From Pseudomonadota bacterium (GTDB taxonomy: Bacteria > Desulfobacterota > QYQD01), in contig DSAQ01000171.1 in the NCBI GenBank assembly GCA_011046395.1, forward strand, positions 1 to 40,233: a stretch of 40,233 nucleotides of DNA, in the 5' to 3' direction. The position numbers were made by a program, and so were the translations under genes. Below the pieces are notes generated by a model, which was not told the origin of the DNA, did not search any database, and was given only the letters and a program-made list of their open reading frames with translations. This document shows positions 1 through 40,233 of this stretch, in pieces. The stretch's first letter is position 1, and each line of letters opens with the position of its first letter.

Positions 1-66
1 CCAATCTTCGCCATTCTTCTGCACAGCATCGTTCCCTGCGGATACATTCTACACCCTATGACCTAA

Positions 67-101
67 ATAAAAAGGGCTGCCCGGTGGGACAGCCCTTTTT
101 T
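67..101 (-). terminator. Intrinsic terminator of pilA
   Basis: On the minus strand a G+C-rich stem (GGGCTG pairing with CAGCCC, extended by AAA/TTT, arms about 71-79 and 90-98) is followed by a T-rich tail, about 50 bp after the pilin stop codon. This is the classic shape of a rho-independent terminator and suggests pilA is transcribed alone. Confidence 0.85.
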
Positions 102-150
102 CAATGACGCCTCTTGCCTTAAGTGAAAGTTCTCAACAACGTTACTACGC

Positions 151-525
151 CTACGGAGTTATAACCCCTTCAAAAGTACAAGAATAAGTGGTATCGCCAC
201 TGGCGTGGACGCTTGTCATGGGACCACCACCGATAGCTGTGAGGCCGGCGGGATTTACGGTTACATCAACTGTTGGGTTGTAACCATAGTTTTGAAGCAG
301 GGCAAGGGTTGCAACGCCAGTAGGGTTGTCTGAAAAATATGCCTGGGCGGCCGTATAGGCATTCCTGAGATCAGACTTAGCAGCCGCATTATAGCCTCTT
401 ATTCTATACGCGCTAAACTGCGGGATGGCGATGGCGGCCAGGATGCCGATGATGGCCACGACAATCATGAGTTCGATAAGCGTAAAACCTTTTTGATTTC
501 TCTTCATTCTCATCTTTGCTAACAT
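151..525 (-). CDS. pilA: Type IV pilin precursor (PilA-like)
   Basis: Structural subunit of a type IV pilus. The 124-residue protein has a 13-residue basic leader ending in Gly, then the class III signal [20 protein letters not shown], with the prepilin peptidase site between G13 and F14 and the conserved Glu at mature position 5. The hydrophobic helix is followed by a small globular part of about 85 residues, so it is longer than the roughly 60-residue Geobacter conductive pilin and closer to an ordinary short type IVa pilin. The start is fixed by a strong AAGGAGG eight bases upstream of the ATG. A terminator follows. A sigma-54 promoter lies about 600 bp upstream and a PilR-like activator gene about 2.4 kb upstream, which supports the assignment. 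Pilus versus minor pseudopilin cannot be decided, but the strong RBS and private terminator favour a major pilin. Confidence 0.93.
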
Positions 526-540
526 TTTTTTTGCCTCCTT

Positions 541-660
541 GTTCTTAATAGATAACTTAGTGTTCCTCTTCTTCGCACCCTAAAGGGTTCGGCTACCGGT
601 TATAGTGGCGCGTTTGACTTCATTTGTACTTTTCGTTCACCTCCCTTTCGTTGGTTAGAA
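541..660 (-). promoter_or_regulatory. Possible structured 5' leader of pilA
   Basis: Reading the minus strand toward pilA, this stretch has a GGGAGGTGA ribosome-site-like sequence, an 8-codon mini-ORF (MKSNAPL), then hairpins CGG-TAG-CCG and ACCC-TTTA-GGGT just before the pilin RBS. The order GCCAC ... GGTAGCCG ... GGGTGCGAAG faintly recalls the 3' half of a GEMM (cyclic dinucleotide) riboswitch, a class known upstream of pilin genes in Geobacter relatives, but the diagnostic 5' half is not recognisable. It may be a degraded or different leader, or nothing. Confidence 0.22.
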
Positions 661-682
661 TTAAATCGTATGATTCCTTTGT

Positions 683-705
683 GTCGGGCGAGACGCCCGA
701 CCTAC
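683..705 (+). repeat. Short palindromic element, copy 1
   Basis: A near-perfect hairpin, arms GTCGGGCG and CGCCCGAC around AGA, followed by CTAC. Two relatives are in the window: 2671-2694, and inside pyrC on the minus strand at 5958-5980. All three share the pattern GnCnGGCGAGnnGCCnGnCCT. Confidence 0.8.
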
Positions 706-740
706 TGCTGGAGTGATGGAATAGTGGGTTCTGGAAATTG

Positions 741-1115
741 TTCCAAGTTCACGGTTCTGGGTTCACAGTTTTTCAACCCGGAACTCGGAACGGTGAACCG
801 ATTTTATTACCCATCATTTCATATATTTTACCATTCCATTTGCCCAATGAAAACCCAACCCAGTTTTCGAACAGCTAAGGTGTTACTATCATTCCTTATC
901 GGCTCTTGCATGATTTCTTTAAATTTTTTTGTTTTTTTTTGTAATTACTCAGGTTCAGGGTTCACGGTTGTCAGGTTCACGGTTGGCTTCTTTGTTAGAC
1001 GGTACACTTTTCGAGTCAATTCACGTGCCAGGCGCCATGCCTCAATATCTTCAAACCGTTCAATCTTCATCGCTCTCTAACCTTGAACCGTGAACCTTGG
1101 AACTTTGAACCTGTG
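741..1115. repeat. Degenerate GTTCACGGTTC-type inverted repeat arms
   Basis: Three blocks of the same degenerate words occur at 741-800 (itself a hairpin), 951-987 and 1079-1115. The last two are in opposite orientation (GGTTCACGGTT against AACCGTGAACC) and bracket the truncated four-helix-bundle gene at 945-1070. Apart from that gene, the 526-1420 gap holds the possible pilA leader, a palindromic element, a sigma-54 promoter, two other palindromes and a second hairpin repeat. Confidence 0.7.
945..1070 (-). pseudogene. Truncated four-helix-bundle (23S rRNA IVS-type) protein
   Basis: An ATG at 1070 opens a 41-codon frame whose first 28 residues, starting MKIERFEDIEAWRLARELTR, match the N-terminus of the S23/four-helix-bundle family found in 23S rRNA intervening sequences and as free-standing genes (usual length about 115-125 residues). 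After residue 28 the frame runs into GGTTCACGG repeat DNA and stops at 945-947, so three quarters of the protein is gone. The family's biochemical role is not established. The fragment is bordered by inverted repeats, suggesting it belonged to a small mobile or repeat-associated unit that decayed here. Confidence 0.7.
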
Positions 1116-1133
1116 TAGTTGCTTTATTTTTAT

Positions 1134-1150
1134 AGCAATAGTGATGCCAA
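1134..1150 (-). promoter_or_regulatory. Sigma-54 promoter facing pilA
   Basis: The minus strand reads TTGGCATCACTATTGCT: GG and GC of the -24/-12 elements are exactly ten bases apart and both flanking elements (TTGGCA, TTGCT) are close to the RpoN consensus. Transcription would run left through the four-helix-bundle remnant to pilA about 600 bp away. pilA genes are known sigma-54/PilR targets, so this is the likely pilin promoter, now separated from its gene by repeat DNA. Confidence 0.65.
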
Positions 1151-1191
1151 CTTTGGCTATGTCCAAGATATAGGTTTTAATAAATTGATAC

Positions 1192-1207
1192 CACAATATA
1201 TTGTGGA
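1192..1207. promoter_or_regulatory. Palindrome CCACAATATATTGTGG
   Basis: A perfect 16-bp palindrome about 50 bp upstream of the -24 element of the pilA-facing sigma-54 promoter. Its 12-bp core ACAATATATTGT occurs again at 30947-30958 in the activator/aldehyde oxidoreductase intergenic region. A regulator site is an inference. Confidence 0.4.
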
Positions 1208-1253
1208 TTATTGGCTTGGATAGCGTACTAAGGATTGCGAGGATTAGCTGAAA

Positions 1254-1281
1254 GTGACAAATTTTGTCACTGGTTTGACAA
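1254..1281. promoter_or_regulatory. GTGACAAA-T-TTTGTCAC palindrome plus half-site (candidate enhancer)
   Basis: A perfect 17-bp inverted repeat (1254-1270) followed by another TTTGACA half (1275-1281). It lies about 140 bp upstream of the predicted sigma-54 start, the usual place for an NtrC/PilR-family activator site; Pseudomonas PilR sites are known to contain TGTC repeats. Confidence 0.45.
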
Positions 1282-1320
1282 ATGTTGGCAGGACTTAGTG
1301 ATGAGTAATGAGTAATGAGT

Positions 1321-1410
1321 GATGAGTCGGGAGAAGGGTTTCGGGTTGCGAGTTACGGGTTTCGGGTTAAAAAACTCGCAACTCGTAACTCGGAACCCGC
1401 AACTCGAAAG
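1321..1410. repeat. Hairpin repeat family B, copy 1
   Basis: Long imperfect hairpin built of GGGTTTCGGGTT / AACTCGCAACTC words. Arms (1321-1356 and 1385-1410) match copy 2 at 2821-2910 almost base for base, but the 28-bp apex 1357-1384 is the reverse complement of the apex in copy 2. The two copies sit on either side of the DUF4143 ATPase gene. Confidence 0.85.
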
Positions 1411-1420
1411 CTGACCGCTG

Positions 1421-2638
1421 TTATAAACACCAATACGGCACGGCGTAGATTCCCTTAAAAAGTCTCTTTATTTCTTTGCCGGCATATAAGACCACACCGC
1501 CCGACAAACGCGGGAGCAGGCTTTGAAGATATCTTATGCCCTCTGCGTCCCGGAGTGCAATACGTTCCGAAAACTTTACTTCAAAGGCGCAGAGTCTTCC
1601 GCCTACATCCAGTATGAAATCAACTTCTTTTTCTTTACCTCCTTGTGTCCGAAAGTAATAAATCTCTCCCCCGGTTAGATGGGTAACTATTAAGAGATTC
1701 GAAAAGATAAACCCCTCGAAAAGTCCTCCCCACCATTCATCGGGTATGCGGTCTTTCTCCGTAAATCCAGCCAGGGCGCAGGCAAGCCCCGAATCGACAA
1801 ACAGACCCTTGGGTGATTTGATAACCCTTGTAGCCACGTTTTTGGAATAGGGGCGAAGTTTCGCAAACAGGTTGGAGACTTCTAACAGGTTTACATATCT
1901 GGAGACCGTGGCGGCGCTAAGGGCTGCGTCCCTTGCTACCTCGCTCTGCCTGAGTATGCTGGCCTGCCGCATGGCAAGGAGGCTCATTACCCTCCGGAAA
2001 TCCGGAAGGTTTGATATCCGGCTTATATCACGCAGATCCCTTTCCAGATAGGTGGCTATGTAACCTCGCCACCAGAGGCTTACGTGTTTCTCCTGGGAGA
2101 GTTCGGTCACCGGGGGGAGAAATCCCCGGAATAGGAGAGACCGTATGTTTTCTTCACCGGATACCTCAGGAAATCGGGGTTCAACTCCGGCAAGGACGTC
2201 GGAAATCCAGTCGGGCCGGCCCTTTCCCTTGTATTCGCCATAGGAAAAAGGAAACAAATCCAGATAAATAGCCCTTCCGGCCAGGGTCTCCGATACCCCT
2301 TTCATGAGAAGCAGATTGGAGGAACCGGAGAGGATAAATCGCCGGCTTCGATCCCGATCGACTGCCATCTTTATGGCAGGCAAAAGATTTGGCGCCTTCT
2401 GTACCTCATCGATTATAAGGGGCCCGCTATCTTCAATGATAGCGCCCGGATCTTTGGTGGCTATGGCCATGACATCCAGGTCGTCCATAGTTACATAACG
2501 CCAGGAGCGGAACGGCTCTTCGTAGTTAAGAAGTGTGGATTTGCCTGTCTGCCTGGCGCCGGTCAGCACGGTAACCGGCGAGAATGATGTGGCCTCTCTC
2601 AGTTTTTCCGTAACCCATCTTTTTTTGAAAATATCCAC
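1421..2638 (-). CDS. AAA ATPase of the AAA_14/DUF4143 family
   Basis: A 405-residue protein of a widespread, poorly characterised prokaryotic ATPase family. Walker A is GARQTGKST (residues 27-35), Walker B is IIDEVQ (75-80), followed by the sensor-like LSGSS. The C-terminal DUF4143 part contains EVDFIL and FEVKFS, a PD-(D/E)xK-like core as in many members, so a nuclease-type fold is plausible. The start is a GTG preceded by AAGGAGG. The family has been linked to mobile or toxin-like gene pools, but its substrate is unknown. It stands alone and is flanked by two copies of hairpin repeat B exactly 1500 bp apart, suggesting the gene arrived or was duplicated together with that repeat. Confidence 0.88.
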   Translation of the reverse strand: MDIFKKRWVTEKLREATSFSPVTVLTGARQTGKSTLLNYEEPFRSWRYVTMDDLDVMAIATKDPGAIIEDSGPLIIDEVQKAPNLLPAIKMAVDRDRSRRFILSGSSNLLLMKGVSETLAGRAIYLDLFPFSYGEYKGKGRPDWISDVLAGVEPRFPEVSGEENIRSLLFRGFLPPVTELSQEKHVSLWWRGYIATYLERDLRDISRISNLPDFRRVMSLLAMRQASILRQSEVARDAALSAATVSRYVNLLEVSNLFAKLRPYSKNVATRVIKSPKGLFVDSGLACALAGFTEKDRIPDEWWGGLFEGFIFSNLLIVTHLTGGEIYYFRTQGGKEKEVDFILDVGGRLCAFEVKFSERIALRDAEGIRYLQSLLPRLSGGVVLYAGKEIKRLFKGIYAVPYWCL

Positions 2639-2670
2639 CAGTGACCTCCTTTTGACTGAATGGTCTGGCC

Positions 2671-2694
2671 GGACAGGCGAGATGCCCGTCCTAC
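2671..2694 (+). repeat. Short palindromic element, copy 2
   Basis: GGACAGGCGAGATGCCCGTC then CTAC, in the 5' flank of the ATPase gene. Same family as 683-705 and the intragenic copy in pyrC. Confidence 0.8.
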
Positions 2695-2820
2695 ATCTGG
2701 AATTTTATCCCCTGGTATAGGGCTGAAAGCTGACCGCTGACAAATTGTTTCACGAGCTGAAACGATTTATATCAGATGGAGAAAGATTATGCAAGGGTAT
2801 TTTGCGGCTTAATGATGAGT

Positions 2821-2910
2821 GATGAGTCGGGAGAAGGGTTTCGGGTTGCGAGTTACGAGGTGCGAGTTTTTTAACCCGAAACCCGTAACTCGGAACCCGC
2901 AACTGGAAGG
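2821..2910. repeat. Hairpin repeat family B, copy 2
   Basis: Same arms as 1321-1410, with an inverted 28-bp apex (2857-2884). It is followed by CTGA-rich words (2909-2935) running into the stop codon of the response regulator gene; similar CTGA words occur at 2722-2745 and 7243-7272. Confidence 0.85.
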
Positions 2911-2934
2911 CTGAGTGCTGATAGCTGATGGCTA

Positions 2935-4314
2935 TCACAAGCCGTATTTGCTCAGACGATGGCGAAAGGAGCGGAAGCTGATGCCCAGGAGGCCGGCGGC
3001 CTTCTGCTTGGCGCCCCGGCTGATCTCAAGGGCCTTAAGAAGGATATCTTTTTCTGTTCTGGCTATGTATTCTTCGAGATCAAAGCCATCTGACGGGATG
3101 GTAACAGCCGGTGTGTCGATCTTCGCTCCTTTGCCGTTGTTTATGTTTATAAATGATAGGTCTTCCGCCTGAATAGCGCTGGAGGAGGCGAGGGCCACGC
3201 TTCTTTCGATAATGTTTTCGAGTTCACGCACATTTCCCGGAAAGCTGTATTGCATCAGTATTTTTAAGGCTACGGGCGATATTTTATCCACCTGCTTCTG
3301 CGTCTCATCTGCATATTTTTTGAAAAAGTGCCGGGCCAAGAGCGGTATATCCTCCTTCCGTTCCCTGAGGGGCGGGACCCTTATCTGGATGACATTAAGC
3401 CGGTAAAAGAGGTCTTCGCGGAAATTCCCGGCCGCCACTTCCTGTTCCAGATCCTTGTTCGTGGCCGATATTATGCGGATGTCCACAGCAATATCTTCCG
3501 TCCCTCCCACCGGCCTGAATACCCTTTCCTGGAGTACGCGAAGGAGTTTTACCTGGAGGGCCGGAGAAAGTTCGGCTATCTCATCTAAAAATATTGTCCC
3601 GCCATCGGCAGAGGCGAAGAGGCCTTTTTGATCGGTAACGGCCCCGGTAAAGGCGCCTTTTTTGTGGCCAAAGAGCTCGCTCTCGATGAGCGTCTCCGGT
3701 ATGCCGCCGCAATTGATGGCCACAAAGTTCTCTTTACTGCGTGGACTTTCGACATGGATAGCCCGGGCCACCAGCTCTTTGCCGGTTCCGCTTTCTCCAT
3801 AAATCAGGACGTTACTCCGGGTCTGGGCGACCTTTCTGATCAGTTCATATACCTTCAACATGGCCGGAGAGCTGCCTACCAGCTTTTCGTAGCGGTGATG
3901 TTTCCTTAATTCCTCCTTGAGGCGGTCATTTTCTTGTCGAAGCTGCCTTTTTTCCAGGGCCTTCTGGATGATTAACTTTATTTCCTCAACGTTAAACGGC
4001 TTGGGGATGTAGTCATAAGCCCCCTGCTTCATGGCCGTAACGGCTGTTTCCGTGGTGGCATAAGCGGAGATCATAATCACTATCGTCTCCGGGCTTATCT
4101 CTTTGACCTTTTTCAACACCTCAATCCCATCCATGCCCGGCATGCGGATGTCGGTGATAACCAGGTCGTAAAAGCTTTTCTGGATGAGAGAGACGGCCTC
4201 CCGGCCATTTGGGACGCACTCGGCCTGATAGCCTTCGCTATCCAGCATGAGCTTGAAGAACTCACGCATGCTCAGTTCGTCATCGACTACCAATATCCGG
4301 GCGCAGGGTCTCAT
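2935..4314 (-). CDS. NtrC-family sigma-54 response regulator, PilR-like
   Basis: A 459-residue transcriptional activator. Receiver domain about 6-120 with phospho-acceptor D55 (VITDIRMPG) and the KP pair near 105; AAA+ sigma-54 domain with Walker A GESGTGKE (173-180), the sigma-54 contact loop GAFTGA (220-225) and Walker B IFLDEI; Fis-type helix-turn-helix at the C-terminus. All catalytic motifs are intact, unlike the relative at 20184-21143. No partner kinase is adjacent. Nearness to pilA and to a pilA-facing sigma-54 promoter makes PilR the best guess, but the order is not the classical pilS-pilR-pilA, so another NtrC-type role is possible. No convincing ribosome site precedes the ATG. Confidence 0.9.
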   Translation of the reverse strand: MRPCARILVVDDELSMREFFKLMLDSEGYQAECVPNGREAVSLIQKSFYDLVITDIRMPGMDGIEVLKKVKEISPETIVIMISAYATTETAVTAMKQGAYDYIPKPFNVEEIKLIIQKALEKRQLRQENDRLKEELRKHHRYEKLVGSSPAMLKVYELIRKVAQTRSNVLIYGESGTGKELVARAIHVESPRSKENFVAINCGGIPETLIESELFGHKKGAFTGAVTDQKGLFASADGGTIFLDEIAELSPALQVKLLRVLQERVFRPVGGTEDIAVDIRIISATNKDLEQEVAAGNFREDLFYRLNVIQIRVPPLRERKEDIPLLARHFFKKYADETQKQVDKISPVALKILMQYSFPGNVRELENIIERSVALASSSAIQAEDLSFININNGKGAKIDTPAVTIPSDGFDLEEYIARTEKDILLKALEISRGAKQKAAGLLGISFRSFRHRLSKYGL

Positions 4315-4327
4315 AAAAAGATACTTT

Positions 4328-4709
4328 CACCGCAAAGGCGCAAAGCTGGTAAGATCAGTTGAGTAGATGAGTAGTTAAGTAGTTGAGTAGTTGAGTACAG
4401 ACCTCGTAAACGCACACCCAAAAGATGCGATTTTTTTGGACATGAGGAAATACATGATGAAGAAAAATTGTAAGAAACTCCAATCAAAAGGGCAAATTCA
4501 CGCTTTTTCACTGTTTCCGATGTCCAATTACTAAGCGAAATGCAGTAATATCAACATGTTATAACATGGTTAAAGTTTAGGTTTTACGAGGTCTGGAGTA
4601 ACTGCTCAACCACTTAACCATTCAACTACTTAACTACTCAACCAATTAACTACTCAACCATTCAACTACTCAACCAATTAACTACATAACATGTGTCCTT
4701 TGCGGTGAG
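4328..4709. repeat. Nested inverted repeats between regulator and pyrC
   Basis: From outside in: CACCGCAAAGG (4328-4338) pairs with CCTTTGCGGTG (4697-4707); arrays of degenerate heptamers such as AGTAGTTGAGTAG (about 4357-4397) pair with AACTACTCAACC-type words (about 4601-4685); at the centre is the miniature element 4398-4595. No gene is seen in this 400-bp gap. The outer arms belong to the family also seen at 39751-39825. Confidence 0.8.
4398..4595. mobile_element. 198-bp MITE-like element with 5-bp target duplication
   Basis: Terminal inverted repeats CAGACCTCGTAAA (4398-4410) and TTTACGAGGTCTG (4583-4595) are perfect over 13 bp. The element is flanked on both sides by GAGTA (4393-4397 and 4596-4600), the signature of a 5-bp target-site duplication. 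It has no credible coding capacity, so it would need a transposase supplied elsewhere. Removing it and one GAGTA restores a continuous heptamer hairpin, showing it inserted near that hairpin's apex. The parent IS family cannot be named from the ends alone. Confidence 0.75.
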
Positions 4710-4716
4710 AAAAATT

Positions 4717-6027
4717 CTAGTCCAGGTCGTCAAAGACGATCCTACCATTTATTATCGTCATTACGGCCTTGCCCTTTAATTCCCAGCCGTGGAAGGGTGA
4801 GTTTTTGCTGATGGACTGGAATTTTTGGACATCGACGATAAATTTGCGGTCAGGATCGATGATAGCAAGGTCGGCCTTTTGGCCGATCTGGATGGAAGGG
4901 ATTTCAAGACGCAGGATGCGGGCAGGATTAATAGAAAGCTTGGCGACAGCCTCGGAAAGGGAAAGATGGCCGGCATGAACTAATTTCAGCGTTAGAGGAA
5001 GAGCGGTTTCGAGACCTACGATACCGTTGGACGCCATATTAAATTCCACATCTTTTTCCAGGATACTGTGCGGGGCGTGGTCAGAGGCAATGGCATCTAT
5101 GGTTCCATCTTTGAGACCTTCGATGATGGCGGCAACGTCTTCTGCCGTTCTGAGAGGAGGGTTCATCTTGGCATTGGTGTCGTAGCCTGTTACGGCCTCC
5201 TCAGTCAGGCTAAAATAATGCGGGGCGGTTTCCGCGGTGACGTTAATCCCGGAGGCCTTGGCCTGTCTTATCAAATCGACCGAGCCCCTGGCACTTACAT
5301 GGGCGATGTGGACTGAGCCACCGGTAAGAGCGGCCAGTTTGATTTCCCGGAAGATCATGACTTCTTCAGCCACGGCCGGGATGCCGGGTAAGCCAAGCTG
5401 TGTGGATACAGCCCCCTCATTCATTACCCCGCCTGAACAAAGCGTCAGATCCTCGCAGTGTGAGATCACCGGTAAGTCAAAGTTTCGGGCATACTCCAAG
5501 GCCCGGCGCATAAGCTCGCCATTCATGACGGGCCGGCCGTCGTCTGTAACGGCCACTATCCCGGCGCTCCTCATGTCGCCGAATTCCGCCAGGGTTTCTC
5601 CCTGAAGCCCTTTGCTGATAGCCCCGATGGGATAGACAGTGGCCAGCCCGGCCTCCTGCGCCTTTTGCAGGATATATTCGGTTATGGATTTGTTGTCATT
5701 GACCGGTTTGGTATTGGGCATACAGGCTATGGCCGTGAACCCGCCAGAGACCGCGGCCAGACATCCCGTGGCTATGGTTTCTTTATATTCCTCACCCGGT
5801 TCGCGCAGGTGGGTGTGCATATCAATGAGGCCGGGGGTGACGATTTTTCCGGCAAGGTCGATTACCTTGGCGTCAGCCGGTATGGATTCTTTGCCCTGTG
5901 GCGCTATGGAAGCTATTTCTCCGTTACAGATATATATATCGCAGGGTACATTTGTCTTAAGGACAGGCGCCTCGCCTGTCAGATTAGAGGGATCGACTAT
6001 TCTCGCACCTTTCAGATAAAGATTCAT
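4717..6027 (-). CDS. pyrC: Dihydroorotase
   Basis: Third step of pyrimidine synthesis: cyclisation of carbamoyl aspartate to dihydroorotate, in the cytosol. The 436-residue protein has the metal motif HTHLREPG (about 70-77), the later VISHCED and IAHVSA histidine motifs and IASDHAPHS, as in class I dihydroorotases; the usual length is about 425. The ATG overlaps the pyrB stop as ATGA, so translation is coupled. Odd point: residues about 17-29 ([14 protein letters not shown] region) are an insertion relative to the family, encoded by a copy of the short palindromic element. It falls in the N-terminal beta-sandwich part, away from the active site, and the frame is open, so the enzyme is probably functional. 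Confidence 0.95.
5958..5980 (-). repeat. Palindromic element inside the pyrC reading frame
   Basis: The minus strand reads GACAGGCGAGGCGCCTGTCC followed by TT, aligned to the copies at 683-705 and 2671-2694. It is translated in frame as TGEAPVL. Confidence 0.8.
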
Positions 6028-7085
6028 TGACTCTTACCTGAAAATCCCCCTGTATCCCCCTTTTCCAAAGGGGGACTTAACGGATTTCCCCCTTTACTAA
6101 AGGGGGGTGAGGGGGGATTATTTTCATCTTTCTTTGTGTCGCCATGCGACATGCGTGTTTCGCTCCCCAGGAGAAGATAAAGGAGGGCCATGCGTACGGC
6201 TACACCATTTGTCACCTGATCAAGAATTACAGAATGAGGACCATCAGCCAGTTCCGGACTTATTTCTACCCCGCGATTAATAGGGCCAGGATGCATAACT
6301 ATGGCGTCCGATGCGGCTAAGGCCAGATGTTGGGTGTTGAGTCCGAAATAAGTGGCATACTCACGTATGGAAGGGAAGCTGAGTTTATTTTGCCGTTCCA
6401 GTTGAATGCGTAAGGCCATGATCACGTCTGCGCCCTGCACGGCTTCTTTTATACTAAGAGTAACTTTGGCTCCCAACTTTTCTATATAAGGCGGTATCAT
6501 GGTCGCCGGGCCGCTCACTACAACATTTGCTCCCATTTTTGTAAAGCCGAGGATGTTGGAATGTGCTACCCGGCTGTGTGTAATGTCTCCCATTATGGCT
6601 AACTTAAGGCCTTTAATTTTTCCTTTTTTTTCGCGTACCGTAAGTAAATCCAGAAGGGCCTGGGTTGGGTGCTCATGCGCGCCGTCGCCGGCATTGATGA
6701 CCGAGGCTCGGACATGTCTGCTTAGAAGGTGTGGAGCGCCTGATAATGAGTGGCGCAAGACGATTACATCAGGTTGCATAGCCTCTAAGTTTCGGGCAGT
6801 ATCGATTAAGGTCTCTCCCTTTACCACGCTGCTGGTTGAGGCGGAAATGCTCAGGGTATCGGCGCTTAGCCTTTTTGCGGCTATTTCAAAAGAGGCCCGG
6901 GTGCGGGTACTGGGTTCAAAAAAGAGGTTAATTACTGTCTTGCCGCGTAAGGTGGGCACCTTTTTGATAGAGCGAGTGGAGATTTCCTTAAAAGATTCGG
7001 CGGTATCCAGAATATAAGTGATCTGGTCCGGGCTTAAGCTGGCTATGTCCAGGACATGTTTTATCGTAAATGGTTTTTCTTTCAT
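6024..7085 (-). CDS. pyrB: Aspartate carbamoyltransferase catalytic chain
   Basis: Second step of pyrimidine synthesis: carbamoyl phosphate plus aspartate to carbamoyl aspartate. The carbamoyl-phosphate signature [13 protein letters not shown] (about 55-67) and the [11 protein letters not shown] and HPGPINRG motifs are present. The family normally ends near residue 305-312, here at about YLLLG; this protein runs on to 353. The extra tail, about 45 residues and rich in Pro/Gly/Ser ([17 protein letters not shown]...), is encoded by an intergenic-type CCCCCTTT palindrome that has taken over the 3' end. No pyrI regulatory chain is present. It is expressed with pyrC from a promoter and attenuator at 7098-7231. 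Confidence 0.95.
6044..6120. repeat. CCCCCTTT palindromic repeat forming the pyrB 3' end
   Basis: Two back-to-back hairpins, CCCCCTTTTCCAAAGGGGG (6056-6074) and CCCCCTTTACTAAAGGGGGG (6088-6107), within ATCCCCC-type flanks. This type is common between genes in many Desulfobacterota; here it is coding. Confidence 0.8.
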
Positions 7086-7097
7086 CAGTCTGTATTC

Positions 7098-7132
7098 AAA
7101 AAAAAGCCTCCTTTCTCAGAGAGTAAGGAGGC
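7098..7132 (-). terminator. pyrBC leader attenuator
   Basis: On the minus strand GCCTCCTT (7132-7125) pairs with AAGGAGGC (7113-7106), followed directly by eight Ts (7105-7098), only 12 bases before the pyrB ATG. An intrinsic terminator between promoter and first gene is the hallmark of attenuation. The position matches the Escherichia coli pyrBI arrangement. The AAGGAGG inside the stem is about 20 bases from the start, too far to be the ordinary pyrB ribosome site. Confidence 0.75.
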
Positions 7133-7175
7133 CAGGCGCCCCATAATTAAATAGACCTCTTGGTGGTATCTTCAT
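7116..7175 (-). CDS. Candidate pyrBC leader peptide
   Basis: A 19-codon ORF, MKIPPRGLFNYGAPGLLTL, begins eight bases after AGGA and ends with TGA in the loop of the attenuator hairpin, so a ribosome finishing it would cover the 5' arm and block the terminator. This geometry is that of E. coli pyrL, where UTP shortage slows polymerase and lets the ribosome catch up. The role is inferred from position; no homology is claimed. A U-rich stretch in the transcript (CUAUUUAAUUAU) could be the pause site. Confidence 0.5.
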   Translation of the reverse strand: MKIPPRGLFNYGAPGLLTL

Positions 7176-7201
7176 TGCTTTTCCTGTCAGACCTATTTGG
7201 T

Positions 7202-7231
7202 AATCTATCATCACCTTTTTATATGAGTCAA
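7202..7231 (-). promoter_or_regulatory. Sigma-70-type promoter of pyrBC
   Basis: On the minus strand TTGACT (7231-7226) and TAGATT (7207-7202) are separated by 18 bases. The start would fall about 20 bases before the leader ORF, giving a complete promoter-leader-attenuator-gene unit. Confidence 0.55.
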
Positions 7232-7343
7232 GCACTAAATTAGCTCTCAGCTTTCAGCAGTCAGCAATCAGCCCGCATTTTTTTGTTTACGAAAGTCGCC
7301 CTGGCTGCTATCTTCCCGAAGGAAGACACGGGAATTTCTATTT

Positions 7344-7466
7344 TGGACGCAGATGAACCCTGTTGAATTTCCCGAAGGGAACCCTATTCAACAGGGTGAA
7401 CGCAGATTATCAAGATTTTAAATGTAGAAAATATTTCTCTGCGGGTATCGGCGAAAATCTGCGTCC
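7344..7466. repeat. GGACGCAGAT inverted repeat interrupted by a 39-bp palindrome
   Basis: Outer arms GGACGCAGAT (7344-7353) and ATCTGCGTCC (7457-7466). Within the left arm a 39-bp hairpin (7358-7396) is inserted between two TGAA copies (7354-7357, 7397-7400), so joining the flanks restores the expected GATGAACGCAGATT. The rest of the 7241-7494 gap is CTGA-type words and low-complexity DNA; no gene is seen. Confidence 0.7.
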
Positions 7467-7494
7467 TAATTAATTTTAAATAAAATAGCTTACT

Positions 7495-7698
7495 ATGCGT
7501 CTTGTCATCATTATCCTTATTTTATTATTACCGATGGTGCCTACCTTTTTGGCGATCAGGGATGTTGTTTATAGACCTTCCGATGACCCGCAAAAGAAGA
7601 TGATCTGGCTTTTAATCATTATTTTTTTGCCGGTACTGGGCGGGTTAATATATTTCGCATTTAAGAAGTTCAGGAAGATCGCCGAAAAAATTAGTTGA
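7495..7698 (+). CDS. Small membrane protein, PLDc_N-like
   Basis: A 67-residue protein with two hydrophobic segments (about 2-21 and 41-60) joined by a short polar loop with RPSDDPQKKMIW, then a basic tail KKFRKIAEKIS. The two-helix pattern with W-(x)n-P-x-x-G-x-x-x-Y matches the phospholipase D/cardiolipin synthase N-terminal domain (PLDc_N), which also exists as free-standing small proteins of unknown role. Inner-membrane location is expected. No clear ribosome site precedes the ATG and there is no operon partner; flanking DNA is repeats on both sides. Confidence 0.72.
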   Translation: MRLVIIILILLLPMVPTFLAIRDVVYRPSDDPQKKMIWLLIIIFLPVLGGLIYFAFKKFRKIAEKIS

Positions 7699-7846
7699 CA
7701 GTAAAAATCCTTTTATTGTAGAAGACACTAAAGTGAATGTTATTAGTCAATAGTCATTTGTCACTGGCTAAAGATACCAATGGTTAAAAATTTTTCGCAC
7801 TTATATAGTGAAAGCAAAAAATAAGTTTATATACCCCTAACCTTCA

Positions 7847-7912
7847 CCCTGTTAAATTTCCCGAAGGGAACCCTATTTAACAGGGCAGGCCCTCTCCCGC
7901 AAGGGGAGAGGG
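7847..7912. repeat. Second 39-bp palindrome followed by CCCTCTCCC hairpin
   Basis: 7847-7885 matches 7358-7396 at all but two of 39 positions; the two changes (G to A and C to T) are partners in the stem, so pairing is kept. It abuts a hairpin of the CCCTCTCCCgcaaGGGGAGAGGG type (7889-7911). The gap 7699-7993 holds these, followed by a CTCTGTGTGCTCTGTGG repeat word near 7938, and no gene. Confidence 0.75.
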
Positions 7913-7993
7913 GACTATTTGATATTCTATGCTTTCTCTGTGTGCTCTGTGGTTAATTTTTGACAATACCTGGATTATTAAAAGGGGAAGTTC

Positions 7994-9637
7994 ATGGAGC
8001 GAACAGGCCGATGGGTAACACTGTTTTTTATATGGATGACGTTATGTTCTTTAAGTATCGCAGGAGCAGAAGAAATAATAGCGGCTAACCGTTCTCCATT
8101 ACCCACGGATTCTTCTGCCGAAGCAGAAGGGGATATTGAAGACGGGTTTTCCAGATTTCTTTCTGACGAAGTTTCAATTGACCTTCCTATCACAATTAAT
8201 GACCGGGTAGAATACTTCCTTAATTATTTTCAAACTGAAAAAAGAAGGGTGTTTCGCAATTGGCTGGCGCGTTCAACACGATATGTGCCACGCATGCGCG
8301 AAATACTGCGCGAAAATGGGCTTCCAGAAGATTTAGTCTATCTGGCCATGATTGAGAGCGGCTTCAATGTAGGCGCTTATTCGCCTGCGCAGGCCTGTGG
8401 TCCCTGGCAATTTATAAAAGAAACGGGCGGGCGTTATGGCCTTAAAGTCAACGACTGGCTGGACGAGCGGCGTGATCCGGAAAAGGCAACCAGAGCCGCG
8501 GCGAATTATCTTAAGGATCTTTATCAGGAATTTGGCTGTTGGTACCTGGCTGCGGCGGGATATAATGCGGGCGAGAACAAGGTTCGCCGGGGAATTAGCA
8601 CCTATGAGACTACTGACTTTTGGGAAATGTGCGATTACGACCTGTTCGCAAAAGAAACCAAGAATTATGTCCCCCAGATGATAGCCGCGGCCATTATGGC
8701 CAAGGATCCGGAAAAATATGGTTTTACGGATGTAGAGTACCAGCAGCCTGTTCCTTGCGCGAAGGTATCCGTCCCGCCCAAGACGGATTTAAAGGCCGTG
8801 GCCCTGGCCTGTGGGGTGGATGATCAGGTCGTGAAGGAGATCAACCCCGAACTCAGACGTGATTGTACCCCGCCCGGGGCCTCTTACTTGCTCAACATCC
8901 CCAAAAATACCTTACAGGTGTTTAAGGATAATTTTGACCGGGTCAAGACGATTGTTAAGACCTGTTATCACCGGTATGTGGTTCAAAAGGGGGATACTTT
9001 AGCCAGGATAGCTCAAAAGTTTGATGTTTCGAAAAAGACTCTGGTTAGTGTAAATAAGATCAAAGGAAAACGTTTTATAAAAAAAGGCAAAGTGCTACGA
9101 ATTCCTTATCAGGTCAGGGAATATGCCCTTGATTCAAAAAAATCGAAGCCTACTGCGAAAGTCGTTTCTTTAAATGATTTACATAAGGGTGAGAAATCAA
9201 CCGGGCAGAAAGAGCATACTTACACCGTAACGAAGGGAGACACCCTTTACAGTGTTGCCAGGCATTTTGGTGTAAGCGTAAAAGCTCTTTGTGGTCAAAA
9301 TGACCTGGCCGAAGATACAAAACTTAGGGCCGGCCGTACACTTCTTGTTCACGTTTCGGAACATGAACAAGATCAGGTCGTAGATACGCCAGGGCGTGAT
9401 ATAATCAAACCTAAATCTTCAAAGAAGATTATGGCGGCCCGATCCGGCAAGAGTAAGAAAACTTATGCTGGCAAGCCAAAGGTAAGGTATCATAGAGTGC
9501 GCAGAGGAGATACCCTCTGGAATATCGCCCAAAAATATAACATTACCCCGGCCGACATTCGCGTATGGAACAATATCCAGAGAGATACCATTTTACCAGG
9601 AACAAGACTTAAGGTTCGGGCAAGCACTGCCACGTAG
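7994..9637 (+). CDS. mltD: Membrane-associated lytic transglycosylase with three LysM domains (MltD-like)
   Basis: Cleaves peptidoglycan glycan strands in the periplasm. The 547-residue protein has an N-terminal signal sequence (about 1-25, no clear lipobox), a family 1 SLT domain (about 95-210) with catalytic Glu in AMIESGFN (E121), the GPWQF motif and AAAGYNAGENKV, then three LysM peptidoglycan-binding repeats (about 328-371, 410-453 and 499-542) joined by basic linkers. This is the MltD architecture; E. coli MltD carries two LysM, so the third is an extra. The ATG is preceded by AAGGGGAAG. The gene is monocistronic, bounded by repeats. Confidence 0.92.
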   Translation: MERTGRWVTLFFIWMTLCSLSIAGAEEIIAANRSPLPTDSSAEAEGDIEDGFSRFLSDEVSIDLPITINDRVEYFLNYFQTEKRRVFRNWLARSTRYVPRMREILRENGLPEDLVYLAMIESGFNVGAYSPAQACGPWQFIKETGGRYGLKVNDWLDERRDPEKATRAAANYLKDLYQEFGCWYLAAAGYNAGENKVRRGISTYETTDFWEMCDYDLFAKETKNYVPQMIAAAIMAKDPEKYGFTDVEYQQPVPCAKVSVPPKTDLKAVALACGVDDQVVKEINPELRRDCTPPGASYLLNIPKNTLQVFKDNFDRVKTIVKTCYHRYVVQKGDTLARIAQKFDVSKKTLVSVNKIKGKRFIKKGKVLRIPYQVREYALDSKKSKPTAKVVSLNDLHKGEKSTGQKEHTYTVTKGDTLYSVARHFGVSVKALCGQNDLAEDTKLRAGRTLLVHVSEHEQDQVVDTPGRDIIKPKSSKKIMAARSGKSKKTYAGKPKVRYHRVRRGDTLWNIAQKYNITPADIRVWNNIQRDTILPGTRLKVRASTAT

Positions 9638-9686
9638 GATTTTCCCGGATTAAGCATTCGATTTGGTATCAAAGAATTTTCTGAGA

Positions 9687-9808
9687 CTCTTGCAAAAGTC
9701 CCAATTCTGTCATTCCCGCAGCGATTTTGAGCGGGAATCTGGTTTTATTCAAGTAAAAACCATATCCCCGATAGAATCATTCGGGGATGACAGACAATTT
9801 TGCAAGAG
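9687..9808. repeat. Nested palindromic repeat (CTCTTGCAAAA family)
   Basis: Outer inverted repeat CTCTTGCAAAA (9687-9697) and TTTTGCAAGAG (9798-9808). Inside are three smaller hairpins: CCCGC...GCGGG, GGTTTT...AAAACC and CCCCGAT...TCGGGG, with ATGACA/TGTCAT between. It separates two convergent genes and may act as a terminator for both. This kind of composite repeat is frequent in Desulfobacterota. Confidence 0.75.
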
Positions 9809-9824
9809 GCTCTTCTATTAGGTA

Positions 9825-11237
9825 TTAGACAAGACCGATAAACGCCGCCGCCTTTTCCATCTCTCCTCCCAATTCCTGAGTGCAGGAGTCCACAAATTCT
9901 TCTGAGAGTTGTGCCGTTTCCAGGAAGGTTTTCAGGGTAACTGCATCTATTTCATAGAAGTCTCTGCCTATGCCTTTATGCAGGCTGAGCAGGTCGCAGA
10001 GGTGTACGATAGAGCCGAAATCCTTAGATCCGAACCTGGCTTCAGGATGGTGATGCATACGAATTCCTCTGACTATGTTGTCGGGTAGATTCCAGGCCTC
10101 CATAATTTGCGCGCCTACTTCGGCATGATCTATCCCCAGTGTTTCCTGCTCTGCAACGTGGAATGACACGTTGGCCTCTTGAATCCGGCCGATTACCTGT
10201 TGATATTTATCTTTCATGTGGTTGTCCAGGATCACTTTTCCTATATCATGGAGAAGAGCGGCGGTGTAAAGGCCGTGGTCAGGAGCAGACCCCATTTTTT
10301 TGAGAATGATTTGCGATAGAAGGGCGCAAGCGATAGCATGTCGCCACAGTTCGCCTTTTTTCATATTGTATCCTTTATGTTCGTTACGGAAAAGGTGGAT
10401 GCAACTACTGATCATAACTAATTCTGCGAGTTGGTTTTGTCCTATGAGGACAACGGCCTGGACTAACGAATCAATCCTGCGTTTCAATCCAAAATAAGCT
10501 GAATTGCAAAGCCTGAGGACGTTGGCAGTTATGGATTGGTCGTGACGTGTAATGCTTAAATAATCACGTTTATGCAATATCTTTATGTTTTCTTTTATGT
10601 CTTTCAATAATGTTGTTAAATCTCTCAACTCTTTTGTTAATGACCAAGAGGGACACCGAAAGTCTAATTCTCTAAAGGTGTCATCCGTAGCATTTGATAT
10701 AAGATTGTAGATCGTCTCGTTTTTGCGCCTTAATAGATTGCCAAGATCAGTGCCGATAATAGCGTTTCTAATTTCGGTGCATTTTTTAATGGCCTGCTGT
10801 TGCCTGCCTCGCATGAATGCCGCATATTTACCTGCTAAAAACGAGCTTGATCTAACTTCAAGAGCAGCCACCGCTCGCCTTATGTGCTCATCATTTTCAA
10901 CATCAATACTTCTATCAGGAAAGTCGCTGACTTTAAATATCAGTATATCTGGCCTCTTACCTATAGCATTAAGTTCACTCTGATATTCCATGTAGAAATC
11001 CGCAAACCCATCATCGCCTGCGGCTATAGATTCAGAACGTCCATATTCAACAGCAAAATAATCATTTGAGTATTCATTGATTGCCTTAAAGACAATTTTT
11101 TCTGCCCAGTCGCCCTGCTCTTTGTTTGTAAGAAATTCAGAGTTTGCCATCGTCGGCGGGCGTCCACTTATTTGTATTTCAGTATCAATCTCCAGTGGGG
11201 ATTGTTCAATTAGGTTAAGGATATCGTCTTTGTACAT
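9825..11237 (-). CDS. Fusion of AccI-type restriction endonuclease N-part with HDOD domain
   Basis: A 470-residue chimera. Residues 1-230 resemble the AccI family of type II restriction enzymes (SEFLTNKEQGDWAEK, KRPDILIF, ALEVRSSSF, WSLTKELRDL, KRDYLSIT), with a PD-(D/E)xK-like core of D97 and E127. From residue 231 the protein is a typical HDOD domain (RHDQSITANVLRLCNSAYFG, then the HD-like LLHDIGKVIL at 329-338), a regulatory domain of signalling proteins. Both families look truncated at the joint: the enzyme lacks its C-terminal third and the HDOD its usual first helices. DNA of the first part is A+T-rich, the HDOD part is not, which supports recombination near 10548. No methyltransferase is adjacent, so a cleaving enzyme would be unprotected; the nuclease part is probably inactive. 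RBS is AAGGAG. Confidence 0.75.
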   Translation of the reverse strand: MYKDDILNLIEQSPLEIDTEIQISGRPPTMANSEFLTNKEQGDWAEKIVFKAINEYSNDYFAVEYGRSESIAAGDDGFADFYMEYQSELNAIGKRPDILIFKVSDFPDRSIDVENDEHIRRAVAALEVRSSSFLAGKYAAFMRGRQQQAIKKCTEIRNAIIGTDLGNLLRRKNETIYNLISNATDDTFRELDFRCPSWSLTKELRDLTTLLKDIKENIKILHKRDYLSITRHDQSITANVLRLCNSAYFGLKRRIDSLVQAVVLIGQNQLAELVMISSCIHLFRNEHKGYNMKKGELWRHAIACALLSQIILKKMGSAPDHGLYTAALLHDIGKVILDNHMKDKYQQVIGRIQEANVSFHVAEQETLGIDHAEVGAQIMEAWNLPDNIVRGIRMHHHPEARFGSKDFGSIVHLCDLLSLHKGIGRDFYEIDAVTLKTFLETAQLSEEFVDSCTQELGGEMEKAAAFIGLV

Positions 11238-11415
11238 ACATGCTCCTTATTCTTATTATTACGCCAATCGGGATAGGAAGGAGCCTCACGACTCCCCTAC
11301 TCCTTCACCCCGATAGTCCTGTGCCATGCCCGGCACACACGATAGCAAGGAGGCGCAGGGGCAACCAGCCTTCGAAAAAAGCAATGGGGCTATCTCTGCC
11401 GCCTCGATTGATTTG
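11238..11415. other. Intergenic spacer with short hairpins
   Basis: 178 bp with no credible gene. On the minus strand it has TGTGCC-N6-GGCACA and GGAGCC/GGCTCC-type hairpins and is G+C-rich compared with its neighbours. It may be a decayed cassette boundary or remnant of another element; no family was recognised. Confidence 0.3.
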
Positions 11416-12234
11416 CTAGCTGATTGTCTTGATTTTGCTTTCTTGCTCATACCGCCATTCGCCAGAAATGATCTGATACATTTCGGCACAGCTCCGGCAT
11501 TTAAACTTTGTACCGATATCTAACTTGTGACTTTCGAGCCAATTATTAGTGCCACAATTAGGACATTTAAAGCATATGGCTTTCATTTTGAATTGCCAGT
11601 TTCCCCTATCCTCTTCTATTACATGATACTCCGCTCCGCACTCTGGATATATACAAGTAGCATGATGCGTTTCGCGAAGGACACTTTCATGCACCACAGA
11701 TATCTGATCACAGGCTTGACATTTAAATTGAACACGAGTAGCCAAGGTCATTGAACTGATGTCACCATCCAAAATACGCACAAGCTCAGTTGCTATTTCT
11801 TGAAGTTCTTTTCTGATCTTACTTGAGTCTTCTACATCTTCATCAAAACTATTACTATTCTGTGGCATATGCAGATAGCTGCCAAGTCTATTGTAATTCT
11901 TATTTAACCAACTTAGCTTGAATGCCCGGTGTTCTCCTATGGTTGTCCAATTTCCTGTTGGTTTAGCAAGCTCCGGCTCAGGGGATATACAAAGCGAAAA
12001 TTCCTCATCAGCATGGGGTTCAAATTGAAGAAGCATTTTCAGAGCATGGTTTGGTTGCCATTTTTTAAATACCTTTGTTGGCACATAGCCGGAATAAGCA
12101 TTTAATTTTTCGTAAGTGATTGCCTCCATACAGAACCGAAGTTCAAGACAAGCATAACGGAGAAGACTATCACCTCCTTTTGATAGGATGCTCTGCGCAC
12201 GTTCTAAGCAACTCCATTTATCGTAAGTTGTCAT
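11416..12234 (-). CDS. Unknown protein with zinc-ribbon C-terminus
   Basis: A 272-residue protein not assigned to a named family. The N-terminal half (about 1-155) is helical with an acidic stretch (FDEDVEDSSKIRKELQEI). The C-terminal 100 residues hold four Cys pairs, CQAC, CIYPEC, CPNC and CRSC, spaced as two zinc ribbons, suggesting nucleic-acid or protein binding. The base composition is A+T-rich like the AccI-type part next to it and unlike the surrounding chromosome, so it was probably acquired with that islet. It lies just after the attC-like site, so it could be a cassette gene. Confidence 0.7.
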   Translation of the reverse strand: MTTYDKWSCLERAQSILSKGGDSLLRYACLELRFCMEAITYEKLNAYSGYVPTKVFKKWQPNHALKMLLQFEPHADEEFSLCISPEPELAKPTGNWTTIGEHRAFKLSWLNKNYNRLGSYLHMPQNSNSFDEDVEDSSKIRKELQEIATELVRILDGDISSMTLATRVQFKCQACDQISVVHESVLRETHHATCIYPECGAEYHVIEEDRGNWQFKMKAICFKCPNCGTNNWLESHKLDIGTKFKCRSCAEMYQIISGEWRYEQESKIKTIS

Positions 12235-12243
12235 ATCTCAGCT

Positions 12244-12311
12244 ACAGGTAACGCCGCACCTCACAGGCCACGAGGCCACGAGCGATCCTCGTGCAGCCGG
12301 TGGTTAGGGCT
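12244..12311 (-). other. Candidate integron attC site
   Basis: Right after the stop of the next gene upstream, the minus strand reads GCCCTAACCACCGGC ... GCGGCGTTACC. The ends TAAC/GTTA match the R''/R' core spacing of attC sites, and the interior folds: CACC with GGTG, GGC with GCC, CACGAGG with CCTCGTG, with small bulges. Length about 66 bp fits. A further GTTAGGGC core-like sequence sits at the start of the upstream ORF (12864-12857). No integrase gene is in the window, so this would be a cassette remnant (CALIN-type). Confidence 0.45.
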
Positions 12312-12318
12312 TTCTTCT

Positions 12319-12858
12319 TCAACTGATTCGATAGATCTTCTCCTTGCGGAAAGAGATGATCCATATACCTTTATCAAACGGATTCCTTTGCGAAGTGAGC
12401 ATGCTTTTGATATCATCCACGACCAAATCCCAATCCCAACAGACAGGCGATGTATCCCGAATGACAAGGGCTACATTAGAGCCGTAGTCCTTTTGCAGCT
12501 TTGGTAGCATCCTATTCACGATCATTTCAGTAACATTTCCCTGCAAGCAACTCCCCCTCTCAAGAGGATTTGCTTTCCCCGCTTTTACGTCAGCGAGATG
12601 CTGCCTCAGGGCCTCTATACTTCTGTGATTTGACCTTCCGAGTGCGGCTGCGATGTCTTTCGGCCGGTCTTCAGTCAAAGTGATCTCAAAATTGAATATG
12701 TTTCCCTTCGGGTCCCTGCATCTGATATCTGGAGCGTCGGAGTATTCGGTTATTGAGAAAGATGTCCCCATTTCGCGGTTGTACAATTCTACAAAAGCAT
12801 CCGCTATCGCCTTCTCTATAGCTTCTTTTTCGTTCAAAGCTGCCTCTAGTATTTCCAA
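12319..12858 (-). CDS. Small nuclease-like protein of unknown function
   Basis: A 179-residue protein. The sequence APDIRCRDPKGNIFNFEITL (43-61) has the spacing of a PD-(D/E)xK nuclease core (D44, E58, T60 in the place of Lys), followed by ALVIRDTSPVCWDWD and a GIWIIS strand, consistent with a restriction-endonuclease-like fold. The start is a TTG at 12858, immediately after the core-like GTTAGGGC; the frame is closed upstream by a TAG two codons earlier, and there is no good ribosome site. It resembles cassette-borne ORFs of unknown role. The missing Lys means catalysis is uncertain. Confidence 0.6.
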   Translation of the reverse strand: MEILEAALNEKEAIEKAIADAFVELYNREMGTSFSITEYSDAPDIRCRDPKGNIFNFEITLTEDRPKDIAAALGRSNHRSIEALRQHLADVKAGKANPLERGSCLQGNVTEMIVNRMLPKLQKDYGSNVALVIRDTSPVCWDWDLVVDDIKSMLTSQRNPFDKGIWIISFRKEKIYRIS

Positions 12859-12861
12859 GCC

Positions 12862-12966
12862 CTAACAAAAAGTTGAGCGACGTATAGACCTGCGGGTTTG
12901 TTCTTTAGTCAGGTATTCGACAAGACGAATTATTTTGTCTGGAGTTTTCTTTTCTTCATCAATCAT
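12862..12966 (-). pseudogene. Short N-terminal gene fragment ending at the cassette boundary
   Basis: A 34-codon frame starting MIDEEKKTPDKIIRLVEYLT looks like the genuine N-terminus of a larger protein, then turns into basic residues and stops at a TAG inside the GTTAGGGC core-like site. It is in the same frame as the next gene, separated by one stop and one Gly codon. Most likely a gene cut by recombination at this core; a single nonsense mutation in one longer gene is the alternative. Confidence 0.4.
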
Positions 12967-13223
12967 GGCTCATGCCCTGACAGATTTCCATTTTGCTTTC
13001 AGGCTAACATTATATATTATATCGACTCTACTTTTTTCATCTAGAGCTGCAATTAGGGGTAATCGTATAAGAATCTGCGGAATAACACAATAAGAAAAAA
13101 TCTATTTAAATATTAAGTGGATAGGGTCGAAAAGACAAAAAAACAAGGCTGGTTTTTTAAGGGATAATTTAAATGTTGCGGCTACCAAAATTTGCTGCTA
13201 TTTTTAGTATAAGGGTTGTCCTT

Positions 13224-13589
13224 ATGATCTACCCTCAGCGTATTATAGAAAATATAATCAGGGAAGCCATTGAAAAGGGCGAGTTTGATAATCTGCCCGG
13301 CAAGGGGAAACCCCTGGTCTTCGAAGACGATAGCCACGTCCCTGAAGATCTGCGCCTGGTCTATAAAATTTTAAAAAATGCCGATTGTATCCCGCCGGAA
13401 CTGCAGTTGAAGAAGGATATCCGGGCGGCCCAGGACCTGTTATCCGGGCTCACCGATGAAAAGGAAAAATACCGTCAGATGAAGAAACTGAATTTTCTGG
13501 TCATGAAGCTCAACGTCATGCAGAAGCGACCTGTAAATTTTGAAGAAAACCAGATTTATTATGAAAAACTGCTCGACACGATGAAGTAG
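13224..13589 (+). CDS. DUF1992 (DnaJ-C28-like) protein
   Basis: Small cytosolic protein of the DUF1992 family, related to the conserved domain of DnaJ homologue subfamily C member 28; function unknown. The signature EKGEFDNLPGKGKPL is near the N-terminus and the C-terminal helices are charged, as in family members of about 120 residues. I start at the second Met (MIYPQRIIENI) because the family core begins there; an in-frame ATG at 13173 with AAGGGA upstream would add 17 residues with no family counterpart. The 13137-13172 upstream DNA is A+T-rich and unremarkable. Convergent with the mrp cluster. Confidence 0.85.
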   Translation: MIYPQRIIENIIREAIEKGEFDNLPGKGKPLVFEDDSHVPEDLRLVYKILKNADCIPPELQLKKDIRAAQDLLSGLTDEKEKYRQMKKLNFLVMKLNVMQKRPVNFEENQIYYEKLLDTMK

Positions 13590-13621
13590 TAATCGGCCCT
13601 CAGGAAGCGCCAGTCCCCTTA

Positions 13622-15379
13622 TTACCCGAAAACGAAATAAACCAGGGTAAGGAGAAACAGGAATATGGTGGCCACGCCGGCCGATACGCCAATAGGTATC
13701 CTGTACGTATTCACATTATATGGCTCGTTTCGGACAGCCAGATACTTTTCCTTCGGGTCGCCACGGAAGTAGGAAGCAATAAGTCGCCCCGCACGATAAG
13801 GATTTCGGCTGAGAACCGCAGCCCCCTCAACCTCGTTGGTAAGAAAACCCTGCACTCCTGACCGCACTGCATTCAGAGGCTTTTCACAGAACCACAGGAT
13901 AATCCGCCCACCCATTCTGTAAAAGAGGTCAAAGTCGAGGACAATCCCCTTATGCGGCGCGAAATAGTTCTTAGCCACCATAAAGACCAGACCAGAGAGC
14001 AGGAAGAGCTGAATCGTCGCCAGGATATGACCCGGGGTGAAGGTGTGATAGTCAACCGGAACCGGATAAGGCAATAACCCCAGGAGTGGCTGCGGATAAA
14101 CACCCAGGAATACGCAGAGAAAAGCAGTGAGCACCATAGCCACCTGCATGTTCAAAGGCGCCTCTTGGGCTGTGATCTCCTCGTTTTTAGCAAAGAACGC
14201 AAAGTAGCAGAGCTTGACAAAGGAAAGAAAAGTGCCCACCGAGGCCAGGGTCAGCATCAGCTCCAGTATGGGCTTATGATCCGCTGCTGCGGAGGCTATG
14301 ACCATGCCCTTGCTCACAAACCCATTGAAGCCGGGGCCACCGGAAATGGAAAGAGAGGCTATGATACAGGCCACACAGGTAACGGGCATATACTTGGCCA
14401 GTCCGCCCATCTCAGTTAGTTTCCTTTTGCCGGTTACATAGATTACTGAGCCCATGCACATAAATAACAGGCCCTTATAGAGGATGTGGTTAACGACGTG
14501 GGCTATGCCTCCATCCACCCCTAAGGCTGTACCCACTCCCACCCCGGCCACCATGTAGCCCACCTGGCTCATGATGTGGTAGGAGAGAAGCCGCCTGGCG
14601 TCATTTTGGGCCAGGGCGAAGATAACCCCATAGACGGCCATGGCCCCGCCCATATAGGCCACAAAATCTATGTTCGAGAAACATCTGGCCAGGACATAGA
14701 CACCGGTTTTCGTGGTATAGACGCACATGAAGACGCTGCCGGTGATAGTCCCCTGGGGATAGGAATCCGGCAGCCAGGTATGAATGGGAAGAAAGGCGGT
14801 GTTTAGGCCAAAGCCGATCATTATAAGCCAAAACGGCAATTCATGGATAGGGGTTCGTATAGCTATGGACCCGGTCCAGACGGTATGCATGACAATGCCG
14901 GCCAAGAGCAAAGCGCCGCCAAAAAGGTGCATCAGGACATACCTGAAGCCGGCATCAAGGGCCTCTTTTTCCTTGCGGTACCATACCAGGAAGACAGAGG
15001 CGGCGGCCATAATCTCCCAAAAGACGAAGAGGGTAAAGTAATCGCCTGCAAAGACCACACCGAGAGAGCTCCCCACATACATAAGGGCGGCCACATGCTG
15101 TCCCGCCTCCTTCACATGCAGGGAATAGATGATGCCTAAGAATCCTATAATGACAAAGATATAGCCGACGACCAGGCTTAATTTATCAACCCGGGCAAAT
15201 ATCAGTTCAAAGCCCAAAAAGTTGTACACCCAGCTCGTTCCGGCCGGCAGATTTATGATGTCAATTAGGCCTATTACCGGGAGTAAAAGCAAAAAAAGCT
15301 GCCTCAGCCTTCCCTTGAGGATAGGTACCAGCATGGCTCCCAGAATGAATATTATGAAGGGAGGAACCGGATTAGTCAT
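13622..15379 (-). CDS. Antiporter-type subunit (MrpD/NuoL-like), third paralogue
   Basis: A 585-residue multi-pass membrane protein of the proton-conducting antiporter family shared by complex I and Mrp complexes. Landmarks are FVFWEIMAAASVF (TM5 Glu), the LPIHTWLPDSYP loop, and FNGFVSKGM. At the site where most relatives have a channel lysine (V-K-x-x-x-x-P-L-H) this protein has GLNTAFLPIH, that is Asn; a subfamily with this substitution exists in Desulfobacterota, so it is not a mutation unique to this gene. The C-terminus carries an amphipathic stretch and a last TM, as in NuoL-like long forms. Last gene of the cluster; its start overlaps the preceding small gene by 8 bp. Confidence 0.85.
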   Translation of the reverse strand: MTNPVPPFIIFILGAMLVPILKGRLRQLFLLLLPVIGLIDIINLPAGTSWVYNFLGFELIFARVDKLSLVVGYIFVIIGFLGIIYSLHVKEAGQHVAALMYVGSSLGVVFAGDYFTLFVFWEIMAAASVFLVWYRKEKEALDAGFRYVLMHLFGGALLLAGIVMHTVWTGSIAIRTPIHELPFWLIMIGFGLNTAFLPIHTWLPDSYPQGTITGSVFMCVYTTKTGVYVLARCFSNIDFVAYMGGAMAVYGVIFALAQNDARRLLSYHIMSQVGYMVAGVGVGTALGVDGGIAHVVNHILYKGLLFMCMGSVIYVTGKRKLTEMGGLAKYMPVTCVACIIASLSISGGPGFNGFVSKGMVIASAAADHKPILELMLTLASVGTFLSFVKLCYFAFFAKNEEITAQEAPLNMQVAMVLTAFLCVFLGVYPQPLLGLLPYPVPVDYHTFTPGHILATIQLFLLSGLVFMVAKNYFAPHKGIVLDFDLFYRMGGRIILWFCEKPLNAVRSGVQGFLTNEVEGAAVLSRNPYRAGRLIASYFRGDPKEKYLAVRNEPYNVNTYRIPIGVSAGVATIFLFLLTLVYFVFG

Positions 15380-15581
15380 AAAAATCCTCCTTCTTACGGG
15401 CTATGGCCCCTAGCAGTAAGGCCGCACCAAGCAGCAAAATCGCCCCCAGAAACCCAAATATGGCCTCAAATGAGGGTATTTTGTGCCAAAAGTAATGTAC
15501 ATGGTCATGCCCGATAAACAGACCAATCGGGATACTGATCACAACCACAACCAAAAATAATTTCTTTAGCTTTGCTTCCAT
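15372..15581 (-). CDS. Small two-TM protein of the mrp cluster
   Basis: A 69-residue protein with two hydrophobic segments (about 6-24 and 38-60) around a His-rich loop, GHDHVHYFWHK. It overlaps the downstream antiporter gene by 8 bp and begins one base after the upstream gene's stop, so it is translationally coupled and presumably part of the complex. No named family recognised. The histidines could bind a metal or assist proton transfer; that is speculation. Confidence 0.72.
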   Translation of the reverse strand: MEAKLKKLFLVVVVISIPIGLFIGHDHVHYFWHKIPSFEAIFGFLGAILLLGAALLLGAIARKKEDFYD

Positions 15582-15582
15582 A

Positions 15583-17082
15583 TCAGCCTGCTCCTAATCC
15601 TAATATGCTATTTACAGCCAGTGTTGTTATCTTGAAAAAGTGCACGACGGCATCCGGTGCGATCCCCAAACCGACAGATATAATGGCGGTAACCGTAAGC
15701 GGGACGACCATAAACATCGGAGCCTCGTCAAAATGCGGGTTGACATCATCCAAGGGCTTCTTGAAGAAAGCCTTATAAATAATGGGGAAAAAGAAGGCTA
15801 CGTCCAGTAAGGCGCTAAATAAAAGCACTACCAGAAAGACGATCTCCTTAGCCTCTAAGGCCCCCAGACACAGAAACCATTTACTTATGAAGCCATTTAC
15901 CGGCGGAACCCCTGCGAGGCCCATAGCGCCTATAGTAAAGGCGCCGAAGGTAAGCGGCATCTGCCTGCCCAGGCCGTCCAGTTGACTAACATACTCCTTG
16001 TGGGTTTTGACATATATGGCCCCGGCACAGAAAAATAGGGTGATTTTCATAAAACCATGGAAAGCCATATGCAGTATTCCACCGGTAATACTGCTCTTCG
16101 ATAATAAAGCAGCTCCCAAAATCATAATAGAGAGGCAGTTTACCGTCGAAAATGCCAGTCGCCGCTTGAGATGATCCTGCCCTAAAGCCAACAATCCGGC
16201 AGCAAGTATGGTGAAGGAAACAAAATAGGCCAGGGGCAACCACAATTGCAGATCAGTGAGAACCTTGGGACCAAAGACATAGAGGATAACCCGGAGACAC
16301 CCAAAGACGCCGGCCTTCACCACGGCCACGGCATGGAGGAGGGCGCTGACCGGTGTGGGAGCGACCATGGCCGTTGGTAGCCATTCGTGCATGGGCATAA
16401 TACCGGCTTTGACACCAAAACCGAGTATAAGGGTTATCAGGAGCAAGGTCAGCATGGCCGGGGTTCCATGACCGGCCAGAAAGCCGCCCGGTGTAAAGTC
16501 CAGGGTGCCGGTCAGGCTGTAGATCATCGCTGCTGAAAACAGTATCAGAGTACCGCCGGTCAGGGTATAGAGGAGATACTTCCGGCCACCCCTAACGGCC
16601 TCCGTGGTCTCTTTATGAATTACCAGTGGCCAGGTGGAGATAGTAAGAATCTCATAGAAAACAAACAGGGTTAAGAGATTAGCGGAAAAGGCAATGCCGA
16701 TGGCCGAAGACAGACACATGGCAAAGGCAAAAAAATAACGTGTCTGGGCATGCTCATTCAATCCCCTCATGTAGCCTATGGAGTAAAAAGAGGTAGCGAT
16801 CCAGAGGGTGGAAGACAGGAGGGCAAAGACCATACCGAAAGGCTCTACCCTTAATTGCAAAAGGAGGCCGGGGGCTATGGGAAGGATGGTATATTCTATA
16901 ATCTTCCCGTCTAACACTAATGGAACCATCGAAACTACAATAGAAAATTTAATGACTGCAGCCAGAATCGTCCAAAATTCCCGGAGATTCTTTTGCCTTT
17001 CGCCGGTAAGAAGAATCAGCGGGGCAGCAATCAGTGATACCAGAACAGCAAGTAGCGGCTTTATTGAATATACGATTTCCAT
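15583..17082 (-). CDS. mrpD: Antiporter-type subunit (MrpD/NuoN-like), second paralogue
   Basis: A 499-residue, about 14-TM subunit of the Mrp cation/proton antiporter. FVFYEILTISTWPL supplies the TM5 Glu; GFGVKAGIMPMHEWLPTAM the channel lysine and broken-helix region; HAVAVVKAGVFG the second lysine; and PPVNGFISKW the late loop. All charged residues expected for proton translocation are present. Fifteen bases separate it from the preceding antiporter gene. Subunit letter is tentative because three paralogues share this family. Confidence 0.88.
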   Translation of the reverse strand: MEIVYSIKPLLAVLVSLIAAPLILLTGERQKNLREFWTILAAVIKFSIVVSMVPLVLDGKIIEYTILPIAPGLLLQLRVEPFGMVFALLSSTLWIATSFYSIGYMRGLNEHAQTRYFFAFAMCLSSAIGIAFSANLLTLFVFYEILTISTWPLVIHKETTEAVRGGRKYLLYTLTGGTLILFSAAMIYSLTGTLDFTPGGFLAGHGTPAMLTLLLITLILGFGVKAGIMPMHEWLPTAMVAPTPVSALLHAVAVVKAGVFGCLRVILYVFGPKVLTDLQLWLPLAYFVSFTILAAGLLALGQDHLKRRLAFSTVNCLSIMILGAALLSKSSITGGILHMAFHGFMKITLFFCAGAIYVKTHKEYVSQLDGLGRQMPLTFGAFTIGAMGLAGVPPVNGFISKWFLCLGALEAKEIVFLVVLLFSALLDVAFFFPIIYKAFFKKPLDDVNPHFDEAPMFMVVPLTVTAIISVGLGIAPDAVVHFFKITTLAVNSILGLGAG

Positions 17083-17097
17083 CCTGTCTCCTCCCGG

Positions 17098-18597
17098 TTA
17101 AAAGCTTGCCGGAACCGCAAAGCGAATGATAAAGGCGATAATGCGTTCATTAAAGATACCTAACAAGACTACTCCAGCCGCCAGAATAAGGGTGGGGATA
17201 AGCATACTTAAGGGAAGCTCATCCCGCTTTATCTCCTCGTGTGTCCCGCCGTCGGTGGCATAGGCAGTCACCGGAGGTTCAAGATAGGCATTTTCTATAA
17301 TCCGGAAGAAGTAAACGGCGTTGAGCAGACTGCTAATCAACAGGACCACTATAAAGGCCCACTGTCTTGCATCGATCGCGCCCAAGACTAGATAAAACTT
17401 GCTAAAGAACCCACCGGTAGGCGGTATGCCTATCATGGAGAGGGCGGCGATGGTAAAGGTGCCCATGGTAAAGGGCATCTTTTTATGCAGCCCCCGAAAC
17501 TGCGTAATATCCCGCATACCCATTTTGTACATTATTCCACCGGCCACCAAGAACAGGGTCCCTTTCATAAAGGCATGGTTCAAAATGTGCAGTAAGCTAC
17601 CGGTAAGTCCCATCCGGTTGGCCAGCCCGATGCCCAGCACGATATACCCTATGTTCGCTATGGAAGAATAGGCCAGCATCCTTTTCAAATCGGTCTGGGC
17701 AATGGCCAGGATCGAACCGGCGATAATGCCGCCGGCCGCCACCCAGGTCAGTATCTGAGTTATTGGTATCAGGTCTATAGAAAAGTACGGTTTAAACAAC
17801 GTAAAGAAAATCCGGACCATGAGGTAGGCCATAACCTTGGTGAACATGGGGGCGATAACCGCGCTGGTGACAGAAGGCGCATAGGTATATGAATCCGGAA
17901 GCCACACATGCAACGGGAAGAGCCCCATTTTGACAGCGATTCCCACCGTAAACAAGGCAAAGCCAACCAGCACCGCCTTGTTATGATATAGGTTGGGTAG
18001 TAGCTGGGATAAATCAGCCATATTGAGAGAACCAGTTACAATGTACACGTAGCCGATCCCCAGATAGTAAAAACAGGCTCCAACCGTGCCCATGATTACA
18101 TAGTTGAATGCCGCCATAGGCGCCCCGTCTTCACCCACGGCTATGAGGGCATAGGCGGCGAGGGAGGCAATCTCCAGAAACACAAACACGTTAAAGAGGT
18201 CTCCGGTGACCGTAATCCCGATCAGGCCGGCCACAAGGAGGAGAAAGATGCTGTAGTAGGGGACTATCTTTTCAGGAATTTCCTGCTCAATACTCCTTTT
18301 TGAGTAAATAGCTACCACCAAGGCGATGAAAGACAGCATTACCAGCATAAAACCGTTAAGATAATCTACCACGTACTCGATGCCCCACGGTGGTTCCCAG
18401 CCGCCAAAGTGGTAGTGAATAGTCCCCTTGGATATGACAGTATTTAAAATCCCAAGGGAACAGATAAAGGATACAAACAAGGCAGCCAGGGTTAAAGGGT
18501 AACACGCCCACCTCTTGAACCACCCCAGCAAGGCAACTGCGAAAGCAGACATCAGGGGGACAATCACAATCAAAACGGCAAAATGTTCGTAAGTCAT
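17098..18597 (-). CDS. mrpD: Antiporter-type subunit (MrpD-like), first paralogue
   Basis: A 499-residue polytopic membrane protein. The family residues are all visible: FVFLEIASLAAYAL (TM5 Glu), VGIAVKMGLFPLHVWLPDSY (channel Lys), MFTKVMAYL, and PPTGGFFSKFYLV. It starts one base after the end of the subunit C gene, the normal mrpC-mrpD order, so this is the best candidate for the true MrpD. Same length as the next paralogue (15583-17082), which suggests a duplication. Confidence 0.9.
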   Translation of the reverse strand: MTYEHFAVLIVIVPLMSAFAVALLGWFKRWACYPLTLAALFVSFICSLGILNTVISKGTIHYHFGGWEPPWGIEYVVDYLNGFMLVMLSFIALVVAIYSKRSIEQEIPEKIVPYYSIFLLLVAGLIGITVTGDLFNVFVFLEIASLAAYALIAVGEDGAPMAAFNYVIMGTVGACFYYLGIGYVYIVTGSLNMADLSQLLPNLYHNKAVLVGFALFTVGIAVKMGLFPLHVWLPDSYTYAPSVTSAVIAPMFTKVMAYLMVRIFFTLFKPYFSIDLIPITQILTWVAAGGIIAGSILAIAQTDLKRMLAYSSIANIGYIVLGIGLANRMGLTGSLLHILNHAFMKGTLFLVAGGIMYKMGMRDITQFRGLHKKMPFTMGTFTIAALSMIGIPPTGGFFSKFYLVLGAIDARQWAFIVVLLISSLLNAVYFFRIIENAYLEPPVTAYATDGGTHEEIKRDELPLSMLIPTLILAAGVVLLGIFNERIIAFIIRFAVPASF

Positions 18598-18598
18598 C

Positions 18599-18985
18599 TT
18601 AGACTCCAGATTTTTTGCGAATTTCTAAAATCTCGTCCTCGGCCAGGGTCTTATACCGGTTATAAACCATGATTATTATGCCCAGGGCCACTCCGGTGGT
18701 TGCGATACCCACCACGATGGCCGTAAGCATCAGGACATGGGGCAGTGGGTTCATGTAGTGAAGTGGATTGGCTGATCCGTGGAGATCCTCCGCTGTAAGT
18801 ATGGGTATGGAGGCCCCAACCTTAGACCCGATGGAAATGTAGAAGAGTATTATTGCCACCTGAAAGATGTTCATACCAATAAGCTTTTTTACCAGATTCT
18901 TCTTCCCGATCATGCCGTAAAGACCAAGCATCATCAGAAAGATATAAACCCAGTAATTATATTTACTGACAATGTACTCAAACAT
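18599..18985 (-). CDS. mrpC: Mrp subunit C (NuoK-like)
   Basis: A 128-residue protein with three hydrophobic segments and the family pattern GLYGMIGKKNLVKKLIGMNIFQ in the first loop, then LPHVLMLTAIVVGIATTGVALGI. NuoK-like subunit that sits between antiporter modules. The start overlaps the preceding gene by 8 bp; the downstream antiporter follows after one base. Confidence 0.9.
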   Translation of the reverse strand: MFEYIVSKYNYWVYIFLMMLGLYGMIGKKNLVKKLIGMNIFQVAIILFYISIGSKVGASIPILTAEDLHGSANPLHYMNPLPHVLMLTAIVVGIATTGVALGIIIMVYNRYKTLAEDEILEIRKKSGV

Positions 18986-19271
18986 TGCTTTCTCCCTCGC
19001 CCCTCTTTTTCTTCCGTAACATCAGGATACAGGCCATCCCTGCCGTAAAGATAACCGTAGTCTCCCCCATGGTGTCATAGCCCCTATAGTCGGCCACTAC
19101 GGAAGTGACTATATTGGGTGTGCCCGCCTCTATATACGTGCCCTGTGTATACCGGGGGGCAACATGGACGCTGCCTGGCTGATTCGGGTCGCCCCACTTG
19201 GGAAAATCCTCTGCCCCGTATACGAGCATGACACCGGTTATGATTACCGTGAGCAAAGCAAACACTTTCAA
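18978..19271 (-). CDS. MbhE-like subunit
   Basis: A 97-residue protein with an N-terminal TM, a polar periplasmic stretch and the conserved segment NIVTSVVADYRGYDTMGE followed by a second TM. This segment is typical of MbhE and of the matching part of MrpA/MrpB. It replaces one piece of the long MrpA C-terminus found in single-gene Mrp systems. Overlaps its neighbours by 4 and 8 bp. Confidence 0.85.
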   Translation of the reverse strand: MKVFALLTVIITGVMLVYGAEDFPKWGDPNQPGSVHVAPRYTQGTYIEAGTPNIVTSVVADYRGYDTMGETTVIFTAGMACILMLRKKKRGEGESNV

Positions 19272-19513
19272 TCTTTCGACCTCCTTTTGGTCTTATGGAC
19301 TGCGGCGATAAACAGGACGGTGCCCACACCAGCCCCCACGCAGGCCTCGGTAAAGGCCACATCCACCGCCCCCATCTCGGTATAAATCAGGCACATGAAG
19401 AAGCTGAAGGATCCAAGGATAATCGTAGCACCCAAGAGATCTTTTATCTGCAAAGCCGCAATGCCGGTTATAACCACAAAAAGAAGTAGTATGAGATCCA
19501 GTGGCAGTATCAT
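19268..19513 (-). CDS. MbhD/DUF4040-like subunit
   Basis: An 81-residue, three-TM protein of the NuoJ-related DUF4040/MbhD family, with the characteristic MGAVDVAFTEACVGAGVGTVLF. In classical MrpA this sequence forms part of the C-terminal extension; here it is a separate gene, overlapping mrpG and the MbhE-like gene by 4 bp each. Confidence 0.88.
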   Translation of the reverse strand: MILPLDLILLLFVVITGIAALQIKDLLGATIILGSFSFFMCLIYTEMGAVDVAFTEACVGAGVGTVLFIAAVHKTKRRSKD

Positions 19514-19872
19514 TCCTTCTCCACCTCCTTAAACTGATGCTCCAGAGTCCAGGGTTTTACACCGCACCGGAAAGCGGCGCGCGTTATGGCATGGGTAGAT
19601 ACGGGACCGGCCAGAAACCAAAATATGGCGATGAAAATGATCTTAATGCTCACGAGAATACTGGCAGTCGAAAATCCACCGCTGAATGCAGTATAGATAG
19701 CCAGGCCAATAAGTGATAAAAGCACGGCGAGGGTATCACCCTTACCAGTAGCATGCATCCGGCAGAAAAAGTCAGGCAGACGTAATAGCCCTACGGTTCC
19801 TCCTGTGAAGAAAAGCAGACCTAACAGAAGAAAAACTGCCGTCAGTATCGATCCTATGGTCAAGGTGGTCAT
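19510..19872 (-). CDS. mrpG: Mrp subunit G
   Basis: A 120-residue, three-TM protein with the MnhG/MrpG signature GTVGLLRLPDFFCRMHATGKGDTL (split here by description: GLLRLPDF and HATGKGDT). Essential accessory subunit of Mrp complexes. Two bases separate it from mrpF upstream, and it overlaps the MbhD-like gene by 4 bp. Confidence 0.92.
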   Translation of the reverse strand: MTTLTIGSILTAVFLLLGLLFFTGGTVGLLRLPDFFCRMHATGKGDTLAVLLSLIGLAIYTAFSGGFSTASILVSIKIIFIAIFWFLAGPVSTHAITRAAFRCGVKPWTLEHQFKEVEKE

Positions 19873-19874
19873 TA

Positions 19875-20150
19875 TTACACTTCCCCCCTCATCTCAAAAT
19901 ACTTGGCCGCGGCCAAGGTGCCGATAAAGTTCAAGAGGGCGTAAACTATGCTGATATCCACAAACATATCCACCCGGTCGTATATGAAACCCATAAGGAG
20001 CAAAACAATCAGCGTCTTGGTCCCGATAGCACCGACGCCCACTATCCGGTTAGTAATAAATGGCCCCAAGATAGCCCGGTAGAGGCAAAGTAATACCAGA
20101 AAGCTTAAAGCGATGCTCACACCCATAAAGAATTGCTGCATATTAACCAT
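19875..20150 (-). CDS. mrpF: Mrp subunit F
   Basis: A 91-residue, three-TM protein with the MnhF pattern YRAILGPFITNRIVGVGAIG and DMFVDISIVYALLNFIGTLA. Follows the degraded activator gene after 33 bp. Confidence 0.92.
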   Translation of the reverse strand: MVNMQQFFMGVSIALSFLVLLCLYRAILGPFITNRIVGVGAIGTKTLIVLLLMGFIYDRVDMFVDISIVYALLNFIGTLAAAKYFEMRGEV

Positions 20151-20183
20151 AGCGATACTCCATAGAATGCTTTTTTGTGCCTA

Positions 20184-21143
20184 TCATGACCCTCTGACAA
20201 CTGAAGAAGGACTACCCGCCAGATTGTATTTTTTTAACTTCGCATAAAGCGTGCTTCGGCTGATCTTGAGTCTCTTGGCTACCTGGAGTTTATTCCAGTT
20301 TTCCTCCCGCAACATCTTCAACAGAAATCTTTTTTCATTGTCTTCGAATGAGACTATTCCCTCTCCCTCTTCTCTGGTCACTTCATTACGCAGTCTGGGA
20401 ATGAGATCGTCCTGGTCAATCAACTCGTCTTGAGTCGTGAGGTAAGCATATTGGACAGTGTTCTCCAGCTCCTTGACATTACCAGGCCAGGAGTAATCCA
20501 TTAAGAACCGCATGGCCTTCGGAGTAATCTTTTTGGTAACCCCTTTATTCTCAGCGGATAACCGCTCCATAAAATATTCAACCCAGAAAGGTATGTCTTC
20601 TTTTCTCTGTCTCAGGGGCGAGATATATATATTTATGATGCTGAGCCGGTAGTACAGTTCTTCATTAAACGTACCCTTCTCCACTTCCTCTTTTAGATCC
20701 TTATCCGCAGCCGTTATCATGCGTACGTTTACTCTAATCTTGCCCCCGCCACCGGGCCTTTCAAATTCCATCGCTTCCAAAAATTTTAGAAGTCTGACCT
20801 GAGATAAAGGGAGTACCTCGTCAATATCGTTTAAGAAGACTGTGCCGCCATCAGCTCTTTCAAGTCGCCCCTTTTTGTGATGCCTGGCGCCCTTAGCAGT
20901 ACCCTTTTCATAGCCGAAGAGTTCATTTTCCAGTAAAGACCGGGGATAAGCTGAACAATTAATCACCACAAACGGTTTGTCTCTCCGGGAACTATGTCCA
21001 TGTATGGACTCAGCCACCCATTCCTTCTCTGTCCCATTTTCCCCCTGGATCAGGACGGTAACATCCGTAGGCGCAAGATTTAAGATCATGTTATAGACTT
21101 GCTGCATTTTTATAGATTGTTTCTCGATGTCTTCGATATCCAA
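20184..21143 (-). CDS. Degenerate sigma-54 activator (AAA-Fis) inside the mrp operon
   Basis: About 319 residues: an AAA+ domain of the sigma-54 activator type followed by a Fis helix-turn-helix, no receiver domain. Every key motif is altered while the fold-defining sequence stays aligned: Walker A GENGTEKE (for GESGTGKE), the sigma-54 loop GTAKGA (for GAFTGA), Walker B VFLNDI (for IFLDEI), sensor I TAADKD (for ATNKE), FNEELYYRL (for FREDLYYRL) and GNVKEL (for GNVREL). It cannot be expected to hydrolyse ATP or contact sigma-54. The DNA-binding end ([20 protein letters not shown]) is intact. Closest relative in the window is the intact activator 28912-30789, suggesting duplication and loss. 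Start chosen at TTG 21143 after AGGAAGGG; a GTG at 21227 inside mrpB lacks an RBS. Confidence 0.85.
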   Translation of the reverse strand: MDIEDIEKQSIKMQQVYNMILNLAPTDVTVLIQGENGTEKEWVAESIHGHSSRRDKPFVVINCSAYPRSLLENELFGYEKGTAKGARHHKKGRLERADGGTVFLNDIDEVLPLSQVRLLKFLEAMEFERPGGGGKIRVNVRMITAADKDLKEEVEKGTFNEELYYRLSIINIYISPLRQRKEDIPFWVEYFMERLSAENKGVTKKITPKAMRFLMDYSWPGNVKELENTVQYAYLTTQDELIDQDDLIPRLRNEVTREEGEGIVSFEDNEKRFLLKMLREENWNKLQVAKRLKISRSTLYAKLKKYNLAGSPSSVVRGS

Positions 21144-21201
21144 TCTGCCCTTCCTATGCCTTTTCTTTCTTTGCCTGGTTATATTTATACCTGTATATTT
21201 A

Positions 21202-21654
21202 TTACTCCCGTTCAGGGGGCAATCCACCGGTGGAAATATCGTAGACTAAAGAGGTCATAACAGCCATGACTCCGAAGCCAACGCCTGTCTCCACAAAAAG
21301 GATGCCCAAGGCCCTGGCCTTAGCCACAGTCACCGGGAAAACCTTTACTAACTGACTGTAGTCCAGAAAGTTTCCGCCCAGGGCCAGGCAGAGGGCCCCG
21401 GTCCCGGAATAGATCAACAACCCCAGGCAGAGAAATATGATGTCAGCCTTTTCGGACAACCGCCTCCTGGCCGTATCCAGCCCGAAAGAAATGACCATAA
21501 GGATAAAACTGGCTGCCAGTATAACGCCCCCCTGGAATCCGCCCCCCGGGCTGTAGTGCCCATGGGCAATAACATAGAGGGCATAGAGCTGTAAAAACGG
21601 CGCCAGCACCCTGGTAAGGGTCTTTATAATTATATCCTCGTAGGTTATTATCAT
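21202..21654 (-). CDS. mrpB: Mrp subunit B
   Basis: A 150-residue, four-TM protein of the MnhB family with LYALYVIAHGHYSPGGGFQGGV near the N-terminus, a highly conserved loop, and FVETGVGFGVMAVM near the C-terminus. Standard Mrp subunit. Its 3' end is followed by the degraded activator gene rather than mrpC as in classical operons. Confidence 0.93.
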   Translation of the reverse strand: MIITYEDIIIKTLTRVLAPFLQLYALYVIAHGHYSPGGGFQGGVILAASFILMVISFGLDTARRRLSEKADIIFLCLGLLIYSGTGALCLALGGNFLDYSQLVKVFPVTVAKARALGILFVETGVGFGVMAVMTSLVYDISTGGLPPERE

Positions 21655-21693
21655 CCTCTACCGCCTCCTGCTTAAGTCACATCGTCTCCATCT

Positions 21694-22413
21694 TTATCTC
21701 AAGGCCCCATATATCCGGGCTACATCCAATACATCCTGCACATAGACATGCTCTGCCTCCATGAAGACATGGGCTACCCTGTCTTCCATCTCGCCACCGT
21801 AAAGGAGGTCATAGGCCACGGCCTCATCGATGGCATGCACATAGTACTCTCCGTCTTTGATATCTATAGTGATAGTCCCTGGAGTAAGGGTTATAGAATT
21901 GGCAAAGGTCACCAGAGAAATATCCGTTTGCAATTTTGTCTTAAACCTTATTATCTGGGGATTTATAGGCATCTTGGGGCCTAAAACGATCTTGAGTACG
22001 TGTATATTGGCAAGGTAAATCTGATATATCAACCAGGGAATATAGGCAAAAAACCTCTTCACTATGGTGCGCATATCCCCCAACCGAACGTTAACAAACA
22101 GGAGATCATGAGATATATAGGCAACCAGGGCACAGCAACCCACCCCGATGCTGAGGTGGAAAACATCAAAGTAGCCTGAAAGCGGCATCCAGAAGGGAAA
22201 GAATAACAATGCAAAGGTAGCCAGAAAGCTCAGGACCTCAGATTTAGTCCGCTCCGCTCCCTTAAAGATGGACTGAATTTTCCTCTCCTCAAGAAGCTTG
22301 GCCTCGGCTGTAAATTTAACGGAGGTATTGAGTACGTCTAAAGCACGATTTCTGGCCTCATCTATGATCTTAAAGGCCTCGTCTGTAGCCTGGATTAACA
22401 CCGTCACTTCCAT
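21694..22413 (-). CDS. mrpE: Mrp subunit E with N-terminal extension
   Basis: A 239-residue protein; the MnhE domain occupies about 60-230 (FFPFWMPLSGYFDVFHLSIGV, IPWLIYQIYLANIHVLKIVL, NSITLTPGTITIDI). Typical MrpE is about 160 residues. The first 58 residues are hydrophilic and helical (DEARNRALDVLNTSVKFTAE) and have no counterpart in standard MrpE; a cytoplasmic docking role is possible. First subunit gene after the usp gene, 85 bp away; the spacer contains a CTCTGTCTGTGG repeat word. Confidence 0.9.
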   Translation of the reverse strand: MEVTVLIQATDEAFKIIDEARNRALDVLNTSVKFTAEAKLLEERKIQSIFKGAERTKSEVLSFLATFALLFFPFWMPLSGYFDVFHLSIGVGCCALVAYISHDLLFVNVRLGDMRTIVKRFFAYIPWLIYQIYLANIHVLKIVLGPKMPINPQIIRFKTKLQTDISLVTFANSITLTPGTITIDIKDGEYYVHAIDEAVAYDLLYGGEMEDRVAHVFMEAEHVYVQDVLDVARIYGALR

Positions 22414-22498
22414 GCCTTTTACTCCTTGTTTGCCCTAACGTATTGTCAAAAACCTAATCACGGAGAACATAATGCTATGCTCTGTCTGTGGTTAAATC

Positions 22499-23278
22499 TT
22501 AAGGAATAAATAATGTCGGGACTACCGTTTCCTCCGCTACCTTATATACCGTCCGGCCCGGAAAGATCTTCCGTACAGCGGCCTTCCGGCTGTTTCCCAT
22601 GACGATCAGCGTGGCATGATAATCCTGTGCCGCCAGCATAATCTCCTCAGCCGTCCGGCCGGCGTAAATATGAAATTCCGCGTCTATCCCTTGAGAAGAA
22701 AACATCCGGCGTGTGTCCTGGAGCTTTTTCTTAAGCCCCCGCATCTCACCCACGGTCAGCTTCTCTTTAATAACATTCACGATATCCATTTCCTTTATGA
22801 GGCCGTTAAGTCCCAAGATAAAGGAGGTCGCCCGCTCTGAGGCCGGCGACCAGTCGGTGGCAAAAACCACGTGATCAAAGACTCCCGCAACCGGAGGCTG
22901 CGCCATTTCCCCCGCTTGCCTGGCTATCAAAACGGGTACAGTCAATCCCTTAACGAGGCGCCTGATAGCACGTCTGGAAACCGCTCTTGCGCCATCACTG
23001 CTAACCTCTGCCGCCACAAGCGAAAAATTGTTACCACTGGCCACTCTTAAGATGGAAGCAACAAGATTTCCTTCTTCCCCATGGGTCCAAACTTTGGCTC
23101 CCAGGCTGGAAAACCGCGTTTCCCAATCCTGGGAATAGCGTTCGGCCATAATTTTACCTCCGGCATGGAGAAACACCACCTCTCGCAGCCCCACCTTTGT
23201 GGTCTCCAGCAGCGACTCCAGTAACCTACTCTTGGGTTCGTCAAGATTTGTTGCATAAAGCAATCTCTCTAACGCCAC
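22499..23278 (-). CDS. Tandem universal stress protein (UspA family)
   Basis: A 259-residue protein with two UspA domains (about 3-118 and 133-259), of the kind that binds ATP or other nucleotides and modulates stress responses. The second domain keeps VVFATDWSPAS and the nucleotide-site-like VMGNSRKAAVRKIFPGRT; the first is degraded in the G-x2-G-x9-G region. The start is GTG with GGAGG six bases upstream. It heads the usp-mrp transcription unit, behind the sigma-54 promoter at 23425-23440, and is divergent from a second tandem Usp gene. Confidence 0.88.
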   Translation of the reverse strand: MALERLLYATNLDEPKSRLLESLLETTKVGLREVVFLHAGGKIMAERYSQDWETRFSSLGAKVWTHGEEGNLVASILRVASGNNFSLVAAEVSSDGARAVSRRAIRRLVKGLTVPVLIARQAGEMAQPPVAGVFDHVVFATDWSPASERATSFILGLNGLIKEMDIVNVIKEKLTVGEMRGLKKKLQDTRRMFSSQGIDAEFHIYAGRTAEEIMLAAQDYHATLIVMGNSRKAAVRKIFPGRTVYKVAEETVVPTLFIP

Positions 23279-23424
23279 ATTAATCCTCCGAATTCTGGCT
23301 CATAGCATAACCCTAAGCGCCACATCATCCAGTTGTACCCGGCCCTGGCCAAAGTAAATATTTAAGTTTGGCCCCTTATCTGCCGATAAAAATAATTTAA
23401 GCTTAATCTCGCGCTGTTAAACTT

Positions 23425-23440
23425 AGCAACTTCTGTGCCT
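23425..23440 (-). promoter_or_regulatory. Sigma-54 promoter of the usp-mrp operon
   Basis: Minus strand reads AGGCACAGAAGTTGCT: GGCAC and TTGCT with GG and GC exactly ten bases apart, a near-consensus RpoN site. The start would be near 23413, giving a leader of about 135 nt before the usp GTG. Confidence 0.75.
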
Positions 23441-23541
23441 AAACCAGGATACAACTCAGCTTATTATTTCATCCTGCTGTTATTCTTAACAAAAACCTGT
23501 TAATCGTGCTGTTGATAACTAATAAACCCTTCGAACATTAG

Positions 23542-23648
23542 TGTACAATTTTAGTACATCATAGATTCCTAGATTTGGATAATTCCTGTATTTTAAATAC
23601 TAAATTCCTGTACAATATTTGTACACGAATCTGTATTTTTATTGTACA
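23542..23648. promoter_or_regulatory. Cluster of TGTACA-type palindromes (candidate enhancer)
   Basis: Three 17-bp sites share the frame TGTA...TGTACA or TGTAC...GTACA: TGTACAATTTTAGTACA (23542-23558), TGTACAATATTTGTACA (23609-23625) and TGTATTTTTATTGTACA (23632-23648), plus the palindrome GTATTTTAAATAC (23588-23600). They lie roughly 140-230 bp upstream of the sigma-54 start, where activator sites normally are. The 23279-23832 gap otherwise holds only the two promoters. They could instead be operators of the divergent usp gene. Confidence 0.55.
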
Positions 23649-23768
23649 GCATATCTTCTATCCAAAAACTCCGCTTCAATACCAGAACCATGTCCACAAT
23701 AAATTAAGGTGCGAACCATCGTGTTACGCAGTGCATGAAAATATTTTCAGAAAACATAAACATAAATC

Positions 23769-23798
23769 TTGACAAGCGGCTTGTTTGTAGGCCAAAAT
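23769..23798 (+). promoter_or_regulatory. Sigma-70-type promoter of the rightward usp gene
   Basis: TTGACA (23769-23774) and CAAAAT (23793-23798) separated by 18 bases, 40 bp upstream of the start codon. No -24/-12 site was seen on this strand. Confidence 0.5.
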
Positions 23799-23838
23799 AC
23801 AAAACGTTTTTCATCTTTACAGGGGAGGATGTGTGAAT

Positions 23839-24705
23839 ATGCAAATTAAGAAGCTACTCTTCGTAACCGACTTCGAGGAATTGTGGTTTGATGCCCTTCA
23901 GTCGCTGATGGATCTTCGCAAGGTGGGTCTTAATCACGTAGTATTTTTACATGTAATAGAGAGAGAAAAGGTGGCCATGCGCCGGGGAACCGGCTATCTT
24001 AAGAGTGAAGAACTAAAACTCAAAGAAATGGCCAATGTCCGGTTTATCAATTGGGCGGAAAGCCTGTTTGAAATGGGCATGGAATGCGGCGCCTACGTCG
24101 TAGTGGGTGACCCGGTCCCCAAGATATTATCCACGGCAGAGGTCGAAAAAGTAGATCTGATTGTCACCGGTCGCCACAAAAAGGCCAAAATGAAGGGGCT
24201 CTATATAGACTCCCAGACCCTGGAGCTTCTCCGGAGGACCACTGTCCCTGTCCTGGTCCATAAATACATGACCAAAGACGGCAAGATCAACAAAGCCCCC
24301 TTCGAAAAGCCGCTTCTGGCCACAGATTGGTCTGCCCCCTGTGCCAGGGCGATAGAATACCTCCTGGGGCTAAAAAACATAATAAAGAAAGCAGAGATTA
24401 TACATATCCTGACCGAAAAAGATATGGAAGGGCGCTCTAAGACAGAGCTGCAAAAGATAGAGAAGGAAAGCAAAAAGCGCCTGGAAGAGGTTCGCCTGAC
24501 CCTTGAAGGGGCCAAGATTGAGGCCGATACCCACCTTTACGTAGGAAAAGTCGTGGACCAAATAGAAACTGCGGCTCGCGAGCTTGACGCCACTATGATC
24601 GTCACCGGGACAACCGGAAAAGGCGCCTGGAGGGCAAGGTGGTTAGGCAGTGTCTCGCACGAAGCAGCAGAAAGATTGGATTTACCCACCCTCCTTATTC
24701 CATAA
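23839..24705 (+). CDS. Tandem universal stress protein (UspA family)
   Basis: A 288-residue protein with two UspA domains (about 2-140 and 152-288). The second keeps LLATDWSAPC and the nucleotide-binding-like IVTGTTGKGAWRARWLGS (G-x2-G-x9-G-S pattern); the first has VTGRHKKAKMKG, which is degenerate. It is a divergent partner of the Usp gene at 22499-23278. I use ATG 23839, ten bases after AGGGGAGG; GTG 23833 is an alternative. A strong bidirectional terminator follows. Confidence 0.88.
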   Translation: MQIKKLLFVTDFEELWFDALQSLMDLRKVGLNHVVFLHVIEREKVAMRRGTGYLKSEELKLKEMANVRFINWAESLFEMGMECGAYVVVGDPVPKILSTAEVEKVDLIVTGRHKKAKMKGLYIDSQTLELLRRTTVPVLVHKYMTKDGKINKAPFEKPLLATDWSAPCARAIEYLLGLKNIIKKAEIIHILTEKDMEGRSKTELQKIEKESKKRLEEVRLTLEGAKIEADTHLYVGKVVDQIETAARELDATMIVTGTTGKGAWRARWLGSVSHEAAERLDLPTLLIP

Positions 24706-24716
24706 TAACATAAAAA

Positions 24717-24749
24717 GGCCCGGATACTCTATGATTGAGTGTCCGGGCC
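24717..24749. terminator. Bidirectional terminator between usp and response regulator genes
   Basis: GGCCCGGA (24717-24724) pairs with TCCGGGCC (24742-24749), with a further ACTC/GAGT pairing inside. A-run before and A-rich tract after the stem provide U-tails on both strands. It sits between convergent genes. Confidence 0.85.
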
Positions 24750-24770
24750 CCTCTAAAAAATAATTACCCT

Positions 24771-25163
24771 CTAGCCTAATATCTTTTTTATTGTCCTCGC
24801 CAGTTCTTCCGGCTCCGCCGGCTTCTCCAGATAGGCCGCCGGCTCAGGCACGGCCTGTCCGCCGAACTCTGTCAGCGCGGCCTGAGAGCGGAGGAAGGTC
24901 CGTTTGGCAATCCCGGATAAGATAACTACCGGTATGCCTTTTAAAGCATCGTCCGTTTTTAGCCCGCGATACATTCTAATTCCACTCTCTCTCGGCATTA
25001 AAACATCCAAAATGATCAAATCGGGTTTATCTCCCCTTACCTTGGCCATCGCCTCTTCACCATTTGTCGCCACAATAGGCGTATAGCCGTTTGTCTCGAC
25101 AACGGTGGTAACAAATGTCCTCACATCAGCATCATCATCCACAACAAGCACCTTTTTCCCCAT
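24771..25163 (-). CDS. Single-domain response regulator
   Basis: A 130-residue receiver domain with no output domain: acidic pair DDD at 9-11, phospho-acceptor in LIILDVLMPRESG, LSG (T/S switch) and EKPAEPEEL (KP) motifs. RBS GGGAGG. Last gene of the leftward signalling cluster, 52 bp after the REC-PAS kinase. The loop AALTEFGGQAVPEPAAY before the KP is longer than usual, as in a subfamily of Desulfobacterota receivers. It may shuttle phosphate or act on a target protein directly. Confidence 0.9.
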   Translation of the reverse strand: MGKKVLVVDDDADVRTFVTTVVETNGYTPIVATNGEEAMAKVRGDKPDLIILDVLMPRESGIRMYRGLKTDDALKGIPVVILSGIAKRTFLRSQAALTEFGGQAVPEPAAYLEKPAEPEELARTIKKILG

Positions 25164-25215
25164 GATATATCCTCCCTGTGTTTTTTAAAAAACTCTATCC
25201 TCCGGCCTTCATGCA

Positions 25216-26736
25216 TCAGACGTTTTCTCTCAACGGAAGGCGAATAGCAAAAGTTGACCCTTTTCCAGGCTCCGATTCTACAGTGATGGTTCCACCGTGT
25301 TCCTTGATTATCTTCTGTGTCACAAGCAGTCCTAATCCGGTGCCCGCGCCACTCTTGGTACTAAAAAAAGAGGTGAAAATCTTGTTCTTAACCTCCTCAT
25401 CCATACCACAGCCATTGTCAGAGACCTCAATCACCACTGTATCCTTATCCTCAAGGGCTGTCTTTACTTCTACAACGCAATCCTTTTTCCTGTCAAGGTC
25501 GAAATGACAGGCGTCAATGGCGTTGGAGACCAAGTTGAGCACACAGCGGTGTATTCCCTTTGGGTCTAAAGCTACCTCTCCAATAGCCTGGTCAAAATTA
25601 CGAATTATTTTTACGCCGACCTCTTGAGCCGCTAACTCCATAAGGGCACAGACTTCACCGGCAATGGTATTTAGAAAACACCTCTGGTAGTCGGGTTCGC
25701 GTTCTTTGGAATAATTGAGCAAATCCATAACCAGATCAGAGACCTTGCCGATGTTGCGGTTGACCATATCCCAGCCGGTCTTTAGCTGTTCGGGGTTGTT
25801 ACTCTTAAATGCGGTATTTACCACATAAACCCCCCCTTTAAGCCCGTATAAAATATTCTTAACGCAATGGGCCAGGCCGGCTACGGTCTGGCCTATGGCG
25901 GCCAGCCTTTCCGACTCGATCAATTCCTGTTCCAGACGCTTGATCTCTCTTAAATCCTGTAAAAATCCGACGCTTCCCACTACCTCCTCTTTTTCGTACA
26001 GTATAGCGCCGGAAAACCTTACCGGCATCTCCTGACCATCTTTAGCCTTAACATTTATTTCTTTCCACCTGAAGATATGTTCTTCTCCGTATTTCTTGCC
26101 ATATAATCCTTCTTTGATCTCCCGAGCAATTTCTGTTGGATAAAGGGCATCTATAGCCATTCTCCTTATGGCCTCCAGGCGGGAATAACCGAATATTCTT
26201 GAGGCCCCCTCGTTGAAAATTACTACACTGCCCTTTTCGTTAGTAGCCACTATGCCATCGATAGAGGCCTGGATAAGCTTATCCTCAAATTCATATCTTC
26301 GCCTCAACTCCTCTGTGGCCGCTTTTACCATACTTTCCAGATCATGGGTGTACTCTTTTAGCCTCCTTTTCATCTCCAGCTTCTGCTCGGCCCTTTTAAG
26401 GGCTATGGAGAGGGCATCATCGCTTACTGGCTTGGTGATAAAATCAGAAGCGCCCAGTTGTAGGGACCGAATAGCCACTTCCATGTCTCCGTGTCCGGTA
26501 ATAACTATCACCTCTGTGTCCGGTGCAATTTCCTTAACTCTTTTTAAGACCTCAATGCCGTCTATACCAGGCATCTTTATATCAGTAAGAACAATAGGAG
26601 GTAGATTCTGGCGGAATGCTCCCAGACCTTTTTCACCATTTTCCGCCGCCAAGACCTGGTAGCCGTCTTTCCTTAATGAGAGGGATAAAACCTTCCTTAT
26701 GCCTTCTTCGTCATCAATCAGTAGCAGTGTTGACAC
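25216..26736 (-). CDS. REC-PAS histidine kinase
   Basis: A 506-residue cytosolic kinase. Receiver domain 1-120 (D52 in LTDIKMPG), coiled coil about 120-150, PAS domain about 152-265 (ASIDGIVATNEKGSVVIFNEG), dimerisation helix with H290 in GLAHCVKNILYGLKGG, and HATPase domain with N-box NLVSNAIDA, DNGCGMD and GTGLGL. No TM segment. Its receiver plus coiled coil is closely similar to that of the activator at 28912-30789, so one module has been joined to two outputs. It lies one base after the membrane kinase gene, so they are co-expressed and probably form a phosphorelay. Confidence 0.92.
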   Translation of the reverse strand: MSTLLLIDDEEGIRKVLSLSLRKDGYQVLAAENGEKGLGAFRQNLPPIVLTDIKMPGIDGIEVLKRVKEIAPDTEVIVITGHGDMEVAIRSLQLGASDFITKPVSDDALSIALKRAEQKLEMKRRLKEYTHDLESMVKAATEELRRRYEFEDKLIQASIDGIVATNEKGSVVIFNEGASRIFGYSRLEAIRRMAIDALYPTEIAREIKEGLYGKKYGEEHIFRWKEINVKAKDGQEMPVRFSGAILYEKEEVVGSVGFLQDLREIKRLEQELIESERLAAIGQTVAGLAHCVKNILYGLKGGVYVVNTAFKSNNPEQLKTGWDMVNRNIGKVSDLVMDLLNYSKEREPDYQRCFLNTIAGEVCALMELAAQEVGVKIIRNFDQAIGEVALDPKGIHRCVLNLVSNAIDACHFDLDRKKDCVVEVKTALEDKDTVVIEVSDNGCGMDEEVKNKIFTSFFSTKSGAGTGLGLLVTQKIIKEHGGTITVESEPGKGSTFAIRLPLRENV

Positions 26737-26737
26737 G

Positions 26738-28831
26738 TTAACTCTCCGATGTCTGATTATGGACGGGGAATCTCAATTCAAAAGTTGTGCCGAGATCTGC
26801 TTCACTCTTTACATCTATGGTTCCCCCGTAATCGTGAACAATTCCATAACTAATGGACATGCCCAGTCCCGTACCCCTGCCCACCTCTTTAGTGGTAAAA
26901 AACGGCTCGAATATCTTGTCCTTAACATTATCAGGAATCCCTATCCCGGTATCGGATACCACAACTACAACCTGCCCATCTTCCAGAAATGACTTTATAG
27001 TTACAGACATTCCCCCGGCCTCTGGACCCATCTTTTCAACCTTCTCATCTATGGCATCCAGCGCATTAGTCACTAAATTGATGAAAACCTGCTCTAGCCT
27101 GTTGTGATCAGCCATTATAGGAGGTAAGTTCTCGGCCAATTCCAGCCTAACCTCTACTTGATGCAGTCTTAGTTGCTGCCCCAGCACCTTAAACACGTCT
27201 CTAATGGGTCCATTAATATCTAGTGGCGACTTCATCGGCATGGATACTCGAGAAAACTCTCGTAAATGATTAATAATCCCGGACGCCCGGTCCACATGAC
27301 TGTTAATTTCCTCGGCCACAGTCTTCAACTCCTCGATATCAATCTTTTCGCCCCGTTTAATCACTTTCAAAAGGAAATCACTCCCAATCTTGAGTACGTT
27401 TAACGGCTGATTCAATTCATGGGCAATACCAGAGGCCATGGTACCGATAGTGGTCATCTTACCGGCCTGAATGAGCTGGGCCTCTTTTTCCACGCTTTCC
27501 GTAATATCACTCGTCGCTACAATTAATGCGTCCATTCCCATGTATCTTGCCGGACAAACGGTAATGTTCACATAAAATGAGCGCCCATCTTTATGTGTGT
27601 GCCTTTTCTTCGTAAAGAATCCGCATTGCCCGGGCGAAAGCTCTTTGAACCCCAATATAACCTCTCCTGTTGGTTTATGTCCTAGACTGTCAAAGGACAT
27701 TTCTAATAATTCTTCCCTTGAGTAACCATAACGTTCTAAAGCCCTCTCGTTAACGTCCAGTATCTTGAAATTATCCCTTCCTATAATAAAAATAGGGTCG
27801 GGATTAGCATTAAATAAAAGCCTGTATTTTTCTTCCGATGTCCTGAGTTCCTCCTCGTAAGCATTCAACTTATAAAGCATGTGCTGAAAGGAGTCCTGAA
27901 GCCTGATTATTTCATCCCCTTTATGCTGCTGATAAACGGCACATTTAGCGCATTCTGCCAGTTTCTCGGGAAATTTTCCCGAAGGTTCTCCTCTGCATAA
28001 CGTACCCGATACATACCAGCACGGAATTCTATTGCTCTTGTACGCAGGACAATTCATTTTGTCACAGTCTAATAACGCCCAACACTGTATCGCCCGCCCG
28101 GGAAGTTTCTCAGAGCCGAGGATATATCTTCCATGGCTGATCTCGTCAGCCGCTTGGGTTAAACGGACAAGGGGCCGGGTGACATATCTGTTTAACCACA
28201 GGGTCAGAAAAAAACCAACTACAGTTAACGACATCATGGCCATAATTATATTCTGGTCTCGTACCGAGGTTAGTGTCTTCTGAATCGGATCCCAGCTAAA
28301 GCCGACTGATAACACTCCCAAAACATGTTTTTCAGACCCATGACATTTATAGCATACATTTTCATTATGGATGGGAATGGAATAACGTAATATCTTCATG
28401 GCCTTAGGATCAAGCGGCTTTGTCTCCATCCCCTGGGCTAATTTGCCTGCGCTAAGCGCTTCCCGCGTGATTTTAGAGATTGCTTTTCTATTTATATCAT
28501 GGCGGTCTATCCCGTTATATTTGATGACACCGCTATCATCACAAAGATGAACTACTTCCAGGTCTTCAAGGGTGCCCAGCTTTTCTAATATGGCCTGTAC
28601 CTTATCCATATCGCCATCAAGCATTGGATACTCTATACTCTTCATGACGGTGTCACTTATTTCCAGGGCCATTTTCTTATTTTCTTTAGTATGACGCTCA
28701 ACCTGGGTAATCACGATATAATAGTTAAAAGCACCCATCACGGTAAGCAGGATTAAACCTACGCCCAGTATTATCTTGGCCCTTAAACTTCTTAAAATGA
28801 ATCTATCTTTAAAATTTGTCCAAAAGGACAT
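26738..28831 (-). CDS. Membrane histidine kinase with c-heme motif and Cys-rich module
   Basis: A 697-residue sensor. TM1 about 18-42, periplasmic sensor about 43-193 carrying CYKCH (C160, C163, H164), the covalent heme c motif; TM2 about 194-216; HAMP-like region; then a cysteine module at 250-297 (C250, C256, C261, C271, C279, C294, C297, with two CW pairs) resembling the so-called two-CW domain and placed to bind iron-sulfur or zinc; PAS about 333-445; kinase core with H471 in GIAHELNQPL and HATPase motifs NLVTNALDA, DTGIGIP, GTGLGMS. Heme and cysteines point to redox or NO/CO-type sensing. RBS GAGGT. It lies between the sigma-54 activator (80 bp upstream) and the REC-PAS kinase. Confidence 0.92.
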   Translation of the reverse strand: MSFWTNFKDRFILRSLRAKIILGVGLILLTVMGAFNYYIVITQVERHTKENKKMALEISDTVMKSIEYPMLDGDMDKVQAILEKLGTLEDLEVVHLCDDSGVIKYNGIDRHDINRKAISKITREALSAGKLAQGMETKPLDPKAMKILRYSIPIHNENVCYKCHGSEKHVLGVLSVGFSWDPIQKTLTSVRDQNIIMAMMSLTVVGFFLTLWLNRYVTRPLVRLTQAADEISHGRYILGSEKLPGRAIQCWALLDCDKMNCPAYKSNRIPCWYVSGTLCRGEPSGKFPEKLAECAKCAVYQQHKGDEIIRLQDSFQHMLYKLNAYEEELRTSEEKYRLLFNANPDPIFIIGRDNFKILDVNERALERYGYSREELLEMSFDSLGHKPTGEVILGFKELSPGQCGFFTKKRHTHKDGRSFYVNITVCPARYMGMDALIVATSDITESVEKEAQLIQAGKMTTIGTMASGIAHELNQPLNVLKIGSDFLLKVIKRGEKIDIEELKTVAEEINSHVDRASGIINHLREFSRVSMPMKSPLDINGPIRDVFKVLGQQLRLHQVEVRLELAENLPPIMADHNRLEQVFINLVTNALDAIDEKVEKMGPEAGGMSVTIKSFLEDGQVVVVVSDTGIGIPDNVKDKIFEPFFTTKEVGRGTGLGMSISYGIVHDYGGTIDVKSEADLGTTFELRFPVHNQTSES

Positions 28832-28911
28832 AAAATATACTACCTCATAGCCAGGAAAACAGGCATTCTTAATCTGATTTAAAAAGTCTCTGTTTCCCTC
28901 ACAGTATAAGA

Positions 28912-30789
28912 CTAGCCTCTGTCAGCAGTAACCCCGGAACATTCTATATGGTATTTTTTGAGCTTGGCATAAAGGGTGCTACGGCTGATATTTAACTTCT
29001 TGGCCACCTGGAATTTATTCCACTGGTATTGCTCCAACATCCTGGTAAGAAATCTCAGTTCATTTTCTTCAAAGGAACTTACATCTTTCCCTTTATCAAG
29101 GCCAAACCGCAAGTAAGCCGGGAGGCTTTCTTCCGTGATAAACTCTCCTTTGGTCAATATAAAGGCGTGTTCGATGGTGTTTTCCAGTTCCCGGACATTG
29201 CCTGGCCAATGATAGTCCATCAACATCCGCATGGCCTCCGATGTAATACCCATAACCTTTTCCCCCTGGCTGGCATTCAACTTGGCCAGGAAGTGCCCGG
29301 CCAGGAGGGGAATATCATTCTTTCTGGTGCGCAAAGGAGGTAAACTTATGGGGATGATATTGAGACGATAATAGAGGTCTTCTCTGAATGCACCCCTCTC
29401 TACCTCCTTCCGCAGTTCCTTGTTAGTAGCCACAACAATCCTTATATCCACTTTAATGGCCTCCTCGCCCCCTACTCTCTGAAATTCCTGAGTCTCAAGG
29501 ACCCGTAAAAGTTTGACCTGAAAGACCGGCGGGATTTCCCCTATTTCATCCAGAAAAATCGTACCGCCATGGGCACGCTCAAAACATCCCAGCCTCCGGC
29601 GCACGGCGCCGGTAAAAGCGCCCCTTTCATGGCCAAAAAGCTCACTTTCCAGCAGGGTAAGGGGATAAGAAGAACAATTAACCGCTACAAAGGGTTTATC
29701 TTTGCGCAGGCTGTTCATATGAATAGCCCTGGCTATCAATTCCTTGCCGGTACCACTTTCTCCCTGAATGAGGACAGTCACGTTAGTAGGCGCCACGTCC
29801 CCGATGAGGTCATAAATCTGCTGCATCTTATGGTCCTTGCCGATAAGCTCACCGTATCTTGAAAACCTTGCGATCTTGTTATGCAAGTCCCGCAGCTTTT
29901 CGTCCTGTAAAACAATCCGGCGGACCGTCCCCGCTGCCTGTGAAACCATAAGATATACGAACCTGACATCTTTCTCTGAAATGGCCTCACGACTATAAAT
30001 CACGATATTGCCGATAACATCACCATGTTTCACGAGGGGGATGAGCACCCGGAGCGGCCTATTTAATCCCTTAACGCACAGGCTATCAAACTGGATTTCT
30101 TTGAGCGTTATTGGCTCGACTACAGAGGCGAGCTCCCTTGCCTCGGTAGTTCCCATTTCAGACCCTATCGGCTCATAGCCTTCAACGGCAACAAAACCAT
30201 CCTTCCGTCCATTAAAGATTAAGGGCTGTACGTGCTGATAATTAATGAACTCGCCTACCTTGCCAATTATAAAATCAAGCACCTCTTTTAAAGAGGTCTT
30301 GTCGCTGATATGTTGATAGATGTTATAGAAGGCCTCCATCCCTTTATAAGTCTTCTCAAGCTCCCTGGTCTTTTCCCTGACTAGATTCTCCATGTTATCG
30401 GTATATTCCCGGAGTCTGGCCCTCGTCTCCAGTCTGTTTTCAGCCCGGGCCAGGGCAATGGAAAGCGCCTCGTCACTCACCGGTTTAGTTATGAAGTCAG
30501 AGGCATCCAATTGGAGTGACTTGATGGCCAGGTTCATATCTCCATGGCCGGTAATGACTATAACCTCTGTTTCCGGTCTGGTTTCTTTAACCTTCTTTAA
30601 AATTTCAATGCCATCCATACCGGGCATTTTTATATCGGTCAGGACTATATCCGGCTGCTCGCCTTTCAACAGTTCCAGGCCCTTCCGACCATCTCCGGCC
30701 AACAAAACATTATACCCGTCATTCCTTAAAGAAAGGCCTAAAATGTTTCTTACGCCTTCTTCGTCATCGATTAACAAAAGCTTCCGCAT
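28912..30789 (-). CDS. Sigma-54 response regulator (REC-GAF-AAA-Fis)
   Basis: A 625-residue activator. Receiver 1-120 (D52), coiled coil to about 150, GAF-like domain about 152-295, AAA+ domain with Walker A GESGTGKE (343-350), GAFTGA (390-395), Walker B IFLDEIGE (411-418), [14 protein letters not shown] and GNVREL all intact, then a Fis helix-turn-helix ([18 protein letters not shown]). First gene of the leftward cluster, followed by the heme kinase that probably phosphorylates it. It is the natural candidate for driving the sigma-54 promoter at 23425. A GAF domain adds a possible second ligand input. The degenerate activator at 20184-21143 is its paralogue. Confidence 0.93.
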
Positions 30790-30946
30790 CGCGGATCACC
30801 ATATCTAAGTATATAAAGACTAGTGCTGCAAACAAACATCTGAAAACGACCGTCACCCATATACTGCTCTTATAGCATACCTGATCAAAATATTTAAGAA
30901 AATTTAGCGCAAATATTGTATGGCCTCGGTAACTTCTGTGTCAAGG

Positions 30947-30958
30947 ACAATATATTGT
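30947..30958. promoter_or_regulatory. Palindrome ACAATATATTGT
   Basis: Perfect 12-bp palindrome in the 258-bp divergent region between the activator and the aldehyde oxidoreductase gene; the same core is in the pilA upstream region at 1194-1205. A shared regulator is possible, chance is not excluded in A+T-rich DNA. A weak leftward promoter TTGTTT-N16-TATACT may precede the activator gene. Confidence 0.3.
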
Positions 30959-31047
30959 AAAATCAATACTGCCCCCTGTGTTACCTTCTCTCCAAATAGT
31001 TTTGGATTTGACTTCCCTTCCCCGATATAGTAGCTATCATACACGTC

Positions 31048-32781
31048 ATGTTTGGGTGGACAGGCAAAATACTAAGGGTCGATTTGACTCACAAGACCAT
31101 CGAGGAGGAAAAGCTTGACCTCCATGAAAGGGAACTGTATTTAGGTGGCCGTGGTCTGGGGGTAAAATGGGTCTATGATCGTGGGCCGGTCGAGCCGTTG
31201 GCGCCGAATAATTTGCTGGTCTTTGCGGCCGGTCCCCTTACCGGCACCGGCACGCTGGCCTCTGGCCGCGCCACCGCGGTATCCAAATCACCGTTAACAG
31301 GCACCATCTGCTACAGCAACGCAGGTGGTACATTCGGCGTACAACTGAAAAAAGCGGGTTATGATGCCATAATTATAGATGGCACCTCTCCAGAACCACT
31401 TTTTCTGGAAATTGAAGGCGATCAAGTAGCTCTAAGGAATGCTCAAGAACTGTGGGGAAAAAATACCGGACAGGTCTTTGATTACCTCAAAGATTATAAG
31501 GCCGTGCTTTGCATTGGCATAGCTGGAGAAAAAAAGATCCCTCTGGCCTCTATAATGCACAATCGCTCCCATGTCTTTGGCCGAGGTGGACTGGGCGCTG
31601 TAATGGGCGCTAAAGGACTCAAGGCCATCGCAGTCAATGGTAACGGTAGGGCGCAAATAGCCAGGCCAGAAGAATTTAAAACCCGCCAGGAAAACTTGAG
31701 AAAAATCCTTGTGGCCAGCCCAGTTCTAAAAAATCTCTCCTTTCTTGGAACGCCGAGTCTGGTCAAGGTAATTGATTGGGCCGGGCTCCTGCCCGTAGCC
31801 AATTTCAGAAAAACGTCCTTTCCAGAGGCTGATCTTCTAGCGGCAGAGGCCTTGAGAAAATTATTCAAACCAAGGAGCCGGGCCTGCCTTGCCTGTCCCG
31901 TGGCCTGCAAGAAGGAAACACACGACCATATCCCTCTGCCGGAATATGAAACCTTAGGCATGTTCGGCCCCAATAATGAAAACAGCACCCTGCAATCTAT
32001 TGTCAAGGTTAATCAAATCTGTAATGACTACGGTCTGGACACAATCAGCGTTGGCTCTACCCTTTCTTGCTACGCCGAGATAAGAGGCCAGAAGCTTAAC
32101 CCAACCGAGACTTGCGATCTAGTCAAGAACATTGGTGAGGCAAGCGGTCCAGGTGCTACCTTAGCCGAAGGTTCACTGCATTATGCCCGGGCCCAAAACC
32201 GAAAAGAGGCTTCGATGACCGTTAAAGGGCTAGAACTCCCAGCCTACGACCCACGTAAAGCTTACGGCCTAGCGCTGGCCTACGGGACATCTAGCCGGGG
32301 CGGATGTCACTTGGGAGCCTATATGGTTGCTCCGGAGGTGCTGCGTAAGCCCAAAGCTATTGAGCCACGCACCTTCACAGGCAAGCCTTCTTACGTGGCC
32401 ATATTTCAAGATACTTTTGCCGCTGTAGACTCTCTGGTAGTATGCAAGTTTGCCTACCTAGGGGCCGGACAGGAAGAATATGCCAATATACTGACTGCCG
32501 TAACCGGCGAAATCTTTACAGCAGACGATCTCAATAAGATCGGCGAACGGATCTGGAACCTGGAAAGACTCTATAATATCCGAGAAGGATTTACAAAAAA
32601 TGACGATTTCCTGCCCAACCGCTTTTATGAAAAGACGGGCTTAGAGAACACCTCCGCAGGAAATATCGACCGAATTCATTATGATAAAGCCTTAACAGAA
32701 TACTACCAGCATAGAGGATGGACCAACGAAGGTGTGCCCGGAGACCATAAGCTCAAAAAATTAGGACTATGGAAGAGTTAA
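31048..32781 (+). CDS. aor: Aldehyde:ferredoxin oxidoreductase (tungsten enzyme family)
   Basis: Oxidises aldehydes to carboxylic acids with ferredoxin as electron acceptor (or the reverse), using a bis-pterin tungsten cofactor. The 577-residue protein starts with the family GWTGKILRVDL, has GGRGLGVKW, SGRATAVSKSPLTG and GRGGLGAVMGAKGLKA pterin motifs, and the 4Fe-4S ligands C-x2-C-x3-C in CLACPVAC with a distal Cys in SLVVCKFAYLG. Family length about 600. No Shine-Dalgarno is visible before the ATG, and a TATCAT lies 7 bases upstream, so a leaderless transcript is possible. It overlaps the aldolase gene by 13 bp. Soluble, cytosolic. Confidence 0.93.
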   Translation: MFGWTGKILRVDLTHKTIEEEKLDLHERELYLGGRGLGVKWVYDRGPVEPLAPNNLLVFAAGPLTGTGTLASGRATAVSKSPLTGTICYSNAGGTFGVQLKKAGYDAIIIDGTSPEPLFLEIEGDQVALRNAQELWGKNTGQVFDYLKDYKAVLCIGIAGEKKIPLASIMHNRSHVFGRGGLGAVMGAKGLKAIAVNGNGRAQIARPEEFKTRQENLRKILVASPVLKNLSFLGTPSLVKVIDWAGLLPVANFRKTSFPEADLLAAEALRKLFKPRSRACLACPVACKKETHDHIPLPEYETLGMFGPNNENSTLQSIVKVNQICNDYGLDTISVGSTLSCYAEIRGQKLNPTETCDLVKNIGEASGPGATLAEGSLHYARAQNRKEASMTVKGLELPAYDPRKAYGLALAYGTSSRGGCHLGAYMVAPEVLRKPKAIEPRTFTGKPSYVAIFQDTFAAVDSLVVCKFAYLGAGQEEYANILTAVTGEIFTADDLNKIGERIWNLERLYNIREGFTKNDDFLPNRFYEKTGLENTSAGNIDRIHYDKALTEYYQHRGWTNEGVPGDHKLKKLGLWKS

Positions 32782-33323
32782 TCAAATACGGCAAGAAAAT
32801 GGTAGCCCAAGGGCTGGCCCACTCACATTTTGGCAATGTCAGCAAACGTATCGGTGACCGCATCCTGATCAGTACGACCGGAAGCATGCTTGACGAACTG
32901 GAAGGCCAGATCGTGGAGGTCTCTCTTTCCGGGCCATCATCGCTGGACATGGTAGCCTCAACAGAATTGCTTGTGCACAAGGAAATCTATAGAGAGACTT
33001 CCGCTCTGTCTATCTTGCATGGCCACTCTGAATTCGCTGTGGTCCTGTCTCTCCTATATCCGGCCGGAACCGAACTGCGCGCTGAGGATTCGGAAAGTAC
33101 CTATCTACTGCATGAAATACCTATCATTCAGGGAGGCGTAGGGTCCAAAGAACTTGGCCAAAATGCGGCGGCGGGCCTGCGTGATCACAAAGCTGTTTTG
33201 ATTAAAGGACATGGGGTTTTTGCCCGCGGGAGCACGGTCGATGAGGCGTTTGTGGTTCTTTCATCTGTAGAGCATAGTTGTAAGGTAAAATATTTCGCAG
33301 ACCTGTGGAACAAAAAGGGGTGA
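32769..33323 (+). CDS. Class II aldolase/adducin-family protein
   Basis: A 184-residue protein of the zinc-dependent class II aldolase (FucA/AraD-like) family. Visible features: GNVSKRIGDRILIS near the N-terminus, the metal-binding HGHSEF pair (H84-G-H86), and IKGHGVFARG with the third His. These enzymes split sugar phosphates into DHAP and an aldehyde, or epimerise them. It overlaps the upstream aldehyde oxidoreductase by 13 bp, so an aldehyde product may feed that enzyme. A fuculose-, rhamnulose- or methylthioribulose-type phosphate are all possible substrates. The N-terminus is somewhat short for the family (usual about 200-215). Confidence 0.85.
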   Translation: MEELIKYGKKMVAQGLAHSHFGNVSKRIGDRILISTTGSMLDELEGQIVEVSLSGPSSLDMVASTELLVHKEIYRETSALSILHGHSEFAVVLSLLYPAGTELRAEDSESTYLLHEIPIIQGGVGSKELGQNAAAGLRDHKAVLIKGHGVFARGSTVDEAFVVLSSVEHSCKVKYFADLWNKKG

Positions 33324-33452
33324 CTCTAAAAAATCTCCTTCCCGCTACACGCTATAAGCTATAAATATCAAACGTTTTCACTTGCCAACCATATTGTCTT
33401 TCATGTAGAGTAAAGCACCTTGGCAGACTAATTCTCCTACACGGGACGGCTT

Positions 33453-35852
33453 ATGGCGAAAAAATTCAAAGAAGCGTCTATCTCCGAGTTGAGAAGGACC
33501 TGTGATCCGGAAACGCTTGGGTTTACCACCACAGACGAAGTGCTTACCCTGAAAAATGGCGTTATAGGTCAGGAACGCGCGGTTAATGCCCTGAAGTTCG
33601 GCATTAAGATGTCAGACCTGGAATATAATGTTTATATGGCCGGCGCTCCGAATACGGGCATGAGCTACATCGTCAAATCCTTTCTGGAAGATATAGCCGA
33701 CAAACAGGATGTGCCTCCCGACTGGTGTTATGTGCATAATTTCAAGGAACCGGACAAGCCAATAGCTATAGAACTTCCAGTGGGCGAGGGCAGAGAATTT
33801 CAGAAGGATATGGAAGAACTCATCGAAAATCTCAAAATGCAGATACCTGAGGTCTTTGGAAGTGAATACTATCTGACGCGCAAAGAAGAGATTGTTAAGG
33901 GATTTAACGCCCGCCGGGCAAAAATCTTTGAAGAACTGGAAGAACGAGCCAGGCAGGAAGGGTTTGCCCTGAATGTAGACCAAGGCGGTATGATGGTCAT
34001 CCCGGCCAAAGAAGATGGGACACCCCTCGCGCAGGAGGATATCAAGGCCCTTTCTGACGAGCAGAGGGCCGGGCTCCGGGCTAAAAGCGAGGCCTTACAA
34101 AAAGAGATGAACATTGCCGCTCACAAGATACAACAGATGGAAAAGGAATTTCGCGCCGAGTTAAAGGGGTTGGATAGAGACGTAACTCTCCAGGCCGTAG
34201 GCCATTTTATCGATGACCTCAAGGAAAAATACAGATCGCATCCGGCAGTAGTCACCTACCTGCAAGATGTACAGGACGACGTGACTAAGCATATAGATGA
34301 CTTTAAACAAAAAGCCGCGCCTGCCGGGCCATTTCCAATAGTTTCTCCCGCCCCGTCATTTACGCGCTATGAAGTCAATGTGCTCATAGATAATTCGAAA
34401 CTTAAAGGGGCCCCGGTGGTCTATTGCACCAACCCCAACTATCCAAACCTCTTTGGAACCATAGAGTACAAAGCCCAATTCGGCGCCCTTTTTACTGACT
34501 TCACTATGATCAAGCCCGGCGCCCTGCACCAGGCCAATGGTGGATATTTAATTATCAAGGTACTGGATCTTTTGAGGTGGTTTTTTTCTTACGAGGCGCT
34601 GAAAAGGACTATAAAAAATAAGGAAATACGCATCGAGGGTCTCGCCGAACAACTTGGCTACGTCACAACCAAAACCCTTAAACCGGAACCTGTCCCGCTG
34701 CGCGTAAAAACCATCCTCATTGGTGATCCATATATCTATTACTTACTTTACAATTATGACGAGGCATTCAGAGAGCTGTTTAAGGTCAAAGCGCATCTTG
34801 ACGTGGAAATGGACAATCAACCAGCCAAGCTGGAGCAGTTTATAAGCTGCTTAAAGACCATGGTTTATAAACAAAATCTCAGGCCTCTGCATAAGACCGG
34901 CGTGGCCCGCCTCGTCGAATACAGCTCAGAACTGGCCGGCGATAAGAACAAGCTGACCCTGGAGCTTGCGGAAATTTATGACATAGTCAAGGAAGCCCAC
35001 TTTTGGGCTACTGAAGATAAAAAAGGGTATATCACGGCCGAACACGTCGAAAAAGCCATCGCCGAGAAGAGATATCGCTCCAATCTCTACGAAGAAAAAA
35101 TACAAGAAGCCATAGTCAAAGGAACCATAAAGATCCAGACTGATGGCCGTATAAGCGGACAAGTAAACGGACTTTCAGTATATGACCTCGGCGATTATAC
35201 GTTCGGAAGGCCGACCCGTATTACCGCTAACGTCTCCATCGGTAAAGAAGGTGTAATAACCATTGACCGCGAAGCCGAGCTGAGCGGGCGTATCCATACC
35301 AAAGGAGTTATGATCCTCGGTGGATACCTGAAAGAAAAATTTGCCCATGATAAACCACTGACTTTGTCCGCCACGCTTTGTTTTGAGCAAAGTTATGGCC
35401 TGGTCGAAGGCGACTCTGCATCCGGGGCAGAACTCTTTGCCTTGCTGTCCAGCCTGGCGGATGTTCCGATCTATCAAGGCATAGCCGTCACCGGGGCAGT
35501 AAGCCAGAAGGGGGAAATCTTGCCCGTCGGCGGAGTTACACGAAAAATCGAAGGTTTTTATGAAGTTTGCAAGGCCCTGGGCCTGACCGGCAAGCAGGGG
35601 GTAATTATTCCGGAACGAAATGTAAAGGATTTGATGCTGCGAAAAGACGTGGTGGAGGCGGTCCGGGAGGGCAAATTCTATATCTATCCCATTTCCACAG
35701 TGGAAGAAGGCATCGAGATCCTGACCGACATGGAAGCCGGCAAGCGGAAAGAAGACGGCACCTATGACGAGGAAACGGTCTTCTGGCGGGTAGATCAAAA
35801 TTTAAAGAAAATGGCCGAATATGTAAAGGCCTTCATGAAGGAAGAGAAATAG
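33453..35852 (+). CDS. Lon-type ATP-dependent protease (AAA_32/LonB-like family)
   Basis: A 799-residue cytosolic protease. The N-terminal AAA_32-type region (about 1-560) contains a long helical insertion (about 150-300) as usual. The C-terminal Lon protease domain has the Ser-Lys dyad: S655 in GDSASGAEL and K698 in GGVTRKIEGF. Odd point: the P-loop is GAPNTGMS (64-71), with Met where Lys (or Arg in part of the family) is expected, so ATP use may be weak or lost while proteolysis is retained. The gene stands alone, 129 bp after the aldolase gene, with GGGA before the ATG; a GTCGTAAA hairpin starts at its stop codon. Confidence 0.9.
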   Translation: MAKKFKEASISELRRTCDPETLGFTTTDEVLTLKNGVIGQERAVNALKFGIKMSDLEYNVYMAGAPNTGMSYIVKSFLEDIADKQDVPPDWCYVHNFKEPDKPIAIELPVGEGREFQKDMEELIENLKMQIPEVFGSEYYLTRKEEIVKGFNARRAKIFEELEERARQEGFALNVDQGGMMVIPAKEDGTPLAQEDIKALSDEQRAGLRAKSEALQKEMNIAAHKIQQMEKEFRAELKGLDRDVTLQAVGHFIDDLKEKYRSHPAVVTYLQDVQDDVTKHIDDFKQKAAPAGPFPIVSPAPSFTRYEVNVLIDNSKLKGAPVVYCTNPNYPNLFGTIEYKAQFGALFTDFTMIKPGALHQANGGYLIIKVLDLLRWFFSYEALKRTIKNKEIRIEGLAEQLGYVTTKTLKPEPVPLRVKTILIGDPYIYYLLYNYDEAFRELFKVKAHLDVEMDNQPAKLEQFISCLKTMVYKQNLRPLHKTGVARLVEYSSELAGDKNKLTLELAEIYDIVKEAHFWATEDKKGYITAEHVEKAIAEKRYRSNLYEEKIQEAIVKGTIKIQTDGRISGQVNGLSVYDLGDYTFGRPTRITANVSIGKEGVITIDREAELSGRIHTKGVMILGGYLKEKFAHDKPLTLSATLCFEQSYGLVEGDSASGAELFALLSSLADVPIYQGIAVTGAVSQKGEILPVGGVTRKIEGFYEVCKALGLTGKQGVIIPERNVKDLMLRKDVVEAVREGKFYIYPISTVEEGIEILTDMEAGKRKEDGTYDEETVFWRVDQNLKKMAEYVKAFMKEEK

Positions 35853-35894
35853 TCGTAAAACGTTCGAACGTGTAAACGTTTCACGGTTTACGAC
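35852..35894. repeat. GTCGTAAA hairpin after the Lon-type gene
   Basis: GTCGTAAA (35852-35859) pairs with TTTACGAC (35887-35894); the inside is degenerate AACGTT/CACGTT-type words. It may act as a weak terminator, but lacks a T-run. Same style as the heptamer repeats in the left part of the window. Confidence 0.55.
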
Positions 35895-35946
35895 TTACGA
35901 TTCACGACCGATGGCTGAATGCTCACAAGTAAAGAGAGGGCAATAG

Positions 35947-36279
35947 ATGCGGCAATATCTGATTGATGAACTGGATAAAAGACAAATCGAACAGATTGCG
36001 GGATACCTCAAGGAACATGCCCAGCCGTCCTCTGTAGAAGGTCTGTTCTGGATTGACCTCCCGGATGATCTGCTGGCTGAGACACAATACACCCATAAAA
36101 ATTGCAAGCCTTTTTGTTTCTCTATTGAGGTTGGAGAGGATTGCGTCAAGCTAGAATTTCTCATACGCAGCAAGCAGACTCTTCACTGCGACTGCATCCA
36201 ATATGCCAGTAAGGCACAAAGGGATTTTATCCTGGAATTTGCGGAAAAAATGCTGTCAGAAAAAGGCATAAGGACATAA
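35947..36279 (+). CDS. Conserved hypothetical protein at head of Mla locus
   Basis: A 110-residue soluble protein of unknown function, predicted alpha/beta: helix MRQYLIDELDKRQIEQIAGYL, a central strand region with ETQYTHKNCKPFCFSIEVG, and CDCIQYASKAQRDFILEFAEKML at the end. Six cysteines, two as CDC; no full metal motif. Five bases separate it from the permease gene, so it is the first gene of the putative mla operon. RBS-like GAGAGG. Confidence 0.75.
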   Translation: MRQYLIDELDKRQIEQIAGYLKEHAQPSSVEGLFWIDLPDDLLAETQYTHKNCKPFCFSIEVGEDCVKLEFLIRSKQTLHCDCIQYASKAQRDFILEFAEKMLSEKGIRT

Positions 36280-36284
36280 AGCGA

Positions 36285-37109
36285 ATGGGAGAGTATCAAG
36301 GCAACACATCCAGCCTATCTCCTGGGTGGCTCCTTGGCTGCCTTGGCCGCAGTACAATAGAAAGAATACGGCATTTAAGCAATGTTATGGGCCTTCTCAC
36401 CCGCCTCATCTATATTTTCTTCAAAGAACGTAAGACAGGGCGGCGACTGATTAGACAAGCTATCATACAACAAATATATTTTACAGGGGTTCAGTCTCTA
36501 GGTATCATAAGCCTCGTGGCCCTTATTTTCGGTTTTTTGGTTATCGTTCAATCCCTGGGCCAACTGACCAGGGTCGGTGGTGAAGAGTTCCTGGGCACAT
36601 TGCTCGTAGCCGTAGTTATACGGGAAATTGGGCCGCTGATGACCACGCTGGTCGTCATACTTCGCTCTGGGATGTCCATGTCGGTAGAGATAGGTTATAT
36701 GCATGTCCTTAAAGAAATGCGCTCTCTCCGTATGCTGGGAATAGACCCTCTGCACCTTGTGGTTCTGCCCCGTGTGTTGGGAGTAATACTGGCTATCATC
36801 TGCCTTTTTGTTTGGTTTGACGCTGTAGCTATCACCGGTGGATACTTATTCGCCTGGATATTCACAGGAACGCCATTTTCTGTCTTACTTCCTTCATTCT
36901 ATCGGGCTATTACAGGGTTTGATGTCATTATAGGCTTTGTTAAGGCCCTTTTCTTCGGCCTCATTATCTCTCTGGTCTGTACTTACCAGGGCGGTCTGGC
37001 TAAAAAGGCTATCACTGAAGTGCCCCAGGTCACCGCCCGGGCCGCTGTACAATGTCTGGTGTATTGTTTTGTCCTGAACGTCCTCATATCCACCTTTTTT
37101 TACCTGTGA
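36285..37109 (+). CDS. mlaE: MlaE-family ABC transporter permease
   Basis: Inner-membrane permease of the Mla/MCE phospholipid transport system that moves lipids between inner and outer membrane. 274 residues with about five hydrophobic segments; REIGPLMTTLVVILRSGMSMSVEIG and the coupling-like EMRSLRMLGIDPLHLVVLPR are the family hallmark. The usual RxGAAxxAELG motif reads RSGMSMSVEIG, a diverged form. N-terminal soluble part of about 40 residues includes a STAS-free basic helix. Followed after 7 bases by the ATPase-like gene. Confidence 0.9.
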   Translation: MGEYQGNTSSLSPGWLLGCLGRSTIERIRHLSNVMGLLTRLIYIFFKERKTGRRLIRQAIIQQIYFTGVQSLGIISLVALIFGFLVIVQSLGQLTRVGGEEFLGTLLVAVVIREIGPLMTTLVVILRSGMSMSVEIGYMHVLKEMRSLRMLGIDPLHLVVLPRVLGVILAIICLFVWFDAVAITGGYLFAWIFTGTPFSVLLPSFYRAITGFDVIIGFVKALFFGLIISLVCTYQGGLAKKAITEVPQVTARAAVQCLVYCFVLNVLISTFFYL

Positions 37110-37116
37110 TTGGAAA

Positions 37117-37890
37117 ATGGCCGCAATTCGCCTCCACATAAATGATGTATGGTATAAAGATAACGGGAAAAACATACTGCAGGGGGTTAACCTGTCCGTA
37201 CCATATGGCGAAGGGATAGGTCTCTGTGACCCAACCGGCCTGTCCGGCGCTGAGTTGCTCCAGATATGCGCTACTTTGCTGGAACCAACGCAGGGAGAAA
37301 TCCACCTGGATGGGATACCCGTACCTTTTGACCGGGAAATAGACCTTCTTTCCCTGCGCCGAAAGATTGCTTATGTAGCCGAGGATACGGCCCTAATAAG
37401 CAATCTCACCTTATTACAAAACGTATCCCTGGGATGGGCCTACTACGAAAACAGATCACTGCATGATGTTTGGGAAGAAGGGGAAAGGCTCTTAACCTAT
37501 TTCCAGGTCAATGACTATAAAGACCTGCATCCCACAGAGGTTAATGCGGAGATATTTAAACGCGCAGTATGCGCCCGGGAGCTGGCCAAAAAACCTATCC
37601 TGATACTACTGGACAGAATAATCGATACCCTTTCTACAGAAGGACAGACCCTGCTTATATCCTATGTAGGAAAATGCCTGCAGGAGATGGGCAGCTCCCT
37701 GCTGGTCGCCTCCACAAGCGCTGCCTCATTCGCCTCCCTGTCCGCACTCATTAGTCGCTCATATACCCTGGAAGAGGGGAGGCTGGCCGGAGAAAATCCC
37801 GCCTGCGGCCGTCCGGGTCCCGCACAAGAACGTACGCCGCCAGGCCTGACTCAGGGAGGAACAGCATCCGATCATGGAAATGAAGTTTAG
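37117..37890 (+). CDS. Catalytically degraded MlaF-like ABC ATPase
   Basis: A 257-residue protein in the mlaF position. The ABC fold is recognisable (ILQGVNLSVPYGEGIGL, LLEPTQGEIHLDG, RRKIAYV, ARELAKKPILILLD) but every ATP-handling motif is lost: Walker A reads DPTGLSGAE (no Lys), the Q-loop Gln is Glu (AYVAED), the signature LSGGQ is VNAEI, and Walker B LLDEP is LLDRI (catalytic Glu replaced by Arg). The frame is open and codon use ordinary, so it is not a fresh pseudogene. The C-terminal 35 residues are Pro/Gly-rich and overlap mlaD by 17 bp. It may have become a structural partner of MlaE, with ATPase activity supplied elsewhere. Confidence 0.85.
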   Translation: MAAIRLHINDVWYKDNGKNILQGVNLSVPYGEGIGLCDPTGLSGAELLQICATLLEPTQGEIHLDGIPVPFDREIDLLSLRRKIAYVAEDTALISNLTLLQNVSLGWAYYENRSLHDVWEEGERLLTYFQVNDYKDLHPTEVNAEIFKRAVCARELAKKPILILLDRIIDTLSTEGQTLLISYVGKCLQEMGSSLLVASTSAASFASLSALISRSYTLEEGRLAGENPACGRPGPAQERTPPGLTQGGTASDHGNEV

Positions 37891-38791
37891 CACAATGGAA
37901 AAGATGGTGGGCGCCTTGCTCATCCTTAGCATCATCATAGTAACCGGAAGCGTAATCGTCATCGGCCGCGGTAAGGCCTGGTTTAGGGATTATGGCGTCT
38001 ATAATATTGTCTTTGATGAGGGCTATAACCTCAAAGAAGGGGCCACCGTCAAGATATTTAATGCTGACGTGGGGCGCGTGACTTCGTTAGAGATTACCCC
38101 GCAAAACAAGGTAGGGGTCACCATCAAGATTCTGAAGGAACACTCCAAGTTGATCAGGCAGGACTCGGTAGCGGTCGTAGATAGCCCCACCTTCATTGGC
38201 AGCGAATATATATCCATATCCGCCGGTTCGCCAGGGTCACCCCTTATACCTGAAGAGGGAATCATCCCCTCAAAGAGGAGGAAATCTCTCAGTGATTATG
38301 CTGAAGAGTTTCACCTGGAAGAAAAATTCAATGCCCTTACCCGGATAATTTACAACCTCGAAGAAACCATAAATCAGCTTAAGGATCCGGAAGGCCCGTT
38401 ATTAGGTACGCTCTGGGATCTGCGTGTCATAACCAATGACATAAAAGAAGGCCAGGGGTTAGGGAATATACTGGTAAAAAATGACCTTTATGAGAGACTG
38501 GACCGGCAAATGGCCCACCTGGAGGCTATATTGGCTAATGCCGAGAAAACATCGCAGGGCGTAGAGCAAGCCGCCCGGGTTCTGCCGGAAGCCATGCAAG
38601 AGATGAGAAAAATCCTGCAGGATATAAAGACCGCCAGCCGTGATGCGCCGGCCATTGCCCAGGCAGCGCGTGAAAACCTGCAGAAACTGGACCAGATACT
38701 GGAGTCAGCCAAACGTAATCCACTCATTAAAGGCGGCATCCCCCCGAAAGAAAAGGGAATTATTCAGCCGGATACAAGAGGGGTAAGATAA
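37874..38791 (+). CDS. mlaD: MlaD-family MCE protein
   Basis: Periplasmic, inner-membrane-anchored lipid-binding subunit of the Mla/MCE system. 305 residues: one N-terminal TM (about 11-31), the MCE domain about 40-120 (FDEGYNLKEGATVKIFNADVGRV, SPTFIGSEYISI), then a long helical coiled-coil C-terminus (about 150-290) as in larger MCE proteins. Overlaps the ATPase-like gene by 17 bp and ends directly before the lipoprotein gene (no gap). Confidence 0.9.
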   Translation: MEMKFSTMEKMVGALLILSIIIVTGSVIVIGRGKAWFRDYGVYNIVFDEGYNLKEGATVKIFNADVGRVTSLEITPQNKVGVTIKILKEHSKLIRQDSVAVVDSPTFIGSEYISISAGSPGSPLIPEEGIIPSKRRKSLSDYAEEFHLEEKFNALTRIIYNLEETINQLKDPEGPLLGTLWDLRVITNDIKEGQGLGNILVKNDLYERLDRQMAHLEAILANAEKTSQGVEQAARVLPEAMQEMRKILQDIKTASRDAPAIAQAARENLQKLDQILESAKRNPLIKGGIPPKEKGIIQPDTRGVR

Positions 38792-39739
38792 ATGCGCCGC
38801 TATCTCCTGATAATAATCTGCATGCTGCTAATGTTATCCGGCCTCCCAGGTTGTGCAGGCGCGCCGCCGAAACCTATAGAATTAGAAAAAGAAAGGGCGT
38901 TGGATTATGCTAATAAGGGAGTACTGTGGTTTAAAAAAGGTTGTTACAGCCGGGCCCTGTCCTTATTTGAAAATTCCTTGCGAATTAATCAGTCCATAGA
39001 CAACCTTCCCGGTATGGCTTATGATTATAACAATATCGGCATGATAGCCCTGAATACCGACAAGCTCAATGAGGCCGGAGAATTTTTTACCCTGGCCGCC
39101 CGCATTCAGCGTAATCTGGATAACGAAGCGGGGCTGTCTCTCAGTCTCAGCAATCTGGCTACGGTTGACCTGAAGGCAGAAAATCCAGACCAGGCCGAAA
39201 GACATCTGGAAGAGGCTTATCAGGCGGCAAGCCGAGGTAAGGATAAACTCCAGCAGGCCCTTGTCCTAAATCTTAGGGGACACCTATATTGGCAAAAAGG
39301 TCTTCTTCCCATGGCGAATGATTCTGTATCGAAAGCCATAGCCATCTATGAAGCCGGGGATAATAAAGCCGGGATGGCTTCAGCCTGCCATAATCTGGGC
39401 CTTATACGCATGTCTGAGGGAAATTATATGGAGGCCCAAACCCTATGGGCAAAGGCCCTGGAACTTGACCAGGAAAACCTCGATTATCCCGGTATGGCTG
39501 CTGATCTGGAGATGCTGGCCAGGTTAACCCTAAAACAGGAAAGGTGGCCTGAGGCCGCCGAATACGCCTGGAGGGCCTTCAACGTCTGTTATAATATCGG
39601 ACACAAGGAAAAGGCCTCGCTTGTGCTTGAAATACTAAAAAAGGCCGATGAAGCCGGAAATCTCAAATCTCCTATAGCCGATCTTGAAGAAAAACTTAAA
39701 GAGATGTCATCTCCTGATTTTGATCTGCCCTGCCGATAG
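38792..39739 (+). CDS. TPR-repeat lipoprotein
   Basis: 315 residues. Signal peptide with lipobox LSGLPGC (Cys21), so a lipoprotein, then about six tetratricopeptide repeats (for example YDYNNIGMIALNTDKLNEA, LNLRGHLYWQKGLLPMA, CHNLGLIRMSEGNYMEA). TPR proteins mediate protein interactions. It begins at the base after the mlaD stop and likely provides an outer-membrane or periplasmic partner of the lipid transporter, taking the place of MlaA or MlaC, neither of which is in the window. Confidence 0.85.
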   Translation: MRRYLLIIICMLLMLSGLPGCAGAPPKPIELEKERALDYANKGVLWFKKGCYSRALSLFENSLRINQSIDNLPGMAYDYNNIGMIALNTDKLNEAGEFFTLAARIQRNLDNEAGLSLSLSNLATVDLKAENPDQAERHLEEAYQAASRGKDKLQQALVLNLRGHLYWQKGLLPMANDSVSKAIAIYEAGDNKAGMASACHNLGLIRMSEGNYMEAQTLWAKALELDQENLDYPGMAADLEMLARLTLKQERWPEAAEYAWRAFNVCYNIGHKEKASLVLEILKKADEAGNLKSPIADLEEKLKEMSSPDFDLPCR

Positions 39740-39750
39740 TACCCCGTTCT

Positions 39751-39825
39751 CACCGCAAAGGCGCAAAGCACGCAGAGAAAACTATTTTTCTAAATCATTC
39801 ACTATCTCTGCGTTCTTGCGGTGAA
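39751..39825. repeat. CACCGCAAAGGCGCAAAG inverted repeat
   Basis: CACCGCAA (39751-39758) pairs with TTGCGGTG (39816-39823), and ACGCAGAGA pairs with TCTCTGCGT inside. Between convergent genes, where it may end transcription of both. Same family as the outer arms at 4328-4338 and 4697-4707. Confidence 0.75.
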
Positions 39826-39827
39826 CA

Positions 39828-40233
39828 TTATGAATTCTTCTTAAACCACTTAAGCTGCCGGCAGAGGCCGCGGATGAGTTGAGTCTCCCGCGAGAGAAGT
39901 TTGACGCGGGAAAGAAAGACCCGCACTTGATTAAGGCCATACTCCTGCTCCCCAGATTTAAGAAAACCAATCGTGAGCAGCGCCTCCTGCAGATCCGCAT
40001 ACATCCCCTCCAGCTCTGCAGAAGTCGCCAGATGCGGTGTAATACGATCCCGAGAAGTGGCTTCCATACGGGCCATGAGTATCTCATAACATACAATCAT
40101 GACGGCCTGAGCCAGGTTAAGCGAAGCAAAATTGGCTGTAGGTATGGTGGTCACAATATGACAGTATTTCAGATCCTCGTTGCTCAGGCCCGTATTCTCC
40201 GGGCCAAAAAGGAGGGCTACGCGGTTATTTTGA
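39828..40233 (-). CDS. SpoU-family RNA methyltransferase (TrmJ-like), 5' end outside window
   Basis: The gene runs off the right edge. The visible 135 residues contain the knotted methyltransferase signature NRVALLFGPENTGLSNEDL, then VTTIPTANFASLNLAQAV, the SAM-binding knot of the TrmJ/TrmH (SpoU) class, which 2'-O-methylates tRNA or rRNA. The C-terminal part after the knot (about 70 residues, helical) suits TrmJ better than TrmH. The stop is at 39828-39830. The N-terminal part is not visible. Confidence 0.85.
   Translation of the reverse strand, partial: QNNRVALLFGPENTGLSNEDLKYCHIVTTIPTANFASLNLAQAVMIVCYEILMARMEATSRDRITPHLATSAELEGMYADLQEALLTIGFLKSGEQEYGLNQVRVFLSRVKLLSRETQLIRGLCRQLKWFKKNS

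Follow-up and report, generated by a model that had tools for sequence, protein, structure and literature searches.

Why would a bacterium keep, in the middle of an operon for a sodium/proton pump, a gene for a sigma-54 activator-like protein in which nearly all of the catalytic motifs are altered? The question is raised by a 40,233-nucleotide stretch of DNA from a Desulfobacterota genome (contig DSAQ01000171.1 of assembly GCA_011046395.1), which is referred to below as the window. An initial annotation had interpreted the product of this gene, here called X, as a possible competitor or anti-activator that would bind the same enhancer sites as the intact activator encoded at 28912 and give the Mrp antiporter operon negative feedback. 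This interpretation is partly supported by the comparisons of sequences reported below and, among the readings that we weighed, appears to be the most likely one.

An activator-like gene inside an Mrp operon

X occupies the downstream part of an open frame that spans 20184-21227 on the minus strand (Table 1). Its most likely start, and the one initially assigned, is the TTG at 21143, which is preceded by GGAAGGGC and lies ~59 nt past the mrpB stop; TTG or GTG stands at this position in all 15 orthologues with an assignable start, and homology among the orthologues sets in at this conserved codon. A TTG/GTG start has thus been kept in X, perhaps holding its level low.

The product is matched in Pfam by Sigma54_activat (187 bits), AAA_lid_14 (82 bits) and HTH_8 (42 bits), in agreement with the intact frame and the intact Fis-type helix-turn-helix (HTH) first described for this gene between mrpB and mrpF. 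No receiver domain was found in X by the Pfam scan, and an NCBIfam scan returned nothing above any cut-off. The layout, an AAA+ domain followed by an HTH and lacking any N-terminal domain, is that of PspF, which differs from X in being an active ATPase and activator restrained by PspA. In an AlphaFold2 model (mean pLDDT 84.7), X adopts an AAA+ fold that matches ZraR, NtrX and NtrC1, and the fold is accordingly predicted to be kept.

Among the genes downstream of X, mrpF was identified by Pfam scan, and the others were named from their sequences and synteny. The mrpE of this operon type encodes an N-terminal extension of ~50 residues, which most of the remaining MrpE matches from the phylum leave uncovered. 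The identities of the response regulator and kinase genes between usp2 and the activator come from inspection of their sequences, and these genes are syntenic across the X-bearing loci. Elsewhere in the window, a second intact sigma-54 activator domain is encoded at 3382-3882, near the other end, and the gene divergent to that of the activator (31048-32781) looks, on reading its sequence, like a tungsten-dependent aldehyde ferredoxin oxidoreductase.

Table 1. Features of the X locus in window coordinates
Feature	Position	Strand	Remarks
mrpF, mrpG, mrpB-like pieces, mrpC and two mrpD-like genes	15583..20150	-	downstream of X
X	20184..21143	-	319-aa protein of AAA+ (Sigma54_activat), lid and Fis-type HTH; catalytic motifs altered
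Fis-type HTH of X	20220..20354	-	intact; recognition helix identical to that of the activator
Sensor II of X	20460..20489	-	WPGNVKELEN; NVKELEN vs NVRELEN in the activator
Arginine finger (R-hand) of X	20640..20669	-	FNEELYYRLS, differs from the activator
Sensor I of X	20694..20717	-	ITAADKDL vs VVATNKEL in the activator (general form xxATNKxL)
Walker B of X	20823..20837	-	FLNDI vs FLDEI
L1 loop of X	20886..20903	-	GTAKGA vs GAFTGA
Walker A of X	21021..21044	-	GENGTEKE vs GESGTGKE in the activator
mrpB	21202..21654	-	directly upstream of X
mrpE	21694..22413	-
usp1	22499..23278	-	universal stress protein; the operon begins with this gene
Predicted sigma-54 (-24/-12) promoter	23425..23440	-	AGGCACAGAAGTTGCT, of the usp1-mrp operon
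Enhancer-like palindrome	23542..23558		TGTACAATTTTAGTACA, at -118 to the promoter
Enhancer-like palindrome	23609..23625		TGTACAATATTTGTACA, at -185, perfect match
Enhancer-like palindrome	23632..23648		TGTATTTTTATTGTACA, at -208, 2 mismatches
usp2	23833..24705	+	divergent universal stress protein
Single-domain response regulator and two histidine-kinase-like genes	24771..28831	-	between usp2 and the activator
Activator (mrp-NtrC), intact paralogue of X	28912..30789	-	response regulator and sigma-54 activator, catalytic motifs all canonical

Altered catalytic motifs across 17 genomes

When X was compared with the intact paralogue, all six motifs that the initial annotation had listed as changed, namely Walker A, GAFTGA, Walker B, sensor I, the arginine finger and sensor II, were found to differ (Table 1). 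In Walker A, the Gly before the invariant Lys is replaced by Glu in 17/17 orthologues (one of them in two pieces), and every X carries GTEK, reading GxxGTEK where the consensus is GxxxxGK; the Lys itself is retained. The L1 loop reads GAFEGA, GAFYGA or similar in other X orthologues and is deleted in one (genome G529), the DE pair of Walker B is replaced by ND, NE, NN, SE, TE or CE, and all copies that cover sensor II have N[VI]KEL. In place of the RxDxxxR of the R-hand, the X orthologues show NxExxxR/M or LxExxxR: the residues FN at the finger are found in every X except that of G076 (FL), and the second R-hand Arg, equivalent to PspF R168, is kept in the lineage of the window and replaced by Met in most of the other orthologues. 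Furthermore, 15 positions that are invariant in 11 mrp-type activators never hold that residue in 16 X sequences. Seven of these 15 are catalytic or sigma-54-contact residues: the Ser and Gly of Walker A, the Thr of GAFTGA, the Asp of Walker B, R162 and D164 of the R-hand, and the Arg of sensor II.

In PspF, the K42A change of the Walker A Lys impairs ATP binding, and changes at R162, D164 or R168 cause a drastic drop of ATPase activity together with constitutive hexamers (PMC3419264). These mutant results, combined with the motif losses, strongly imply that X has no ATPase. By its features, X would be a pseudo-ATPase that descends from the bEBPs, and it should not be classed among the sigma-54 activators.

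The 17 genomes with X orthologues belong to four families, and in all of them X is located in the same Mrp operon. They comprise the window's genome and three others of its genus (one with X split over two contigs), families f50 (three genera), f163 (one) and f38 (one), the rest being contigs from Desulfobacterales or 'Deltaproteobacteria' MAGs. The gene lies between mrpB and mrpF, and just upstream of mrpE in G076. No internal stop was found within the X gene in any of the 17 genomes, and the stops that the genome search flagged for some of the orthologues fall upstream of the conserved TTG/GTG start. Between the window and its relatives, dN/dS of X is 0.13-0.30 over the whole gene and 0.10-0.22 over the AAA core, within the range of the neighbouring mrp genes. 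The altered motifs are therefore conserved in orthologues under purifying selection, which the initial annotation had named as a point to check. A search for the contrary signs given there (no orthologues, orthologues riddled with stops, or close relatives with the motifs intact) detected none. Recent decay and sequencing error are ruled out by the recurrence of these lesions in all 17 genomes.

It is scarcely credible, too, that X is a functionless remnant in slow decay. Most of its catalytic motifs are gone and one orthologue has even lost the L1 loop, as would befit a remnant, but the gene persists across these genomes and families with no internal stops and at the dN/dS values given above, and its HTH is conserved as strongly as that of the active paralogue (mean identity of 80% among X orthologues vs 78% among activators).

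Two of the assemblies are composite in appearance. The operon of G529 (L152, L013) is a mosaic in which X, 79% identical, and mrpE/B/F/G are like those of the window's genus, the activator is of the f50 type, the kinase, usp and mrpD genes are more diverged, and the L1 loop of X is lost; it seems to represent either a foreign X working with a resident activator or a mixed MAG. In G003, the pieces L095 8061-8718 and L096 3-410 both break within X, and the end of the first piece resembles another activator, which suggests that the assembly is chimeric across the conserved AAA region.

A duplicate of the neighbouring activator

In a maximum-likelihood tree, X forms one clade (support 100/99), which clusters with the mrp-type activators from these loci and stands apart from the other sampled activators. 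The tree thus agrees with the initial view that X and the activator at 28912 are paralogues, and this grouping indicates that X is an old duplicate of that activator; the duplication may have preceded or followed the split of the G076 activator (support 93/77).

The HTH of X is held tightly and the AAA core more loosely. X retains 18 of the 23 HTH positions at which the activators are invariant, vs 46 of 112 such positions in the AAA core plus lid, and the mean identity of the AAA core is 63% among X orthologues vs 74% among activators. The recognition helix of X and the activator is common in related activators too, so that a DNA site shared by the two proteins is supported, not proven.

In a survey of 395 genomes from the phylum and 243 from one order, the closest activators (> ~400 bits with the X profile) were found only in X-bearing genomes. 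Seven other genomes contain the same type of operon (usp1, mrpE with the N-terminal extension, mrpB, mrpF and so on) without X, most of them with a response regulator and several with kinases. In the stretches examined, none of these seven operons has an adjacent mrp-type activator or an AGGCAY-N5-TTGC promoter ahead of usp1-mrp; for some of the seven, the absence carries less weight because the contigs are short. Thus, X occurs where the activator and the sigma-54 promoter occur, rather than wherever the antiporter is found, and X as a generic mrp-operon gene is ruled out by the seven sister operons that do without it. This co-occurrence, together with the absence of X from the sister operons, provides independent support for a link between X and the activator. 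In one of the X-less genomes (G046), a longer and different intact EBP (an 874-aa frame, L186 10423-13045) is encoded upstream of a second mrp cluster.

A sigma-54 promoter with enhancer-like sites

The motif AGGCAY-N5-TTGC is present upstream of usp1-mrp in 10/10 loci with a comparable intergenic region, and phased palindromes accompany it in these ten loci. Within the window, the bare promoter pattern is no commoner than expected by chance, and the promoter prediction is supported by the conserved position and by the enhancer-like sites. The initial annotation had placed enhancer sites at 23542-23648, and three are indeed present there, conserved and, at <=1 mismatch, unique in the assembly. 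The pattern TGTACA-N5-TGTACA has 5 matches in the window, including these three upstream sites, vs 0.67 expected. The positions of the palindromes are conserved within the genus, and related sites are located at ~-101 and ~-166 in other families; G076 has its own promoter, TGGCACATCTTTTGCT, with similar palindromes at -91, -155 and -179. In the 2.73-Mb assembly of the window, only two sites with <=1 mismatch were found, both at the usp1-mrp control region (the third enhancer site has two mismatches), and there is none elsewhere at that threshold. The genome carries rpoN. If X reads the same sites as the activator, its own operon would be its main target. For the activator gene itself, neither a sigma-54 promoter nor sites pointing to autoregulation were found upstream of 30789.

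It appears improbable that X acts independently of sigma-54, for example as a repressor or as a sigma-70-type regulator of usp2 or of another promoter. The enhancer-like sites do lie between two divergent genes, and GAFTGA-less bEBPs (including one from Vibrio), which like X have kept the bEBP fold and the HTH and lost the sigma-54 contact loop (PMC10274813), can act at sigma-70 promoters without ATP hydrolysis. However, the GAFTGA-less NtrC proteins of Rhodobacter capsulatus and Caulobacter, which work at sigma-70 promoters, need ATP binding (PMC10274813), and X has lost the respective motif; of the two features that mark such proteins, X shows the loss of GAFTGA but not the retained ATP-binding site. 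Moreover, the GAFTGA-less bEBPs have a receiver domain and serve sigma-70 promoters, whereas X is encoded in a sigma-54 operon beside an intact paralogue. The near-perfect palindromes in the window's assembly occur only at this sigma-54 operon, and X is missing where the sister operons have neither such a promoter nor an adjacent activator.

A putative feedback brake

We propose that X probably functions as a feedback anti-activator on the enhancers of its own operon and possibly also poisons the rings of the activator. The activator, presumably phosphorylated by the neighbouring kinases, would occupy the TGTACA-N5-TGTACA sites and drive the sigma-54 promoter, and the active operon would then yield the Mrp antiporter along with a little X, a low level of X being probable because of the weak TTG/GTG start. 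X, which has kept the DNA-reading helix of the activator but lost the residues that serve to bind and hydrolyse ATP, to trans-activate a neighbouring subunit and to contact sigma-54, would fill the enhancer sites without the ability to open the promoter, and the output of the operon would be capped. Additionally, X may enter mixed rings, in which each interface between X and the activator would be without an ATP site or an arginine finger. The synteny, the promoter and the sites all place X inside the operon of the very activator that it would restrain.

Of the two actions, we favour site occupancy as the main one, given the tight conservation of the HTH and the looser conservation of the AAA core. 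One observation counts against the proposed anti-activator role: the selection on the AAA core exceeds what a pure DNA competitor would need. This remaining selection suggests that the core still does something, for instance oligomerise.

The same observation bears on the main rival explanation, namely that X is a hetero-oligomeric partner that aids the activator by binding the enhancers tightly and nucleating or stabilising rings, with both proteins needed for activation. A co-activator role would fit an AAA core that is under purifying selection with a fold predicted to be intact, the finding of X only together with the activator, and the constitutive hexamers that result from R-hand changes in PspF. 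There are also published precedents in the paralogous bEBP pairs VnfA1/VnfA3, HrpR/HrpS and FleQ/FleT, which are described as co-activators (PMC9542535). The partners in these pairs interact and share promoters; X differs from them in the loss of the ATP site and the R-finger. With both halves of the ATP site altered, the interfaces between X and the activator are expected to be inactive, and a needed factor that is made, from a weak start, by the operon it activates would pose a bootstrapping problem. We therefore regard co-activation as unlikely.

Alternatively, X could sense a ligand or a protein, such as Mrp subunits or the ion status, in its altered pocket and relay this to the activator, making the inhibition conditional. 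Such a sensor would explain why the Walker A Glu has stayed invariant instead of drifting and why selection acts on the AAA core, but X has no identifiable sensing domain, and we consider this possibility very improbable.

Feedback inhibition by a paralogue has to be set against what is known of comparable systems, among them the several paralogous EBP pairs above, which activate jointly instead of inhibiting. As in the case of X, two EBPs of Desulfovibrio vulgaris, DVU2956 and DVU2960, are associated with one sigma-54 promoter, and DVU2960 is encoded inside the operon that DVU2956 activates (PMC4641369). In DVU2960 (GAFPGA), only the Thr of GAFTGA is reported to be changed and no negative role was shown (PMC4641369), whereas in X nearly all catalytic motifs are affected. 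DVU2960 failed to bind the upstream region of the operon in EMSA (PMC4641369), and an inactive FleQ allele had no dominant-negative effect (PMC4020848), so negative feedback is not automatic. In X, the recognition helix is that of the activator. A functional likeness to the proposed role of X is offered by FleN, which acts on FleQ as an anti-activator of a bEBP and is made within the same regulon. FleN is not a paralogue of bEBPs and has no Fis-type HTH. In the open-access literature, to which our search was confined, we found no published dead bEBP paralogue. We consider it an evenly balanced question whether X represents a dedicated class of sigma-54 regulators, in which a dead bEBP duplicate of the cognate activator is fixed in the target operon as a feedback brake on one promoter, through enhancer occupancy and/or ring poisoning.

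Known restraints on sigma-54 activators come from partner proteins or from the activators' own receiver domains. If X acts as an anti-activator, the output of a sigma-54 promoter would here be set in another way, by a conserved dead paralogue whose expression is controlled by the activator of which it is a copy. It would also offer a simple test case for paralogue interference, for the residual functions of a pseudo-AAA+ protein and for the tolerance of bEBP rings to dead subunits, because the near-perfect sites seem to be confined to one place in the genome. For these relatives of sulfate reducers, in which X is set in a sodium/proton pump operon, capping that operon would make sense, since too much Mrp would be likely to disturb the ion gradients.

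Follow-up and report, generated by a model that had tools for sequence, protein, structure and literature searches.

What does an ABC protein that has lost its ATP site do in the place of the MlaF ATPase? The question is raised by a gene lying between an mlaE-like and an mce (mlaD-like) gene in the window, by which we mean the whole stretch of 40,233 nucleotides analysed here. According to a first-pass annotation, the transporter must rely on a borrowed ATPase, pair this protein with an active partner in a heterodimer, or do without ATP. We compared the gene, its product (pseudo-F) and its operon with relatives and with described lipid transporters, and we find that the ATP-free option fits best.

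Composition of the operon

The pseudo-F reading frame is open and is coupled to both neighbours, as first annotated: it starts 7 bases past the mlaE stop codon, and its 3' end overlaps the start of the mce gene by 17 bases (Table 1). The MlaE protein belongs to the family by the Pfam model and scores under the TIGR00056 cut-off (146.8 versus 212.2 bits); it is 94–96% identical in four congeneric genomes. The MCE protein, likewise a member of its family by Pfam, consists of one transmembrane helix, one MCE domain and about 140 residues of long helices. In its AlphaFold2 model the transmembrane helix and the MCE domain are confident to about residue 140, and the long helices beyond are of low confidence. 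The TPR lipoprotein encoded next is a likely partner of the MlaE/pseudo-F/MCE operon.

Table 1. Features of the mlaE–pseudo-F–mce operon (for replacements, the E. coli MlaF residue is given first and the pseudo-F residue second)
Feature	Position	Strand	Basis or remark
mlaE-like permease, 274 aa	36285..37109	+	Pfam MlaE PF02405, 190.7 bits (cut-off 22.5)
Pseudo-ATPase (pseudo-F), MlaF position, 257 aa, ATG start	37117..37890	+	Pfam ABC_tran
Walker A remnant DPTGLSGAELLQ, residues 38-49	37228..37263	+	Lys47 to Gly44; contact position 52 is Gln49 (alignments)
Q-loop position	37381..37383	+	Gln92 to Glu89 (alignments)
Docking segment, residues 91-112 (TALISN...N...Y), past the Q-loop	37387..37452	+	Published MlaF contacts Leu96, Tyr108, Glu112 (PMC7784689)
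Signature position: VNAEI (residues 142-146), replacing LSGGM	37540..37554	+	Alignments
Arg154-Glu155	37576..37581	+	MlaF Arg157 (MlaE contact) and the clade-specific Ala158-to-Glu (alignment)
Walker B end	37612..37617	+	Asp166 kept; catalytic Glu170 to Arg167 (alignments)
H-loop position	37714..37716	+	His203 to Thr200 (alignments)
MCE (MlaD-like) protein, 305 aa	37874..38791	+	Pfam MlaD PF02470, 49 bits (cut-off 25.1)
TPR protein, lipoprotein-like signal GLPGC	38792..39739	+	Pfam TPR_12, 90.7 bits

Upstream of mlaE, a 110-aa ORF (35947-36279) is kept in the four congeneric genomes and has no Pfam or NCBIfam match. Elsewhere in the window, on the reverse strand, we noted by eye a type IV prepilin-like ORF (151-525) and a cluster of antiporter/NADH-dehydrogenase-like membrane proteins resembling Mrp (13622-21654). 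An NtrC-type activator ORF (20184-21227, reverse strand) appears, also by eye, to have an altered Walker A (GENGTEKE) and an altered GAFTGA-like loop (GTAKGA), and is possibly another dead P-loop protein.

Loss of the ATP site

Pseudo-F has the fold and family membership of an ABC nucleotide-binding domain (NBD). It matches Pfam ABC_tran at 38.7 bits (cut-off 25), and its PDB matches are NBDs (best 1.9e–18), the best ones displayed being ABC ATPases. AlphaFold2, run on an alignment of 50 proteins from the window and its relatives, predicts a confident NBD (mean pLDDT 91.0, pTM 0.85). This model aligns with E. coli MlaF (6xgz_A) in VIA-align with Z 28.0 and an rmsd of 2.3 over 226 residues, the best Z being 28.8; since many ABC domains tie in Z (Foldseek/VIA), the fold alone cannot single out MlaF. 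Against the MlaF equivalog model NCBIfam NF008809, pseudo-F reaches 49.6 bits, under the curated cut-off of 441.

We scored five catalytic residues, numbered as in E. coli MlaF (row L143 of the alignment): the Walker A Lys, Q-loop Gln, signature Gly, Walker B Glu and H-loop His. All five are replaced in the window and in four congeneric genomes (G001-G004), and pseudo-F does not qualify as a functional ABC ATPase. In the signature, Ser146 and Gly148 have become Asn143 and Glu145. Alignment to E. coli MlaF bears out the first-pass reading that the Walker A Lys, the Q-loop Gln, the signature and the Walker B Glu are gone. Its phrase 'without any catalytic motif' holds for the five residues but is slightly too strong, because the Walker B Asp166 is retained. 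The pseudo-F proteins of the four congeneric genomes are 87–95% identical to that of the window and carry the same residues at every catalytic site, which excludes chance or sequencing error.

Distribution of the dead form among relatives

Relatives were sampled by comparing the window MlaE with 395 genomes of the phylum, and a profile of 23 relatives with named genomes, most of them metagenome-assembled. From 336 relatives, the named-genome set keeps the 80 that scored as most like the window MlaE, so that the clade of the window (clade P) is over-represented. With identical sequences counted once, the mlaE-linked F proteins gave 102 pairs (7 canonical, 58 of clade P and 37 other), of which 101 entered the MlaE tree. 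The trees are quick searches with SH-aLRT support only and have some long end branches, L009 foremost and, in the F tree, the window genus.

Operons of the window's type form one subfamily in the MlaE tree, 94 of 101 rows set apart from the 7 canonical rows (SH-aLRT 100), with members in Desulfobacterota, Bdellovibrionota and others. Clade P comprises 58 of the 101 rows, on one side of a branch with SH-aLRT 95.4, and every F protein in it is dead. The F tree, of 52 rows with other ABC proteins as the root, joins the ten P rows that were sampled (SH-aLRT 97) and places the F proteins of the subfamily beside canonical MlaF, outside it. Clade P includes Desulfobacterales, Desulfobacteraceae, Syntrophobacterales and Syntrophaceae. 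Two of its members are isolates, Desulfosarcina alkanivorans PL12 (complete chromosome) and Desulfobotulus alkaliphilus ASO4-4; in Thermodesulfobacteriota bacterium Yes70-07 the MlaE is 96% identical to that of the window.

Within clade P, Lys47 is retained in 0/58 rows, Gln92 in 2/58, Gly148 in 3/57, Glu170 in 0/57 and His203 in 4/57; none of the five residues is kept in 50 of 58 rows, one in 7 and two in a single row. The pattern GK/R-S/T near the P-loop was found in none of the 58 rows. Instead, Asp stands at position 42 in 39/58 and at position 46 in 33/58, and such acidic P-loop residues should repel phosphate. The most parsimonious history on the tree needs 5 changes at the Walker A Lys, 3 at the H-loop His and 2 at position 158, where Ala-to-Glu is specific to the clade. 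Thus the degenerate form sought in relatives recurs in 58 loci, and the dead protein at the MlaF position is a clade-wide feature, not a one-off. No description of a pseudo-ATPase in the MlaF position was found in the titles and abstract starts of the papers listed from one open-access library.

The E-F-D gene order is present in 65 of 78 loci, the window being counted twice (as itself and as L003); the count is lowered by a few loci in which longer antisense ORFs displaced F or D when ORFs were picked (L072, L108, L129). A TPR homologue is the next listed plus-strand gene past E-F-D in 26 of the 78 loci, and such homologues trail E-F-D both inside clade P and outside it. We also considered loss of F in relatives. 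No F was matched at L081, L090, L094 and L114 among the 80 named loci, nor at L055 and L062 among the others. Three of these loci end near mlaE (L081, L090, L114), the mlaE of L062 is at a contig edge, and in L094 part of the sequence past mlaE is masked or undetermined; given these contig ends and this stretch, we do not count a true absence.

Graded loss in sister clades

The 37 subfamily rows outside clade P are partly degraded and graded in their loss of the ATP site. Fifteen of them (e.g. L010, L011, L047, L048), scattered and not forming a single clade, keep the Walker A Lys (15/15) and Q-loop Gln (15/15), with the Walker B Glu in 9/13 and the H-loop His in 0/13. Ten more (L050 and others) have the Lys in 7 and the Glu in none. 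The remaining twelve, nine from Bdellovibrio-type bacteria, have the Lys in 7, the Gln in none and the His in 0/11. The H-loop His is absent in all sister clades. In L010 a nearly intact ATPase occupies the F position of an operon with unchanged gene order.

Taken with the F tree, these graded rows make the operon F look like an MlaF lineage whose chemistry was lost stepwise. The H-loop His would have gone early in the subfamily, and the remaining losses would fall at the base of one clade. In a genome labelled as Elusimicrobia (L113) we observed the same operon type with the Walker A Lys kept and the H-loop His lost; either the range of the subfamily extends past Desulfobacterota and Bdellovibrionota, or this is a transfer or a mixed bin.

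Selection on the pseudo-ATPase

Pseudo-F is held under purifying selection. Its frame is open in five congeneric genomes, and over residues 1-225 dN/dS is 0.17–0.35, about 0.2 (10 congeneric pairs), alongside 0.04–0.19 for mlaE and 0.13–0.25 for the mce gene in the genus. Fifteen other clade P pairs gave 0.13–0.44, on stop-to-stop frames that include some upstream bases. The C-terminal tail past residue 226 is variable and unconserved, and the only stop in a congener (G001) falls near residue 229, beyond the domain. Across clade P, pseudo-F evolves faster than MlaE (mean identity 0.34 versus 0.48), which indicates that constraint is relaxed across much of pseudo-F. In one pair of genomes (G000-G003) dS is 0.216 for mlaE and 0.065 for pseudo-F, perhaps through recombination inside the operon.

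Could pseudo-F nonetheless be a pseudogene on its way out? Simple decay had been expected to appear as relatives with an intact ATPase at this place together with stops in this copy. That combination did not occur: the window copy has no stop. One half of it is found, in that relatives at the same place do have a nearly intact ATPase, less the H-loop His (L010, L011, L047, L048). Against decay, five species have an open frame with dN/dS near 0.2, and 58 loci from many lineages share the dead form, with the E-F-D order kept. We give decay almost no credence and reject it on the open frames and the dN/dS of both the genus pairs and the other P pairs.

The putative docking face on MlaE

In the published account of E. 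coli Mla (PMC7784689), the coupling helix of MlaE contacts MlaF through Glu127, Gln128, Ser131, Met135 and Arg142, and the MlaF side contributes Arg52, Leu96, Tyr108, Glu112 and Arg157. These MlaF positions are largely kept in clade P. Arg157 is present in 57/57 rows, position 96 is L/M/F in 57/58, and position 52 is K/R in 50/58 (Gln in the window); Asn105, near the MlaE contacts in sequence, is found in 58/58. The neighbouring Ala158 has become Glu in 56/57 clade P rows and in 0/43 of the other rows with a letter there.

Both sides of the interface have also changed together. On MlaE, Glu127 is replaced in 95/95 and Gln128 is Glu in 92/95 subfamily rows; on the F side, position 112 has Tyr instead of Glu in 37/37 rows outside clade P and in 55/58 rows within it. 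Leu occupies MlaE position 110 in 58/58 P rows and in no other row. Contacts are not all held, as MlaE position 135 is variable in clade P. An ATP site that is lost while the docking face is kept and jointly changed is what one would predict for a docked pseudo-enzyme, and we infer that pseudo-F docks on its own MlaE.

Other ATPases in the genome

A second mlaF-like gene, whose presence the first-pass annotation had suggested looking for, does exist. The genome of the window has two MlaE genes, the second adjoining an intact mlaF and an MCE gene (an mlaE-mlaF-mlaD operon). Each of the two isolates likewise carries a pair of MlaE genes, and the best MlaF in each adjoins the canonical MlaE. Judged by ABC scores, no spare mlaF besides the canonical one was seen in the own genome (41 ABC matches; the canonical MlaF matches itself at 530 bits, and the next-best protein reaches 133) or in the two isolates (best versus next match 231 versus 156 and 228 versus 167 bits).

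With an intact MlaF encoded in the same genome, as in the two isolates, this MlaE could in principle use a canonical MlaF from elsewhere, pseudo-F then modulating or competing with it. We consider such borrowing improbable. The changes at Glu127 and Gln128 in the MlaE of the subfamily have a counterpart in the F protein of the same operon (Glu112 to Tyr) but none in canonical MlaF; moreover, pseudo-F is kept by purifying selection, and no spare mlaF was seen in the own genome or in the two isolates.

Asymmetric ABC transporters, in which one of the two sites is degenerate, are a familiar type, and by their example pseudo-F might pair with an active ATPase in a heterodimer with one working site. 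An ABC site draws its Walker A, Walker B, Q-loop and H-loop from one subunit and its signature from the partner subunit. Pseudo-F has lost both its Walker A and its signature, so that both composite sites would lack a half, and no whole site would arise in a homodimer or in a mixed dimer with canonical MlaF. With both half-sites gone, the heterodimer is very improbable and we reject it.

Possible mode of transport

According to a review of the E. coli Mla system (PMC10212509), nucleotide-free MlaE is open towards MlaD, transfer from MlaD to MlaC is spontaneous, and ATP hydrolysis blocks outward flow. If so, a motor unable to hydrolyse ATP would leave the outward path unblocked. We think it probable that the operon encodes a conserved pseudo-ATPase that docks on its own MlaE and, together with a long MCE protein, makes up a lipid conduit independent of ATP. 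Pseudo-F would fold and dock on the MlaE coupling helix without the usual ATP binding or hydrolysis, as the replaced residues suggest, and would hold the MlaE dimer in the nucleotide-free state open towards the MCE protein, or regulate access to that state. MlaE, pseudo-F and the long MCE protein, often with the TPR outer-membrane lipoprotein, would then form a lipid conduit across the periplasm. Flow would by default be outward, down a gradient; this direction, like the substrate, is drawn by analogy. A bolder statement, that a whole clade of ABC-type lipid transporters gave up ATP for a docked, ATP-repelling pseudo-ATPase and a permanently open lipid bridge whose default direction is from the inner to the outer membrane, with sister clades intermediate, seems to us possible but short of an even chance.

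The same fold, docking-position and selection data would also suit a docked regulatory subunit, a scaffold or sensor, with transport driven or gated from elsewhere: by the proton motive force, by a partner in the periplasm or outer membrane, or by a ligand that binds the dead site. The TPR lipoprotein is a frequent partner, and the source consulted (PMC10897342) leaves three options open for PqiA, which likewise has no ATPase: a passive mode, an unidentified ATPase or the proton motive force. However, besides the genes for MlaE, pseudo-F, the MCE protein and the TPR protein, the operon showed no conserved gene for energy coupling, and the neighbours further out differ among lineages. We regard this reading as rather unlikely.

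Comparison with known lipid transport systems

The operon resembles E. coli Mla (MlaFEDB) in having an MlaE permease, an ABC subunit of MlaF fold and an MCE protein in one operon, with recognisable contacts between subunits. It differs in the missing ATP site and in its gene content: its ORF list holds no mlaB or mlaC, and no MlaA was seen in the operon either. Having neither an active MlaF nor MlaB and MlaC in the operon, it is not a complete Mla system of E. coli type. Its MCE protein, with a long helical part, has 305 residues, whereas E. coli MlaD is given as 183 (PMC10665443). The MlaEFD system of Veillonella parvula is described as having the same three-gene E-F-D core, no MlaA or MlaC and a long MlaD, but its MlaF is said to resemble closely that of model diderms, while ours is dead (PMC10665443). 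The Mla-Pqi chimeric system (Mpc) of Brucella likewise has MlaE and MlaF homologues, a long MCE protein and a lipoprotein; however, MpcF is described as the ABC ATPase of a well-conserved transporter, the lipoprotein is PqiC-like rather than TPR, and MpcE has a STAS domain (PMC12436622).

PqiABC and LetAB provide MCE conduits without an ATPase (PMC12436622, PMC10897342), and the operon perhaps works like them. It is not a member of the Pqi/Let group, in which the inner-membrane part is PqiA or LetA and there is no NBD-like subunit; here the membrane protein is MlaE. Mycobacterial Mce systems are a further case, known for MlaE-type permeases and MCE proteins with the ATPase MceG encoded outside the permease operon. 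They share this dedicated, active ATPase and are not known to have a pseudo-ATPase in its place.

Implications

Pseudo-F would be a case of an ABC transporter in which both ATP sites, not one, are gone and the protein is nevertheless kept by selection. A homology-based ATPase label can mislead in this family, as 39 of 50 aligned F members still match ABC_tran at E 0.001. The energy need and the direction of lipid transport by Mla and MCE systems are disputed. An Mla-like machine whose motor is dead but kept, with graded sister systems, amounts to an evolutionary experiment on both.
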